DNA of 53,956 bases, from NCBI GenBank assembly GCA_049969715.1, contig JBMFOH010000008.1, forward strand, positions 1 to 53,956, given 5' to 3'. The notes below the pieces were generated by a model. The model made no database searches and was not told the origin of the DNA. It was given only the letters and a program-made list of their open reading frames with translations. This DNA comes from JBMFOH01 sp049969715 [NCBI: bacterium]. GTDB taxonomy: Bacteria > DUMJ01. The position numbers and the translations under genes are program-made. Numbering within the stretch: position 1 is the first letter of the stretch; each line of letters opens with the position of its first letter. Below, in pieces: positions 1 through 53,956 of this stretch.

Positions 1-87
1 ATCTAGGATTACCCATCGTATTAGAATGTTTCAAACGGTCTTTGGAAATGGGGTGGGTAAAGTGATTACAGATCAGCCCTGTCTGTC
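1..87. other. Window edge, no confident gene
   Basis: One plus-strand frame is open from base 3 to a TGA at 63-65 and would encode a 20-residue tail. It may be the end of a gene cut off by the window edge, but nothing in it is recognisable. No RNA gene or terminator is evident. Confidence 0.3.
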
Positions 88-116
88 TTGGCAAATTTTA
101 TTTCATATGGTATTAT
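88..116 (+). promoter_or_regulatory. Sigma-70-type promoter for the aldo/keto reductase
   Basis: TTGGCA at 88-93, a 17-base spacer and TATTAT at 111-116, with TGG directly before the -10 (extended -10). Predicted transcription start is near 123, about 30 bases before the ATG at 153. Seen directly; activity is inferred. Confidence 0.6.
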
Positions 117-152
117 ATCTTTACAAGACTTGAAGAAAGGAGGAATCTCTAT

Positions 153-1004
153 ATGGAAAAGAGATTACTTGGAAAAACTGGAGAATACCTTTCTATCATA
201 GGCTTTGGAGGTATAGTTGTTTCTGGGGTACCTCAAGAAGAGGCAAATGATGCAGTGGCTGAGGCTATTGATAGAGGAATAAATTACTTTGATGTAGCTC
301 CTACCTATGGAGATGCTGAAGTAAAGTTAGGAGGAGCACTGAAGGGTAAGAGAAATAGTGTTTTCCTAGCTTGTAAGACAGAGAAGAGGACAAGGGATGA
401 GGCATGGAAATCTTTGGAGAATTCGCTGAAGAATCTCCAAACTGATCATTTCGACCTATTTCAGCTCCATGCAATGACTACTGAGGAGGACTTTGAACTT
501 GCTACTGGACCTAATGGTGCCCTTGAGGCATTTCTAAAGGCGAAAGAGAAAGGTTTAATAAGATTTATAGGGTTTTCTGCCCATTCAGTAGAGATATCTT
601 TGAAGCTATTAGATACTTTTAACTTTGACTCAGTGCTCCTTCCTATAAATTGGGTGAACTACTTTAACGCTAACTTTGGTCCTCAGGTGATAGAAAAGGC
701 AAAAGCCCAGGGTATTGGGAGATTAGCATTAAAAGCTATGGCAAAGACCCTTGTTCCTGAGGGAAAACCTCGGAAGTACGAAAAATGTTGGTATGAACCT
801 ATAGATGAATTTGAATTAGCTTCTTTAGCGATTAGATTTACTCTCTCTCAACCAATTACAGCCGCCATACCTCCAGGAGAACCCAAGCTATTTAAGATGG
901 CTCTAGAGATAGGTGAAAAGTTTACTCCAATAACGGAAGAGGAGATAAGTATCTTGAAAGAAAAAGCAAAAGGTCTAGAACCGATATTTAGATTGAAGAA
1001 CTAG
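153..1004 (+). CDS. Aldo/keto reductase family oxidoreductase
   Basis: A 283-residue NAD(P)H-dependent oxidoreductase with a TIM-barrel fold, expected to reduce carbonyl compounds in the cytoplasm. The family's catalytic tetrad is visible: Asp47 in YFDVAPTYG, Tyr52, Lys75 in ACKTEK and His106 in FQLHAM. The length matches the short bacterial members. The ATG at 153 follows AAAGGAGG at the right distance. It stands alone in its transcription unit, with its own promoter upstream and a hairpin plus T-run at its end, so its physiological substrate is not indicated by context. Family assignment is secure; the substrate is unknown. Confidence 0.9.
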   Translation: MEKRLLGKTGEYLSIIGFGGIVVSGVPQEEANDAVAEAIDRGINYFDVAPTYGDAEVKLGGALKGKRNSVFLACKTEKRTRDEAWKSLENSLKNLQTDHFDLFQLHAMTTEEDFELATGPNGALEAFLKAKEKGLIRFIGFSAHSVEISLKLLDTFNFDSVLLPINWVNYFNANFGPQVIEKAKAQGIGRLALKAMAKTLVPEGKPRKYEKCWYEPIDEFELASLAIRFTLSQPITAAIPPGEPKLFKMALEIGEKFTPITEEEISILKEKAKGLEPIFRLKN

Positions 1005-1036
1005 CATTATACTCTGAAAATTACTAGTTGTTTTTT
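999..1036 (+). terminator. Possible terminator after the aldo/keto reductase
   Basis: AACTAG (999-1004, including the stop codon) can pair with CTAGTT (1024-1029), followed by G and six T. The stem is only 6 bp and the loop is long (19 nt), so it is a weak candidate. It overlaps the -35 region of the next promoter. Confidence 0.35.
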
Positions 1037-1057
1037 ATTATAATGATATGATATAAT
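1028..1057 (+). promoter_or_regulatory. Extended -10 promoter for the rplS block
   Basis: TATAAT at 1052-1057 is preceded by TGA (extended -10). A weak -35, TTGTTT, lies 18 bases upstream at 1028-1033. Transcription would start near 1064, shortly before the rplS ribosome binding site (CAGGAGGGA). Confidence 0.6.
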
Positions 1058-1089
1058 GCCTAAAGCTTAATACGCAGGAGGGATGCAAT

Positions 1090-1434
1090 ATGGATCCAAT
1101 ATTATTACTTGAAAAACAGCAGATGAAGTTAGATATAGAGAATTTTAAACCTGGAGATTTGGTAAGGGTATACACTAAGTCCTTAGAAGGAAGAGAGAGA
1201 CTTCAGGTATTTGAGGGCACAGTGATAGGGATAAAAGGAAGTGGAGTAAACAGGGCTTTTACTGTGAGGAAGATGTCCTATGGGGTAGGTGTGGAGAAGG
1301 TCTTTCCTCTTTACTCGCCTATAATAGATAGAATAGAGGTAGTAAGAAAAGGAAAAGTGAAGAGGGCAAAGCTTTACTATATAAGAGGTAAGATAGGAAA
1401 AGAGGCACGTATTAAGGAAGCGAATATAGAATGA
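1090..1434 (+). CDS. rplS: 50S ribosomal protein L19
   Basis: Ribosomal protein L19 of the large subunit, located at the interface with the 30S subunit. At 114 residues it has the family's usual length and the conserved core: PGDLVRVY, the FEGTVI segment, the [13 protein letters not shown] stretch and a basic C-terminus ([20 protein letters not shown]). The start follows AGGAGGG with good spacing. In many bacteria rplS ends an rpsP-rimM-trmD operon; here it leads a block and is followed directly by lepB, with a 4-base overlap (1431-1434). It has its own promoter, so the whole downstream block may be tied to ribosome synthesis. Confidence 0.97.
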
Positions 1435-1952
1435 ATGAAGGTGAAAAGGCTTTAATAAGAGATCTTGTAGAATCTATAGTTATTGCTGTAATTCTTGCTT
1501 TTGGGATAATAAGGCCATTTATTATTGAGCCATTTTATATTCCTTCCGAGTCTATGGTTCCTACCCTGTTAGTTGGAGATAGGTTATTTGCTAATAAATT
1601 TATATATAGATTTAAACCTATTCAGCGTTTTGATGTAATTGTGTTTAGATATCCAAACAATCCTAAGGTTGATTATGTGAAAAGGGTAATAGCTTTGGAA
1701 GGAGAGACCGTCCAACTTATAGGTGGTAAGGTTTATATAAATAAACAACCTCTAGAAGAGAGACATAAAATGAATCCTTCTTACGATGATTTTGGTCCTG
1801 TGACTGTGCCTAAGGGGTGCCTTTTTGTTTTGGGAGATAACCGGGGTAATAGTGAAGATAGTCGTTACTTTGGTTTTGTTCCAGTTCAGAATGTGTTAGG
1901 GAAGGCGTTTTTAATATATTGGCCTCCAAAACGCATAGGTCTAATAAAATAA
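1431..1952 (+). CDS. lepB: Signal peptidase I
   Basis: Membrane-anchored serine protease that removes signal peptides from exported proteins. Residues 12-35 form a single N-terminal membrane anchor. The catalytic serine is Ser41 in PSESMVPTL and the general-base lysine is Lys84 in [11 protein letters not shown]. The C-terminal [14 protein letters not shown] box of S26 peptidases is intact. At 173 residues it is the short Gram-positive-like form with one anchor. It overlaps rplS by 4 bases, so translation is probably coupled. The lepB-rnhB-yraN neighbourhood is common in bacteria. Confidence 0.95.
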
Positions 1953-2560
1953 AACCAAACCAAAGAATAGAATATAATCTGTACTTAAATGGAATCTTTC
2001 CTGTATGTGGGATAGATGAAGCTGGAAGAGGGGCTATTGCTGGTCCTTTGGTTGCAGCAGCTGTTATTCTTCCTCTAAAATGCAGGATACCTGTAGATGA
2101 TTCAAAAAAGCTCTCATATAAGGAGAGGGAGCTATTGGCTAAGGAGATAAATTCCAAAGCTATAGATGTAGGTCTTGGTATAGTAGATGCTAAAGAGATA
2201 GATACATATGGACTCTCTTGGGCTAATAAAGAAGTTTTTAAGAGAGCTATTTTGGAACTTAACGTAGAGATAAAGGGAATAATTACTGATGCTTTAAGAA
2301 TAGATACCGATGTATTTCAGCTAAATCTTGTAGATGGAGATGAGACCTGTTCTTCAGTTGCTGCAGCTTCAATAATAGCTAAGGTTAGTAGGGACTCTAT
2401 TATGAATTATTATGACAAACTCTTCCCTCAGTATAATTTTGCTAGGAATAAAGGTTATCCTACACCTTCTCATAAGGAGAGTCTTTTAATATTTAAGCCA
2501 TCTGTTATTCATAGGGCGTCCTTTTCTCCAGTAAGAGAGGTGATTGAAATTGAAGAATAA
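1919..2560 (+). CDS. rnhB: Ribonuclease HII
   Basis: Endonuclease that cuts the RNA strand of RNA-DNA hybrids and removes misincorporated ribonucleotides from DNA. The family signature GIDEAGRG supplies Asp33 and Glu34; a further acidic residue is Asp124 in TDAL, and the SSVAAASIIAKVSRD motif carries the last aspartate. The length of 213 residues is normal. The start is a TTG at 1919, overlapping lepB by 34 bases; an AGGGAAGG about 13 bases upstream is a weak ribosome binding site. No ATG lies between this TTG and the conserved domain, so a non-ATG start is required. The exact start is uncertain. Confidence 0.93.
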   Translation: MASKTHRSNKIKPNQRIEYNLYLNGIFPVCGIDEAGRGAIAGPLVAAAVILPLKCRIPVDDSKKLSYKERELLAKEINSKAIDVGLGIVDAKEIDTYGLSWANKEVFKRAILELNVEIKGIITDALRIDTDVFQLNLVDGDETCSSVAAASIIAKVSRDSIMNYYDKLFPQYNFARNKGYPTPSHKESLLIFKPSVIHRASFSPVREVIEIEE

Positions 2561-2942
2561 AAGGGAATTAGGTAGTTTAGGGGAAAGGAGGGCTTTAGAG
2601 TATCTCAAAGCCCTTGGCTATGATATATTGGTTTTGAATTTTTACTCCCGGAGAGGAGAAATAGATATCATCGCCCAGGATAAGGGAGTAATAAGTTTTA
2701 TAGAGGTAAAGACCCGTACTAATAAGAGATTTGGTTCTCCAGAAGAATCTATAACTCCTAAGAAGAAAGAAAGAATTATCAGGACTGCCTTATATTATCT
2801 TCATGCTAAAGGTTGGCCTAGAGTAAGTTGTAGGTTTGATGTCCTTACCGTAAATATAGACCCAAAGACTGGAACTACAGAGTTTAATCTTACTAAGGAC
2901 GCATTCCAACTAGAAGGAGATTCTTTTAGATATGTTAGCTAA
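2544..2942 (+). CDS. YraN/UPF0102 family nuclease-like protein
   Basis: A small (132-residue) member of the UPF0102 family, which has a PD-(D/E)XK nuclease-type fold. The fold's metal-binding pattern is seen as RRGEIDII followed by ISFIEVKTRTNKRFG. Family function is not firmly established; a DNA repair or processing role is generally suspected, and the frequent position beside rnhB, comM and dprA supports that. Two in-frame TTG starts exist, at 2544 and 2550; AGAGAGGTG is better spaced for 2550. The gene overlaps rnhB (17 bases from the first TTG) and comM (11 bases). Confidence 0.88.
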   Translation: MKLKNKRELGSLGERRALEYLKALGYDILVLNFYSRRGEIDIIAQDKGVISFIEVKTRTNKRFGSPEESITPKKKERIIRTALYYLHAKGWPRVSCRFDVLTVNIDPKTGTTEFNLTKDAFQLEGDSFRYVS

Positions 2943-4464
2943 GGTTCTTAGCGCTGCCTTGGTAGGTATAGACGGAGTTTTGGTAGAGGTAGAAGTAGAT
3001 ATAAGTAATGGTCTACCTAGTTTTACTATAGTAGGACTTCCTGATCAAGCAGTGCAGGAATCTAGAGAGAGAATACGCTCTGCTATAAAGAATTCAGAAC
3101 TTAATTTTCCAACAAAAAGGATTACTGTAAATCTTGCTCCTGCAGATATAAAGAAAGAAGGGCCTGCATTTGATCTTCCCATAGGGATAGGTATACTTAT
3201 GGCTTCTGAGGGGATAGACCTCAAATTAAAAGACTCGTTTCTGTTGGTTGGAGAACTCTCCCTAGACGGCTCTATAAGACCTGTAAATGGAATAATCTCT
3301 ATGACCATATTGGCTAAGAATTCTCATATCGATACTGTTTTTGTTCCTTACGAAAATAATTCTGAAGCTGCTCTTATACCTGGGGTTAAGGTGTATGGAG
3401 TTAAAGACCTCACTGAACTAGTGAGATTTCTCAATGGTGAGGAGGTATTAACCCTTGCTAGTCCAGCTAAAGCGATTAGAATAAACGAGGTAAAGGGAGA
3501 TTTTAGTGAAGTAAAAGGACAGGAACAGGCCAAGAGGGCTCTAGAGATAGCAGCCGCAGGCTTCCATAATGTAATTATGATTGGTCCACCAGGCTCAGGT
3601 AAGACTATGCTTGCCCAAAGGTTACCAGAGATCCTTCCTCCTCTTACTGAAGAGGAGGCTTTAGAGGTCACAAAAATATATAGCAGTGCAGGATTGTTGC
3701 CTAAAGGTGGAGGTATAATAGAAGAGAGGCCGTTTAGGTCTCCACATCATTCGATATCTCTTGCCGGTATGGTGGGAGGGACAACTAATCCACGTCCTGG
3801 AGAGATAAGTCTGGCGCATAATGGGGTGTTATTTTTAGATGAATTTACAGAGTTTAGAAGAGATGTCTTAGAGGCTCTTCGACAGCCTATTGAGGATGGA
3901 ACTTTGGTTATTTCTAGGGCTCATGGAAGTGTGCAGTTTCCTGCCAGATTTATGCTTGTGGCAAGTATGAATCCCTGTCCTTGTGGATATCTAGGGGATA
4001 CTAAGAAGGCTTGTACCTGTACCCCTTACCAGCTAGAGAGGTACTATAGCAAGATATCCGGTCCTATCCTTGATCGTATAGATATCCAGATAGAGGTTCC
4101 AAGGTTAGAGACAGATACCTTAATAAAGGGTTCTTCTAGTGAGGATTCTAAAAGTATAAAGAAACGGATAGAAGTGGCACGAGAATTCCAGGCTTCAAGA
4201 CTCAAAGAAGGGATAAGGGCAAATGGTCTTATGAAGCCTAGTGATATAAAGAAGTACTGTAGACTGAAACCTCCTCTCCAGTCTCTTTTAAGAGAGATTG
4301 TAGAAAAATTCAAACTTAGTGCCCGCTCCTATGATAAATTACTAAAAGTAGCAAGAACGATCGCAGATCTTGGAGCAAGTGAAGAGATAAGAGAAGAAGA
4401 TATATTAGAGGCAACTCAATATAGGATATTGGATAGGAAATATTGGGAGAAGAAATTTTCTTAA
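2932..4464 (+). CDS. comM: YifB/ComM family Mg-chelatase-like AAA ATPase
   Basis: A 510-residue protein of the YifB/ComM family; ComM of other bacteria is a hexameric helicase that promotes branch migration during natural transformation. The N-terminal third is the Lon-protease-like S5 fold typical of the family, followed by an AAA+ domain with Walker A GPPGSGKT at residues 218-225, the FLDEFTEF Walker B region and the MNPCPCGYLGDTKKACTC cysteine motif. A C-terminal helical Mg_chelatase_C domain ends the protein. With dprA directly downstream (22-base overlap) and comF elsewhere in the window, the content suggests DNA uptake, although no uptake pilus genes are present here. Confidence 0.93.
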   Translation: MLAKVLSAALVGIDGVLVEVEVDISNGLPSFTIVGLPDQAVQESRERIRSAIKNSELNFPTKRITVNLAPADIKKEGPAFDLPIGIGILMASEGIDLKLKDSFLLVGELSLDGSIRPVNGIISMTILAKNSHIDTVFVPYENNSEAALIPGVKVYGVKDLTELVRFLNGEEVLTLASPAKAIRINEVKGDFSEVKGQEQAKRALEIAAAGFHNVIMIGPPGSGKTMLAQRLPEILPPLTEEEALEVTKIYSSAGLLPKGGGIIEERPFRSPHHSISLAGMVGGTTNPRPGEISLAHNGVLFLDEFTEFRRDVLEALRQPIEDGTLVISRAHGSVQFPARFMLVASMNPCPCGYLGDTKKACTCTPYQLERYYSKISGPILDRIDIQIEVPRLETDTLIKGSSSEDSKSIKKRIEVAREFQASRLKEGIRANGLMKPSDIKKYCRLKPPLQSLLREIVEKFKLSARSYDKLLKVARTIADLGASEEIREEDILEATQYRILDRKYWEKKFS

Positions 4465-5492
4465 AGGATTGGATCCTATTGAATTTAATAGGAAGATGTA
4501 AATCTATAAAGGACCTATTTTCTAATGGGTTTTCTCCTAGAGAGATTATAGAGACTCTTTCTCTTGATAAAGAAAGACTGAGTAAGATAGTAATTAGAGC
4601 TAATGAAGAATACGAGAAGGCAATAAATTTAGGAATAGAAATAATTACACTTTCTTCCCCGGAATATCCTTCCTTATTGAGGGAAATACAAGATCCTCCT
4701 CCCATTATCTATGTTTTGGGGAAAAAGGTTTGGTTGGATAATACCTTTATTAGTATGGTAGGAACTCGAAGACCAACTAGGTATGGGATAGATGCAACAA
4801 GGAAGATAGTCTTCCAATTAGTAGAGAATAGAATAGGCATAGTAAGTGGGTTTGCGTATGGAATAGATACCGTAGCACATACTGAGGCTTTGAGATCTGG
4901 TGGTTTTACCATAGGGGTTTTAGGAACAGGAGTAGATATAGTATATCCTAAGGTAAATAAAGGACTAAGAAATTCTATATTAGAAAGTGATAGGGGATGT
5001 TTTATTAGTGAGTTTCCTATTGGAGATGGACCTGAGGCTTGGCATTTTCCAAGACGTAATAGAATTATAAGTGGTCTTACACCTCTTACGGTAGTGGTAG
5101 AAGCTTCTATGAGGAGTGGAGCTATGATAACGGCTAGTTATGCATTGGAGCAGGGACGAGAGGTATGTGCTGTCCCTGGGAATATAGATAGTGAAAATAG
5201 TGAAGGAACTAATCAGCTTATAAAGGAAGGTGCAAAGCCTGTTACAACAGGAGATGATATTTTAGAGGAATTAAATATAATGCCGATATTTAGAAGCAAA
5301 ACAGTTATTCCTAAGCTTGATGAGGAAGAGTTGTTAATATGGAATCTTCTAGAACAGCCTAAAATGGAGGAGGATCTTATAGCCTTAACTGGATTAGAGA
5401 TAAATAGATTTAATACTACAGTTACTAGATTAGAATTGAGAGGAATATTAGAGAGGTTACCAGGAAGGATATTAAAGAGGAAAGATGAGTAA
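4443..5492 (+). CDS. dprA: DNA processing protein DprA
   Basis: DprA binds incoming single-stranded DNA and loads RecA during transformation. The 349-residue protein has an N-terminal helical region, a Rossmann-like core with SMVGTRRPTRYG, SGFAYGIDTVAH, LGTGVDIVYP, PRRNRIISGL and the RSGAMITASYALEQGR stretch, and a C-terminal winged-helix-like domain. The likely start is TTG at 4443, supported by AGGA a few bases upstream; there is no ATG near the N-terminus. It overlaps comM by 22 bases and topA by 8. All core motifs are intact. Confidence 0.94.
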   Translation: MGEEIFLKDWILLNLIGRCKSIKDLFSNGFSPREIIETLSLDKERLSKIVIRANEEYEKAINLGIEIITLSSPEYPSLLREIQDPPPIIYVLGKKVWLDNTFISMVGTRRPTRYGIDATRKIVFQLVENRIGIVSGFAYGIDTVAHTEALRSGGFTIGVLGTGVDIVYPKVNKGLRNSILESDRGCFISEFPIGDGPEAWHFPRRNRIISGLTPLTVVVEASMRSGAMITASYALEQGREVCAVPGNIDSENSEGTNQLIKEGAKPVTTGDDILEELNIMPIFRSKTVIPKLDEEELLIWNLLEQPKMEEDLIALTGLEINRFNTTVTRLELRGILERLPGRILKRKDE

Positions 5493-7566
5493 AAAGACGT
5501 TAATAATTGTAGAATCCCCAACAAAGGCAAGAACGATATCCCATTATTTGGGGAAAAGTTATATAATAAAGGCATCACAAGGACATATAAGAGACCTTCC
5601 TCAATCGGATTTTGGAATAGATATAACTGATGGAGAGGTAAAGGTAAGATATGTAATCCCTAAGGATAAAAGGCCTATCATCAAGGAGCTTAAAGAGGTA
5701 AAATCGAAGGTAGATACCATTCTCTTTGCTACCGATCCAGATAGAGAAGGAGAGGCTATATCTTGGCATCTAGCAGATGTATTAAAAGTGGATCCCAATG
5801 GAAAGTGTAGGATAGAGTTCCATGAGATTACAAAAGAGGCTGTTACCAATAGCCTTAAGGACCCTAAACCTATTAATATCTCTAGGGTAAATGCTCAACA
5901 GGGGAGAAGAGTTTTAGATAGGATTGTAGGATACAGATTGAGCCCATTCCTTTGGGAAAAACTTATGAAGAAGGACCTTAGTGCAGGAAGGGTTCAGTCT
6001 GTTGCCCTCCGTTTTATATGTGATAGAGAAAAGGAAATTGAGGCATTTATCCCCCAAGAATATTGGGAGATAGATGGTAGATTCTCTCAGAAGGATATTG
6101 TTTTTAGTGCTAGGCTCTTGAGTAAAGGAGGAGGAAAAGTATCTATCCCTAACGAGATTGCTGCAAAAGATATAGTAGAAGAACTAAAGGATGCTGAGTT
6201 TAAGATCTCTAAGATAAAACAGGCTAAGAAAAAACGTTCTCCTTTGCCACCATTTATTACAAGCACTCTTCAACAAGAGGCGTCTAAAAGGCTAGGTTTT
6301 TCTCCTGGGAAGACTATGTTTATTGCTCAGCAACTCTATGAAGGATTGAAGGTAGAAGACACAGTTGTTGGTCTTATTACATATATGCGAACTGATTCAG
6401 TAAGGGTCTCTCAAGAAGCTATAGAGATGGCAAGAGAGTATATTTTAAATGAATATGGCAAAGATTATCTTCCAGAGAAGCCTCGGATTTACAAATCTAG
6501 GAAGGGGGCTCAAGAAGCCCATGAGGCTATTCGTCCTACCTCTGTAGTGAGAACTCCTGAAAAGGTTTCTAATTATCTTAATGTTGACCAATCTGCACTT
6601 TATAGGCTTATCTGGGAGAGATTTATAGCTTCCCAGATGGAAGATGCCATATATAGTACTATATCAGTAGATGTTATTGGGAATGACTACCTATTTAGGA
6701 GTAATAGCTCTAGACTAATATTTAGCGGATATCAACTTGTAAGTGGGAGAGAAGAGGAAGAAGGAAATTTCCCTCTGGAGAGATTAAATCCTAAAGAGCC
6801 TGTAGAACTCTTAGAGCTTATTCCTTCACAACACTTTACCCAACCACCTCCTAGATACACTGAGGCATCCCTTATTAAATTACTTGAGGAAAGAGGGATA
6901 GGAAGACCTAGTACTTACGCTACTATAGTAGAAACTATTGTGGAAAGGAACTATGTAACAGTGGAAAACCACATAATAAAACCTACAGAGACTGGTATGA
7001 TTGTATGTGACCTACTTTTGGAGTTTTTCCCAAATATTATGGACCCTAACTTCACCGCCAAGATGGAAGAAGACCTGGATAAGATCGAAGAAGACAAGAA
7101 GGATTGGGGAAAACTAGTGAAGGAATTTTATACCTCTTTTGAAGTGCAATTAAAAGAAGCTACTGAGAAGGCTGGGATAAATAATCTTCTTGGGAATTGT
7201 CCTTTATGTGGAAAACCATTGGTAGAGAAGAGAGGAAGATTTGGTGCATTTATTGGATGTTCTGGATATCCAGAATGTAAGTATACTCGCCCGATAACTA
7301 AACCTACTGGAGTGAAATGTCCTAAGTGTGGAGGAGAGATCGTTGGCTTAAGGTCTAAAAATGGTAAAATATACTATAGATGTTCGAATTATCCTACTTG
7401 TGATTTTGTAATCTGGAATAGACCTACTAATCGCAGATGCCCTAAGTGTGGGTATCCTATAGTATTAGCGCGTTCTAAGAAGGGAAATACCTATAGGAAG
7501 TGTAGTAATCCTGAATGCGATTATGTTGTTTTGGGTAGAAGAGTAGTAAAGAAAGATGAAAAGTAG
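5485..7566 (+). CDS. topA: DNA topoisomerase I
   Basis: Type IA topoisomerase that relaxes negative supercoils. The 693-residue protein begins with a TOPRIM domain (LIIVESPTKA, then ATDPDREGEAISWHL with the metal-binding DxD). The catalytic tyrosine is Tyr300 in LITYMRTDS. Three C-terminal four-cysteine zinc ribbons follow, between about residues 572 and 685, each starting CPxCG or CPKCG and ending in a Cys-x4-Cys-like pair. Length and architecture match typical bacterial TopA. The ATG overlaps dprA by 8 bases; dprA-topA-trmFO-xerC is a widespread bacterial order. Confidence 0.97.
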   Translation: MSKKTLIIVESPTKARTISHYLGKSYIIKASQGHIRDLPQSDFGIDITDGEVKVRYVIPKDKRPIIKELKEVKSKVDTILFATDPDREGEAISWHLADVLKVDPNGKCRIEFHEITKEAVTNSLKDPKPINISRVNAQQGRRVLDRIVGYRLSPFLWEKLMKKDLSAGRVQSVALRFICDREKEIEAFIPQEYWEIDGRFSQKDIVFSARLLSKGGGKVSIPNEIAAKDIVEELKDAEFKISKIKQAKKKRSPLPPFITSTLQQEASKRLGFSPGKTMFIAQQLYEGLKVEDTVVGLITYMRTDSVRVSQEAIEMAREYILNEYGKDYLPEKPRIYKSRKGAQEAHEAIRPTSVVRTPEKVSNYLNVDQSALYRLIWERFIASQMEDAIYSTISVDVIGNDYLFRSNSSRLIFSGYQLVSGREEEEGNFPLERLNPKEPVELLELIPSQHFTQPPPRYTEASLIKLLEERGIGRPSTYATIVETIVERNYVTVENHIIKPTETGMIVCDLLLEFFPNIMDPNFTAKMEEDLDKIEEDKKDWGKLVKEFYTSFEVQLKEATEKAGINNLLGNCPLCGKPLVEKRGRFGAFIGCSGYPECKYTRPITKPTGVKCPKCGGEIVGLRSKNGKIYYRCSNYPTCDFVIWNRPTNRRCPKCGYPIVLARSKKGNTYRKCSNPECDYVVLGRRVVKKDEK

Positions 7567-8854
7567 TGTAACTGTAATTGGTGCCGGGTTAGCTGGAGTT
7601 GAGGCTGCATACTATCTTGCTAATAGGGGGATAGATGTAATATTATATGAAATGAGACCATATATTCCTACGCCAGTCCATTCTACAGGTTATTTTGGTG
7701 AATTGGTTTGTAGTAATTCCTTAAAGTCTAAGCATCCGTATGATGCCAGTTGGCTATTAAAAGAAGAAATGAAGTTACTTGGCTCTCTTATTATAGAAGA
7801 AGCAGAAGCTAATAGTATACCTGGAGGGAAATCATTAGTAGTAGATAGAGAGAATTTTGGTGCCAGTATTACTAGGAGGATCTTGGAACACCCTAATATA
7901 TATGTTATTAGAGAGGAGTGTAAGGTTATCCCTACCGATAGACCCCTCATTATTGCTACTGGACCTTTAACCAGAGGGGATTTTGCTATGGCTCTTAGAG
8001 AACTACTAGGAGAAGATTTCCTATACTTTTATGATGCTACTAGTCCCATAGTTATTAGAGATTCTGTAGATGAAAGTAATGCCTTTTGGGCTTCTAGATA
8101 TGGATATGGTTCTGACTATCTGAATTGCCCTATGGATGAGGAAACCTATAATGAATTCTATAATGCCCTCTTATCTGGAGAAACTGTGCCTTTGAAAGAG
8201 TTTGAACAGAACATATTCTATGAGGCTTGTCTTCCTATAGAAGAGATAGCTAAAAGGGGGAAGGATGCCTTAAGATATGGACCTATGAAACCTACCGGAT
8301 TAGTAGACCCCAATACTGGTAAGATGCCTTATGCAGTAGTTCAGCTTAGAAAAGAAGATAGAGAGGGTCGACTTCTTGGTCTAGTAGGTTTTCAGACAAG
8401 ACTTAAGTGGAAGGAACAAGAGAGGATATTTAAGATAGTTCCAGCTTTAGAAGGGGCAGAGTTCGTTCGTTTCGGAGTAATGCATAGAAACACGTTTATA
8501 AACTCCCCATTATTATTATCCCCTATGCTTGACCTAAGGTCTGACCCTTTTATCTTTTTTGCCGGGCAGATAACAGGGGTAGAAGGCTATGTAGAGTCTG
8601 CTATGACAGGTCTTGTTGCCGGAATAAATGTGTCTAGATTGTTAGAGGATAAACCATTAATTGTATTTCCAGAAGAAACTGCTATAGGCAGTTTGATAAG
8701 ATATATTACCTCTTGTAGTCCAGAAAGCTTTCAGCCTATGGGCATAAACTATGGAGTTATGAAAACAGTAGAGGTTAAATCTAGAAAAGAGATGCGTAGG
8801 TTGACCTCTGAGAGGGCTTTAAATCTTCTAAAGGGGTACAAGGATGGAATCTAG
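7556..8854 (+). CDS. trmFO: tRNA (m5U54) methyltransferase TrmFO
   Basis: Folate- and FAD-dependent enzyme that makes ribothymidine at position 54 in the T-loop of tRNA, using methylenetetrahydrofolate. Its 432 residues begin with a Rossmann FAD-binding motif (VTVIGAGLAGVEAAYYLA), followed by the family's LVCSNSLKS and DASWLLKEEM segments. The C-terminal half has FFAGQITGVEGYVESAMTGL, typical of the TrmFO/GidA superfamily. It is shorter than GidA (MnmG) and placed between topA and xerC as in many bacteria, which supports TrmFO. It overlaps both neighbours by 11 bases. Confidence 0.95.
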   Translation: MKSSVTVIGAGLAGVEAAYYLANRGIDVILYEMRPYIPTPVHSTGYFGELVCSNSLKSKHPYDASWLLKEEMKLLGSLIIEEAEANSIPGGKSLVVDRENFGASITRRILEHPNIYVIREECKVIPTDRPLIIATGPLTRGDFAMALRELLGEDFLYFYDATSPIVIRDSVDESNAFWASRYGYGSDYLNCPMDEETYNEFYNALLSGETVPLKEFEQNIFYEACLPIEEIAKRGKDALRYGPMKPTGLVDPNTGKMPYAVVQLRKEDREGRLLGLVGFQTRLKWKEQERIFKIVPALEGAEFVRFGVMHRNTFINSPLLLSPMLDLRSDPFIFFAGQITGVEGYVESAMTGLVAGINVSRLLEDKPLIVFPEETAIGSLIRYITSCSPESFQPMGINYGVMKTVEVKSRKEMRRLTSERALNLLKGYKDGI

Positions 8855-9734
8855 ATCTAATGAGTATCTCCTAGCCTTATTCTTAAGGTATATGCGTTCA
8901 GAAAGAGGTGCAACAGAGAATACGATTAAGGCTTATAGAGAGGATCTAGAGCAGTTTTCTAATTTCTTGGCCTTGCGAAGTAAGCCTCTTATAGAGGCAT
9001 TAAAGGATGATATTAGAGACTTTATCATCTCACTTACTAGAGAGGGTAACCTTAGAAGTACTATACTGAGAAAGCTTTCTACATTAAGAAGGTTCTACAA
9101 ATTCTTAGTGAAAAGAGGAATATTGATGAATAACCCTATAGTAAGCCTATTTTCTCCCAAATTGATGAAGCCTCTTCCTAACTTTCTTACCCAAGGCGAG
9201 GTTCAATTGCTTATAGATAACATCTCAGATACCAACCCTTTGGGTATAAGGGATAGGGCTATAATAGAGTGTCTATACTCTACAGGGATGAGGATAAGTG
9301 AACTTGTTAGATTGAATGTCTCTGATCTAAAAGGGGATAGGGAGATAGTAATAAAAGGGAAGGGTAATAAGGAAAGGGTAGTATTCTTTGGTGAATATGC
9401 TATAAATAGTCTAGAGAGATATCTAAGAGAGGCAAGACCCATGTTGGTGAGGAATAAAAGAGAAGATGCTTTATTTTTAAATAAAAACGGAACTAGGCTT
9501 TCTTCTAGGAGTGTTGAACGGATGGTAGAAAGATATGGGTACGGTATAGGAAAGGATATAAGTCCTCATACTATGAGACACTCTTTTGCTACACATCTAT
9601 TAGAAAATGGAGCTGACCTTAGAGCTGTTCAAGAACTTTTAGGGCATTCTGATCTTTCTACTACCCAAAAATATCTTCATATTACGCTGGAAAGATTGAA
9701 AGAGGTTTATAAAAAGACTCATCCTAGGGCTTAA
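8844..9734 (+). CDS. xerC: Tyrosine recombinase XerC
   Basis: Site-specific recombinase expected to resolve chromosome dimers at a dif-like site. The 296-residue protein has an N-terminal SAM-like core-binding domain (about 5-90) and a catalytic domain with the full active site: Arg150 in TGMRISE, the beta-hairpin Lys173 region in KGKGNKER, His242 and Arg245 in HTMRHS, His268 in LLGHSD and the nucleophile Tyr277 in KYLHIT. Its position after trmFO matches the XerC/CodV locus and argues against an integrase of a mobile element. No dif site was recognised in the window. XerD cannot be excluded from sequence alone. Confidence 0.9.
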   Translation: MESRSNEYLLALFLRYMRSERGATENTIKAYREDLEQFSNFLALRSKPLIEALKDDIRDFIISLTREGNLRSTILRKLSTLRRFYKFLVKRGILMNNPIVSLFSPKLMKPLPNFLTQGEVQLLIDNISDTNPLGIRDRAIIECLYSTGMRISELVRLNVSDLKGDREIVIKGKGNKERVVFFGEYAINSLERYLREARPMLVRNKREDALFLNKNGTRLSSRSVERMVERYGYGIGKDISPHTMRHSFATHLLENGADLRAVQELLGHSDLSTTQKYLHITLERLKEVYKKTHPRA

Positions 9735-9744
9735 AGGAGGTAAA

Positions 9745-10665
9745 ATGAAGATAATAGTGACGGGTGGAGCAGGTTTTATTGCATCCCATATAGTAGACGC
9801 ATTTTTGAGTGAGGGATATGAGGTAGTTGTAATAGATAATCTTTCAAGTGGCAGGAAAGAAAATGTGAACCCAAAAGTTCATCTGTACTGTGCGGATATA
9901 AGAAATAGAGATGAACTAGAAGAGATATTTTCTTCTGTAAAGCCAGATATAGTAGACCATCATGCCGCTCAGATAAATGTAAGACGTTCGGTAGAAGACC
10001 CTGTTTATGATGCATCTACAAATATCTTAGGTACCCTAAATATCCTTGAACTTTCGAGGAAATATATGGTAAGAAAGATAATATTTGCTTCCACTGGAGG
10101 TGCCATCTATGGGGAGGTAAGTGGATTGGCAGATGAATCAACTCCAACCCTTCCTATCTCTCCGTATGGAGTAAGCAAGAGGTCAGTAGAGATATATCTT
10201 AACTATTATCATACTGTTTTTGGCTTAGACTATGTGGCTTTAAGGTATGCCAATGTCTATGGGCCTAGACAAGATCCGTTTGGAGAGGCTGGAGTAATAG
10301 CGATATTCTCTCAAAGGATACTGTCAGGTGAACCCTGCATTGTATATGGAGATGGCCAACAGACTAGAGATTACGTATATATTAAGGATGTAGTAGATGC
10401 CAATATGAGAGCAATTACATCTCCTACAGGAATCTATAACATTGGAACTGGTATAGAGACGAGTGTTAATCAGCTTATAGAAGTATTAAAAGAGGTTTCT
10501 GGAAGAGATTTCCCTGTGCTTTACAATGCGCCTAGAGAGGGAGAGGTAAGACGTATAGCCCTTAGTTATAAGAGAGCTAGCGAGATTCTTGGATGGAAGC
10601 CCAACGTCTCTTTGAAGGATGGAATAAGGGAAACCTTCCAATATTTTGCTAACATAAAGGACTAA
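9745..10665 (+). CDS. NAD-dependent epimerase, UDP-glucose 4-epimerase-like
   Basis: Extended short-chain dehydrogenase of 306 residues, most like UDP-glucose/UDP-galactose 4-epimerases, which supply nucleotide sugars for glycan synthesis. The NAD-binding motif TGGAGFIA is at residues 6-13, the catalytic Tyr141/Lys145 pair sits in PYGVSK, and RYANVYGPRQ plus GDGQQTRDYVYIKDV are the usual sugar-nucleotide loops. A consensus AAAGGAGG precedes the ATG. It is short for classical GalE (about 330), so the exact substrate is open. The last 180 bases are also coding on the opposite strand (see the convergent phospholipase-like gene). Confidence 0.9.
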   Translation: MKIIVTGGAGFIASHIVDAFLSEGYEVVVIDNLSSGRKENVNPKVHLYCADIRNRDELEEIFSSVKPDIVDHHAAQINVRRSVEDPVYDASTNILGTLNILELSRKYMVRKIIFASTGGAIYGEVSGLADESTPTLPISPYGVSKRSVEIYLNYYHTVFGLDYVALRYANVYGPRQDPFGEAGVIAIFSQRILSGEPCIVYGDGQQTRDYVYIKDVVDANMRAITSPTGIYNIGTGIETSVNQLIEVLKEVSGRDFPVLYNAPREGEVRRIALSYKRASEILGWKPNVSLKDGIRETFQYFANIKD

Positions 10666-11583
10666 TCCCTTTACTCTAGCAGAAAGGTCTTGTAATTGCC
10701 TTATTATGATACAGTCATATTGAGACCTTAATTCTTTATTGATCTCTAAATTTGGAGACCAGTAGAACTCTTCAGGCTTATCTATACCTTCTCCGTACAA
10801 TCTTGACTGAAGCTCCCAAAGTCTTGGAGCTTCTTTTTTACTCTTTAATGCAGCCTCTCTAGCAAAATTCCTAAGGTCTTTTACCTCTATAGGATCTGCC
10901 ATTGTAATGGCGCTTACAAATGGAGGATATCCAGTCTCTAGACTGTAACCCTGATATCCCTCTAGTGTGAAGTGGTGATTACTTGCTATTAATATCAAAT
11001 AGTTGATGTCAAAGAGATATTTCACTATCATCTGTCCGGATACAGGAGATGTATGTTGGGGTTGGGTGATGTCCTCTAGATAATGAATACTCCTTGCTAA
11101 GAACCTAAACCCCCAGTATGGGTCTTTATTCCTGAATGCTAAGATGCTCATATTAGTGTAATAAGATATTCGTTCTATTGCCCCACCGAGTTCTATAAAT
11201 CCTTCCCAGATTATCCAGTATCCATGCCTCCAATGACTGCTGTCTAATCCTACATATCTAATTCCTCTAAAAAGTGGGGAATCTACATTTTTATCTAGTT
11301 CCCAATCTGGTTCTTGGCTATAGACTATAAGGATAGTTAAAGGGTCGGTAATATCCCCTATATTTCCCTCTTTATATGGAATGGTATATTGTGGATTTTC
11401 TCCATTATTCTCAGTATACGTATATGGAGTAATCTTAACATCCTCATACCCTTTTATCCACTCTATATCTTTTATAGAGTAATAAGTGAGCGCTTTATGT
11501 GCTCCCCATGCGTATGCTTTCTTAGGTGTAACTGCTGTTACTATTAATAGTATAGAAAACAAAAAAAGTATATCTTTATACAT
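10486..11583 (-). CDS. Secreted zinc phospholipase C / S1-P1 nuclease-like protein
   Basis: A 365-residue exported protein. Residues 1-25 look like a signal peptide, with cleavage expected after AYA so that the mature protein starts WGAHKALT; in zinc-dependent phospholipase C and S1/P1 nucleases the mature N-terminal Trp ligates zinc. Other metal-binding motifs are SSHWRHG, RSIHYLEDITQPQHTSP (the H-x3-D-x4-P-x-H-like signature) and a later NHHFTLEG. This supports a zinc phosphoesterase; whether it acts on phospholipid or nucleic acid cannot be told. AAAGGA lies before the ATG. The last 59 residues are encoded antisense to the epimerase gene, so they may be a run-on tail of low functional value. 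Confidence 0.72.
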   Translation of the reverse strand: MYKDILFLFSILLIVTAVTPKKAYAWGAHKALTYYSIKDIEWIKGYEDVKITPYTYTENNGENPQYTIPYKEGNIGDITDPLTILIVYSQEPDWELDKNVDSPLFRGIRYVGLDSSHWRHGYWIIWEGFIELGGAIERISYYTNMSILAFRNKDPYWGFRFLARSIHYLEDITQPQHTSPVSGQMIVKYLFDINYLILIASNHHFTLEGYQGYSLETGYPPFVSAITMADPIEVKDLRNFAREAALKSKKEAPRLWELQSRLYGEGIDKPEEFYWSPNLEINKELRSQYDCIIIRQLQDLSARVKGLVLYVSKILEGFPYSILQRDVGLPSKNLASSLITKGYTSYLSLSRRIVKHREISSRNLF

Positions 11584-11614
11584 TTATAAATATCCTTTCA
11601 TTGACTTCCTATAG

Positions 11615-11642
11615 TTTATAGGATAACCCATTCTTTTGTCAA
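11615..11642 (-). promoter_or_regulatory. Promoter for the minus-strand phospholipase-like gene
   Basis: Read on the minus strand: consensus TTGACA (plus-strand 11637-11642), a 16-base spacer and TATAAA (plus-strand 11615-11620). Its -35 overlaps the -35 of the divergent plus-strand promoter. Predicted start is just upstream of the gene's ribosome binding site. Confidence 0.65.
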
Positions 11643-11667
11643 CATGGAGTGGACTATGTGGTATAAT
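11636..11667 (+). promoter_or_regulatory. Extended -10 promoter for the pyruvate-kinase-domain operon
   Basis: TATAAT at 11662-11667 is preceded by TGG (extended -10). TTGTCA at 11636-11641 could serve as a -35, but the 20-base spacer is long, so the extended -10 probably carries the activity. A start near 11674 would rule out translation from the upstream ATG at 11644. Confidence 0.6.
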
Positions 11668-11700
11668 CTTAGAATCATTAGAATGTTAAGGGAGGAAAAG

Positions 11701-12267
11701 ATGGAAGTAGTAGTTAAATATTTTGAAGAGAAAGGAGAAATAAATACCGAGGCTACCCTTGTTGTGGCAAGGAGAAGATTAGAGGAACTTGGAATTAAAC
11801 AGGTTGTAGTAGCCTCTACTTACGGAGATACTGCCAGAAAAGCTATTGATGTTTTTGAGAACTTGGATATAAACCTAGTGATAGTGACAATCTCTTATGG
11901 ATTTACTAGAGAAGGATGGATTATGAAGGAAGAGGTGAGAAAGGAATTAGAATCAAGAGGAGTCAAGGTATTAACTTCAGTCCATGCATTAGGAGACGAT
12001 GTAAGCTCTAGTTTTTCTTCTAAATTCGGTGGCCACAATCCAAATGAGATTGTAGCAGAGGTCTTGAGGATGTTTTCTCAGGGGATGAAGGTAGCAGTAG
12101 AGACTACTATTATGGCAGTAGAGGCTGGACTTATAGATGTAAACCAAGAGACTATAGCGATTGGGGGAACTGATAGAGGAGCTGATACGGCAATCGTGGT
12201 AAAGCCTTCATATGCAAGGGATTTCTTATCATTTCAGATAAGGGAAGTCCTCGCAAAGCCAAGATAG
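11701..12267 (+). CDS. Pyruvate kinase C-terminal (alpha/beta) domain protein
   Basis: A 188-residue protein matching the stand-alone version of the pyruvate kinase C-terminal domain (PK_C, COG1751-like), with motifs VVASTYGDTARKA, the HALGDDVSS stretch and IAIGGTDRGADTA. It lacks the catalytic barrel of pyruvate kinase and so cannot be a pyruvate kinase. The family's function is not established; an allosteric or sugar-phosphate-binding role is only a guess. The frame is open up to 11644, but GGGAGG immediately before the ATG at 11701 and a promoter -10 inside the longer version favour 11701. It is 14 bases from the next gene. Confidence 0.82.
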   Translation: MEVVVKYFEEKGEINTEATLVVARRRLEELGIKQVVVASTYGDTARKAIDVFENLDINLVIVTISYGFTREGWIMKEEVRKELESRGVKVLTSVHALGDDVSSSFSSKFGGHNPNEIVAEVLRMFSQGMKVAVETTIMAVEAGLIDVNQETIAIGGTDRGADTAIVVKPSYARDFLSFQIREVLAKPR

Positions 12268-12281
12268 AGAGGAGGAATCGG

Positions 12282-13427
12282 ATGGATATTGTAAAGACTG
12301 CAATTATAGGATGTGGGGGCATTGCTAATGCCCATATAAGGGGATTGAAACTCTTATGGGAAAATGGAATAAGAACATTTGAGATAGGGGCAGTATGCGA
12401 TATAGATGAGTCAAAGACTAAGAAGATGGCAGAGGAGATCTCTTTATTCCAGGGGTATACCCCTAATGTATATACGGATGTTGAGAGGATGCTTTCCTCG
12501 GAGGGACAAATCCTAGGGGTAGATATATGTACCGTCCATAAGGAACATCACAGTATAGCCATAAAATGTCTGGAGGCGAAAAAACATGTGACTATAGAAA
12601 AACCTCTATCTATTACTATTAGGACTGCCCAACAGATACTAGATGTTGCAGATAAAAATAAATGCATCCTTCAGGTGGCAGAAAATTATAGACGTGCCCC
12701 TTCAGAGAGGGCTATAAATTGGGCTATCAAAGAGGGTATGATAGGGAACTTAAGGATGTTATACTGGGAAGACATCTTTGAGAGATTATGGTACTGGGGC
12801 TGGAGAGACCATAAAGAATTGGCTGGTGGAGGTTGGACCCTTGATGGAGGTGTTCATTTTGCTGATCTCTTTAGATATCATATTGGAGAGGTGGAAGAGC
12901 TTTATGCCTTTTCTAGAACCTATAATCCAGTTAGATTTAGAGATAAGGACCTATTAATAGACCCAGTAGAGATAACTGTTGAAGATACTACAATGACATT
13001 GCTTAGATTTGAAAACGGAGTATTAGGTAATTGGGTTCTTACCAACTCTGCCCCTGGAAAAAAGGTTAATTTCCGTGCCATCTACGGGGATAAAGGTTGT
13101 ATAGTATGGAATGAAGGAGTATATAGAGGAGACAAGAATATATCTATGGAAGAATTAGAGAAAGAATTTATGAAAAATCTTTCTCCACAAGAGAGAGAAA
13201 GATTTTTCCCTAACGGTATTACAGATACTATCGCTATAGAGCTGAAAGAGTTCTTCGATGCAGTCCTAGGGCTAGGAAGTATAGAGACAACAGGACTAGT
13301 AGGCTTGAAAGATGAAGCAATATGTATGGCTGTCTATGAGTCTTCTCTTTTAAATCTACCTGTAAAGATAAGAGATATAGAAGAATGTAGAGTAGAAAAT
13401 TATCAAAGTCAATTAATAGGAGGATAG
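12282..13427 (+). CDS. Gfo/Idh/MocA family oxidoreductase
   Basis: NAD(P)-dependent sugar or polyol dehydrogenase family protein of 381 residues. The N-terminal Rossmann fold shows [11 protein letters not shown] (residues about 8-18); the family's EKP motif appears as VTIEKPLS, and the C-terminal domain has the catalytic-type [11 protein letters not shown], with an aspartate before Gly-Gly. The tryptophan-rich [13 protein letters not shown] segment is unusual and may shape the substrate pocket. AGGAGG precedes the ATG. It is flanked by the pyruvate-kinase-domain protein and by a rubredoxin one base downstream, suggesting a redox role. The substrate is unknown. Confidence 0.88.
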
Positions 13428-13428
13428 G

Positions 13429-13587
13429 ATGAGAAAGTGGCAGTGTACAGTCTGTGGGTATATCTATGACCCAGAAAAAGGAGACCCAGATAATGGAATT
13501 CTTCCTGGAACCCCCTTTGAAGACCTACCTGAAGATTGGGTTTGTCCAGAATGTGGAGCTCCTAAAGAGGACTTTGAACCAATCTAG
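13429..13587 (+). CDS. Rubredoxin
   Basis: A 52-residue one-iron electron carrier. The four iron ligands are Cys6 and Cys9 in WQCTVCGY and Cys39 and Cys42 in DWVCPECG; the aromatic Tyr and Trp positions and the DPEKGDP loop are typical. AGGAGG at 13418-13423, inside the end of the preceding gene, provides the ribosome binding site, and only one base separates the stop of the oxidoreductase from this ATG. Rubredoxins are common in anaerobes, where they serve oxygen and peroxide reduction. The tight coupling to a Gfo/Idh oxidoreductase is unusual, since that family normally uses NAD(P) alone. Confidence 0.96.
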
Positions 13588-13599
13588 AAGAAATAGATA

Positions 13600-13626
13600 G
13601 GCGACCATTTGGGTCGCCTTAATCTT
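13600..13626. terminator. Bidirectional terminator between rubredoxin and comF
   Basis: GGCGACC (13600-13606) pairs with GGTCGCC (13612-13618) across a 5-nt loop. TTAATCTT follows on the plus strand and TATCTATTTCTT on the minus strand. The position between convergent operons fits termination from both sides. Confidence 0.75.
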
Positions 13627-14296
13627 ATATTTCTCTTGCTACTGTCAGAACACTTACTTCCTTTACTTCTCTTTCTAATAGGGTCTTTGCTGCCTCATTT
13701 ACAGTAGCCCCAGTAGTATATACATCATCTATTATTAGTACCCTCTTTGCCTTGAGTTTTGGTTCTGCCAGAAGAAATGCCATGTGGATATTTTCTTTCC
13801 TTTCACTAGGGTTCAACTCTATAGATGGTGTAGTCTCTTTTATCCTTTTTAATCCATCGATAACCGGAATCTTAATGGCATTACCTACCTCTCTGGCGAT
13901 TATCTCTGATTGATTAAATCCTCTTTCTCTTATCCTTTTCTTGGATAAAGGAATTGGTACTATCACATCTACATTCCAATTTAGCTTTAGGGCAAAATCC
14001 CCAAGAATTTTGCCTAAATATTCTCCTACCCTTATCTTCTGATTAAACTTGAACTCTATAATGGCATTCCTCATTACATCCTTATAGATGGCATAGGAAC
14101 GGGCCTTAGAAAAATAAGGTCTTTCCATCCTGCAGTGATTACAGATCCCTTCTTCAGGTATGGGACTTCCACAGAGCTTGCATACAGGTGGCAAGATAGT
14201 GCCAATTTTAGAAAGACACTCATCACATATAATCTCTTTACTTAATCTTTTACATATGGCGCATCTTGAAGGAAAGAGTATATCTTTAAGTATCAT
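13625..14296 (-). CDS. comF: ComF family phosphoribosyltransferase-like protein
   Basis: A 223-residue ComF/GntX family protein. The N-terminus carries two cysteine-rich zinc-binding knuckles (CAICKRLSKEIICDEC and CKLCGSPIPEEGICNHC), followed by a phosphoribosyltransferase-fold domain with VPIPLSKKRIRERGFNQSE and the PRPP-binding loop VLIIDDVYTTGATVNE. ComF is needed for DNA uptake in transformable bacteria, although homologues are also kept in non-competent species. It overlaps tatD by 11 bases and ends the minus-strand operon just before the shared terminator. Confidence 0.92.
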   Translation of the reverse strand: MILKDILFPSRCAICKRLSKEIICDECLSKIGTILPPVCKLCGSPIPEEGICNHCRMERPYFSKARSYAIYKDVMRNAIIEFKFNQKIRVGEYLGKILGDFALKLNWNVDVIVPIPLSKKRIRERGFNQSEIIAREVGNAIKIPVIDGLKRIKETTPSIELNPSERKENIHMAFLLAEPKLKAKRVLIIDDVYTTGATVNEAAKTLLEREVKEVSVLTVAREI

Positions 14297-15041
14297 ATTT
14301 AGGGAAACATCTCTTTGTATTATCTAATAAGGCTCTAACTAGTTCTTCTATAGAAATGTTTTTTATTTTAGCTATTCTCTCTGCTATATATACTAGATAA
14401 CTTGGCTCATTTCTCTTTCCTCTAAAGGGAGCTGGAGCTAAGTATGGGGCATCTGTCTCTATAAGGACCCTATCTAAAGGACATTCTTTCACTATCTCTA
14501 TTAACTTATTGGCGTTTTGAAATGTTACTGGGCCATCAAATCCGATAAAAAATCCCATAGAAAGTGCCCTTTCTAGATGAGTCAAGTCTCCAGAGAAGCA
14601 ATGGAATACCCCTTTTACATTATAATCTTTTAAGATCTCTATAGCTTCATCATATGCTTCTCTTATATGGAGGCTTATAGGAAGGGATATGTTTCGAGCA
14701 AATTCTAACTGCCCTTTGAATGCCTCTATTTGGAGCTCTTTTGGCGAAAGATTTCTATAGTAATCTAAACCTATCTCTCCTATACCTAATACCTTTTTAT
14801 CATTAACATTCTTAGATGTCCAATTTAGAAAATCTCTATTGTACTCTTCTGCATTATGAGGATGGATGCCAAGTATAGCATACACATCCTTATATTTCCT
14901 GGAAAGTTCCAATGATACCTTACTAGAAATAACATCATATCCTACCGAGATAAATCCACTGATACCTTGACTTCTTGCTTTCTCTAGAACTGATTCCAGG
15001 TCTTCATATTCATTTAAATGGCAATGGGTATCTACAAACAA
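14286..15041 (-). CDS. tatD: TatD family metal-dependent hydrolase/DNase
   Basis: Two-metal amidohydrolase-fold nuclease of 251 residues. Metal ligands can be read from DTHCHLNEYE near the N-terminus, Glu in IGEIGLDYYR, His in LHIREAYDEA, His in VFHCFSG and Asp in IETDAPYLAP. TatD enzymes act as 3'-5' exonucleases in DNA repair and degradation. The metG-tatD arrangement is very common in bacteria, and the 3-base gap to the upstream tRNA-binding protein indicates one transcript. Confidence 0.94.
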   Translation of the reverse strand: MFVDTHCHLNEYEDLESVLEKARSQGISGFISVGYDVISSKVSLELSRKYKDVYAILGIHPHNAEEYNRDFLNWTSKNVNDKKVLGIGEIGLDYYRNLSPKELQIEAFKGQLEFARNISLPISLHIREAYDEAIEILKDYNVKGVFHCFSGDLTHLERALSMGFFIGFDGPVTFQNANKLIEIVKECPLDRVLIETDAPYLAPAPFRGKRNEPSYLVYIAERIAKIKNISIEELVRALLDNTKRCFPKYDT

Positions 15042-15044
15042 TTT

Positions 15045-15371
15045 CTACTTTACTTTAGAGCCTGGAGGCATCTCTTTATCCGGGGAAAGGACTGAGATAA
15101 CATCATTGTTCGATGCTGCTAGAAGCATCCCGTTAGATGTAATCCCTCTTATAACGGCTGGTTTTAGATTTGCCACTACCACTATCTCTTTTCCTACGAG
15201 GTCTTCTGGATTATAAGAACCTGCTATACCAGCTACAAGTTGACGGTATTCTTCTCCAATATCTACTACAAGCTGTAAAAGTCTTGTTGCCCCTTCCACA
15301 TGTCTTGCCTCTATAATTTTTCCTATTCTTAAGTCTATTCTCTGAAACTCTTCTATAGTAATCTCTTCCAT
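15045..15371 (-). CDS. Stand-alone tRNA-binding domain of methionyl-tRNA synthetase
   Basis: A 108-residue OB-fold (EMAPII/Trbp111-like) protein, equal to the C-terminal tRNA-binding and dimerisation domain that many MetRS carry as a fusion. Recognisable segments are FQRIDLRIGKIIEA, QLVAGIAG and the C-terminal GMLLAASN. It starts one base after the metG stop, so the two are translated in succession and the protein probably works as a separate MetRS beta subunit. A CsaA-like chaperone role is a less likely alternative because of the immediate metG linkage. Confidence 0.9.
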   Translation of the reverse strand: MEEITIEEFQRIDLRIGKIIEARHVEGATRLLQLVVDIGEEYRQLVAGIAGSYNPEDLVGKEIVVVANLKPAVIRGITSNGMLLAASNNDVISVLSPDKEMPPGSKVK

Positions 15372-15372
15372 A

Positions 15373-16917
15373 TTACACCTCTATTCTTGGAAATAATGGC
15401 TTTACCTCTGGAATCTTCCAGTTTGACTTAAGTCCTCCCCATCCTTTTAGTGACTCTTTAGATAAAGAAGCTGAAGGATCGAGTCCTAAACTTTCTAGAA
15501 GATATTTAGATACGGTAGGCATAAATGGAGATATAAGAATCCCTATATTCCTTATGCCTTCAAATACATTAAACATTACATCTTTAAATTCTTCTTTCTT
15601 CCCTTCTTTCATTAGAGACCATGGAGCCTGCTGATCTAAATATTTATTTATAGCATTTATAAACGTCCATATATCTGTGAGAACTCTAGTATACTCGAAA
15701 GAGGTCATAGAAGGATCAAGATATTTTATTATCTCATCTTTTATGGCTAAAAGTTCATTTGCTGGCGTCCCTTCTTTTGGTATTATCCCTTCCCCGTACT
15801 TATTTATAATACCTACACTTCTAAAGAAAAGATTGCCAAGGTCATTGGCTAAGTCTGAATTGACTCTATGGATGAAACTTTCTTCTGAATATTCACCGTC
15901 AAGCCCTAATGGGACCTCTCTCATCAAAAAGTATCTTACTGCATCTATAGCTATTCCCTCATTAAATCCATTAGATATTAATTCGTTTGCCATCTCTATA
16001 GGATTTATAACATTCCCTTTACTTTTTGACATCTTTTCCTGTTTTACTGTCCAGAATCCATGAACAAATACCTGCTTTGGCGGATCAATATCAAGTGCCA
16101 TCAATATTGCTGGCCATATAGCTGCATGAAACCACATTATGTCTTTTCCTACAAGATGTACTGCTGGCCAGAAGGTTTCAAACTTTTCCTTATCTTCAGG
16201 ATAGCCAATTACCGTGAGGTAGTTTATAAGTGCATCAACCCATACATAGATAGAGTATCCTTCAGCAAATGGGAGTGGAATTCCCCAGGTGAGGCCTTTT
16301 CTTGAGATACATAGGTCTTTTATTCCAAGTTTTATTCTGTTTAAGAGCTCTTGCCTTCGGGTATCAGGTTTTACGAAGTCAGGATTTTCTTCTACGTATC
16401 TCAATAGTTTATCCTGATATTTAGACATCCTAAAGAAATAATCTTCTTCTTTATTCCATATTACAGGTCTGCCGCAGTTTGGACAGTTTCCATTTTTTAG
16501 TTCATCCTCTTGGAGAAATGTCTCACAAGGGACGCAATACCAACCTTCATATGTACCTCTATATATATCTTTCTGTTCATAGAGCCTTGTGATTATATAT
16601 TTAACTACCTTTTCATGTCTTAGTTCGGTAGTTCTGACAAAATCATCGTAAGATATGTGCAACTTTTTCCATGCATCTTTAAATACCTGAGAATATCTAT
16701 CTACATGTTCTTGGGGACTCCAATTTAGTGTTCTAGCAGACTCTAGGATCTTTTGACCATGTTCATCTGTTCCTGTAGAGAAGAATACTTTATATCCCCA
16801 CATCCTTTTGAATCTAGCTATTACATCTGCAGTTATTGTGGCATAGGCATGTCCTATATGGGGAGAAGCATTTACATAGTATATGGGAGTAGTTATATAA
16901 AAAGTATCTTTCCCCAT
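15373..16917 (-). CDS. metG: Methionyl-tRNA synthetase
   Basis: Class I synthetase that charges tRNA-Met. The HIGH-type motif is in NASPHIGHAYATI, the second signature is KMSKSKGN, and one four-cysteine zinc knuckle (CVPCETF...CPNCGRP) sits in the connective peptide. The C-terminal tRNA-binding domain is absent and is provided by the next gene. The frame is open to a TTG at 16944, but no ribosome binding site precedes it; starting at the ATG at 16917 gives MGKDTFYITTPIYY, matching the family's N-terminus, 514 residues, and leaves GAGAGG upstream within the end of the DUF1292 gene. Confidence 0.95.
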   Translation of the reverse strand: MGKDTFYITTPIYYVNASPHIGHAYATITADVIARFKRMWGYKVFFSTGTDEHGQKILESARTLNWSPQEHVDRYSQVFKDAWKKLHISYDDFVRTTELRHEKVVKYIITRLYEQKDIYRGTYEGWYCVPCETFLQEDELKNGNCPNCGRPVIWNKEEDYFFRMSKYQDKLLRYVEENPDFVKPDTRRQELLNRIKLGIKDLCISRKGLTWGIPLPFAEGYSIYVWVDALINYLTVIGYPEDKEKFETFWPAVHLVGKDIMWFHAAIWPAILMALDIDPPKQVFVHGFWTVKQEKMSKSKGNVINPIEMANELISNGFNEGIAIDAVRYFLMREVPLGLDGEYSEESFIHRVNSDLANDLGNLFFRSVGIINKYGEGIIPKEGTPANELLAIKDEIIKYLDPSMTSFEYTRVLTDIWTFINAINKYLDQQAPWSLMKEGKKEEFKDVMFNVFEGIRNIGILISPFMPTVSKYLLESLGLDPSASLSKESLKGWGGLKSNWKIPEVKPLFPRIEV

Positions 16918-16921
16918 AGTT

Positions 16922-17155
16922 CTAATTAACCTCTCTATTTTCAATCTCGGAGGTAAGGTATAGCTCTACTTCCATAAATTCTTCATCTGTAAGTTCTTTA
17001 AGTACTCCTCCTTCTATTCTCATTATAAAGGCCTCTCCAGTTTCATTTTGTGGCGCAAGGATAATATATTCCTTTTCCTTTATACTAAACATATCTATTA
17101 CCTGGAGATCTATATAGTTTCCGAATTCATCCATTACTTTGACAAAATCTTCCAT
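16922..17155 (-). CDS. DUF1292 family small protein
   Basis: A 77-residue acidic protein matching DUF1292 (YrzB-like), with a beta-rich start (VMDEFGNYIDLQVIDMF), a YIILAPQ strand and the closing ELTDEEFMEVE helix. The family's function is not known. A consensus AGGAGG precedes the ATG and an extended -10 promoter lies just upstream, so it leads the metG operon; the stop codon is 4 bases from the metG ATG. Confidence 0.8.
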   Translation of the reverse strand: MEDFVKVMDEFGNYIDLQVIDMFSIKEKEYIILAPQNETGEAFIMRIEGGVLKELTDEEFMEVELYLTSEIENREVN

Positions 17156-17183
17156 AATACCTCCTGCATAATAATTTCTATAT

Positions 17184-17192
17184 ATTATATCA
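17184..17192 (-). promoter_or_regulatory. Extended -10 promoter of the metG operon
   Basis: On the minus strand TGA directly precedes TATAAT (plus-strand bases 17184-17192). No convincing -35 is visible. It lies about 29 bases before the DUF1292 ATG. Confidence 0.55.
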
Positions 17193-17238
17193 TAAAAAGA
17201 AATTTTAAAAATTCCCTATTCCCGTTCTTTTAATATTG

Positions 17239-17247
17239 TGCTATAAT
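17239..17247 (+). promoter_or_regulatory. Extended -10 promoter of the peptide importer train
   Basis: TGC followed by TATAAT (17242-17247), with no good -35. The binding-protein gene begins at 17283 after AAAAGGAGG. It is divergent from the metG promoter across about 46 bases. Confidence 0.55.
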
Positions 17248-17282
17248 TTACAAATAAAATCTTTAAAAGGAGGTCATGCTTT

Positions 17283-18830
17283 ATGAAGAAGTTTTTATTG
17301 CTCTTGTTAGCGATTTCATTAGTACTTGCAGTGCTCCCTCTCTATGGGATAAGTGCTACCCCTAAATATGGAGGAGTGCTTAGGACTGCTATCATGTCTG
17401 ATCCCCCTACACTTGACCCTGCTCATATTACTGACACGACTTCAGATATGGTAGCCAGGCAGATCTTTGATGGCCTTGTAGACTATGATGAAAACCTCAA
17501 GATCGTTCCTGTTATAGCCAAGAACTGGAGTATATCTAAAGATGGTAAGGTATATACGTTCAATCTGAGACAAGGTGTAAAGTTCCATAATGGCCGTGAG
17601 GTTACTGCTGATGATTTTGTTTATTCCTGGAAGAGAGTAATGGACCCTGCTACTAAGAGTGAAAGAGCTAATTTTATGGAGGATATAGCAAAGATAGAAG
17701 CACCAAGCAAGTATGTATTTAGAGTTACTCTAAAGGAGCCAAGAGGTTACTTCTTGCAGATGCTTCCTTACTCTTGTTTCTGGGTAGTACCTAAAGAAGA
17801 AGTAGAGAGGTTAGGGGCTGATTTTGGGAGTAAACCAGTAGGTTCTGGTCCATTTAAGTTTGTAAGTTGGACGCATGATGATAAGGTAGTACTGGAAGCA
17901 AATAAGGATTACTTCGCTGGAAGGCCGTATACAGATAGGGTAGAGATTAGGGTTATTCCTGACGAAACTGTAATTATGATGGAGCTAGAAAAGGGAAATC
18001 TGGAATGGTATGAGAATATTCCACCGTCTGAATTTGCTAGATTGTCTGAGGACCCTAAATGGAAGGATAACATCATATCTAAGCCAGAGTTAGGAACATA
18101 CTATATTGGTATGAACTGTCAGAAGCCACCTCTAAACAACAAACTTGTACGTCAGGCTATAAACTATGCTATAAACCGTGAACAGATAGTAAAGACGATA
18201 ATGAGAGGTATGGTACAACCTGCTACTGGTATATTACCCCCAGGTATTCCCGGATACTCTAAACGTGCACCTATTCCATATGACCCAGAAAAGGCCAAGA
18301 GATTGTTAAGGCAGGCAGGATATCCAGACGGTAAAGGCTTACCCACATTAGAATTGGCATTCAATAAGAATGCTACCCATCAGAGGATAGCAGAGGCTGT
18401 ACAGTCTGATCTGAAGAAGGTGGGAATAAATGTAGAACTTATGCAGATGGATTGGGCTCAATACCTAGAAAAGGTAGATAGGGGAGAGACCCAACTGTTT
18501 AGGTTGGGATGGATTGCAGATTATCCTGATGCAGACAACTTCCTTTGGGTACTATTTAATTCAAAGAACTGGGGACCTCCAGGAAACGGAGCTTATTATA
18601 AAAATGCCAAGGTGGATGAACTTACAGATAAGGCAAAGACGATGGTACAGGGTGCTGCTAGGGATTCTCTATATAAACAGGCAGAAAGTATCATCCTAAA
18701 TGATGCTCCTTGGGCTCCAATCTATTTTTATACGGCTTGGGCGATTAAGCAGCCATATGTAGAGGGCTTTACCTTCTCTGGTATGGGTCCATTCACTGCT
18801 CCATTAGAAAAGGTTTGGCTTAATAAATAA
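17283..18830 (+). CDS. ABC transporter substrate-binding protein, peptide type (family 5)
   Basis: Extracytoplasmic solute-binding protein of 515 residues for a dipeptide, oligopeptide or related importer. A signal peptide of about 25 residues (MKKFLLLLLAISLVLAVLPL, then GISA) ends without a lipobox cysteine, so it looks periplasmic and not a lipoprotein. Family 5 features include GGVLRTAIMSDPPTLDP, the FHNGREVTADDFVYSWKR segment and PVGSGPFKFVSW. Two permeases and two ATPases follow, which supports an Opp/Dpp-type system. Some members of this family import oligosaccharides in thermophiles, so peptide specificity is inferred only. Confidence 0.93.
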   Translation: MKKFLLLLLAISLVLAVLPLYGISATPKYGGVLRTAIMSDPPTLDPAHITDTTSDMVARQIFDGLVDYDENLKIVPVIAKNWSISKDGKVYTFNLRQGVKFHNGREVTADDFVYSWKRVMDPATKSERANFMEDIAKIEAPSKYVFRVTLKEPRGYFLQMLPYSCFWVVPKEEVERLGADFGSKPVGSGPFKFVSWTHDDKVVLEANKDYFAGRPYTDRVEIRVIPDETVIMMELEKGNLEWYENIPPSEFARLSEDPKWKDNIISKPELGTYYIGMNCQKPPLNNKLVRQAINYAINREQIVKTIMRGMVQPATGILPPGIPGYSKRAPIPYDPEKAKRLLRQAGYPDGKGLPTLELAFNKNATHQRIAEAVQSDLKKVGINVELMQMDWAQYLEKVDRGETQLFRLGWIADYPDADNFLWVLFNSKNWGPPGNGAYYKNAKVDELTDKAKTMVQGAARDSLYKQAESIILNDAPWAPIYFYTAWAIKQPYVEGFTFSGMGPFTAPLEKVWLNK

Positions 18831-18849
18831 CCTTTTAATGTAATCTTTA

Positions 18850-18872
18850 TAGCCTGGGGCACTCCCAGGCTA
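18850..18872 (+). other. Hairpin between binding-protein and permease genes
   Basis: TAGCCTGGG (18850-18858) pairs with CCCAGGCTA (18864-18872), a perfect 9-bp stem with a 5-nt loop. Only a poor T-run (TTCT) follows, so it is more likely an mRNA-stabilising or partially terminating element that favours the binding protein. Confidence 0.7.
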
Positions 18873-18896
18873 TTCTATGGAGAGTAAAAGGAGAAG

Positions 18897-19817
18897 ATGG
18901 TAAATTACATAATACGACGGTTACTTCTTACGATACCTACCATTATAGGTATAATTACTATAACGTTTTTACTTATGTATGTGGTTCCTGGGGACCCCGT
19001 TAGGATTCTTATGGGACAACGAGGTGACCCTGCCACTATAGCAATGATAAGAAAAGAGATGGGGTTGGATGATCCTATAATAACTCAGTATTTTAGGTTT
19101 TTATGGAATATTCTTAGGGGCAATTTTGGACGCTCCTATGCTACAAATAGATTGGTTCTCCCAGAGGTACTGAGTAGATTTCCTGCTACATTAAAATTGG
19201 CATTAGCTTCTATGGTAATAGCGACTACTATAGGCATAGGGGCAGGTATAATCTCGGCTACTAGACAGTATTCCTTCTTTGATTATTCTAGTATGGTGGT
19301 CGCCCTTATGGGAGTTTCTGCTCCTGTTTTCTGGGTAGGGCTCCTTCTTATGTGGATATTTGGTTATACATTAGGTTGGCTACCAATATCAGGATATGGA
19401 GGGATAGCCTATCTTATTCTTCCTGCTATTACTTTAGGGGTGAGACCAGCTGCATATATAGCACGTATGACACGTTCAAGCTTTCTAGAGATTCTTAGGC
19501 AAGATTATATTAGGACAGCTAGGGCTAAGGGTCTCTCAGAGAGAAGAGTTATTTATGTCCATACTCTTAGAAATACACTTATTACAGTTGTAACTATTCT
19601 GGGTATGGAGTTTGCTAGTCTCTTGAGTGGAGCAGTGTTGACAGAGACTATTTTTGCCTGGCCTGGGATAGGAAGACTCTCAGTGGATGCTATAATAAAG
19701 AGAGACCATCCTATGGTACAAGGGACTGTACTTTTCACTGCTATTGTATTTATCTTTGCAAATCTTATTGTGGATATATCATATGCATTTCTTGATCCGA
19801 GGATAAGATATGAATAA
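18897..19817 (+). CDS. Peptide ABC transporter permease (DppB type)
   Basis: Integral membrane permease of 306 residues with six predicted membrane segments, the first at about 9-30. The N-terminal YIIRRLLLTIPTIIG start is typical of DppB/OppB, and the EAA loop that contacts the ATPases is RQDYIRTARAKGLSERRVI. AAAAGGAG precedes the ATG, after the hairpin behind the binding-protein gene. It overlaps the second permease gene by 8 bases. Confidence 0.94.
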   Translation: MVNYIIRRLLLTIPTIIGIITITFLLMYVVPGDPVRILMGQRGDPATIAMIRKEMGLDDPIITQYFRFLWNILRGNFGRSYATNRLVLPEVLSRFPATLKLALASMVIATTIGIGAGIISATRQYSFFDYSSMVVALMGVSAPVFWVGLLLMWIFGYTLGWLPISGYGGIAYLILPAITLGVRPAAYIARMTRSSFLEILRQDYIRTARAKGLSERRVIYVHTLRNTLITVVTILGMEFASLLSGAVLTETIFAWPGIGRLSVDAIIKRDHPMVQGTVLFTAIVFIFANLIVDISYAFLDPRIRYE

Positions 19818-20682
19818 AAATATAGAGAGTGGAGAACTTTCAACTTCTTATTGGAAGGATGCATTTAGGAGGTTGAAAAAGAATAGGTTAGCTATGGTAG
19901 GTCTATATATAATATTAGCTCTCATTCTGATCGCTATCCTAGCTCCTTGGATTGCTCCCTATAATCCTTACACAGTGAACTATGATGAATATCTTGAACC
20001 GCCTAGCATAAGACATCCTTTAGGAACAGACGAATTCGGTAGGGATATACTCTCTAGGTTGATATTTGGTTCGAGAGTTTCTCTCTATGTTGGTCTTGTT
20101 GCAGAGGGGATTACTGTTGTTTTAGGTGTGATATTAGGAGGTATTTCTGGATACTATGGTGGTTGGGTGGACCATCTCATTATAGAGTTGACTAATATAG
20201 TTTTTTCCTTCCCGTTCTTGTTGTTTGTTATAGCTATAGTGGTAAGCTTGGGCCCAAGCCTTACCAATGTATTTATTGCTGTTGGAGTTACTAACTGGGC
20301 TGGTACTGCCCGTCTTATAAGGGGACAGGTGCTTAGTTTAAAGGAGTCTGAATATGTAGAGGCAGCAAGGGCATTAGGCGCTAGTAGCACTAGGATTCTA
20401 TTTAAACATATACTGCCTAACTGTATAGCTCCTATTATAGTTTCTGCTACTTTGGGAATGGGTGATGCAATTATGATAGAAGCAAGTCTTAGTTTTTTGG
20501 GACTGGGTGCTCAGCCTCCTACCCCTAGTTGGGGGGCAATGATTGATTATGCTAGGGATTTTTTAAGGACTAATTTCTGGTATTCTCTGTTTCCAGGTAT
20601 AGCTATTATGCTTACTGTTTTTGGATTTAATCTTTTAGGCGATGGTTTAAGAGACGCTTTAGACCCGAGGTTGAAGATATGA
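19810..20682 (+). CDS. Peptide ABC transporter permease (DppC type)
   Basis: Second membrane permease of the importer, 290 residues. After a cytoplasmic start it has the DppC/OppC N-terminal helix and the motif [17 protein letters not shown], then a BPD_transp_1 domain with the EAA loop [19 protein letters not shown]. The C-terminus ends [14 protein letters not shown], the normal end of this subfamily. It overlaps the ATPase gene by 4 bases. Confidence 0.94.
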
Positions 20683-21680
20683 AAAAAGATGAGAATCTGA
20701 TAATTATAGAGGAGTTAAAAACATACTTTTTTACTGAGGAGGGTACTGTCCCTGCCGTAGATGGAATCTCCTTTTCTATAGAGCAGGGAAAGACCTTAGG
20801 ATTAGTAGGAGAATCTGGATGTGGGAAGAGTGTAACATCTCTTTCTATAATGAGACTTATACCACCTCCAGGAAAGATAGTAGGAGGTAGGATTATATTT
20901 GATGGGGTAGATCTACTTAGTCTTTCAGAACAAGAGATGAGGAAGATAAGGGGAAATAAGATATCTATGATATTTCAAGAACCTATGACCTCACTTAATC
21001 CTGTCTTTACGATAGGGACACAGATAGCAGAAGCTATTCAGTTACATCAGAATCTAGATAAATATTCAGCTAAGGAGAGGGCAATAGAGATGCTACGTCT
21101 CGTTGGTATTCCTTCTCCAGAGCTTAGATTTAATGAGTATCCTCATCAGTTAAGTGGAGGTATGCGACAGCGTGTAATGATTGCTATGGCTTTGGCATGT
21201 AATCCTAAACTCTTGATTGCTGATGAGCCCACTACCGCATTAGATGTAACTATCCAGGCCCAGATCCTTGAGCTAATAAAGGATTTGAGAGAAAGATTTG
21301 GAATGTCTGTACTCTTAATCACTCATAATCTGGGTGTAGTGGCTGAAACGGCAGATAATATAGCTGTAATGTATGCTGGTAGGATAGTTGAGTATGGAAC
21401 CGTGTTAGACATCTTTAAGAGGCCAAGACATCCATATACTTGGGGATTATTACAGGCGATTCCAAGACTTGATACGGATAGAGAGAGGCTTCTTACTATA
21501 GAAGGTACAGTGCCAGATATGTTGAACCTTCCTAAAGGGTGCAAGTTCTCCCCCAGATGTATGTTTGTTAAATCTCAGTGTGAAGAGGCAGAGCCTTCAT
21601 TAGAGGAGGTAGAAACTGGACATTTTGCAAGATGCTGGAGAACAAAAGAGATAGATTTTTCTAAGTCTGGAGTAGAGTGA
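20679..21680 (+). CDS. Peptide ABC transporter ATP-binding protein (DppD type)
   Basis: First ATPase of the importer, 333 residues. Walker A is GESGCGKS, the signature is [12 protein letters not shown], and Walker B is [12 protein letters not shown]. The C-terminal oligopeptide-transporter extension contains the cysteine motif [14 protein letters not shown], which is found in DppD/OppD proteins. The stop codon is one base before the second ATPase gene. Confidence 0.95.
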
Positions 21681-21681
21681 T

Positions 21682-22653
21682 ATGAGTGATAATATCTTAG
21701 TTAGAGTAGAAAACCTTTCTAAGCTTTTCCCTATAAAGGGAGGGGTTTTGCAGCGTCCTATTGGTTATGTGAGGGCAGTAGAAAACATCTCTTTCCATAT
21801 ATATAGAGGAGAGACGTTAGGATTGGTTGGTGAAAGTGGGTGTGGTAAGACTACTACAGGGAGAACTATCCTCAGGCTGATAGACCCTACATCAGGAAAT
21901 ATAGTGTTTGACGGAATAGACATTACTACCCTAAGTAGAAAACAGTTAGCGCCTTTGAGGAGGGAGATGCAGATTATATTCCAAGATCCTTATGGCTCTC
22001 TCAATCCCAGGATGACTGTAGGAGACATTATAGGGGAGGGATTAGAGGTACATAAAATAGCTAGAGGAAGGGAAAAGGAAAAGAGGATAATGGAATTGAT
22101 GGAGGTAGTAGGATTGCCTCCTGCCTATATGAGGAGATACCCTCACGAGTTTAGTGGGGGACAACGCCAACGTATTGGTATAGCTAGGGCTCTAGCGGTA
22201 AATCCTAAATTTATTGTCTGTGATGAACCGGTATCTGCTTTAGATGTATCAATTCAGTCCCAGATTATAAATCTTTTGAAAGATCTCCAGAGACAGTTTG
22301 AACTGACATATCTATTCATAGCCCATGATCTGAGTGTAGTAAAACATATGAGTGATAGGATTGCAGTAATGTATCTAGGGAAGATAGTAGAATATGCCTC
22401 TAGCGAAGACCTTTTCAGTGATCCTAGACATCCATATACACTAGCCCTTATGTCTGCTATTCCTATCCCTGATCCAGAGGTCAAGAAGCAGAGAATAGTA
22501 TTACAGGGAGACCTACCCAGCCCTAGTAATCCTCCAAAGGGTTGTAGATTTAATACTAGATGTCCAAGGGTAATGCCTATATGCCGTGAGACAGAGCCCT
22601 TATTAAAGGATGTGGGAAAGGAGCATTTTGTAGCATGCCATCTATGGAGTTAG
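21682..22653 (+). CDS. Peptide ABC transporter ATP-binding protein (DppF type)
   Basis: Second ATPase, 323 residues, with Walker [10 protein letters not shown], signature [12 protein letters not shown] and Walker [13 protein letters not shown]. The C-terminal cysteine motif [14 protein letters not shown] is intact. It is the last gene of the importer, yet its final 19 bases overlap the start of pheS, so the transcript clearly continues into translation genes. Confidence 0.95.
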
Positions 22654-23663
22654 ATATAAAGAATATAAGATTAACGGCATTGCATGAGATATCCAGTGTA
22701 GAGGATATAGAACAACTTAAGAGTATAGAGGTAAGGTATCTAGGAAGAAAGGGTTTGATAACGCAGATACTAAGAGACTTAAAAGGTGTTCCTCCAGAAG
22801 AGAGACCTGAGATAGGCAGGATCATAAATGAGTTAAAGGTGGAATTAACTAATGAGATAGAGAATAAGAGGGCATCTCTTGAACAGAAAGAAAGGTTTAG
22901 AAGGTTAGAGGAAGAGAGAATTGATATTACTCTGCCTGGAATAAATCCTCCCGTGGGAAGACTACATCCCCTTACGTTGATTATAGAAAGAGTAGAGGAG
23001 ATTCTAACAAGTCTTGGATTTTCTGTTGTTGAAGGTTATGAGATGGAGAGTGACTACTATAATTTTGAAGCCCTCAATATACCATGGTATCATCCTGCTA
23101 GAGATACGCAAGATTCATTCTATATAACGGATAAACTTCTACTTAGGACTCAGACCTCTCCTGTACAGATAAGAGTGATGGAACAGTTGAAACCTCCATT
23201 TAAGATCTTTGCTCCAGGAAGGGTATATAGGCGTGACCAGCCTACTGCTCGTCATTCTCCTGTATTCCACCAGATTGAAGGTATGGCTGTTGATAGAGAC
23301 GTAACATTTGCTGACCTGAAAGGAACCTTAGATGTTTTTGCCAGGGCTCTCTTTGGAGAGGATGTAAATACTAGATTTAGGGCAGACTACTTCCCATTCA
23401 CAGAACCGAGTGGAGAGTTTGCTATAAGTTGTATCTTCTGCAAAGGAAAGGGTTGTAATGTATGTTCATATTCGGGCTGGATCGAGATCCTAGGATGTGG
23501 GATGGTACATCCAAAGGTGCTTTCTGTAGGTGGGATAGATCCAGAAGAATATTCTGGATTTGCTTTTGGTATGGGATGGGATAGATTAGCAATGCTTACA
23601 TATGGGGTAAATGATATAAGATTATTTTTAGAGAATCATCCTGAATTTTTAAGACAATTTTAG
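22635..23663 (+). CDS. pheS: Phenylalanyl-tRNA synthetase alpha subunit
   Basis: Catalytic alpha subunit of the (alpha-beta)2 class II synthetase, 342 residues. The N-terminal helical arm (about 1-90) is predicted to form the coiled coil; motif 2 lies in [15 protein letters not shown] and motif 3 in [14 protein letters not shown] four-cysteine region ([12 protein letters not shown]) sits before motif 3. Starts at 22635 and 22644 (Met1 and Met4) are both possible; AAAGGAG lies 12 or more bases upstream. pheT follows after 10 bases. Confidence 0.96.
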
Positions 23664-23673
23664 GAGCAGTAAG

Positions 23674-25692
23674 ATGAAGATTTTGTTATCATGGATGAAA
23701 GATTTCGTAGATATAGACAAGCCCCCTCGGGAGATAGCCTATAAACTTACTATGGCAGGTCTAGAGGTGGAGGAGGTAGAAGAGATAGAAAATGATTATA
23801 TTTTGGATGTAAGTATCCCAGCAAATAGAGGTGATTGTCAGAGTATACTAGGAATTGCTAGAGAGGTATCTGCGATATTTAGCATTCCTATGAAGCCGTT
23901 AGTTTCTCCAAGTTTTAATGAAAAGGAGAGAGGAATTGGGGTTGAGGTTTTGGATCCAGAACTTTGTCCAAGATATACCTTACGTCTTATAAGCAATGTA
24001 AAGGTTGGACTCTCTCCCGAATGGCTTAGAAAGAGATTAGAAGCTGTTGGAATAAGGAGTATCAATAACGTAGTAGATATAACAAATTATGTTATGTGGA
24101 CTTTAGGTCAGCCATTACATGCTTTTGATGCAGATAAGATAAAGAATAAGGTGTATGTGAGAAGGGCTTATAGAGGAGAAAGAATTACTACCTTGGATGA
24201 CCAAATCCGTGACTTGTCAGAAGAAATGCTAGTGATAGCTGATGAGGATGGTCCTATTGCTGTAGCTGGAGTAATGGGAGGAAAGGATAGTGAGGTGACT
24301 TTTTCTACTAAAGATATTGCCCTTGAGTCTGCCTGTTTCGACAATGTCTCTGTGAGAGGCACATCTAAGGTTCTTGGATTGAGAACAGAGGCATCTGTAA
24401 GATTTGAAAAGGGTGTAGATATAGGTATCACTAAACTTGCTTCTGATGTGGCTACTGAAATGATAGTGAAGTTATGTGGTGGTGAGATAGGGGTATTGAG
24501 TGAGTTCTATCCTGTAGAATATAAAGTGAACGCTATTACGTTTAGGCCTGAAAGATTTACTAAGAGGATGGGAGTAAAGATTCCAAAAGAGGAAATTGAT
24601 AGTATACTTCATAGATTGGGATTTAGAATAGATAAAGAGGATTCAAATTGGATGGTGACACCAATCTCTTGTAGGAGGGATATCTTTTTAGAAGAGGACC
24701 TCTATGAAGAGGTAATGCGAATAGCTGGATATGAGAGGCTGCCATCAACTCTTCATACAGGGAGGGTTGGGATAGTTTCTCCTCCGGAGGATTGGAAGAG
24801 ACGTAAGATTCTAAGAAAGAGGCTTAACTCTGCTGGATTTAGTGAGGTTATTACATCTAGTTTCGTGCCAATTCTATTTGACGGATACTTTAAAGAATTT
24901 TTCCCAGAAGAGATAGGCTCTATAAGTGTGATAAATCCACTTAGAGAGGAGGAATCTCTCCTTAGATATTCTATATCTCAGGCACTGCTTAATCTGGCGG
25001 CTAACAATGTGAGATGGGGATATGAAGACTTCTCTCTTTTTGAGATAGGAAGGGTCTTTTATAAGGATCAGGATGGGTATAAAGAAAGGGAACATCTGGG
25101 TATAATCCAGTCTGGTAGGATCTTTTATTCTTGGGAAGATAGAATAGAAACTAGTTTCTATTCTATTAAGGGAGCCTTGGAATATCTATTTAATAGAAAG
25201 TTAGAGTTTTCTCCATCTTCATCTACTACATTACATCCTGGAAGGACTGCTAACATATCCTATAATGGGAGGGTAGTTGGTTTTATAGGAGAGATACATC
25301 CTGATATAGCTAGGATGATGAAACTACCAAGGGTTTATATTGCTGAGATTGATTTAGCGGTATTTCCTTTAGAGTTTTTCCTTCCTACCAGGATAGAAGA
25401 ACCTTCTAGATTGCCAAAACTTAAAAGAGATATTGCAGTAGTGGTTCCACAGGGCATTCCTGCTATTAGGGTGATAGAGATGATAAAGGATACTTTTGGT
25501 GGTATTCTTGAAGTGTGTGAATTGTTCGATGTATATAAGGGACCCAATATTCCTGAAGGTATGGTAAATTTAGCCTTTTCTCTGGAATTGAGAGAAAGGT
25601 CCAGGACCCTTACTCAAGAGGAAGTAGAAGAGAAGGTGGAGGCATTAAAATTGAGATTAGGTAGTATTAATGGAAGGTTGCGTGAATGGTAA
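23674..25692 (+). CDS. pheT: Phenylalanyl-tRNA synthetase beta subunit lacking the OB tRNA-binding insertion
   Basis: Beta subunit of PheRS with 672 residues, about 110-130 shorter than the usual 790-800. The N-terminus MKILLSWMKDFVDI through AGLEVEEVEEIEN runs directly into DVSIPANRGDC; the EMAPII-like OB domain normally found between these two segments is missing. The B3/B4 editing region, the B5 domain, the catalytic-like core and the C-terminal FDX-ACB anticodon-binding domain (from about LPKLKRDIAVVVPQG) are all present. The frame is intact throughout, so this is a domain absence and not a disruption. Confidence 0.95.
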   Translation: MKILLSWMKDFVDIDKPPREIAYKLTMAGLEVEEVEEIENDYILDVSIPANRGDCQSILGIAREVSAIFSIPMKPLVSPSFNEKERGIGVEVLDPELCPRYTLRLISNVKVGLSPEWLRKRLEAVGIRSINNVVDITNYVMWTLGQPLHAFDADKIKNKVYVRRAYRGERITTLDDQIRDLSEEMLVIADEDGPIAVAGVMGGKDSEVTFSTKDIALESACFDNVSVRGTSKVLGLRTEASVRFEKGVDIGITKLASDVATEMIVKLCGGEIGVLSEFYPVEYKVNAITFRPERFTKRMGVKIPKEEIDSILHRLGFRIDKEDSNWMVTPISCRRDIFLEEDLYEEVMRIAGYERLPSTLHTGRVGIVSPPEDWKRRKILRKRLNSAGFSEVITSSFVPILFDGYFKEFFPEEIGSISVINPLREEESLLRYSISQALLNLAANNVRWGYEDFSLFEIGRVFYKDQDGYKEREHLGIIQSGRIFYSWEDRIETSFYSIKGALEYLFNRKLEFSPSSSTTLHPGRTANISYNGRVVGFIGEIHPDIARMMKLPRVYIAEIDLAVFPLEFFLPTRIEEPSRLPKLKRDIAVVVPQGIPAIRVIEMIKDTFGGILEVCELFDVYKGPNIPEGMVNLAFSLELRERSRTLTQEEVEEKVEALKLRLGSINGRLREW

Positions 25693-26173
25693 CAGGATAA
25701 GTCTTGATGTAATAGGAATATTACTTATTATATTAGGTATGTTTTGGGGGCTAAGGAGGGGGTTCTTTCGTTCTCTCTTTTTCATTTTTGGGATTATATT
25801 AGGTATATACCTCGGTAATATATTTATTAGGGCATTTGCTAAGGGACTTTCTAATAGATTTAATATACCCAATAATATATCTGGATTTATTATATTTGGA
25901 GTTTCTTTTTTTCTTATTCTTAGTTTAGTTAATGGGTTAGGCCTTTTAATTAAAAGACCTAAGAAAGGTTTATTGAGATTATTAGATAGACTAGGTGGTT
26001 TAATAGTAGGAATAGTTTGGGGGATAGGGATCTGCGGTCTTTTGGGTGTTATTCTGTCTAGGTTTGACTTTACTAAGAACCTACTTCCTGGTACTATAGT
26101 ATTAGGTTTAAGTGAATTCTGGGTAAAGAGAATTATAGAGGGGATCCTTTCTTATGGAACTTGGTGGTATTAA
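25670..26173 (+). CDS. CvpA family membrane protein
   Basis: A 167-residue integral membrane protein with four predicted hydrophobic segments (about 12-30, 33-52, 65-88 and 108-130) and the GLRRGFFRSL motif after the first, characteristic of CvpA (colicin V production protein) relatives. The family's cellular role is unclear, with links to envelope homeostasis. The ATG at 25670 overlaps pheT by 23 bases; a GTG at 25682 with GGAAGG just upstream is an equally good start. It overlaps polX by 20 bases. Bacillus-like genomes also show cvpA and polX near pheT, which supports the assignment. Confidence 0.82.
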   Translation: MEGCVNGNRISLDVIGILLIILGMFWGLRRGFFRSLFFIFGIILGIYLGNIFIRAFAKGLSNRFNIPNNISGFIIFGVSFFLILSLVNGLGLLIKRPKKGLLRLLDRLGGLIVGIVWGIGICGLLGVILSRFDFTKNLLPGTIVLGLSEFWVKRIIEGILSYGTWWY

Positions 26174-27773
26174 TGAACATATAGGAGAGACCCTTGAGGC
26201 GATAGCTGACCTTCTAGAGATGAAGGGAGAGAATATCTATAGGGTTATGGCTTTTAGGAAGGCTGCTAGAACTATACTAAATCTCCCTAGGAGGATAGAA
26301 CGAAAGGAAGATGTAATAGGACTTCCCAATATAGGAAAAGGGATAGGGGACATAATAGGAGAAATCTTGACAAGAGGAACATCCTCTCTCTATAAAGATT
26401 TGACGCGAGAGATCCCTGAAGGAGTGAGAGAATTTGTTCAGATCTATGGGATTGGTCCTAAGACAGCATATAATATATATAAATCTACTGGAGCTTCTTC
26501 ACTAGATGAACTTTATGAGATTGTTTCTACAGGAAGATTAAGAGATTTCCCAGGACTTAAAGAGAGTACTATTGAGAAGATTCTATCAGGTATAGAGAAG
26601 GCTATAGAGAGAAAAAGGCTATTGAGACTAGACCAGGGGTATGGCGTCTATCTACTCTTGAAGGATGCCTTAAAGGGTAAAGACTTTATAGATAAAGTTA
26701 TGTTGGTAGGTGGTGTGAGGAGAGGAAAAGAAATAAACGATGATGTAGACGTAGTAATTTCTACGAGAGATAGAGTCCAAGCGGATTCATTTATAAGATC
26801 TAACTTTGATGGTAAGACCTTGGATATAAAGTTTGTTGAACCTGGATCTTTCATATATAGCATATTCCTCTATACGGGATCTAAGACTCATACAGAAAAG
26901 GTTTTTAATATGATTAGAAAGAAGAATAACTTCCTTTCTGAGGAAGATATCTATAAGAGGGCTAATCTTCAATTTGTCCCTCCCGAGATGAGAGAAGACA
27001 TCGGAGAGATAGAGCTTGCTAAGAAATTTAACCTGCCTGAGCTTGTTAATCTTTCCTCTATAAAGGGTGACCTTCATACCCATTCCCTCTGGAGTGATGG
27101 AACAGCCAATATTCTGGATATGGCTAATGAGTGTATTAAGCATGGTTATGAATATATGGCAGTAACCGATCATTCTAGCTCTCTAAAGGTAGCAGGAGGA
27201 TTAAGTCCCGAGGAGATAGAAGAACAACATAAGGAGTTAGCCCTTATCGCTGATAGATTGGGTGATTTTACTATCCTTAAGGGATTAGAGGTAGATATCC
27301 TTCCTGATGGAAGCCTAGATATGCCTGAAGAGGCATTAAGGTCTTTAGACATTGTTATAGCTTCCATTCATACCAGTTTTCGTATGGAGGAAAAGGAGAT
27401 GACTGAGAGGATAGTAAAGGCGATATCTAATCCTTATGTAAATATCTTGGGCCACCCTACTGGTAGGGTATTGCTTATGCGAGACCCATATAAAGTAGAT
27501 ATGGAAAAGATTTTTAAAACTGCAGCTGAGAGGGGGGTTATTCTAGAGATAAATTCTTCTCCAGAGAGGTTAGATCTGAATGAATCTCTTATAAAGGAAG
27601 GAAAGAGGTATGGAGTGAAATTTGCAGTGAACACTGATGCTCATAGTATTATGCAGCTTGATAATATGTTTTATGGGATTATCACAGCTAGGAGAGGATG
27701 GTTAGAGAAGAAGGATATTATAAATACCTACGATATTTCTGACCTTTTAAGATTAATAAGGAGGAGAGATTGA
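26154..27773 (+). CDS. polX: PolX family DNA polymerase with PHP domain
   Basis: DNA repair polymerase of family X with a C-terminal PHP phosphoesterase, 539 residues (usually about 570). Helix-hairpin-helix motifs are LPNIGKGIGDIIGEI and IYGIGPKTAYNIY. The polymerase palm keeps GGVRRGKE, the metal-binding DVD and LDIKFVE, and the TGSKTH element, but the stretch between the catalytic aspartates is shorter than usual. The PHP domain starts GDLHTHSLWSDG with His308 and His310 and keeps VTDHS, HTSFR, GHPTGR and NTDAHS. It overlaps cvpA and the transketolase gene. Confidence 0.92.
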   Translation: MELGGINEHIGETLEAIADLLEMKGENIYRVMAFRKAARTILNLPRRIERKEDVIGLPNIGKGIGDIIGEILTRGTSSLYKDLTREIPEGVREFVQIYGIGPKTAYNIYKSTGASSLDELYEIVSTGRLRDFPGLKESTIEKILSGIEKAIERKRLLRLDQGYGVYLLLKDALKGKDFIDKVMLVGGVRRGKEINDDVDVVISTRDRVQADSFIRSNFDGKTLDIKFVEPGSFIYSIFLYTGSKTHTEKVFNMIRKKNNFLSEEDIYKRANLQFVPPEMREDIGEIELAKKFNLPELVNLSSIKGDLHTHSLWSDGTANILDMANECIKHGYEYMAVTDHSSSLKVAGGLSPEEIEEQHKELALIADRLGDFTILKGLEVDILPDGSLDMPEEALRSLDIVIASIHTSFRMEEKEMTERIVKAISNPYVNILGHPTGRVLLMRDPYKVDMEKIFKTAAERGVILEINSSPERLDLNESLIKEGKRYGVKFAVNTDAHSIMQLDNMFYGIITARRGWLEKKDIINTYDISDLLRLIRRRD

Positions 27774-28603
27774 TGTACTATTCTTTAGATGAACTGGAAA
27801 AGATAGCTAGGAGAGTTAGATATAATGCTTTATATATGATTACTAAAGCTGGTTCAGGACATCCGGGTGGTTCCTTGAGTGCTGTAGATATACTGGTTAC
27901 TTTATATTTTCGTACACTGAGATATGATGTGAATAACCCCTACTGGGAAGATAGGGATAGATTTATCCTTTCTAAAGGACATGCCTGTCCGGCTCTTTAC
28001 GCAATATTCTATGAGTTGGGAATAATAAGGAAGGAAGAGCTAGATACCTTAAGAAAACCAGGAAGCCGTCTTCAAGGCCATCCAGATATAAAGAGATTAC
28101 CATGGGCAGAATTTTCTTCTGGCTCTCTAGGGCAGGGACTTTCCTTTGCTGTAGGTGTTGCTTTAGGAGGTAAGATAGATAGGAAAGATTACTATACGTT
28201 CGTTATGATAGGTGATGGGGAGAGTCAAGAAGGACAGGTCTGGGAGGCTGCTATGGCTGCTAGAAAATTTGAATTAGATCATCTTGTAGCTATAACAGAT
28301 AGAAATGGGCTTCAAATAGATGGCTTTACTGAATCTATTATGCCTATCGATCCATTAGCTGAAAAGTGGAAGGCATTTGGATGGAATGTGTTAGAGATAG
28401 ACGGACATAGTTTCCCTCAGATTATAGATGCTTTGGAAAAGGCTAAAATGTCTAGAGGTGCTCCCACTATGATAATAGCCAAGACAGTAAAAGGGAAAGG
28501 AGTCTCTTTTATGGAGAATGCAGTAGATTTTCATGGTAAAGCCCCAAACTTAAAGGAATGGGAAACGATAGTTGTAGAGTTAGGAGGCGAGTGGAATGAG
28601 TAA
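27770..28603 (+). CDS. Transketolase, N-terminal subunit
   Basis: Thiamine diphosphate-binding half of a split transketolase, 277 residues. Motifs are AGSGHPGGSLSAVD near the N-terminus, the SKGHACPALYA helix, and the TPP/magnesium-binding GDGESQEGQVWEAAM. The protein ends where the pyrimidine-binding domain would begin in a fused enzyme; that domain is the next gene, overlapping by 8 bases. Role: non-oxidative pentose phosphate pathway. Confidence 0.94.
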   Translation: MMYYSLDELEKIARRVRYNALYMITKAGSGHPGGSLSAVDILVTLYFRTLRYDVNNPYWEDRDRFILSKGHACPALYAIFYELGIIRKEELDTLRKPGSRLQGHPDIKRLPWAEFSSGSLGQGLSFAVGVALGGKIDRKDYYTFVMIGDGESQEGQVWEAAMAARKFELDHLVAITDRNGLQIDGFTESIMPIDPLAEKWKAFGWNVLEIDGHSFPQIIDALEKAKMSRGAPTMIIAKTVKGKGVSFMENAVDFHGKAPNLKEWETIVVELGGEWNE

Positions 28604-29534
28604 GGAAGCTATGAGAGATGCTTATGGTGAAGCTCTTTTGGAACTAGGTAAAGAGCGTCCTGATATTGTAGTCTTAGATGCAGATGTATCAAAATCTACC
28701 AAGACTATAAACTTTGCTAAGAGTTTTCCTGAGAGATTTTTCGACGTAGGGATAGCAGAAGCTAATCTTATGGGTATTGCCGCTGGCATAGCCTCCACAG
28801 GAAAGGTCGTTTTCGTAAGTACTTTTACAGTTTTTGCCTCTGGGAGGGCTTATGACCAGGTGAGACAATCGATCGTATATCCAGAGAGAAATGTGAAAAT
28901 AATTGCTACCCATTCTTCTATTACTGCTGGGGAAGATGGTGCAATGCATCAATCATTTGAAGATATTTCTCTTATGAGAACTATCCCTAATATGAGGGTT
29001 ATCTCGCCCTGTGATGGGGTAGAAACTAGAGCAGTTATAAGAGAAATAGTTTCTATGCCAGGGCCCTTCTATGTAAGGCTTGCAAGGCCTCCAATCCCTG
29101 TAATCCTTGATAAGTCCTATCGATTTGAATTAGGTAAGGGAGTGATTCTAAAGGAAGGGATAGATGGGGTTATCATATCTTGTGGTATTATGACCCATAT
29201 AGCATTAGAGGTAGCAAATCTTCTTTCTAATGAAGGGGTATACCTTGGGGTTGTAAATATGTCAAGTATTAAACCTATAGATAGAGAACTAATAGAGGCT
29301 TTAGCGTATAAGTATAGATATCTTATCTCTTGTGAGGACCATAATATTATAGGAGGACTGGGAAGTGCCATCTTAGAGGTATTACCCTCTATTGATTCCA
29401 GACTTATAAGGATTGGAATAGAGGATACATTTGGAGATTCTGGAAAATTTGAAGAACTCCTTACATATTATAAATTAGACCCTCTCTCTATCACTCAGAA
29501 GATAAAAGAAGTGATAGTAAGTGATAGAGTTTAA
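28596..29534 (+). CDS. Transketolase, C-terminal subunit
   Basis: Second half of the split transketolase, 312 residues, with the pyrimidine-binding domain (DADVSKSTKT, FFDVGIAEANLMGIAAG with the catalytic glutamate) and the C-terminal transketolase domain. The HSSITAGEDGAMHQSFED segment is typical of this split type. It overlaps the N-terminal subunit gene by 8 bases and ftsE by 14. Confidence 0.94.
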   Translation: MSKEAMRDAYGEALLELGKERPDIVVLDADVSKSTKTINFAKSFPERFFDVGIAEANLMGIAAGIASTGKVVFVSTFTVFASGRAYDQVRQSIVYPERNVKIIATHSSITAGEDGAMHQSFEDISLMRTIPNMRVISPCDGVETRAVIREIVSMPGPFYVRLARPPIPVILDKSYRFELGKGVILKEGIDGVIISCGIMTHIALEVANLLSNEGVYLGVVNMSSIKPIDRELIEALAYKYRYLISCEDHNIIGGLGSAILEVLPSIDSRLIRIGIEDTFGDSGKFEELLTYYKLDPLSITQKIKEVIVSDRV

Positions 29535-30198
29535 GAATGTAACTAAATATTATAATAACGAAGTACTGGCATTAGAAGACGTCTCTTTTAGGATAGAAAA
29601 AGGAGAATTTGTTTTTGTGGTTGGACCTACCGGGATGGGAAAGTCTACTCTCCTTAAGTTAATCTATCGTGAGGAGGTCCCTACGAAAGGAGAGGTATTT
29701 GTTGGAGGGATGAATGTTGCCCGTCTGAAATCTTACCAGATAGCCCTTTTAAGACGTAGATTAGGGATAGTCTTCCAGGATTTTAAGCTTTTACCCAATC
29801 GTACTGTTTATGAAAATGTAGCCTTTGCCCTAGAGGTTATAGGATTAAATAGAAGAGAAATTAGAACAAGGGTTGGCCGTGTTCTAGACGTGGTTGGATT
29901 ACTACATAAAAGTAATTGCTATCCAGCAGAACTCTCCGGAGGAGAACAGCAGCGAACCTCTATAGCCAGGGCACTAGTAAATAATCCTCCTATCCTTATA
30001 GCCGATGAACCGACAGGAAATCTTGATATAGGCACTTCTTGGGAGATTATGGACTTTCTCAAAAGAATAAATGCAAGAGGAACTACAATAATAATGGCCA
30101 CACATAATAAAGAGATAGTGAATACAATGAGGCAGAGGGTGATAGCCTTATATAAGGGAAGGATTATAAAAGATGAGCCTAATGGGAGTTACGAATGA
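29521..30198 (+). CDS. ftsE: Cell division ATP-binding protein FtsE
   Basis: ATPase of the FtsEX complex, which controls peptidoglycan hydrolysis at the division site. The 225-residue protein has Walker A GPTGMGKST, signature LSGGEQQRTSIA and Walker B LIADEPTGNLD; the FQDFKLLPNRTVYENVA segment is diagnostic of FtsE. It starts with GTG at 29521 and overlaps the transketolase by 14 bases and ftsX by 4. Confidence 0.95.
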   Translation: MIEFKNVTKYYNNEVLALEDVSFRIEKGEFVFVVGPTGMGKSTLLKLIYREEVPTKGEVFVGGMNVARLKSYQIALLRRRLGIVFQDFKLLPNRTVYENVAFALEVIGLNRREIRTRVGRVLDVVGLLHKSNCYPAELSGGEQQRTSIARALVNNPPILIADEPTGNLDIGTSWEIMDFLKRINARGTTIIMATHNKEIVNTMRQRVIALYKGRIIKDEPNGSYE

Positions 30199-31079
30199 TA
30201 AGAGCCTACTCTATTCATTTTATTTTTAGAGAGGCATGGAGAGGTCTTACTAGGGCAAGGCTTTCTTCTATGGCTGCTATAGGGATCATTGCGTTTACCT
30301 TAATCCTACTAGGGATGGTAGGATATGTCTTTAATATTTTAGATAACCTATTTACTCAGGTGAGTCATCAATTTGAAATAGTAGTATATCTTCAGGATGG
30401 ATTAAAGGAAAGTGAGAAGGCTCTCCTACAAGAGAGACTTTCTAAAATAGATGGAATAAAGGAGGTAATATATGTATCTAAAGAGGAGGCTTGGAAGAGG
30501 TTTAAAGAATCTTTTAAGGGGAATAAACTAGCACTAGATATAGTTGGTAAAAATCCTCTACCAGATTCATTTGAAGTAAAGTTAGTTGATCCACTGAAAT
30601 CAAGTAAGATGGCTGGAGTATTTAAAGACCTCCCTGGTGTTAAAGATGTAGATTTCCCTTTAGAGGCAGTAAATAAATTCAGTAGGTTTATATGGTGGAT
30701 AGAATATGCAGGAGGGATAATAACTCTTGTATTCATTATTGTGGCACTATTTATAATCTCTAATGTAATCAGATTGAGCTTTGTATCTAGACTAAGAGAG
30801 TTGGAGATTATGCGCCTTGTTGGCGCAGGTAGTCTCTTTATTAAGGGTCCATTTATCTTAGAGGGAATAATATGTGGGTTTTTAGGAGGAGTAATTGGAA
30901 CTATACTTCTTGCTATTCTACTCTATTGTCTCAATACTTATGTAATCTCTAGCTTTCCCCTCTTTTCAGTAGATATATCTGTCTATTCTTTGAGGTCTAG
31001 TTTTATTCTGATTATATTTGGTATGATAATGGGAGGGATAGGAAGTGTTCTCTTCTTGGAGAGACATTTTAAAGGTTAG
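30195..31079 (+). CDS. ftsX: Cell division membrane protein FtsX
   Basis: Membrane partner of FtsE, 294 residues, with four predicted membrane segments (about 25-47, 170-192, 215-240 and 262-285) and an extracytoplasmic domain of about 120 residues between the first two, the part that contacts murein hydrolase activators. The segment EIMRLVGAGSLFIKGPFILEG is typical. The stop lies inside the following hydrolase gene, which overlaps by 35 bases. Confidence 0.93.
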   Translation: MIRAYSIHFIFREAWRGLTRARLSSMAAIGIIAFTLILLGMVGYVFNILDNLFTQVSHQFEIVVYLQDGLKESEKALLQERLSKIDGIKEVIYVSKEEAWKRFKESFKGNKLALDIVGKNPLPDSFEVKLVDPLKSSKMAGVFKDLPGVKDVDFPLEAVNKFSRFIWWIEYAGGIITLVFIIVALFIISNVIRLSFVSRLRELEIMRLVGAGSLFIKGPFILEGIICGFLGGVIGTILLAILLYCLNTYVISSFPLFSVDISVYSLRSSFILIIFGMIMGGIGSVLFLERHFKG

Positions 31080-32211
31080 ATCTTTTATTAGATATTTATG
31101 TGGAGCATTTATCATAGTTTTCTTAACTGTTTCTTCTTCTGTTATATTTGGGGAGAACGTAATTACCCAGAAACAGGAAGAGCTTAAGAGTGTAAAGGAA
31201 AAATTGAATTTACAGAAGTCTCTTGTCGAACAGACCAAGAAGAAAGAGCGTAATTTAGTATGGGAGATAAATAATCTAGACCAGGAAATAGAGGAGATTT
31301 CACGGAAGGTGGATGAGCTAGAAAAGCATCTAAATCAGATCCTGATATTGAAAAAGGAGGCAGAGAGAAGACTGTTTATATCGCAGAAAAATCTAAAGTC
31401 CTCTAGGAGTAGGCTTTCAGAAAGACTCTATCTTATATATAGATATGGAAACGCCAGTTATATAGAACTCTTATTAGGAGCTGATAATCCTTATGATTTC
31501 TTAACTAGATATAGGTTTTTATCACAGATAGCTAAAGAAGACGCCTTGCTTCTTAAGTCGGTTCAAGAAGAGGTAGAAAATGTAAGGACCTGGCGTGAAG
31601 AACTAGATAAGAGAGAAAAAGATATAAAGACAACAAGAGATGAGCTCTTGGCGCAACAGAAGTCTCTTGCATATAAAAAGGATGAGAGAAATAGAATCCT
31701 CGCACAGACAGTAAGTCAGAGAGAGGAGTACGAAAGGGCACTAAGAGAGTTAGAAGAGAGCTCTAGAGTCTTGGAATCACTAATAAGACGCCTCCAGGAG
31801 ACTACCCAAGGGCCAGGACTTATAGGAAGTCTTTTTTGGCCTGCAGATAGTCATCTTATTACTTCTCCATTTGGATGGAGGAATCATCCAATATTTGGGA
31901 CAAGGATGTTTCATACTGGTGTAGATATAGCTGGTAATTACGGTGATAACATATATGCAGTGAATGAGGGAAGGGTTATATACTCCGGATGGCAAAGTGG
32001 TTATGGCAAGGTAATCATAGTAGACCATGGTAATGGGATGTCTACAGTATATGCCCACTGTTCACAGCTTTTAGTTAACGTAGGAGACGTTGTTAAGAGG
32101 GGAGAGGTGATAGGGAAGATAGGAGCTACTGGATGGGCTACTGGCCCACACTTACATTTTGAAATAAGAAGGAATGGGACACCTATAGACCCATTATCTG
32201 TGATAAAATAA
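31045..32211 (+). CDS. EnvC/PcsB-like murein hydrolase with M23 (LytM) domain
   Basis: Exported coiled-coil protein of 388 residues that is probably driven by FtsEX. An N-terminal signal or anchor lies at about 15-36, two long coiled coils fill about 40-120 and 160-250, and the C-terminal M23 domain has His290 and Asp294 (HTGVD), His338 (YAHC) and His369 plus His371 (HLHFE). All zinc ligands and catalytic histidines are present, so it could itself cut peptide cross-links, unlike E. coli EnvC, which is catalytically degenerate. The likely start is GTG at 31045 within ftsX, with GGGAGG nearby. Confidence 0.9.
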   Translation: MFSSWRDILKVRSFIRYLCGAFIIVFLTVSSSVIFGENVITQKQEELKSVKEKLNLQKSLVEQTKKKERNLVWEINNLDQEIEEISRKVDELEKHLNQILILKKEAERRLFISQKNLKSSRSRLSERLYLIYRYGNASYIELLLGADNPYDFLTRYRFLSQIAKEDALLLKSVQEEVENVRTWREELDKREKDIKTTRDELLAQQKSLAYKKDERNRILAQTVSQREEYERALRELEESSRVLESLIRRLQETTQGPGLIGSLFWPADSHLITSPFGWRNHPIFGTRMFHTGVDIAGNYGDNIYAVNEGRVIYSGWQSGYGKVIIVDHGNGMSTVYAHCSQLLVNVGDVVKRGEVIGKIGATGWATGPHLHFEIRRNGTPIDPLSVIK

Positions 32212-32251
32212 TTGGTAGGAATGTAAAAAAAGACTGGAGGAGTGTTGATTT

Positions 32252-33403
32252 ATGAAGCGAGTTGTGTATGTATTAGTATTTGTTGTTATTATTGGGCTTT
32301 CCTTTATAGCTGGAATGAACTATAGTGGTTATCTATCTGCTCAGAATGGAGTAATAGATAAGAATCTACAGATATTATCTCGGGCTTACTATTTTATTAC
32401 AAATAACTATGTAGATAAGAACCTGGATAAAGTAAATCTTACCTATAAAGGAATTGAGGGTATGATTTCTAGCCTTAATGACCCCTACTCATACTTTATG
32501 AAACCTGAGGATTATAAGGCTATGGAAGAAGAATTTCAAGGTAGTTTTGAAGGTGTAGGTATGGAGATAGGGGTAAATGATAATAAGCAAGTAGTGGTTA
32601 TCTCCCCTATAGATGATACTCCTGCTCAGAAAGCAGGAATAAAGCCTGGAGACATTATCATAAAGGTAGATGAGAAATCTACTAACGGGATGAATGCAGA
32701 TGATGTGAGCAAATTAATCCGTGGACCCGCAGGGACAAAGGTAAAGATTATTATCCAAAGAGAGGGAGAATCAAAACCTCTAGAATTTACTCTTACAAGA
32801 GCAGTAGTGAAACTTGTTACTGTTTCGAGTAAGATGTTAGATAGTAATATTGGATATATAAAGATAAAAGCCTTTAGAGAGCCTACCGGAGAGGAGCTTA
32901 GTAAGGCGTTAGATGCAATATTGCCGAAGGCTAAGAATGGTATAATTTTAGACCTAAGGAATAACCCTGGGGGACTGTTAGGTTCTGCTATAGAAGTAGT
33001 GAGCTATTTTGTCCCAAAGGGACCAGTAGTTTACGCAGAGGATAGAGATAATAATAGAGAGGAGTACAGTGTTATACCCAATCTATACAAGGTGAAGGTT
33101 CCTCTAGTGGTGCTTGTTAATAAAGGTAGTGCCAGTGCATCGGAGATTGTTGCAGGGGCTCTTCAGGATTATAAAAGAGCTACACTGATAGGAACTAAGA
33201 CTTTTGGTAAGGGGCTTGTTCAAAGTGTATTTGCCTTAGCAGATGGTTCAGCTATAAGTCTTACCATTCAGAGATGGCTTACTCCGAATAAGAGATATAT
33301 CCATAAAGAAGGGATAACCCCAGATATTGTGGTTGAATGGGACCAAAAAGGGAACGATATCCAATTAGAAAGGGCTAAAAGCTTCTTACTTGAAAAGAAA
33401 TAA
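32252..33403 (+). CDS. C-terminal processing peptidase (S41, CtpA-like)
   Basis: Extracytoplasmic serine protease of 383 residues that trims or degrades envelope proteins. An N-terminal signal anchor (about 3-24) is followed by a PDZ domain (FEGVGMEIG to IIIQREG) and the S41 catalytic domain. The Ser-Lys dyad is Ser295 in GSASASE and Lys320 in FGKGLVQ. Placement after the FtsEX-linked hydrolase matches a known theme in which Ctp proteases control cell wall hydrolases. AGGAG lies 14 or so bases before the ATG. Confidence 0.94.
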   Translation: MKRVVYVLVFVVIIGLSFIAGMNYSGYLSAQNGVIDKNLQILSRAYYFITNNYVDKNLDKVNLTYKGIEGMISSLNDPYSYFMKPEDYKAMEEEFQGSFEGVGMEIGVNDNKQVVVISPIDDTPAQKAGIKPGDIIIKVDEKSTNGMNADDVSKLIRGPAGTKVKIIIQREGESKPLEFTLTRAVVKLVTVSSKMLDSNIGYIKIKAFREPTGEELSKALDAILPKAKNGIILDLRNNPGGLLGSAIEVVSYFVPKGPVVYAEDRDNNREEYSVIPNLYKVKVPLVVLVNKGSASASEIVAGALQDYKRATLIGTKTFGKGLVQSVFALADGSAISLTIQRWLTPNKRYIHKEGITPDIVVEWDQKGNDIQLERAKSFLLEKK

Positions 33404-34544
33404 AGGTTCAAGAACTACCTTAATTATTTCTATAGTATTCAGTATTATATGTATTATTGGAGTATGGATATTAAGGGATGGGATTTTGGAGAATAAATCC
33501 CATCCTAATGTAGAAGTTACTCCTGAGGTCAAAGGTTATAATGATTACTCAAATCATAACGCTAAATCAAAACCTAGCGAAAAGATTCCAGAAGAGTCTA
33601 AAAGAACTCCTCAGAGGATAGAGGTAACTATCCCTAAAAGGGGAGAACCCCTTAGTACTCCTTTTAATACCAGAGAAGAAGAAATAAAAGCCTTTTTTAA
33701 AGATATAGGAGCCATAGTAAAGGATAATTGGACAGTTGAGATACCTTCCTATTATTCTCTTACTTGGGTAGACCGTAGATTAAGTAAATATCTAGATCCT
33801 TTGGGTATGTATCTAAGAGATGATGTTGTCTATAGTAAGGATACCCAAGATAAGCTTTTTACTCTTAATATGAAGAAGATGTCATTAACCCAAGGTAAGG
33901 TCGCTATCATCATAGACGATACAGGAAGAGATACAAGCCTAAATAACCTACTAAAGGGAATAAAGCTCCCTCTAAACATCTCTGTATTGCCTAAGCAGAA
34001 AAAGACTACTGAGATGAGCCTAATGGGAGAACTTGAAGGTTGGGATGTCCTTTTACACTTACCAATGGAGCCTAAAGAGAAAAGATGGATAGATGGAACA
34101 TTTATAAGGATTGGTATGAATGAAGAAGAAATTAAGAATAAGATAAATGATTTTTTAGGTGAACTTCCCTATGTTGAAGGTGTAAATAACCATATGGGAT
34201 CGGCTGCTACTCAAGATAGGAGAACTATGAAGATAGTACTAGAGACGATAAAAGAGAAGAATTTATACTTTATAGATAGTCTGACCATCCCTAACTCTGT
34301 TGGAGAAGATGTAGCAAGAGAGATAAACTTTTCTCGTTTTTTAAAACGAGACATCTTTCTTGATAACAATGATGACAGGAGCTATATATCTAATCAGATA
34401 GATAAATTGATTATGACTGCAAAGGAGAAAGGTATTGCTATAGGTATCGGGCATCTTAGAAAGAATACCCTAGAGGTGATAAGGGATTATAATTGGAGTC
34501 AAAGTTCTATCGAATTGGCAGTTTTAGGAGAACTATTTAAATGA
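33390..34544 (+). CDS. Divergent polysaccharide deacetylase family protein
   Basis: A 384-residue envelope protein with one N-terminal membrane segment (about 10-28), a polar linker rich in Lys, Pro and Ser (about 35-90) and a C-terminal divergent polysaccharide deacetylase domain (YibQ/PF04748 type). Diagnostic segments are VAIIIDDTGRD, LLHLPMEPKE and GVNNHMGSAAT, with a late IGIGHLRKNTLEV. Family members are thought to act on cell wall or secreted glycans; substrate is unproven. Start is TTG at 33390, overlapping ctp by 14 bases; it has only a weak ribosome binding site. Confidence 0.82.
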   Translation: MKRNKGSRTTLIISIVFSIICIIGVWILRDGILENKSHPNVEVTPEVKGYNDYSNHNAKSKPSEKIPEESKRTPQRIEVTIPKRGEPLSTPFNTREEEIKAFFKDIGAIVKDNWTVEIPSYYSLTWVDRRLSKYLDPLGMYLRDDVVYSKDTQDKLFTLNMKKMSLTQGKVAIIIDDTGRDTSLNNLLKGIKLPLNISVLPKQKKTTEMSLMGELEGWDVLLHLPMEPKEKRWIDGTFIRIGMNEEEIKNKINDFLGELPYVEGVNNHMGSAATQDRRTMKIVLETIKEKNLYFIDSLTIPNSVGEDVAREINFSRFLKRDIFLDNNDDRSYISNQIDKLIMTAKEKGIAIGIGHLRKNTLEVIRDYNWSQSSIELAVLGELFK

Positions 34545-35263
34545 TTCTAAAAACAGAGGGTTTGGTGAAGAGGTTTGGACAGAGAATAGTGGTGAAAGGA
34601 ATCTCCATAGAGCTGAGGAGTGGTGAGATTGTAGGACTCCTAGGGCCAAATGGTGCGGGAAAGACTACAACGTTCTATATGATTACTGGCCTACTGAGAC
34701 CTAATAAGGGTAAGATATATCTAGATGGAGAGGATATTACCCATATGCCAATTCATGAAAGGGCTAAAAGAGGGATAGGATACCTCCCTCAAGAGCCTTC
34801 TGTTTTTAAGAGGCTCACAGTAGAAGAAAATTTGTGGGTTATCCTACAGTTTTTGCCTTCTTTAAATAAACAGGAGAGAAAAGAGATAGCAGAGGAACTT
34901 ATGAGAGAGTTTGGAATAATACATCTAAGAAGTTCTATTGCTTCTTCTCTTTCTGGTGGAGAAGCCAGAAGATTAGAGGTAGTTAGAACTTTAATAACCT
35001 CTCCAAAGATTATTCTTCTTGATGAGCCATTTTTAGGGATAGACCCTATTACTGTATCTGATATTCAGTCTATTATATTTCATCTTAAGCGGAAGGAACT
35101 GGGTATTCTTATTACGGACCATAATGTACGAGATACACTTTCTATAGTTGATAGAGCATACATAATAAATGAGGGTGAGGTTATTGCCACTGGAAGTCCT
35201 CAGGAAATAGCTTATAATGAAAGCGTTAGACAGATATATCTAGGGGAGAGGTTTCAACTATGA
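34541..35263 (+). CDS. lptB: LptB-type ABC transporter ATP-binding protein
   Basis: ATPase of 240 residues resembling LptB, which powers transport of lipopolysaccharide to the outer membrane. Walker A is GPNGAGKTTTFYMITGLL, the diagnostic GYLPQEPSVFKRLTVEENL segment follows, the signature is LSGGEARRLEV, and Walker B is IILLDEPFLGIDP. No LptA, C, F or G is seen nearby. It overlaps both neighbours by 4 bases. A non-LPS role is possible, but this motif set is very characteristic. Confidence 0.9.
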   Translation: MILKTEGLVKRFGQRIVVKGISIELRSGEIVGLLGPNGAGKTTTFYMITGLLRPNKGKIYLDGEDITHMPIHERAKRGIGYLPQEPSVFKRLTVEENLWVILQFLPSLNKQERKEIAEELMREFGIIHLRSSIASSLSGGEARRLEVVRTLITSPKIILLDEPFLGIDPITVSDIQSIIFHLKRKELGILITDHNVRDTLSIVDRAYIINEGEVIATGSPQEIAYNESVRQIYLGERFQL

Positions 35264-36324
35264 GAAAGCTTGTAGTAAAGATAGGAACTGCTACTTTATG
35301 TCCTAATAATGGGCTGGATATAGGATTTCTAGAGGATATTGCCTTTCAGATAAATACTCTAAAAGAGAAGGGAATTTCTACCGTGATAGTTACTTCAGGG
35401 GCGATTGGTTTAGGGAGGTCTCTAGTGTCAGATGTAAATAGGGGTAAACGGTTAGATATTACCCAAAAACAGGCATTAGCTGCTATAGGCCAGGGTAGGC
35501 TTATGAATTATTATAGCTCAATATTTGAGAGGTATGGGCTTCTTGTTGCTCAGATTTTACTTACCCGAGAAGACTTGGCAAATAGAAAGAGGTTTCTTAA
35601 TGCTAAAAATACATTAGAGGAGTTAATAAGGTGGGATGTCATTCCGATTGTAAATGAAAATGATACAGTAGCTACTGAAGAGATAAGGTTAGGAGATAAT
35701 GACCAGTTGTCCGCTCTTGTAGCTACCCTTATAGATGGAGACATGCTACTTATACTTTCTGATGTAGAAGGTCTATACGATAAAGACCCTCACTTCTATG
35801 AAGATGCCCATTTAATAAGAGAGATACACAGTTTTGATGAAATCCCTAAGGGTATAGGTGGTCCCTCTGAAAAGGGCTCAGGGGGAATGATTACTAAAAT
35901 ATTGGCAGTAGAGATTGCTACTACAAGAAATATCCCAGTGATAATCGCATCTGGAAGGGTAGAAAAGGTTATATTAAAGGCAGTAGAAGGAGAGCCTGTA
36001 GGGACATTATTTCATATAGAGAGAGGTAGGCTTCCAAAACGTAAGGTTTGGATTGCATACGGTGTAAATCCTAAAGGAAAGCTCTATCTAGACCAAGGAG
36101 CCTATGATGCTTTAGTGAATAGAAATAAAAGTCTTCTCTCTCAGGGGATAAGGGATATAGAAGGAATGTTTTATTCTGGAGATACGGTATCTCTTATCTC
36201 TCCGGATGGAGAAGAATTTGCTAGGGGAATAGTCTACTATTCAAGCAAAGAACTAGAGACTTTAAAAGGGAAAAAGGGGTATCATGAGGTGATACATAGA
36301 GACAACCTCGTCCTTCTTAGATGA
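35260..36324 (+). CDS. proB: Glutamate 5-kinase
   Basis: First enzyme of proline synthesis, phosphorylating glutamate. The 354-residue protein has an amino-acid-kinase domain (VVKIGTATL, VTSGAIGLG, PIVNENDTVA, LGDNDQLSALVA and LILSDVEGLYDKDP) and a C-terminal PUA domain (about 270-350). The usual partner proA is not in the window. This is the last gene of the long plus-strand train; no clear terminator follows. Confidence 0.95.
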   Translation: MRKLVVKIGTATLCPNNGLDIGFLEDIAFQINTLKEKGISTVIVTSGAIGLGRSLVSDVNRGKRLDITQKQALAAIGQGRLMNYYSSIFERYGLLVAQILLTREDLANRKRFLNAKNTLEELIRWDVIPIVNENDTVATEEIRLGDNDQLSALVATLIDGDMLLILSDVEGLYDKDPHFYEDAHLIREIHSFDEIPKGIGGPSEKGSGGMITKILAVEIATTRNIPVIIASGRVEKVILKAVEGEPVGTLFHIERGRLPKRKVWIAYGVNPKGKLYLDQGAYDALVNRNKSLLSQGIRDIEGMFYSGDTVSLISPDGEEFARGIVYYSSKELETLKGKKGYHEVIHRDNLVLLR

Positions 36325-36510
36325 GAAGAAGGATTTCGCAGAAGGTAGTAGATGCCGATTCGTAATTATTTTGCCTAATATTATTTTATTTTAGGGAGTA
36401 TTGGAGTAAAAGTTTTTATAGAATTATCCTGCAAACTTCTAGAAGGTAATTTTTGGCTACATATCAGACCTTAAATTTGAAATAAAAAGTACTTATATGG
36501 AGGTATAACG
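36325..36510. other. Intergenic region between proB and the radical SAM gene
   Basis: 186 bases without a coding signal. It contains a perfect 10-bp palindrome, CTTCTAGAAG, at 36436-36445. I see no convincing -35/-10 pair and no T-rich terminator, although a promoter for the two genes that follow is expected here. Confidence 0.4.
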
Positions 36511-37614
36511 TTGATTTATCATATACAAGAAGTGTTTGGAATAGGATTTTGGATTATTTTTGCTATCTTAAGATGGAGTTTCAAAAAGCCTAGAAGAATC
36601 ATTTTCTTTCCAAGGATCATCTCTCGATTTGTTATTGCTAATGTCAGAAGGAGCAGATTATCAAAGCACATTGAAGGACAAATTCCAGGAGTTTTAGCTA
36701 TAAGTCCAACTATGAATTGTAACTACAATTGCATTGGCTGTTATTCTAGAGACAGACTTACAGATGAGGAACTCTCTACTGAGGAACTTGATAAACTCTT
36801 TACTGAAGCAGAACATCTGGGTATCTCCTCTGTTGTAGTTACTGGAGGAGAACCATTCTTAAGAAGGGACCTTATAGGACTTATGGAGAAGTATAAAACT
36901 CTATTATTTGTAGTTATTACAAATGGTTCTTTCTTTTCTCCTATGCTTGTAAGAAGAATTGCTAATAGTGGAAATATAATAGTCCTAATAAGCATAGAAG
37001 GATTTGAAGAAGACACTGACAATAGAAGAAAGATGGGGGCATATAATACTGCTGTTAAAGCTATGAGATTAATGAGCACTGAAGAGGTAGTATATGGTTT
37101 TGCGGCTACTAATACTTGTAGAAACTTCGGTACACTCTCCTCTGATGAATTTATCGATAAAATGATCTCGTTGGGTTGTACTTTAGGGTTTTTCACCGAA
37201 TATGTTCCATGTGGAAATAATCCAAGATATGATTGGTTAATGAGTCAATCCCAAAGAGAAGAATTAAGAAGAACTGTTATAAAGCTTCGTAAAACTAAGC
37301 CAATAGTCATTATACAGTTTCCTCACGATGAATATGGGAAGGATAATATATGTTCAGCAGCAGGAAAGGCCTCTTTTCATATAAACTCAAAAGGTGATGT
37401 AGAACCCTGTCCCTTTTCTCCATATTCTTGTGATAATGTGAGGAATGGCGGCTTAGAATTAGCCTGTAAATCTAAGTTCCTCAAAACTATAAGAGAACAT
37501 CAGGAACTTTTAAGAAGAAAGGATTATGCGTGCGCCCTATTTGAACATAGAGAGGAGATAGAAAAGCTTTGTGAAAACTTGAAAGGGAAGAATGAAGAAT
37601 TATACAGAAACTGA
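36511..37614 (+). CDS. Radical SAM protein with SPASM-like C-terminus
   Basis: A 367-residue radical S-adenosylmethionine enzyme. The iron-sulfur motif C-x3-C-x2-C is Cys70, Cys74 and Cys77 in NCNYNCIGCYS. The TGGEPFLRRDL segment binds SAM. A cysteine-rich C-terminus (Cys in NICSAAG, EPCPFSPYSC and YACALF) suggests an auxiliary cluster. Residues 8-24 are hydrophobic and may tether it to the membrane. TTG start at 36511 has TGGAGG seven bases upstream. The reaction is unknown; SPASM-like proteins often modify peptides, but no precursor peptide was found. An SDR gene follows after 40 bases. Confidence 0.85.
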   Translation: MIYHIQEVFGIGFWIIFAILRWSFKKPRRIIFFPRIISRFVIANVRRSRLSKHIEGQIPGVLAISPTMNCNYNCIGCYSRDRLTDEELSTEELDKLFTEAEHLGISSVVVTGGEPFLRRDLIGLMEKYKTLLFVVITNGSFFSPMLVRRIANSGNIIVLISIEGFEEDTDNRRKMGAYNTAVKAMRLMSTEEVVYGFAATNTCRNFGTLSSDEFIDKMISLGCTLGFFTEYVPCGNNPRYDWLMSQSQREELRRTVIKLRKTKPIVIIQFPHDEYGKDNICSAAGKASFHINSKGDVEPCPFSPYSCDNVRNGGLELACKSKFLKTIREHQELLRRKDYACALFEHREEIEKLCENLKGKNEELYRN

Positions 37615-37654
37615 ATATGTTTAAAATATTATGACTATTTGGAGGTGTAAACTA

Positions 37655-38428
37655 ATGTTTAATGAGTACAAAGATAAAATTGTAGTTGTAACCGGTGGAG
37701 CACAGGGAATAGGGTATGCCATCTCTAAAACATATCTAAAAGAGGGGGCTTATGTTTGCATATTAGATATAGACGAAGAAGCTCTTAATGAAGTTAAGGA
37801 GATGGATTTTAGAGATTACAGCGATAGAACTATATACATAGAATGTGATTTAGCAAATGAAGAGGAGATAATAAGAGCCTGCAATATAATAGTTGAAAGA
37901 TTTAGAAAAATTGATATACTTATCAATAATGCTGGAATTGGCTCAACAAAGAGTATCTTTGAAAGAGATACTTCCGAGTGGGATAGAGTAATAAATGTGA
38001 ACCTTAGAGCTCCCTATCTTATGACTAAATATCTAGCCCGAAGTATGAATGAAGGTGGCTGTATTATCAATATAGCATCAACTAGGGCATTTATGTCCGA
38101 ACCAAATACTGAACCATACTCTGCATCAAAAGGAGGACTGGTAGCATTAACTCATTCATTAGCTATATCGCTCTCATCATATAAGATTAGGGTAAATTGT
38201 ATAAGTCCAGGTTGGATAGAGACTTCTAATTATAAGAAAAGGGTAAAAAGGACTATACCTCAGCTTAGAGAGATAGATCATCTACAGCATCCTGCAGGAA
38301 GAGTGGGCTTCCCTGAAGATATAGCATATGCTTGTCTTTTCTTGACATCTCAAAAAGCAGGCTTCATTACAGGAACAAATCTAACGGTAGATGGTGGAAT
38401 GACTATAAAGATGATATATGTTGAATAA
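37655..38428 (+). CDS. Short-chain dehydrogenase/reductase
   Basis: Classical SDR of 257 residues, NAD(P)-dependent. Cofactor motif TGGAQGIG is near the N-terminus, NNAG is in LINNAGIGS, and the catalytic Tyr155 and Lys159 sit in EPYSASKGG. An acidic ILDIDEE after the second strand suggests NAD(H) preference. The frame is open to an ATG at 37631, but GGAGGTG at 37641-37647 places the real start at 37655, which also gives the normal N-terminus. Substrate unknown; it is probably co-transcribed with the radical SAM gene. Confidence 0.9.
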   Translation: MFNEYKDKIVVVTGGAQGIGYAISKTYLKEGAYVCILDIDEEALNEVKEMDFRDYSDRTIYIECDLANEEEIIRACNIIVERFRKIDILINNAGIGSTKSIFERDTSEWDRVINVNLRAPYLMTKYLARSMNEGGCIINIASTRAFMSEPNTEPYSASKGGLVALTHSLAISLSSYKIRVNCISPGWIETSNYKKRVKRTIPQLREIDHLQHPAGRVGFPEDIAYACLFLTSQKAGFITGTNLTVDGGMTIKMIYVE

Positions 38429-38616
38429 TCTTACTTACTCGGCTAAGACCCATTTGCTATCTTGAGACCTATGTAATTGTTGCAAAACTGGTTGATGGAA
38501 TTTTAAGAACCTCCCCCTATGCTAAAACCTACGCTTATTCAGGGGAATGTGGGCTATTATACTATACCTGCGAAAATATGGTGATAGGTAAGTTTCTATC
38601 TATAAAATGTTAGTAG

Positions 38617-38662
38617 CACAGGCGTCCTTGCCTGTGTAATAATTATTTTTAATAACACAGGC
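38617..38662. repeat. Nested inverted repeats (CACAGGC / GCCTGTG)
   Basis: CACAGGC at 38617-38623 pairs with GCCTGTG at 38630-38636 over a 6-nt loop. The same right arm, as GCCTGTGT (38630-38637), can instead pair with ACACAGGC at 38655-38662 over an AT-rich 17-nt loop. The two hairpins exclude each other. This resembles a short dispersed palindromic repeat, but only this copy was noticed in the window. Confidence 0.7.
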
Positions 38663-38686
38663 AGAGACAATGCTTCGATTATTTAC

Positions 38687-38701
38687 GAACCGAGACGGTT
38701 C
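38687..38701. repeat. Short perfect hairpin
   Basis: GAACCG and CGGTTC, 6-bp stem with a 3-nt AGA loop. It has no T-run, so it is not a typical terminator; it could be an operator or a repeat fragment. Confidence 0.5.
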
Positions 38702-38792
38702 AATTACATTTATAAGACATCTTCACTACCAGGAAATGAATACATCTATTCCTTTATAATTCCATGCAAAAGTTTACAGGGTCACACATCTC

Positions 38793-38821
38793 TTGACATT
38801 TTTTTCTTTAAATGATAACAT
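38793..38821 (+). promoter_or_regulatory. Strong promoter of the carbohydrate island
   Basis: Consensus TTGACA at 38793-38798, a 17-base spacer and TAACAT at 38816-38821, preceded by TGA (extended -10). Predicted start near 38828, giving a leader of about 50 A-rich bases before the regulator gene. Confidence 0.7.
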
Positions 38822-38874
38822 ATGAACATAAATAAAAATAATAAAGAGAAATAAATAAACATATAAGGACATAA
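38818..38874 (+). promoter_or_regulatory. Candidate operator, imperfect direct repeat
   Basis: ACATATGAACATAA at 38818-38831 and ACATATAAGGACATAA at 38859-38874 form an imperfect direct repeat about 41 bases apart. The first copy overlaps the promoter -10. It may be where the adjacent DeoR-type regulator binds to control its own operon. In such an AT-rich leader chance similarity is possible. Confidence 0.35.
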
Positions 38875-38878
38875 GATT

Positions 38879-39646
38879 ATGCTAGCTGAAGAAAGAAGAA
38901 GTAAAATATTGGAACTGTTAGAGCAGGAAAAGGCAGTAGAAGTTCCTGCTCTGGTAAAGATATTTAATGTTACAGGAGCTACCATAAGGCGAGATCTTGA
39001 GGTATTGGAAAAAGAGGGGCTCTTGAGACGTACTCATGGAGGAGCTGTTCTTCCCCAGAGTATCTCGTATGAACCTCTCTACTCCTCTCAGAAAAGAAAA
39101 AATTTAAAAGAAAAGATAGCTATTGGTAAAAGGGCGGCAGAACTGATTAACGATGGAGATACTATTTTTATCGAATCGGGAACTACCAATTTCCAGATCG
39201 CTAAAAATATAAAAGGTCGCCATAATCTTACTGTTGTTACCAATTCCATAGATATAGCCAGTGAGTTACTCAATGCTAAAGGGGTTCATGTGATTATTAC
39301 AGGGGGAGACCTTAGGAAAGAAACTGTTGCTCTGGTAGGACCTTTAACAGAAAGGGTCCTTAGTGAGTTGAAGGTAGATAAAGCTTTTCTTGGTATAAGC
39401 GCTATCATCCCAGGTAAGGGAATGAGTACAGCTAGTATTGTAGAAGCTCAGATAAAGCGACTAATAATTCAGATGGGTAGAGAAATTATAGGATTAGCTG
39501 ACCATAGTAAATTTGGAAAAGAAGCCTTTGCCTTTGTTGCACATACAAAAGTATTAAATAAGCTTATAACTGATAGTGGAATACCCCAAGAATATATAGA
39601 GGCATTAAAAGAAGAAGGGGTAGAAGTAATAGTATGTCAGATATAG
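38879..39646 (+). CDS. DeoR/GlpR family transcriptional regulator
   Basis: Sugar-responsive repressor of 255 residues. The N-terminal winged helix-turn-helix (about 5-57, including VTGATIRRDLEVLEKEGLL and RRTHGGAV) is the DeoR signature, and the C-terminal DeoRC domain (from about 75) has the isomerase-like fold that senses phosphorylated sugars: IFIESGTTNFQIA, VVTNSIDIA and GLADHSKFG. AAGGA lies 10 bases before the ATG. As first gene of the carbohydrate island it probably regulates that operon through a sugar phosphate made by the pathway. The ligand is unknown. Confidence 0.93.
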   Translation: MLAEERRSKILELLEQEKAVEVPALVKIFNVTGATIRRDLEVLEKEGLLRRTHGGAVLPQSISYEPLYSSQKRKNLKEKIAIGKRAAELINDGDTIFIESGTTNFQIAKNIKGRHNLTVVTNSIDIASELLNAKGVHVIITGGDLRKETVALVGPLTERVLSELKVDKAFLGISAIIPGKGMSTASIVEAQIKRLIIQMGREIIGLADHSKFGKEAFAFVAHTKVLNKLITDSGIPQEYIEALKEEGVEVIVCQI

Positions 39647-39662
39647 AAAGGAAGGATGGAAG

Positions 39663-41003
39663 ATGGAAGTAAAATTAGTAGAAACAGTTCCTAATATTAA
39701 AGTGAAACCACCAGGGCCAAGATCTTTAGAGCTTTGGGAGAGAGCAAATCGGTATATGAAAGGATTCTCTTCACAGGCAAGACTTTTTCCAGTAGCTTTC
39801 GAATCTGGTAATGGTTATACATTAACAGATGTAGATGGGAATACATATATTGATTTTAGCTCAGGGATATATGTGACAAATGCTGGGCATTGCCATCCAA
39901 AGGTGGTAGAAGCTCTTCAGAAACAGGTAGCTAATCTTATGAATGCCCATGATTATGTGTCAGAAGTGAAAGTAAAGCTTTTAGAAAAGCTTGCCTCTAT
40001 AACCCCAGGAAATCTCAATGGTTTTCAATTTTATTCTTCAGGAACAGAGGCAATAGAAGCTGGAATGAGAGTAATTCGTGCTCAGACAAATAGGTTTGAG
40101 TTTATTTCCTTCTTTAACGATTTCCATGGTAAGACGATGGGTGCAGTAAGTTTGGCAGATATGAATATAACTACTGGACCTAGAGCGGTAGGATTCCATA
40201 GGGTTCCTTACCCATATTGTTACAGATGCAGTTTTAAGATGCATTATCCAGAATGTAACTTATACTGTGTGGACTACATAAAAGAGGTAATACAACAGGA
40301 GACTATTGGACAGGTTGCTGGTATCGTTATAGAACCTATCCAAGGATGGGCAGGTTCTATCGTTCCACCTGATGATTACCTACCAAGACTTAGGGCATTG
40401 TGTGATGAGTTAGGTATTTTATTGTTAGTTGATGAGATTCTTACTAGTTTTGCTCGCACAGGGAAGATGTTCTGTGTGGAGCATTATAATGTAATTCCAG
40501 ATGTAATGACATTGGGTAAGGGCTTTGGTAATGGATTTCCAGTTACAGCTATAGCAATAAAAGAGGAGTATCTAGACAAATTAGAGAAGATAAGTGCATC
40601 TACTAGCTATGGAGGAAATCCAATGGCTTGTGCATCTGCTTTGGCTTCTATAGAGGTGATAGAAGAGGAGAATCTTATAGAAAAATCAGCCAAGTTAGGA
40701 GAATTTATTCTCAGAAGATTATATAAGATGAAAGAATCGCATCCCATAATAGGGGATGTAAGAGGGAAGGGATGCCTTTTAGGGATAGAACTAGTAAAGG
40801 ATAGAGAAACTAAAGAGCCATTCATCGAAGCGGGCCAAAAGGTCTATCAGAAGGCATTTGAAAAAGGAGTAGCATGGATACCTGCAAGACACATATTAAG
40901 ACTCTCTCCTCCACTTATTATGCCAGAGGAGGTAGCTAGTAAGGCTCTTGATCTTATAGAAGAAGCAATTTATGAGGTAGAAAAGGAGTACGGATATCAA
41001 TGA
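39663..41003 (+). CDS. Class III pyridoxal-phosphate aminotransferase
   Basis: Fold type I PLP enzyme of 446 residues, in the acetylornithine/4-aminobutyrate aminotransferase superfamily. The PLP lysine is Lys286 in TLGKGFGNG; LLLVDEILTSFARTGK holds the cofactor-binding Asp, and FYSSGTEAIEAGMR binds the phosphate. An inserted Cys-x2-Cys-x8-Cys-x3-Cys cluster (Cys186, 189, 198, 202) could bind a metal. The amino acceptor is unknown; in this sugar locus a keto sugar or cyclitol is conceivable, as is a plain 4-aminobutyrate enzyme. It overlaps the next gene by ATGA. Confidence 0.88.
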   Translation: MEVKLVETVPNIKVKPPGPRSLELWERANRYMKGFSSQARLFPVAFESGNGYTLTDVDGNTYIDFSSGIYVTNAGHCHPKVVEALQKQVANLMNAHDYVSEVKVKLLEKLASITPGNLNGFQFYSSGTEAIEAGMRVIRAQTNRFEFISFFNDFHGKTMGAVSLADMNITTGPRAVGFHRVPYPYCYRCSFKMHYPECNLYCVDYIKEVIQQETIGQVAGIVIEPIQGWAGSIVPPDDYLPRLRALCDELGILLLVDEILTSFARTGKMFCVEHYNVIPDVMTLGKGFGNGFPVTAIAIKEEYLDKLEKISASTSYGGNPMACASALASIEVIEEENLIEKSAKLGEFILRRLYKMKESHPIIGDVRGKGCLLGIELVKDRETKEPFIEAGQKVYQKAFEKGVAWIPARHILRLSPPLIMPEEVASKALDLIEEAIYEVEKEYGYQ

Positions 41004-42103
41004 AGGAATTAGGGATAGGTTTAGTAGGCTATGGATTTATAGGTAAGATTCATACTCTAGCATATAGAGTCTTAAATCTCTATTATGACCCTATGCCAGT
41101 AAAGATAAGACTTGTAGGGGTTTGTTCTGGTCATAGAGAAACAGCTGAAAAAGGAGTAGAACAGGGAGGGTATCTCTTTGCTACTACTGATTATCATAAG
41201 CTCTTAGAACGTGAGGATATCCATATTATCGATTGTTGCACTCCAAATTATCTCCATAAGGATATACTAATTGACGCTATGAGAACTGGTAAGTTTGTCT
41301 ACTGTGAGAAGCCTTTGGCTATGAATGTAGAAGAGGCAAAAGAGATTGTAAAAGTAGCAAAAGAGACAAAGATCATAAACCAAATGGCATTCCAGTATAG
41401 ATTTGTTCCTGCTGTTATGAGAGCAAAACAGCTTATAGAGGAAGGATTTCTTGGCAGAGTCTTTCACTTTAGGGCTTCATATCTTCATTCTGGTTATACT
41501 GATCCAAATAGACCTATCACCTGGAGATTGGATAAGGAAAAGGGTGGAGGAGGGGCCCTCTATGATCTGGGTTCCCATATTATAGACCTGATACATTACC
41601 TCTTAGGAGAATACGAAGATATTCATGGGTTTAAGGAAACATTTATAAAGGAAAGACCTCTATTAGAAAATCCGAGAGAGAAAAGAGAAGTAAAAGTAGA
41701 TGATTATATCATTCTTCAGGTAAGAATGACTAATGGTGCACTAGGAACATTAGAGGCGTCTAGAGTAGCCACAGGGACAAATGATGACTTAAGTTTTGAG
41801 ATCTATGGAGAGAAGGGTTCTATGAGGTTTCACCTTATGGAACCAAACTGGCTATATATCTATGATGCGACAGAGCCAGGAGAGCCCATTGGAGGTAGAA
41901 GAGGTTTTAAAGCAGTGGAATGTGTAAATAGATATCCAGCACCTTCTAGCCTACCAGGACCAAAGTTTTCTATAGGCTGGGAGAGGTTTCATATAGCAAG
42001 TCAATTTAATTTTATCTCTTGCATAGTTCAAGATAGAGAAGCTTCGCCTTCGTTTGAGGATGGGCTTTACGTTCAGGAGGTGATGGAAAGGGCTTATAAA
42101 TGA
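41000..42103 (+). CDS. Gfo/Idh/MocA family oxidoreductase (carbohydrate island)
   Basis: NAD(P)-dependent sugar or cyclitol dehydrogenase family protein, 367 residues. Rossmann motif LVGYGFIGKIH near the N-terminus, the EKP motif in VYCEKPLAMN, and the C-terminal DLGSHIIDLIHYLLGE with the conserved aspartate and histidine. It overlaps the aminotransferase by 4 bases (translation coupling), which suggests that the two act on the same compound: oxidation of a hydroxyl to a ketone and its amination, or the reverse. It is clearly distinct from the other Gfo/Idh protein at 12282. Confidence 0.9.
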   Translation: MKELGIGLVGYGFIGKIHTLAYRVLNLYYDPMPVKIRLVGVCSGHRETAEKGVEQGGYLFATTDYHKLLEREDIHIIDCCTPNYLHKDILIDAMRTGKFVYCEKPLAMNVEEAKEIVKVAKETKIINQMAFQYRFVPAVMRAKQLIEEGFLGRVFHFRASYLHSGYTDPNRPITWRLDKEKGGGGALYDLGSHIIDLIHYLLGEYEDIHGFKETFIKERPLLENPREKREVKVDDYIILQVRMTNGALGTLEASRVATGTNDDLSFEIYGEKGSMRFHLMEPNWLYIYDATEPGEPIGGRRGFKAVECVNRYPAPSSLPGPKFSIGWERFHIASQFNFISCIVQDREASPSFEDGLYVQEVMERAYK

Positions 42104-42200
42104 GAGGATTTATTAAGTAAATTAGAAGGGGGGAAGAAGAGGTAAGGGGTAATAAGTGTGTATAAATAGCGAGTAAAAATTTAAAAGGAGTGTGAGAGAA

Positions 42201-42229
42201 ATGAGAAAATAGTAAGTATATTTACTATT
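42201..42229 (+). other. Frame-disrupted start of the sugar-binding protein gene
   Basis: An ATG at 42201, behind AAAAGGAG, reads only MRK before TAG at 42210. If the A4 run at 42206-42209 had five A residues, the frame would read MRKIVSIFTILLFLVSLG, a normal signal peptide continuous with the downstream protein. So one A appears to be missing here, either as a sequencing or assembly error or as a real mutation. Confidence 0.8.
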
Positions 42230-43465
42230 TTGCTGTTCCTAGTCTCACTAGGAGATAATTTAGCTTTAGCCGAAAAGGTAACTATAACTTATTGGTGGTC
42301 ATGGAGTGGACCTATGGTTGATGCAATGCAGAAGATGGTAGATAAGTTTAATAAGACTCATCCTGATATCGAAGTAAAAATGACCTTCGTAGAGACTGGG
42401 GCATGGGAAACATATGAGAAACTTCAGACCGCTATTGCTGCCGGTTCCCCTCCAGATGCGGCACACTTTGAAAGGTCATTCGTTGATCAGTGGGCAGCTA
42501 AAGGATTGTTTCTTCCTCTTGATGAGTATCTTACCACCGAAGAAAGAACCGGAAAGGACTTTTTACCGTTTACTTGGGATGAAGTAGTTTATAAAGGGAA
42601 GGTATATGCTATTCCATTAGATACCGACATAAGAGGTTTACTTTGGAATAGAGACCTCTTTGAGGCTGCAGGTCTTCCAGACCGTGCTCCAAAGACTTTA
42701 GCAGAACTAGATAAATTTGCTGAGAAACTTACAAAATTTGACGAAAAAGGAAAGGTCCAAACTATAGGTTTTGTCCCTTGGTGGGGCAACTGGTTCTTCC
42801 CTGCTTGGAGCTGGACATTTGGAGGAAATATAGCCGATAGAAAGACTCTCAAAATAACGGCTAATGACCCAAAGAATATTCAGGCTTTAGAGTGGGTAAC
42901 TTCTTATGCTAAGAAATATGGCGTACAAGCAATAACTAGTTTTGGTGCCGGATTTACTGGAGGAGTTAATAATCCTTTCTTTATGGGTAAGGAAGGAATG
43001 GAGGCTAACGGGGTATGGATGGTAGGACAAATTAAACGATATGCTCCCAAACTCAACTATGATGTTGCTCCTGTTCCTCATCCACCTGGAGGAGCTAACG
43101 GAACATGGTGTGGAGGCTTCTGTAATGTAATTCCTAAGGGTTCTAAACATCCAAAAGAGGCAGCTGAATTTATAAAATGGCTAGGACAAGAAGAGGCCCA
43201 GTTAGATGTATATAGACTCCTTGAACATATTCCTACTAATAAGAAAGCCTTAGATAAAGTTAGACTGATGGTGGATCCAAAAGAGAGGAAGTTCTATGCT
43301 CAATTTCTAGTATCCCATGGCAGACCTCCTTTATGGGTTAGGATATTCAATGAATGTCTTACAGTAGTAGATGAGGCTATCTATGGGAAGAAAACTCCTA
43401 AGCAAGCATTGGATGATATGCAGACAAGATTAGAACAAGCTTTCAAAGAATTTTTTGGTAAATAG
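42230..43465 (+). CDS. Sugar ABC transporter substrate-binding protein (family 1), start frameshifted
   Basis: Extracytoplasmic sugar-binding protein, intact from a TTG at 42230 (411 residues). The mature part begins near AEKVTITYWWSWSG and shows the family 1 features TPPDAAHFE-like loop (GSPPDAAHFE), AIPLDTDIRGLLWNRDLFE and PKGSKHPKEAAEFIKW. As written the protein starts with only half a signal peptide and no positively charged N-region, so it would not be exported well. The intended start is very probably the ATG at 42201, one base out of frame. Two sugar permeases follow; the ATPase is not in the window, so a shared MsmK/MalK-like ATPase elsewhere is expected. Confidence 0.88.
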   Translation: MLFLVSLGDNLALAEKVTITYWWSWSGPMVDAMQKMVDKFNKTHPDIEVKMTFVETGAWETYEKLQTAIAAGSPPDAAHFERSFVDQWAAKGLFLPLDEYLTTEERTGKDFLPFTWDEVVYKGKVYAIPLDTDIRGLLWNRDLFEAAGLPDRAPKTLAELDKFAEKLTKFDEKGKVQTIGFVPWWGNWFFPAWSWTFGGNIADRKTLKITANDPKNIQALEWVTSYAKKYGVQAITSFGAGFTGGVNNPFFMGKEGMEANGVWMVGQIKRYAPKLNYDVAPVPHPPGGANGTWCGGFCNVIPKGSKHPKEAAEFIKWLGQEEAQLDVYRLLEHIPTNKKALDKVRLMVDPKERKFYAQFLVSHGRPPLWVRIFNECLTVVDEAIYGKKTPKQALDDMQTRLEQAFKEFFGK

Positions 43466-43474
43466 ACCTTTGGT

Positions 43475-43507
43475 AGGGAATTGTCCTAGAAAGTAGGGCA
43501 ATTCCCT
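43475..43507 (+). other. Hairpin between sugar-binding protein and permease genes
   Basis: AGGGAATTGTCCTA (43475-43488) pairs with TAGGGCAATTCCCT (43494-43507): 14 pairs including one T-G wobble, with the 5-nt loop GAAAG. No T-run follows. It probably stabilises the upstream mRNA segment or attenuates read-through so that more binding protein than permease is made. Confidence 0.75.
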
Positions 43508-43528
43508 CTAATATAATGGAGGAGGAAG

Positions 43529-44431
43529 ATGAGAATAAAGAAATATAGCAAATTAGAATTAGTTAATCTGAGGAATGGAGTACTATTTGCTCTTCCATTT
43601 TTTATAGGTTTTACATGCTTTACTATGTATCCTGTAATTAGCTCCTTATACTATAGTTTTTGCAAATATACTATAGTTTCTACTCCTCATTGGATTGGAC
43701 TCAAAAATTACATAAAACTATTTACCGAAGATGAATTGTTTGGAGTTTCTCTTTATAATTCTTTATACTATGCTATTTTCACTATTCCTTTGACTATTGC
43801 TGCCGCTATAATTTCTGCCTTATTGCTAAATATACCTATAAAGGGGCAACCAATATTTAGAACTATTTTCTACTTGCCATCTATTACCCCGGTAGTTGCT
43901 TCTTCTATTTTATGGGTATGGATACTTAACCCTCAGTATGGGATCTTAAACGCATTTTTAGAAAAGTTGGGAATTAATGGTCCGGGGTGGTTAGCTGACC
44001 CTAAATGGTCTAAGCCAGCATTAATACTTATGAGTTTATGGGGTATTGGGGGAGGGATAATTATATTCTTAGCTGCCTTACAAGATGTTCCTCAAGAACT
44101 TTATGAGTCAGCTGAGCTTGATGGAGCGAATTGGTGGAATAAGTTATGGGCTATTACTATTCCTTCTATAAGCCCTGCTATCCTTTTTACCTTGATTATG
44201 GGGATGATTGGTACCTTACAATTTTTTGCCCCAATTTATGTAATGACAAATGGAGGTCCTGTTAATTCTACTACTATGTATGCATTCTATCTTTATAGAA
44301 ATGCATTTGTATATCTTGATATGGGATATGCTTCAAGTATGGCTTGGATACTGTTTGTCATAGTCTTATTAGGAACAATTCTTATGTTTAAGAGCTCTTC
44401 CAAATGGGTATATTATAGAGGTGAACGTTAA
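43529..44431 (+). CDS. Sugar ABC transporter permease (MalF/UgpA type)
   Basis: Membrane permease of 300 residues with six predicted membrane segments. The EAA loop is VPQELYESAELDGANWWNKL, matching the carbohydrate uptake (CUT1) subfamily. GGAGGAAG precedes the ATG. It is separated from the binding-protein gene by the hairpin at 43475 and followed after one base (or overlapped) by the second permease. Confidence 0.93.
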   Translation: MRIKKYSKLELVNLRNGVLFALPFFIGFTCFTMYPVISSLYYSFCKYTIVSTPHWIGLKNYIKLFTEDELFGVSLYNSLYYAIFTIPLTIAAAIISALLLNIPIKGQPIFRTIFYLPSITPVVASSILWVWILNPQYGILNAFLEKLGINGPGWLADPKWSKPALILMSLWGIGGGIIIFLAALQDVPQELYESAELDGANWWNKLWAITIPSISPAILFTLIMGMIGTLQFFAPIYVMTNGGPVNSTTMYAFYLYRNAFVYLDMGYASSMAWILFVIVLLGTILMFKSSSKWVYYRGER

Positions 44432-44432
44432 T

Positions 44433-45269
44433 ATGAGAAAGTCTTTTCAAATTAAATTAAGGAATATTTTCTCATACATAATTTTAATTTCACTGAGTAT
44501 AATTTTCATATTTCCGCTGTACTGGCTTGTCTCCTCAGCACTAAAACCGGATGAACAACTATTTGTATTTCCTCCAATATTAATACCTCACCCTGTGAAA
44601 TGGGAAAATTATATAAAGGCAGTAAACTATTTCCCATTCTTCAGATACCTTGTTAATACTCTCATTATATGCGGGACAAATGTCTTCGGAGTTATTATTT
44701 CTTGTTCTCTTGTAGCTTATAGTTTTTCTCGTATTAAATGGCCTGGGCGTGATTTTTCCTTCTTTCTTATGCTTTCAACCATAATGCTTCCTTACCAGGT
44801 TACTATGATTCCTCTTTTTATAATATTTCAAAGGATAGGATGGACAAATACTTTTAAGCCGCTCATAATTGGAAGCTTTTTTGCCCCAGCATACTATACT
44901 TTCTTACTGAGGCAGTTCTTTCTTACAATACCCTTTGAACTTTCGGAGGCTGCTAAAGTAGATGGGGGAAGTGAACTCTTTATATATAGAAGTATAATTT
45001 TACCCCTATCGAAACCAGCTCTGGCAACCGTAGGACTGTTTACATTTATAGGAAACTGGAATGACTTCTTAGGACCACTAATATACCTTCATGATGAGAG
45101 TAAATATACACTAGCTATTGGATTACAAAGTTTTCTGAGTGAACATGGAGCGGAGTGGGCACTTTTAATGGCAGCTTCAAGTCTAACTGTTTTTCCAATT
45201 ATAGTTCTATTCTTCCTTACTCAAAGAACTTTTATCCAGGGAATAACGCTTACAGGAATAAAAGGATAG
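44433..45269 (+). CDS. Sugar ABC transporter permease (MalG/UgpE type)
   Basis: Second CUT1 permease, 278 residues from the ATG at 44433. Six membrane segments are predicted; the EAA loop is IPFELSEAAKVDGGSELFIY, and the C-terminal FIQGITLTGIKG is the usual ending. A GTG at 44421 would add four residues and overlap the first permease, but GAGGTG is better placed for the ATG at 44433. The GH38 gene starts 14 bases after the stop. Confidence 0.93.
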   Translation: MRKSFQIKLRNIFSYIILISLSIIFIFPLYWLVSSALKPDEQLFVFPPILIPHPVKWENYIKAVNYFPFFRYLVNTLIICGTNVFGVIISCSLVAYSFSRIKWPGRDFSFFLMLSTIMLPYQVTMIPLFIIFQRIGWTNTFKPLIIGSFFAPAYYTFLLRQFFLTIPFELSEAAKVDGGSELFIYRSIILPLSKPALATVGLFTFIGNWNDFLGPLIYLHDESKYTLAIGLQSFLSEHGAEWALLMAASSLTVFPIIVLFFLTQRTFIQGITLTGIKG

Positions 45270-45283
45270 ATTGGAGGAGAGTT

Positions 45284-47848
45284 ATGAATTTGAACTATCA
45301 GGTGTTTGTAGTGCCAGGTTCACACTTTGACCTTGGATGGTGTGCAACAATAGGAGAATGTTTATCTTGGGGTGATGAGATAATAAAGGATGCTATAGAT
45401 AATATCTTAAATAAATTCCCTCAGTATAAATTTACTATAGAGTATACACTGTTTCTTAAGCACTTTCTAGAGACGTATCCAGAGTATAAAGAAATAGTAA
45501 AAAGACTTATCTCAGAGAAAAAGATTCAAGTTTGTAGTACTATGGTTGGGGCTATGGAACAGATACTAGATGGAGAAATTCTCATCAGGGAGATAATTAA
45601 TGCAAAAAGGTGGATAAAGGAAGAACTAGGGATAGATGTCAAGACCGTTCAACATTCAGATCTACCAGGACATACTATTCAATTACCTCAGATATTACAG
45701 AAATTAGGGATAGAGAATATCTCATATTCTAGATTTCATCCTCCAATCCCTTTACACTGGTGGGAAGCTCCAGACGGCTCAAAAGTATTGGCTTGTAACC
45801 ATATCCATGGATATGGATGGGGATTTATTCTCTTAGATGAGAGGGAGGGAAAAGAAAGGTTACTCAAAGAGATAGAAGAGTTAACTTCAATTTGGCCTTC
45901 TAAAAATATATTAATGGTACAAGAAAGCGATTTACTTCCTCCAGAGCCAGAAATAGTAGAAAGAGTATCTAAACTTAATAAAGAATTGCAGGATATAGAA
46001 TTGAAAATATCTATCTTGGACGAATTTTTTGATGCAGTCAGAGAAGAAGAATGTAACTTACCCAGTTATAGAGGAGAAGCTCCTTATGGATTTTATAGCC
46101 TTCCTGCAACTCAGCCTGTTACCTATAGAGAAGCTCGAATTGCGGAAAATAGATTAACATCAGTTGAGAAATTTGCATCTTTAAGAGAGATTTTAAACTT
46201 TGGTGCCTATCCTAGGGAAAAGATAGAGCAGGCATGGGGAAATCTCTTCTATTGTCATGACCACAATGTAAGTGGACGAAGAGGAGAATTAAATAATGAG
46301 GTAAGAACTCAAAGAGCTATCTGGGCAAGAATAGAGGGAGAAGAGATATTAAGAGAGGTAATGTTATCTATCGGAGTAAATATTGACTACTCTCAAAAAG
46401 GTGACCCCATAGTGGTATTTAATCCACTCTCCTGGGAAAGAAGTGATATTGTCTGTAGTTATGTAAAACTCCCTGGGGAAGATATAAAAGGAGTGATGAT
46501 AAAAGATAACCAAGGAAATGAAATACCTGTTCAGGTTTTAAGTATAGAACAAGCTAGGGAGGGAAGGGTTGATTTCTCTAATACTAATCTTACTAGAGTA
46601 GACTTCTTATTTCTAGCTAAAGATATACCCCCTATAGGCTATAAAGTCTTCTATGTGTATCCTATTAAGGAAGAATATAAGAGTAGTATAAAAATTGAAA
46701 CTATATCGGTTGAAAGTCCCTTCTATAGGATTGAAGTTACAGAGAAAAATAAAGTCAAACTTTGGTGGAAAACCAGAGAAAGAGAATTAAGCCATGAATT
46801 GGGGGATGTTATAGTAGTAGAAGATCTGAGATGGGATCTTGAAGATGCCCTAGAAGAACAAGCCCAAAAGGAGGCAGTTCCAAGAGTAATTAAGGAGGAA
46901 TTAGAGTATGAACCAGAAGAATATTATAGAGATGGAAGAAGTAACTTCACCGGTATAAAATGGACTTTCTCTAGAGATGAGATAGAGATTATAGAAAGTG
47001 GATTACTTAGAACTATAGTAAGGATTAAAGGTAAGGTCTTGAATTCACTTGTAGAAGAAGATATTATTCTGTATCAACATATACCCAGAATTGATTTTAA
47101 AGTAACTATAGATTGGGAAGGTGAGAAGAATACACAAGTAAGGGTGAGATTCCCATTCGATATTCCTAATGGTAAAATCACCTATGAGACTCCCTTCTAT
47201 GGAGTTGAACTTGACAAAGATGAGATGCCCAATACCTATAGAGGTAGTGGAGGAAGGTTTGTCCAAAAGTGGATAGATATAAACAATGAAGATTTCGGAG
47301 TTACTTTTGGTACTCAGAATTGTACCCATCTTCTCAGTGATACTACTATAGAAGCGATTATTCTCAGATCTACTTATAGTTGCGGAGATCCATTTACTTG
47401 GAGTCTTAATAAGGGGCTTCATACATTCAGCTTTTCTCTAGTAGCTCATGACAGAGATTGGAGAGAGAGTCATAGCTGGAGAGTAGGATGGGAATTCAAC
47501 AACCCTCTTGAGATGTTTAACCCAAATGTTATTGAACCAATAAAATCTCTCAAATCTATACTACCAGAAGATTTTACTCTATGTGAGGTGGATAATCCCA
47601 GTATTGTAATTACCACTATTAAAAAATCTTACAAGAACAACTTTTGGCTCTTGAGATGTTTTGATGCAGAAGGTAGAGGAGGAGAGGTCAATATACTGTT
47701 TCCATTTAAACTAACTGAAGCATGGGATTCAAATATGTTGGAGGAACCTATGGAGAGACTCCAAGCAGAGGATAAAAGCATTCATTTAGTATTTAAACCT
47801 AGTGAAATCAAGAATATTTTGTTAAAGTTCGAAAAGGAGGAGATGTAA
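45284..47848 (+). CDS. Glycoside hydrolase family 38 (alpha-mannosidase family), first copy
   Basis: Cytoplasmic zinc glycosidase of 854 residues. Zinc and active-site residues of GH38 can be read: His14 and Asp16 in SHFDLGW, the nucleophile Asp126 in HSDLPGHT, and His325/Asp326 in YCHDHNVSG. The middle helical domain and the C-terminal beta-sandwich domain, ending EIKNILLKF, follow. The frame is open to 45155 inside the permease gene, but GGAGGAGA and the ATG at 45284 mark the real start. No signal peptide, so it acts on imported material. GH38 includes alpha-mannosidases and mannosylglycerate hydrolases; the exact linkage is not predictable. Confidence 0.9.
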   Translation: MNLNYQVFVVPGSHFDLGWCATIGECLSWGDEIIKDAIDNILNKFPQYKFTIEYTLFLKHFLETYPEYKEIVKRLISEKKIQVCSTMVGAMEQILDGEILIREIINAKRWIKEELGIDVKTVQHSDLPGHTIQLPQILQKLGIENISYSRFHPPIPLHWWEAPDGSKVLACNHIHGYGWGFILLDEREGKERLLKEIEELTSIWPSKNILMVQESDLLPPEPEIVERVSKLNKELQDIELKISILDEFFDAVREEECNLPSYRGEAPYGFYSLPATQPVTYREARIAENRLTSVEKFASLREILNFGAYPREKIEQAWGNLFYCHDHNVSGRRGELNNEVRTQRAIWARIEGEEILREVMLSIGVNIDYSQKGDPIVVFNPLSWERSDIVCSYVKLPGEDIKGVMIKDNQGNEIPVQVLSIEQAREGRVDFSNTNLTRVDFLFLAKDIPPIGYKVFYVYPIKEEYKSSIKIETISVESPFYRIEVTEKNKVKLWWKTRERELSHELGDVIVVEDLRWDLEDALEEQAQKEAVPRVIKEELEYEPEEYYRDGRSNFTGIKWTFSRDEIEIIESGLLRTIVRIKGKVLNSLVEEDIILYQHIPRIDFKVTIDWEGEKNTQVRVRFPFDIPNGKITYETPFYGVELDKDEMPNTYRGSGGRFVQKWIDINNEDFGVTFGTQNCTHLLSDTTIEAIILRSTYSCGDPFTWSLNKGLHTFSFSLVAHDRDWRESHSWRVGWEFNNPLEMFNPNVIEPIKSLKSILPEDFTLCEVDNPSIVITTIKKSYKNNFWLLRCFDAEGRGGEVNILFPFKLTEAWDSNMLEEPMERLQAEDKSIHLVFKPSEIKNILLKFEKEEM

Positions 47849-47849
47849 A

Positions 47850-48674
47850 ATGAGTTTAGGAAAAGAGATTAGGATGGCAAGATTATTCAATGCTAAAAGC
47901 GGAAGGATGGTGTTGGTAACTGCTGACCATGGGATATGCATAAATCCTATGAAGGAGATTGAGAATCCTAAAGAAGTAGTAAGAAAGATAGCCCAAGGAG
48001 GAGCGGACGCAATTTTATTAACCCCAGGGATTGCTCGTATTGTAAAAGAAGAACTGGTTGGTAAGATTTCTCTTATGTTACGTATAGATGGAACTGCGAC
48101 TTCTATTGGACCAGATCTAACAAATGATAGGCTTATCTATTCTGTAGAAGGGGCATTAGCTATGGGTGCAGATGCAGTAGCTACATTTGGAGTTATTGGG
48201 GTACCTAGAGAAGCAGAGCTTTCTCAAAAAATTGGGCAGGTAAACGATGCCTGTGAGAGATGGGGTATGCCGATGATGGTAGAAATGATACCAGAAGAGA
48301 TGTTAGCACATCAATTCAAAGATAGGGCAGAACGTAAATGGCCTAAAGATCCAGAGATAGTTAAATATAGCGCAAGAGTAGCTGCTGAATTGGGAGCAGA
48401 TATAGTCAAAGGCTATTATACTGGAGATTCAGAAAGCTTTAAAGGGGTAATTAAGTATTGTCCTGTTCCCTATGTTGTTCTTGGGGGACCCTCCTCAGAA
48501 GACCCTGAGATATTCTTGAGATTTATCAGAGAAGCTATGGACTGTGGAGCAAAAGGAGTATCGGTGGGAAGAAATGTATGGGCATATAGAGATCCGGTGG
48601 CAATAACTAGGGCTATCTGTCGAATTGTCCATGATGATGCCTCTGTTGAAGAAGCTTTGAAGGAGATCAAGTAG
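47850..48674 (+). CDS. Class I aldolase, FbaB/DeoC/LsrF-like
   Basis: Schiff-base aldolase with a TIM barrel, 274 residues. The lysine expected to form the Schiff base is Lys187 in ADIVKGYYTGD; other family segments are LVTADHGICINP, GADAILLTPG, MLRIDGTATSIG and PYVVLGGPSSEDPE. Relatives include archaeal-type fructose-bisphosphate aldolase, LsrF and ADH synthase. Between sugar isomerase and GH38 genes it most likely splits a ketose phosphate. AAAGGAGGAG precedes the ATG and it starts one base after the GH38 stop. Confidence 0.88.
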   Translation: MSLGKEIRMARLFNAKSGRMVLVTADHGICINPMKEIENPKEVVRKIAQGGADAILLTPGIARIVKEELVGKISLMLRIDGTATSIGPDLTNDRLIYSVEGALAMGADAVATFGVIGVPREAELSQKIGQVNDACERWGMPMMVEMIPEEMLAHQFKDRAERKWPKDPEIVKYSARVAAELGADIVKGYYTGDSESFKGVIKYCPVPYVVLGGPSSEDPEIFLRFIREAMDCGAKGVSVGRNVWAYRDPVAITRAICRIVHDDASVEEALKEIK

Positions 48675-48683
48675 AGGAAGTCT

Positions 48684-50027
48684 ATGTCTTCTAAATTGGG
48701 TTTCTTAAACATAGGTCATAGAGATTATCCTAACGATATAGCCAGAATGATAGCTGATAAGGCGGTAGAAAATCTAAGAAAGGTAGGAATAGAAGTTAGC
48801 TATAAAGATATGCCTATTGTAGACCCTATTACAGCAAGGAACTTAGCCTTAGAATTAGTAAAGGAAGACTTAGATGGGGTAATAATCTTTTTAGGTACAT
48901 GGATCGAATGTCCTGTGGCTATAAGTGCTATAAGGGAGATCGAACACCTTCCATTTGCTCTATGGGGATATCCTCAATTTATAAGGGGGGAGGACACTCC
49001 CTTTGTTAAAAAAGGAGAAAAAGATTCTACTGGTTCTTACGTAGCATTGACTGTATTAAAAGGAACCCTTGATAGAATGGGATATAGATACTTCTGGATA
49101 GTAGGATTCCCTGATGATAAGAGAGCATTGGAGAGAGCTACTATTTTTTCTAGAATAGCATATACAATGAAGACATTAAAGAGAGTAAGGATAGGACTTA
49201 TAGGTTATGCGTCTATGGGGATGTATCCAGGGACATTTGATCATGCCTTGTTAAGAAGGTTTATAGGTCCAGAGGTTATCCAGTTTGATACCTATACTTT
49301 GATAAATAGGATAGAAAGGATAAAGGAAACAAAACAGACCATTGGAGTATTAAAGGAAAAGGCACATATACATCAGGATGCTACAGAAGAAAAGCTAGAA
49401 AAAGTAGCCAGGATGTATAAGGCCCTGAAAGAACTATCTAATGAGTATTACTTAGATGCAGTGAACGTAAAATGCCAGTATGAATTATCCCAAGAGTATG
49501 GAGCTGTAGCTTGTATCCCCTGTTCTCTTCTAGCAGATTCAGGGATAGTCACTACCTGTGAGGGAGATGTAATGACTACTGTAAGTGCAGTAATAATGCA
49601 TCTAATTACTAATCAAGTCATATATTATGGTGATATACTAGATTGGGAGGACGGAAGGATTTTATTATCTTCCTGTGGGTTTATGCCTTTCTCGCTCTCT
49701 AAGTATAAACCTACCATAAGAGAGCTTGGATATCCTGGATTTAAAGGGTTGATAAATTCTGGGGTACTTAAAGAAGGAGAAATTACTATGGTAAGACTTT
49801 ATGAAGGGATAGGAAGTTATAAGATGAGTATAGTAAAGGGAGAAGGCATAGATACTAAACCTCGTATGGGTAGGTTCCCTGCATTAAATATAAAAGTAAA
49901 CTTTACTGAAGAAGAATTTCTAGAATATATCCCGAGCCAACATTATTGTATAGCGTACGGAGATTGGATAAGAGATCTAGAAGAACTGTGTAAATTTATG
50001 GGGATAGGAAAGGAAGTGTTAAGATGA
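48684..50027 (+). CDS. L-fucose/L-arabinose isomerase family protein
   Basis: A 447-residue protein of the COG2407-type sugar isomerase family, which interconverts aldoses and ketoses. Visible family features are the N-terminal DGVIIFLGTWIECP-like alpha/beta domain, the IGLIGYASMGMYPG segment, and the C-terminal metal-site region ACIPCSLLADSG followed by TTCEGDVMTT with a conserved glutamate and aspartate. It is shorter than classical FucI (about 590) and AraA (about 500). Nine bases separate it from the aldolase and it overlaps the second GH38 by ATGA. The precise sugar is unknown. Confidence 0.85.
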   Translation: MSSKLGFLNIGHRDYPNDIARMIADKAVENLRKVGIEVSYKDMPIVDPITARNLALELVKEDLDGVIIFLGTWIECPVAISAIREIEHLPFALWGYPQFIRGEDTPFVKKGEKDSTGSYVALTVLKGTLDRMGYRYFWIVGFPDDKRALERATIFSRIAYTMKTLKRVRIGLIGYASMGMYPGTFDHALLRRFIGPEVIQFDTYTLINRIERIKETKQTIGVLKEKAHIHQDATEEKLEKVARMYKALKELSNEYYLDAVNVKCQYELSQEYGAVACIPCSLLADSGIVTTCEGDVMTTVSAVIMHLITNQVIYYGDILDWEDGRILLSSCGFMPFSLSKYKPTIRELGYPGFKGLINSGVLKEGEITMVRLYEGIGSYKMSIVKGEGIDTKPRMGRFPALNIKVNFTEEEFLEYIPSQHYCIAYGDWIRDLEELCKFMGIGKEVLR

Positions 50028-52573
50028 ACAGTATGGAAGAAATCAGAAAAGCATTAAAAGATACTAAGATTTTCATTATTCCATACGCCCATTGTGATTG
50101 GGCGTGGACTCATACAAGAAAATGGCATAGAGAAAGATATGCCAGCATAATAAATTCTATTCTAGAGATTCTTGAAAATTATCCCCAATTTAGATGGTAT
50201 ATGGATAATTATAAGATGGAATTAACCCCATTCTTAGAAAAATATCCAGGAAAGATTGAAAGACTTAAGGAATTTGTTAAAGAAGGTAAGATTGGTGTCT
50301 GTGGAGGATACGCTAACGTAAGACCTAATATGGTAGGAGAGGAGACATTCATAAGAAACCTTGTTATTGGGAGGAAATATTTTAAGAATCTTTTCCCTGA
50401 TGCTGATCTTTCTGTTCATGCAGATGCGGTAGATGTAGCTCTCGGACATCCTCAAATGCCTCAGATTTTAAGAAAGGCTGGATATAAATATTTTAGATGC
50501 TGGAGGCCACATGAGGTAATGACAGTGAAAGGAATCCCTAACGAATTCATATGGAAAGGGCTAGATGGAAGTGAGATCCTAGTGAGTAGAGGTAGCTATG
50601 CTGGCTTAGGACAGAAAGAATTGGCAGAACTAGATTACAAAAAGGATTGGGAAAAGACTCTTTATACTCTGTATGAGTTAGAATTAGAGTATATACTTTC
50701 TACCTCTAAAACAAAACTTCTTTGGGTAAGTCATGGAATGGACGATATGCTTCCATTGAGAACATATCCTGGACAAGATGAGCTTCCAATAGACCTTATT
50801 GGTATAGTAGAAGAATGGAATAGGCAAGAGAAAACACCGATGATTTTTGCTACTCCTTTAGAGTTCTATAAAGCGTTAGAAAATATTAGAGAAGCATTGC
50901 CTACGATAGAAGGAACAATAGATCCATGTGATGTCTGTTATAATGCAGCATGGAATGGAGAGAAAGGTTTGTGGGCACTGAGATATAAAGGAGATTGTGC
51001 TCTTGTAGAAGCAGAGAAGTGGAACACTATTTCTAGTATGTTCACTAGAGATAACACTAATTACCAAAGCTTGTGGGAAGACCTATTAACCTCCTCTGCT
51101 CATGCTACTCAGTGGCTTTTCGAAGAAGACTTCCAAGAAATCTACTCGTTAGCTTCTAGAGTTGTATCTGAAGGAGTTTATTCAAGAAACAAGGCGTTAA
51201 GAGATATAATGTTCCATATAGATATTCCAGAGAATTGTTCCGCGGTAATATTCAATTCGTTAAGTTTTAAGTATGACCCTTTAGTAAAAATTACTCTCCC
51301 AGTATCAAATATAGATAAGGTCCAACTAAAAGATGGCAATAACAATATTATTCCTTTTCAGGTTCTTAAGAATTATATCTGGCCAGAAAAAGTATGGGAA
51401 TGGGATGTATTAGCTCGGATAGACCTTCCTTCTCTAGGATATAACATAATAAAGATAGAAGAGTCTGAAAAGAGTCACATATTAAAAGGGTCTCCAAGGC
51501 TAGATATAAAACTAGAAGCAGGTAGAGTTGTTGAAATCATAGATAATAAGACAAAGAATACATACAAAGCTTCTGGAAATACTCCTTGGAATCATCTTCG
51601 CTATTATGGGGTTGATACAGAAGGTGGAGTACTACATGTAGGACCCATTACGGGTTGTTGTGATGTTCAGTGGCATAAGTATGAAGTTATAGAGGAAGGA
51701 CCTCTAAGATGGGCTTATAGATTATGGGGTAACATAGGGGGTCATAATGTAGTCCAAGATATAATGCTATTTGATAAGGAGGATAGGATAGAATTTTTGA
51801 CCGAGGTTGATTGGAAGGGTGGAAATGGATTTTTATTAGCTATGATCCCTCTCGATAGTCAGGGAGAATTATTAGGGGATATCCCATTTGGTATAGAGAG
51901 AAAGCCTATTGAAAGTGAGCCTTATGGTAAGTTACCTGGTAAAGGTTGGGATAATATACATAGGCAGAGAGAAGGGATGTTCTTTGCAAAGAGTTTTGTT
52001 ATCCATAAGGGGAAGAATTATTCCACTGTTTTCTGGAATATTAATGGTGATAGATACTTTATATATGACAAAAAATTAAATACCTTAGGACATATTTTAA
52101 TAAATAGTATTGTTAGACCACAAGGAACTTGGGAGGAGCATGTAAATTCCTTCATAGAAGGGATAGGGAGACATCTGTTTTCTTACTCTATAAAAGTAAG
52201 TAGGGACGAAATAGACGAATCTGAAACGGTAAAAACATCTCTTAAACTAAAGAATAATCCTGTAGTACTTGATCCTCAAAGGGGATTAGACAAAGCACTT
52301 CCGCCCTATTATAGTTTTCTTTCTCTTATACCAGAAGATATTGTGGTTTCAGCAATTTATAGAGAGGGAGAAGATATAATTATAAGGTTATTTGAGCCTG
52401 TGGGGAAGAAACGAGAAGTAAGATTACATACATACTTTAATTTTAAAGAAGTATTCCCAGAAGACTTTATAGGTAATCACCTAGAAGAACCTTCTATCAG
52501 ATTGAAAGATAAGGAGATCTCTTTCGAGATAAAACCATACGAAATAGTTACATTAAGAGGGAGATTGAGATGA
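50024..52573 (+). CDS. Glycoside hydrolase family 38 (alpha-mannosidase family), second copy
   Basis: Zinc glycosidase of 849 residues without a signal peptide. His23 and Asp25 in AHCDWAW, the nucleophile candidate Asp137 in DVALGHPQMP and His360 in SSAHATQW correspond to the GH38 zinc and catalytic positions. The C-terminal part ends in EIVTLRGRLR after a beta-rich domain. Apart from these motifs it shares little obvious sequence with the first GH38 gene, so it is not a recent duplicate and probably has a different substrate. It overlaps both the isomerase and the acetyltransferase genes by 4 bases. Confidence 0.87.
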   Translation: MNSMEEIRKALKDTKIFIIPYAHCDWAWTHTRKWHRERYASIINSILEILENYPQFRWYMDNYKMELTPFLEKYPGKIERLKEFVKEGKIGVCGGYANVRPNMVGEETFIRNLVIGRKYFKNLFPDADLSVHADAVDVALGHPQMPQILRKAGYKYFRCWRPHEVMTVKGIPNEFIWKGLDGSEILVSRGSYAGLGQKELAELDYKKDWEKTLYTLYELELEYILSTSKTKLLWVSHGMDDMLPLRTYPGQDELPIDLIGIVEEWNRQEKTPMIFATPLEFYKALENIREALPTIEGTIDPCDVCYNAAWNGEKGLWALRYKGDCALVEAEKWNTISSMFTRDNTNYQSLWEDLLTSSAHATQWLFEEDFQEIYSLASRVVSEGVYSRNKALRDIMFHIDIPENCSAVIFNSLSFKYDPLVKITLPVSNIDKVQLKDGNNNIIPFQVLKNYIWPEKVWEWDVLARIDLPSLGYNIIKIEESEKSHILKGSPRLDIKLEAGRVVEIIDNKTKNTYKASGNTPWNHLRYYGVDTEGGVLHVGPITGCCDVQWHKYEVIEEGPLRWAYRLWGNIGGHNVVQDIMLFDKEDRIEFLTEVDWKGGNGFLLAMIPLDSQGELLGDIPFGIERKPIESEPYGKLPGKGWDNIHRQREGMFFAKSFVIHKGKNYSTVFWNINGDRYFIYDKKLNTLGHILINSIVRPQGTWEEHVNSFIEGIGRHLFSYSIKVSRDEIDESETVKTSLKLKNNPVVLDPQRGLDKALPPYYSFLSLIPEDIVVSAIYREGEDIIIRLFEPVGKKREVRLHTYFNFKEVFPEDFIGNHLEEPSIRLKDKEISFEIKPYEIVTLRGRLR

Positions 52574-53073
52574 ATGAAGTGATAGAAAGAGAAACTCCTA
52601 TAGGGAAAGTTAAGATTAGGCCACTATCTAAAGATGATTTTGAAATTCTCTATGAACTCTTTACAGCTATTACTGATACTGATAGATATTTTTTCCATCC
52701 TCATCCTTTCGACAAAGAAACAGCTAAGAAGCTTATTGAAGAGGTAGGGAATTCTAATGTTCTTAGAGTACTTGTAATTCTTCCCTCTGGAGAAAGAGAA
52801 TTAGCCATTGGATATGGATTCCTTTGGGATTTGAATACTGAAGTACCGAGTCTTGGAATATACATTCGTAACGGCTATCAGAATAAGAAACTAGGGCATA
52901 TTTTGATGGAATACCTTATAGAAACTGCTAAAAAATTAAATAAAAAGGGGATAGCTTTAACAGTTTATGAGGATAATAAGAAAGCTTTTCATCTTTATCA
53001 AAAGATGGGTTTTAAAGTAAAGAGAGTTATATACTGTATGGAGCTTGGTCTATATGAAAATTCTAGCGATTGA
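52570..53073 (+). CDS. GNAT family N-acetyltransferase
   Basis: A 167-residue acetyl-CoA-dependent acyltransferase. The acetyl-CoA-binding motif A is seen in LGIYIRNGYQNKKLGHILM and motif B in ALTVYEDNKKAFHLYQKMGF. The acceptor is unknown; given the neighbouring aminotransferase, an amino sugar is possible, but the family also acetylates proteins and antibiotics. It overlaps the GH38 gene by 4 bases and the kinase by 20. Confidence 0.85.
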   Translation: MNEVIERETPIGKVKIRPLSKDDFEILYELFTAITDTDRYFFHPHPFDKETAKKLIEEVGNSNVLRVLVILPSGERELAIGYGFLWDLNTEVPSLGIYIRNGYQNKKLGHILMEYLIETAKKLNKKGIALTVYEDNKKAFHLYQKMGFKVKRVIYCMELGLYENSSD

Positions 53074-53956
53074 TTTAGGTACTACAGGATGTAAAGTAGG
53101 TATTTTTGACCCAGAAAGGCTTACACTTATAGAAGAAGCTTATAGAGAATATCCACTTATAGTGATCTCTTCTAAAGAGATAGAACAGGATGCAACTCTT
53201 TGGTGGGATCTTGTGAAAACGTTAATAAAAGAGGTAATTAAAAATGCGAGGATAGAACCAAAAGAGATAAGAGCACTAGGTATATCCTCTCAGGGGATAT
53301 CATTTGTCCCTGTAGATAGAGGCTTTAATCCCATATACAATGCTATAAGTTGGCTTGATACTAGGGCAATAATAGAGACCAAAACAATAGAAGAAAAGTT
53401 CTCCTTTACCGAGATCTTTAAGAAAACTGGGAAAAGGTTAAATCCTGCTTATGTATTACCTAAGCTTATATGGCTTAAAAAGAATAGACCTGATATTTAT
53501 GATAAAGCTTATAAATTTCTAATGGGAGAAGATTTCATAATAGCGAAACTTACTGGAATTCCTGTGACTGATCACTCTATGGCATCTGGAACCCTCCTCT
53601 ATGATATCGAAAGACAGGATTGGTGTATGGAATTATTAGAGACCTTTGGAATCCCTATAGAGAAACTCCCTAGTCTTTCATGGGGAGGAGAAGTAATAGG
53701 ATATATTAGAAACGACATAACTCAAGAACTAAACTTAGAAAGCGATACACTAGTAGTCTTAGGAGGACAAGATCAAAAATGTGGGGTATTTGGAGCAGGA
53801 CTTATTAAAGAGGACTCTACTGTTTCGATCTCCTTTGGAACAGCTATAGCTGTAAGTAGAGTTATAGGCACCCCTATACTAGATCCTCTTATGAGGATTC
53901 CTTGCTTTTCCTATTTAATTCCCCATCAGTATATCCTAGAAGGAGTAATTGGTACT
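53054..53956 (+). CDS. FGGY family carbohydrate kinase (3' end outside window)
   Basis: ATP-dependent sugar kinase, 301 codons visible with an uninterrupted frame to the window end, out of about 500 expected. The N-terminal phosphate-binding loop IDLGTTGCKVGIFD, the substrate-site ISSQGI and WLDTRA, and GGQDQKCGVFGAG are typical of xylulokinase, fuculokinase and relatives; the substrate subfamily cannot be set from this. It starts within the acetyltransferase gene. With the isomerase and aldolase it completes an isomerase-kinase-aldolase set. Confidence 0.92.
   Translation, partial: MKILAIDLGTTGCKVGIFDPERLTLIEEAYREYPLIVISSKEIEQDATLWWDLVKTLIKEVIKNARIEPKEIRALGISSQGISFVPVDRGFNPIYNAISWLDTRAIIETKTIEEKFSFTEIFKKTGKRLNPAYVLPKLIWLKKNRPDIYDKAYKFLMGEDFIIAKLTGIPVTDHSMASGTLLYDIERQDWCMELLETFGIPIEKLPSLSWGGEVIGYIRNDITQELNLESDTLVVLGGQDQKCGVFGAGLIKEDSTVSISFGTAIAVSRVIGTPILDPLMRIPCFSYLIPHQYILEGVIGT

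Follow-up and report, generated by a model that had tools for sequence, protein, structure and literature searches.

Isomerase–kinase–aldolase routes are textbook knowledge. With the E. coli FucI–FucK–FucA route, the gene island described here shares the isomerase fold with its metal triad, an FGGY kinase and then an aldolase, but the island aldolase is of the class I DhnA type and not of the class II FucA type, and aminotransferase, Gfo/Idh, GH38 and GNAT genes are added. The isomerase superfamily is also shared with SftI of sulfoglycolysis, but no other sulfoglycolysis gene was seen in the island. Both GH38 enzymes of the island match the model of the mannosylglycerate hydrolase MngB, itself a GH38 enzyme (NF007331), across the N-terminal half, but with 137.7 and 87.3 bits they stay below its cut-off of 1138. 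The Thermotoga-type inositol route (IolG, IolN) has in common with the island a Gfo/Idh protein and, in the wider module, a creatininase-family hydrolase, with scores under the cut-offs; to our knowledge, isomerase, FGGY kinase and DhnA aldolase are not components of that route. A described pathway of this kind was not recognized in the literature searched, which did not reach many subscription papers.

Layout of the island

The window, i.e. the whole stretch of 53,956 nucleotides that was analyzed, contains an island of 12 genes (38879..53956), all on the + strand, starting with a DeoR regulator and ending with an FGGY kinase. Intergenic distances range from -20 to +126 bases. The gene set, order and single strand reported in the earlier note were all recovered with the ORF list and Pfam. 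The genes and their supporting matches are as follows.

38879..39646, + strand, DeoR-family transcriptional regulator (Pfam DeoRC 1.6e-50, HTH_DeoR)
39663..41003, + strand, class III PLP aminotransferase, AT3 (Aminotran_3 4.8e-101)
41000..42103, + strand, Gfo/Idh/MocA oxidoreductase (GFO_IDH_MocA; nearest NCBIfam model levoglucosan dehydrogenase)
42230..43465, + strand, solute-binding protein of a sugar ABC importer (SBP_bac_1 1e-42)
43529..44431, + strand, sugar ABC importer permease 1 (BPD_transp_1 2.6e-17)
44421..45269, + strand, sugar ABC importer permease 2 (BPD_transp_1 1.1e-17)
45284..47848, + strand, first GH38 enzyme, GH38a (Glyco_hydro_38N 7.6e-29, with 38C and 38C2)
47850..48674, + strand, class I aldolase of the DhnA/MJ0400 type (Pfam DeoC/LacD type; PRK07226 subfamily 264.6 bits, cut-off 241)
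48684..50027, + strand, aldose-ketose isomerase of the AraA/FucI fold (Fucose_iso_C 1.7e-8)
50024..52573, + strand, second GH38 enzyme, GH38b (Glyco_hydro_38N 2.1e-27, with 38C and 38C2)
52570..53073, + strand, GNAT N-acetyltransferase (Acetyltransf_1 9.8e-13)
53054..53956, + strand, FGGY sugar kinase, first 301 residues up to the end of the window (FGGY_N 4.3e-60)

Since the kinase gene, which starts at 53054, is truncated by the end of the window, the operon may extend further. An ABC ATPase was not found among the 12 ORFs of the island, and creatininase and cupin genes were not found in the window, which ends inside the kinase. GH38a most likely starts at the ATG at 45284, which lies behind GGAGGAG, rather than at the mechanically called GTG at 45155. 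The frame of the solute-binding protein opens only at the TTG at 42230; an ATG at 42201, with AAAGGAG ahead of it, belongs to a different frame. A promoter-like TTGACA–17–TAACAT (38793–38821) was discarded as evidence, as sites of this kind numbered 52 against an expectation of 53.6. The window also carries a proB gene, which is 46–53% identical to long matches in 13 of 17 Aerophobota genomes, this being the sole phylum compared.

Fold and catalytic residues of the encoded enzymes

AT3 did not reach the cut-off of any model among the best 25 of 69 NCBIfam models, the top score being 414.7 against a cut-off of 552. Its orthologues are 54–68% identical and form one group, and a 100/100 branch of the tree separates AT3 and 53 orthologues from 15 paralogues. 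K286, the Schiff-base lysine, and D257 align with K268 and D239 of GabT in 54/54 sequences. R141, E211 and Q242 of GabT are absent from the AT3 group and are replaced by K157, W229 and L260, which are unusual for the active site; these three and R413 are invariant in all 54 sequences. This uniformity of the active site suggests a single chemistry across the whole group. The closest relatives with solved structures have amino acids as substrates (racemases, isoleucine 2-epimerase and GABA aminotransferase). Sugar aminotransferases known so far mostly belong to the DegT family.

The structural model of the isomerase (pLDDT 79) aligned with AraA at a Z score of ∼30 and with FucI at 26–27, and unrelated proteins scored at most 12.4. 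Identity to FucI was 13–17% in the structure alignments. The metal triad E293, D317 and H420 mapped onto E337, D361 and H528 of FucI in an alignment of 31 sequences. A relative with 25% identity is located in a Chloroflexota plasmid cluster holding sulfite-reductase and sugar-importer genes, and no relatives on viral contigs were found in the scan.

The aldolase had been labeled class I in the earlier note, which was right: it belongs to the DhnA/MJ0400 group of NCBIfam, its K187 aligns with the lysine of MJ0400 (2qjg) in a VK..YTGD segment, and it is of the DeoC/DhnA type and not of the class II FucA type. The kinase contains the FGGY_N domain, and its nearest NCBIfam model is XylB (207 bits, cut-off 380). 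The Gfo/Idh protein scored 301 bits against the levoglucosan dehydrogenase model, which has a cut-off of 650.

The two GH38 enzymes, which the same note had called unlike, are indeed only 23% identical to each other, and both exceed the Pfam cut-offs for Glyco_hydro_38N and the C-terminal domains. Residues were read from a scan covering 60 ORFs (at least 220 aa, within 1.5 kb, codon filter), with 25 of 62 families displayed. In the alignment with Ams1, the zinc and nucleophile residues of GH38a are H15, D17, D127 and H328 (numbered from codon 45281), and D217, the candidate general acid, lies opposite the aspartate in the GDGGGGPT stretch. For GH38b, the N-terminal zinc pair H23 and D25 was aligned; H360, found in a 2-bit stretch only, and D137, obtained when DVALGHPQMPQI is read without the gap that HMMER introduced there, are less sure, and the candidate acid near position 240 is unaligned.

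Recurrence of the gene set in other genomes

The earlier note had proposed a search for co-occurrence of these families, and related clusters were indeed found outside this genome. Subsets of the genes recur together in many other bacteria, in shuffled order and alongside the aminotransferase, and on the basis of this conserved neighborhood the clustering exceeds chance. AT3 was the bait for all 52 Armatimonadota loci, and its presence in every one of them simply follows from this design. Six partner families were counted within 6 kb of AT3: FGGY kinase (24 of 52 loci), creatininase (17), isomerase (15), cupin (15), DhnA aldolase (12) and M55 peptidase (4). At least one of them was present in 39/52 loci and in 0/15 paralogue loci, at least two in 28/52 and at least three in 19/52. 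For FGGY, about 0.8 loci were expected by chance; the loci are related, and the Fisher and binomial statistics ignore this kinship. On the tree of 54 AT3 and 15 control sequences, the presence or absence of a partner in the fetched stretch takes 11 changes. The controls were the 15 best paralogue matches (36–42%) from isomerase-bearing genomes only, weaker paralogues being left out. The ORFs of the fetched loci were called with a simple script, and 18/52 loci have less than 3 kb on one side, including 8 of the 13 loci without any partner. AT3 (E ≤1e-125) was present in 10/13 Armatimonadota genomes carrying a window-type isomerase (E <1e-100), compared with 41/278 others.

The order AT3–Gfo/Idh–isomerase–(creatininase)–FGGY of locus L059 is that of the island, and L082 has DeoR–AT3–Gfo/Idh–FGGY; in both, a relative of the Gfo/Idh protein (52% and 62% identical, respectively) immediately follows AT3. 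A DeoR gene lies within 6 kb of AT3 in 10/52 Armatimonadota loci and adjoins both Aerophobota AT3 genes, one of which, in L083, has none of the six partner families. Seven further loci probably lie outside both phyla, as they are missing from the Armatimonadota and Aerophobota listings, and 5/7 have at least one partner when read from the table; of the other two, L155 shows nothing beyond Gfo/Idh and DeoR, and L156, a contig of 3.5 kb, lacks a listed AT3.

Isomerase-centered loci were defined by at least 33% identity to the window isomerase (15 loci: L001, L002 and L050–L062; weaker isomerases, e.g. that of L063 with 28%, were excluded). Creatininase follows the isomerase in 13/15, the exceptions being L060, which is cut by the contig end, and L062, which is not. 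In L061, isomerase and creatininase look fused, but this was put down to an assembly break, because the translation runs into an unknown residue and the isomerase frame does not continue beyond it; the locus was kept in the tally as isomerase followed by creatininase. AT3 adjoins the isomerase only in L059, and most of the remaining isomerase-centered loci come from genomes in which AT3 is present on a different contig or in a different region. Isomerases of AT3-centered clusters are 21–24% identical to that of the window or missed by BLAST, with the exception of L059 (39%), and AraA is the nearest match for two of the three examined; the sugar may therefore differ from cluster to cluster. The DhnA proteins of AT3-centered clusters belong to another subfamily, 27–31% identical to the window aldolase where BLAST finds them.

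Ten GH38 matches were present in the fetched loci, and those closest to each window type are located in related clusters: GH38a is 41% identical over its full length to the enzyme of L065, and GH38b 36% to those of L116 and L131. GH38 as a core of the AT3 clusters was ruled out, as it lies near AT3 in 2/52 loci and in 1/15 paralogue loci. The window GNAT is 44% identical to that of L065 and 35% to the GNAT part of a single continuous open frame in L116, in which relatives of GNAT and GH38b are joined; in L152, one protein combines a GNAT with an Amidohydro_2 domain. Related clusters repeatedly contain GNATs and genes of the amide-hydrolase type (creatininase, M55, amidohydrolase, ceramidase-like).

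Proposed pathway and alternatives

Sequence, residues or fold support the family assignments, the majority of the catalytic residues, the fold and metal site of the isomerase and the recurrence of the gene set. Import, glycoside cleavage, isomerization, phosphorylation and aldol splitting, as read in the earlier note, fit the genes and catalytic residues; its "alpha-mannoside-like" substrate follows from GH38 membership and is a prediction at the family level. That reading is partly supported: it missed the recurrence of aminotransferase and Gfo/Idh and the amide-hydrolase-type genes and GNATs of the relatives, which a plain alpha-mannoside route leaves unexplained. It is tentatively proposed, as a good possibility that falls short of being probable, that the island is the operon of a recurring, unnamed module that breaks down a mannose-like glycoside carrying nitrogen. 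The sequence of the steps, the formation of DHAP, the nitrogen step and the nature of the sugar are all inferred. The ABC importer would take up the glycoside, which two GH38 enzymes of differing specificity would cleave. The sugar of the substrate would most likely bear nitrogen on a carbon other than C2, e.g. as an N-acylated 3-, 4- or 6-amino-deoxy-hexose. In relatives, creatininase- or amidohydrolase-type enzymes could remove the acyl group; AT3 would then convert the amine to a ketone, and Gfo/Idh would reduce this to a hydroxyl, yielding a plain sugar. The metal-dependent AraA/FucI-type isomerase would turn the freed aldose into a ketose. After phosphorylation by the FGGY kinase, the DhnA-type Schiff-base aldolase would cleave the product to DHAP plus a short aldehyde. 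Several observations speak against this proposal: AT3 adjoins the isomerase in just one of the 15 isomerase-centered loci, the solved relatives nearest to AT3 use amino acids, the window has no creatininase or cupin gene up to its end within the kinase, 13/52 Armatimonadota AT3 loci and L083 have no partner family, and the isomerases and DhnA proteins of AT3-centered clusters differ from those of the island.

A simpler scheme would have the GH38 enzymes free D-mannose or 6-deoxy-mannose, which passes via the 2-ketose and its 1-phosphate to DHAP and glyceraldehyde or lactaldehyde, leaving side tasks to AT3, Gfo/Idh and GNAT. The membership and residues of the GH38 enzymes, the fold and metal triad of the isomerase and the rare adjacency of AT3 and window-type isomerase agree with it, as does the cupin partner of relatives, which resembles D-lyxose isomerase (PF07385), an enzyme with a mannose-configured substrate. 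We consider it somewhat unlikely, because genes of the AT3, Gfo/Idh, kinase, isomerase and aldolase types cluster repeatedly, with nitrogen-handling genes as well, and GH38 is rare beside AT3. Catabolism of sugar-amino acids or glycopeptides, with M55 and creatininase peptidases and a peptide importer for the peptide portion, AT3 as racemase or transaminase of the amino acid, and the sugar left to isomerase, kinase and aldolase, would suit the closest solved relatives of AT3, the M55 genes near AT3 and next to FGGY in L051, L053 and L061, and the SBP_bac_5 gene adjoining AT3 in L083. The window importer is of the carbohydrate type, the island contains no peptidase gene and GNATs are linked to GH38 and amidohydrolase, which makes this explanation unlikely.

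Still less weight is given to an aminocyclitol or inositol-type substrate, the cyclitol being oxidized by Gfo/Idh, an inosamine handled by AT3 and a diketo ring hydrolyzed by creatininase-family enzymes in the manner of IolN. This family includes IolN, but the L001 protein (92.6 bits, cut-off 245) and the Gfo/Idh match to IolG (120 bits, cut-off 355) score too low, an aldose isomerase would be superfluous for a cyclitol, and we know of no cyclitols among the products freed by GH38 enzymes. A sulfosugar route resembling sulfoglycolysis would draw on the sole NCBIfam match of the isomerase, SftI (NF048012); with 115.8 bits against a cut-off of 700, and with genes for GH31 sulfoquinovosidase, sulfolactaldehyde and sulfite absent from the 12 ORFs, it is very improbable and was rejected.

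In the present case, isomerase–kinase–aldolase routes are repeatedly accompanied by Gfo/Idh, amide-hydrolase-type enzymes, GNATs and an aminotransferase group that is uniform and has no name, both in Armatimonadota and Aerophobota and in genomes that probably belong to neither phylum. The clusters could represent, although this is rather doubtful, a widespread undescribed bacterial pathway in which deoxy sugars with a 3-, 4- or 6-amino group, derived from glycans or from natural products that are glycosylated, lose their nitrogen. They would enter glycolysis by deacylation, transamination by a new class III aminotransferase group, Gfo/Idh reduction and then the isomerase, FGGY kinase and DhnA aldolase steps, and the glycoside would be the target of GNAT–GH38 fusions. 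Should nitrogen indeed be involved in this way, dozens of genes without a specific family model would get a likely role, and only a few enzymes would be needed for a direct test of a class of carbon and nitrogen source.

Layout of the island and its flanks

The gene order given in the earlier note for the island (regulator, aminotransferase, Gfo/Idh enzyme, sugar importer, GH38 enzyme, class I aldolase, fucose-isomerase-family protein, second GH38 enzyme, GNAT and FGGY kinase) was borne out, and the families named there agree with the Pfam and NCBIfam matches. Intergenic gaps range from -20 to +126 bases, with a four-base overlap between the second GH38 gene (GH38b) and the GNAT gene, and the FGGY kinase gene is truncated at the window end. 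A gap of 450 bases parts the island from its upstream neighbors, a radical SAM and an SDR gene. The following features were located in the window:

38879–53956, + strand: the island, twelve genes
38616–38637: 9-pair hairpin whose tail is rich in A/T, in the interval that separates the operon from the SDR gene
42201–42230: start region of the solute-binding protein gene
11644–13427: a further Gfo/Idh gene (Pfam) after a gene of 207 aa, ∼25 kb upstream of the island

Terminator-like sites such as the hairpin are in slight excess (12, compared with 9.8 in shuffled sequences). The frame of the solute-binding protein, which has a short leader, opens at TTG 42230, and an ATG at 42201, preceded by AAAGGAG, lies in a different frame that stops three codons on; a frameshift or an assembly error in the signal peptide is possible.

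The aminotransferase and its gene neighborhoods

The class III PLP aminotransferase of the island (AT3) is a distinct enzyme. AT3 and its orthologues are separated from 15 paralogues by a branch with 100/100 support, and the positions of R141, E211, and Q242 of the reference protein GabT are K, W, and L in 54/54 AT3 sequences, compared with R (15/15), G (14) or A (1), and Q (15/15) in the paralogues. The PLP lysine, the PLP aspartate and the arginine corresponding to GabT R398 are retained, and among the best 25 NCBIfam models no cut-off was reached. This uniformity of the active site suggests that one reaction is common to AT3 across the clusters.

A search of 291 Armatimonadota genomes at E 1e-125 or better identified AT3 in 51 of them. 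The surroundings of these loci and of a 52nd, cut locus from a separate search were fetched. Within 6 kb of AT3 in these 52 loci, FGGY kinases (24), creatininases (17), isomerases of any subtype (15), cupins (15), DhnA aldolases (12), window-like Gfo/Idh enzymes (11), DeoR regulators (10), M55 peptidases (4), and GH38 enzymes (2) were found. Six families were counted as partners (FGGY, isomerase, creatininase, cupin, DhnA and M55); 39 loci have at least one of them, 28 at least two and 19 at least three, whereas none of the six occurred around the 15 class III aminotransferase paralogues (35–41% identity). Other Gfo/Idh enzymes are present in 7 of these 15 paralogue loci, so this family in general is no marker. 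Based on 355 FGGY_N genes in 253 Mb, an FGGY gene would be expected beside AT3 in 0.8 loci compared with the 24 seen, a figure that ignores ancestry shared among loci; on the AT3 tree, partner presence needs 11 changes. Gene order around AT3 varies widely.

Among the 386 genomes around genome G001, a strong AT3 match was found in nine, two of which belong to the Aerophobota. In five of the other seven, which are absent from both phylum listings, at least one partner family lies nearby, and URO-D-like, ceramidase-like, amidohydrolase, PfkB and GNAT genes are neighbors in this group. The URO-D-like genes lie at loci L152, L153, and L154. Related gene sets recur in Armatimonadota, Aerophobota and genomes outside both, the conserved co-occurrence that the earlier note had proposed to search for, and it is well supported that the island genes form a recurring catabolic set.

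The isomerase, aldolase and GH38 enzymes

The window-type isomerase belongs to a rare subfamily. Two loci were recovered in one scan of GTDB contigs, matches below E 1e-100 were found in 13/291 Armatimonadota genomes and matches of 3e-100 or better in 2/17 Aerophobota genomes, and the three matches at E 1e-60 in the 386 genomes around G001 all lie within the Aerophobota set. AT3 (E 1e-125 or better) is present in 10 of the 13 isomerase-bearing Armatimonadota genomes compared with 41 of the 278 others. A creatininase-family gene follows the isomerase in 13 of 15 loci, one of the misses ending at a contig end, and FGGY and M55 genes come next in several. AT3 adjoins the isomerase in one of the 15, the Armatimonadota locus L059, in the order AT3, Gfo/Idh, isomerase, creatininase and FGGY; the first three (58, 52, and 39% identity to the window) stand in the order seen in the window. 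In the remaining 14 loci AT3 is absent from the fetched stretches, several of which are short; an AT3 orthologue (58–67%) was found in 13 of 16 genomes searched, and most genomes of those loci encode one elsewhere.

In the Aerophobota, locus L082 carries DeoR, AT3, Gfo/Idh and FGGY, and locus L065 carries GNAT, creatininase, cupin, GH38, FGGY and Gfo/Idh, interspersed with toxin–antitoxin-type genes (MazE-, PIN-, and AbiEii-like, at 1755–2460 and 6609–7496). On a Candidatus Chlorohelix plasmid (L014, 1–21194), genes for an ABC sugar importer, a phosphofructokinase-like protein (PPi-dependent) and sulfite reductase accompany a relative of the isomerase with 25% identity; the set resembles a sulfoquinovose cluster.

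The isomerase itself matches Pfam weakly (Fucose_iso_C, 1.7e-8). In structure comparison, a model built from three sequences (pLDDT 79) gave Z scores of about 30 over ∼434 residues with L-arabinose isomerases and 26–27 with D-arabinose/L-fucose isomerases, after which scores drop to 12.4. When 31 sequences were aligned together with AraA and FucI of E. coli, window residues E293, D317, and H420 matched the metal ligands of FucI (E337, D361, and H528); they are identical in 31/31, 21/31, and 30/31 (one gap), respectively. K187 is the Schiff-base lysine of the aldolase, a class I enzyme of the DhnA/MJ0400 type. The two GH38 enzymes are indeed unlike, as the earlier note had put it, with 23% identity. 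On the Ams1 alignment, the first (GH38a) retains the zinc residues, the nucleophile and a candidate acid. In GH38b the N-terminal zinc pair H23/D25 is retained; its H360 lies in a very weakly aligned stretch and D137 comes from an ungapped reading where HMMER placed a gap.

The whole island was placed by no known family test. It is not the fucose route, since the island's aldolase is of another type, and by these tests it is neither sulfoglycolysis nor mannosylglycerate hydrolysis; its scores do not fit the inositol route. In the parts of the open literature searched, no such pathway was recognized.

Proposed route and substrate

From their families and residues it follows that the isomerase, FGGY kinase and class I aldolase would form a complete ketose-phosphate route. 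This part of the earlier reading, in which an imported compound is cut and the sugar isomerized, phosphorylated and split, is supported; a plain mannoside route as a whole is considered rather unlikely. The substrate may be a glycoside of an N-substituted sugar that would be catabolized by the island, in which the oxidoreductase could reduce the keto product of the aminotransferase. An isomerase of this type requires a free C2 hydroxyl, and the nitrogen would therefore sit away from C2. A nitrogen-bearing glycoside is the simplest reading in which every gene has a use, and it is put forward tentatively, at somewhat less than an even chance. The closest solved relatives of AT3 act on amino acids, which counts against it and in favor of a sugar-amino acid conjugate as substrate; the sparse adjacency of AT3 and isomerase outside the window points to a looser link.

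Acetyltransferases are tied to hydrolases at several loci. At L116, a GNAT (35% to that of the window) and a GH38 enzyme (36% to GH38b) lie in a single continuous frame with no stop and no unknown base, adjoining AT3, cupin and creatininase; as internal start codons are present, these may be two genes sharing one frame. A GNAT is fused with an Amidohydro_2 domain at L152 and adjacent to an Amidohydro_2 gene at L154. These GNATs fall into two BLAST groups (window, L065, and L116; L152 and L154) and are therefore not all of one subfamily. Given the aminotransferase, the oxidoreductase, the acyl-removing enzyme types in relatives and these hydrolase-tied acetyltransferases, the distinguishing feature of the module is nitrogen.
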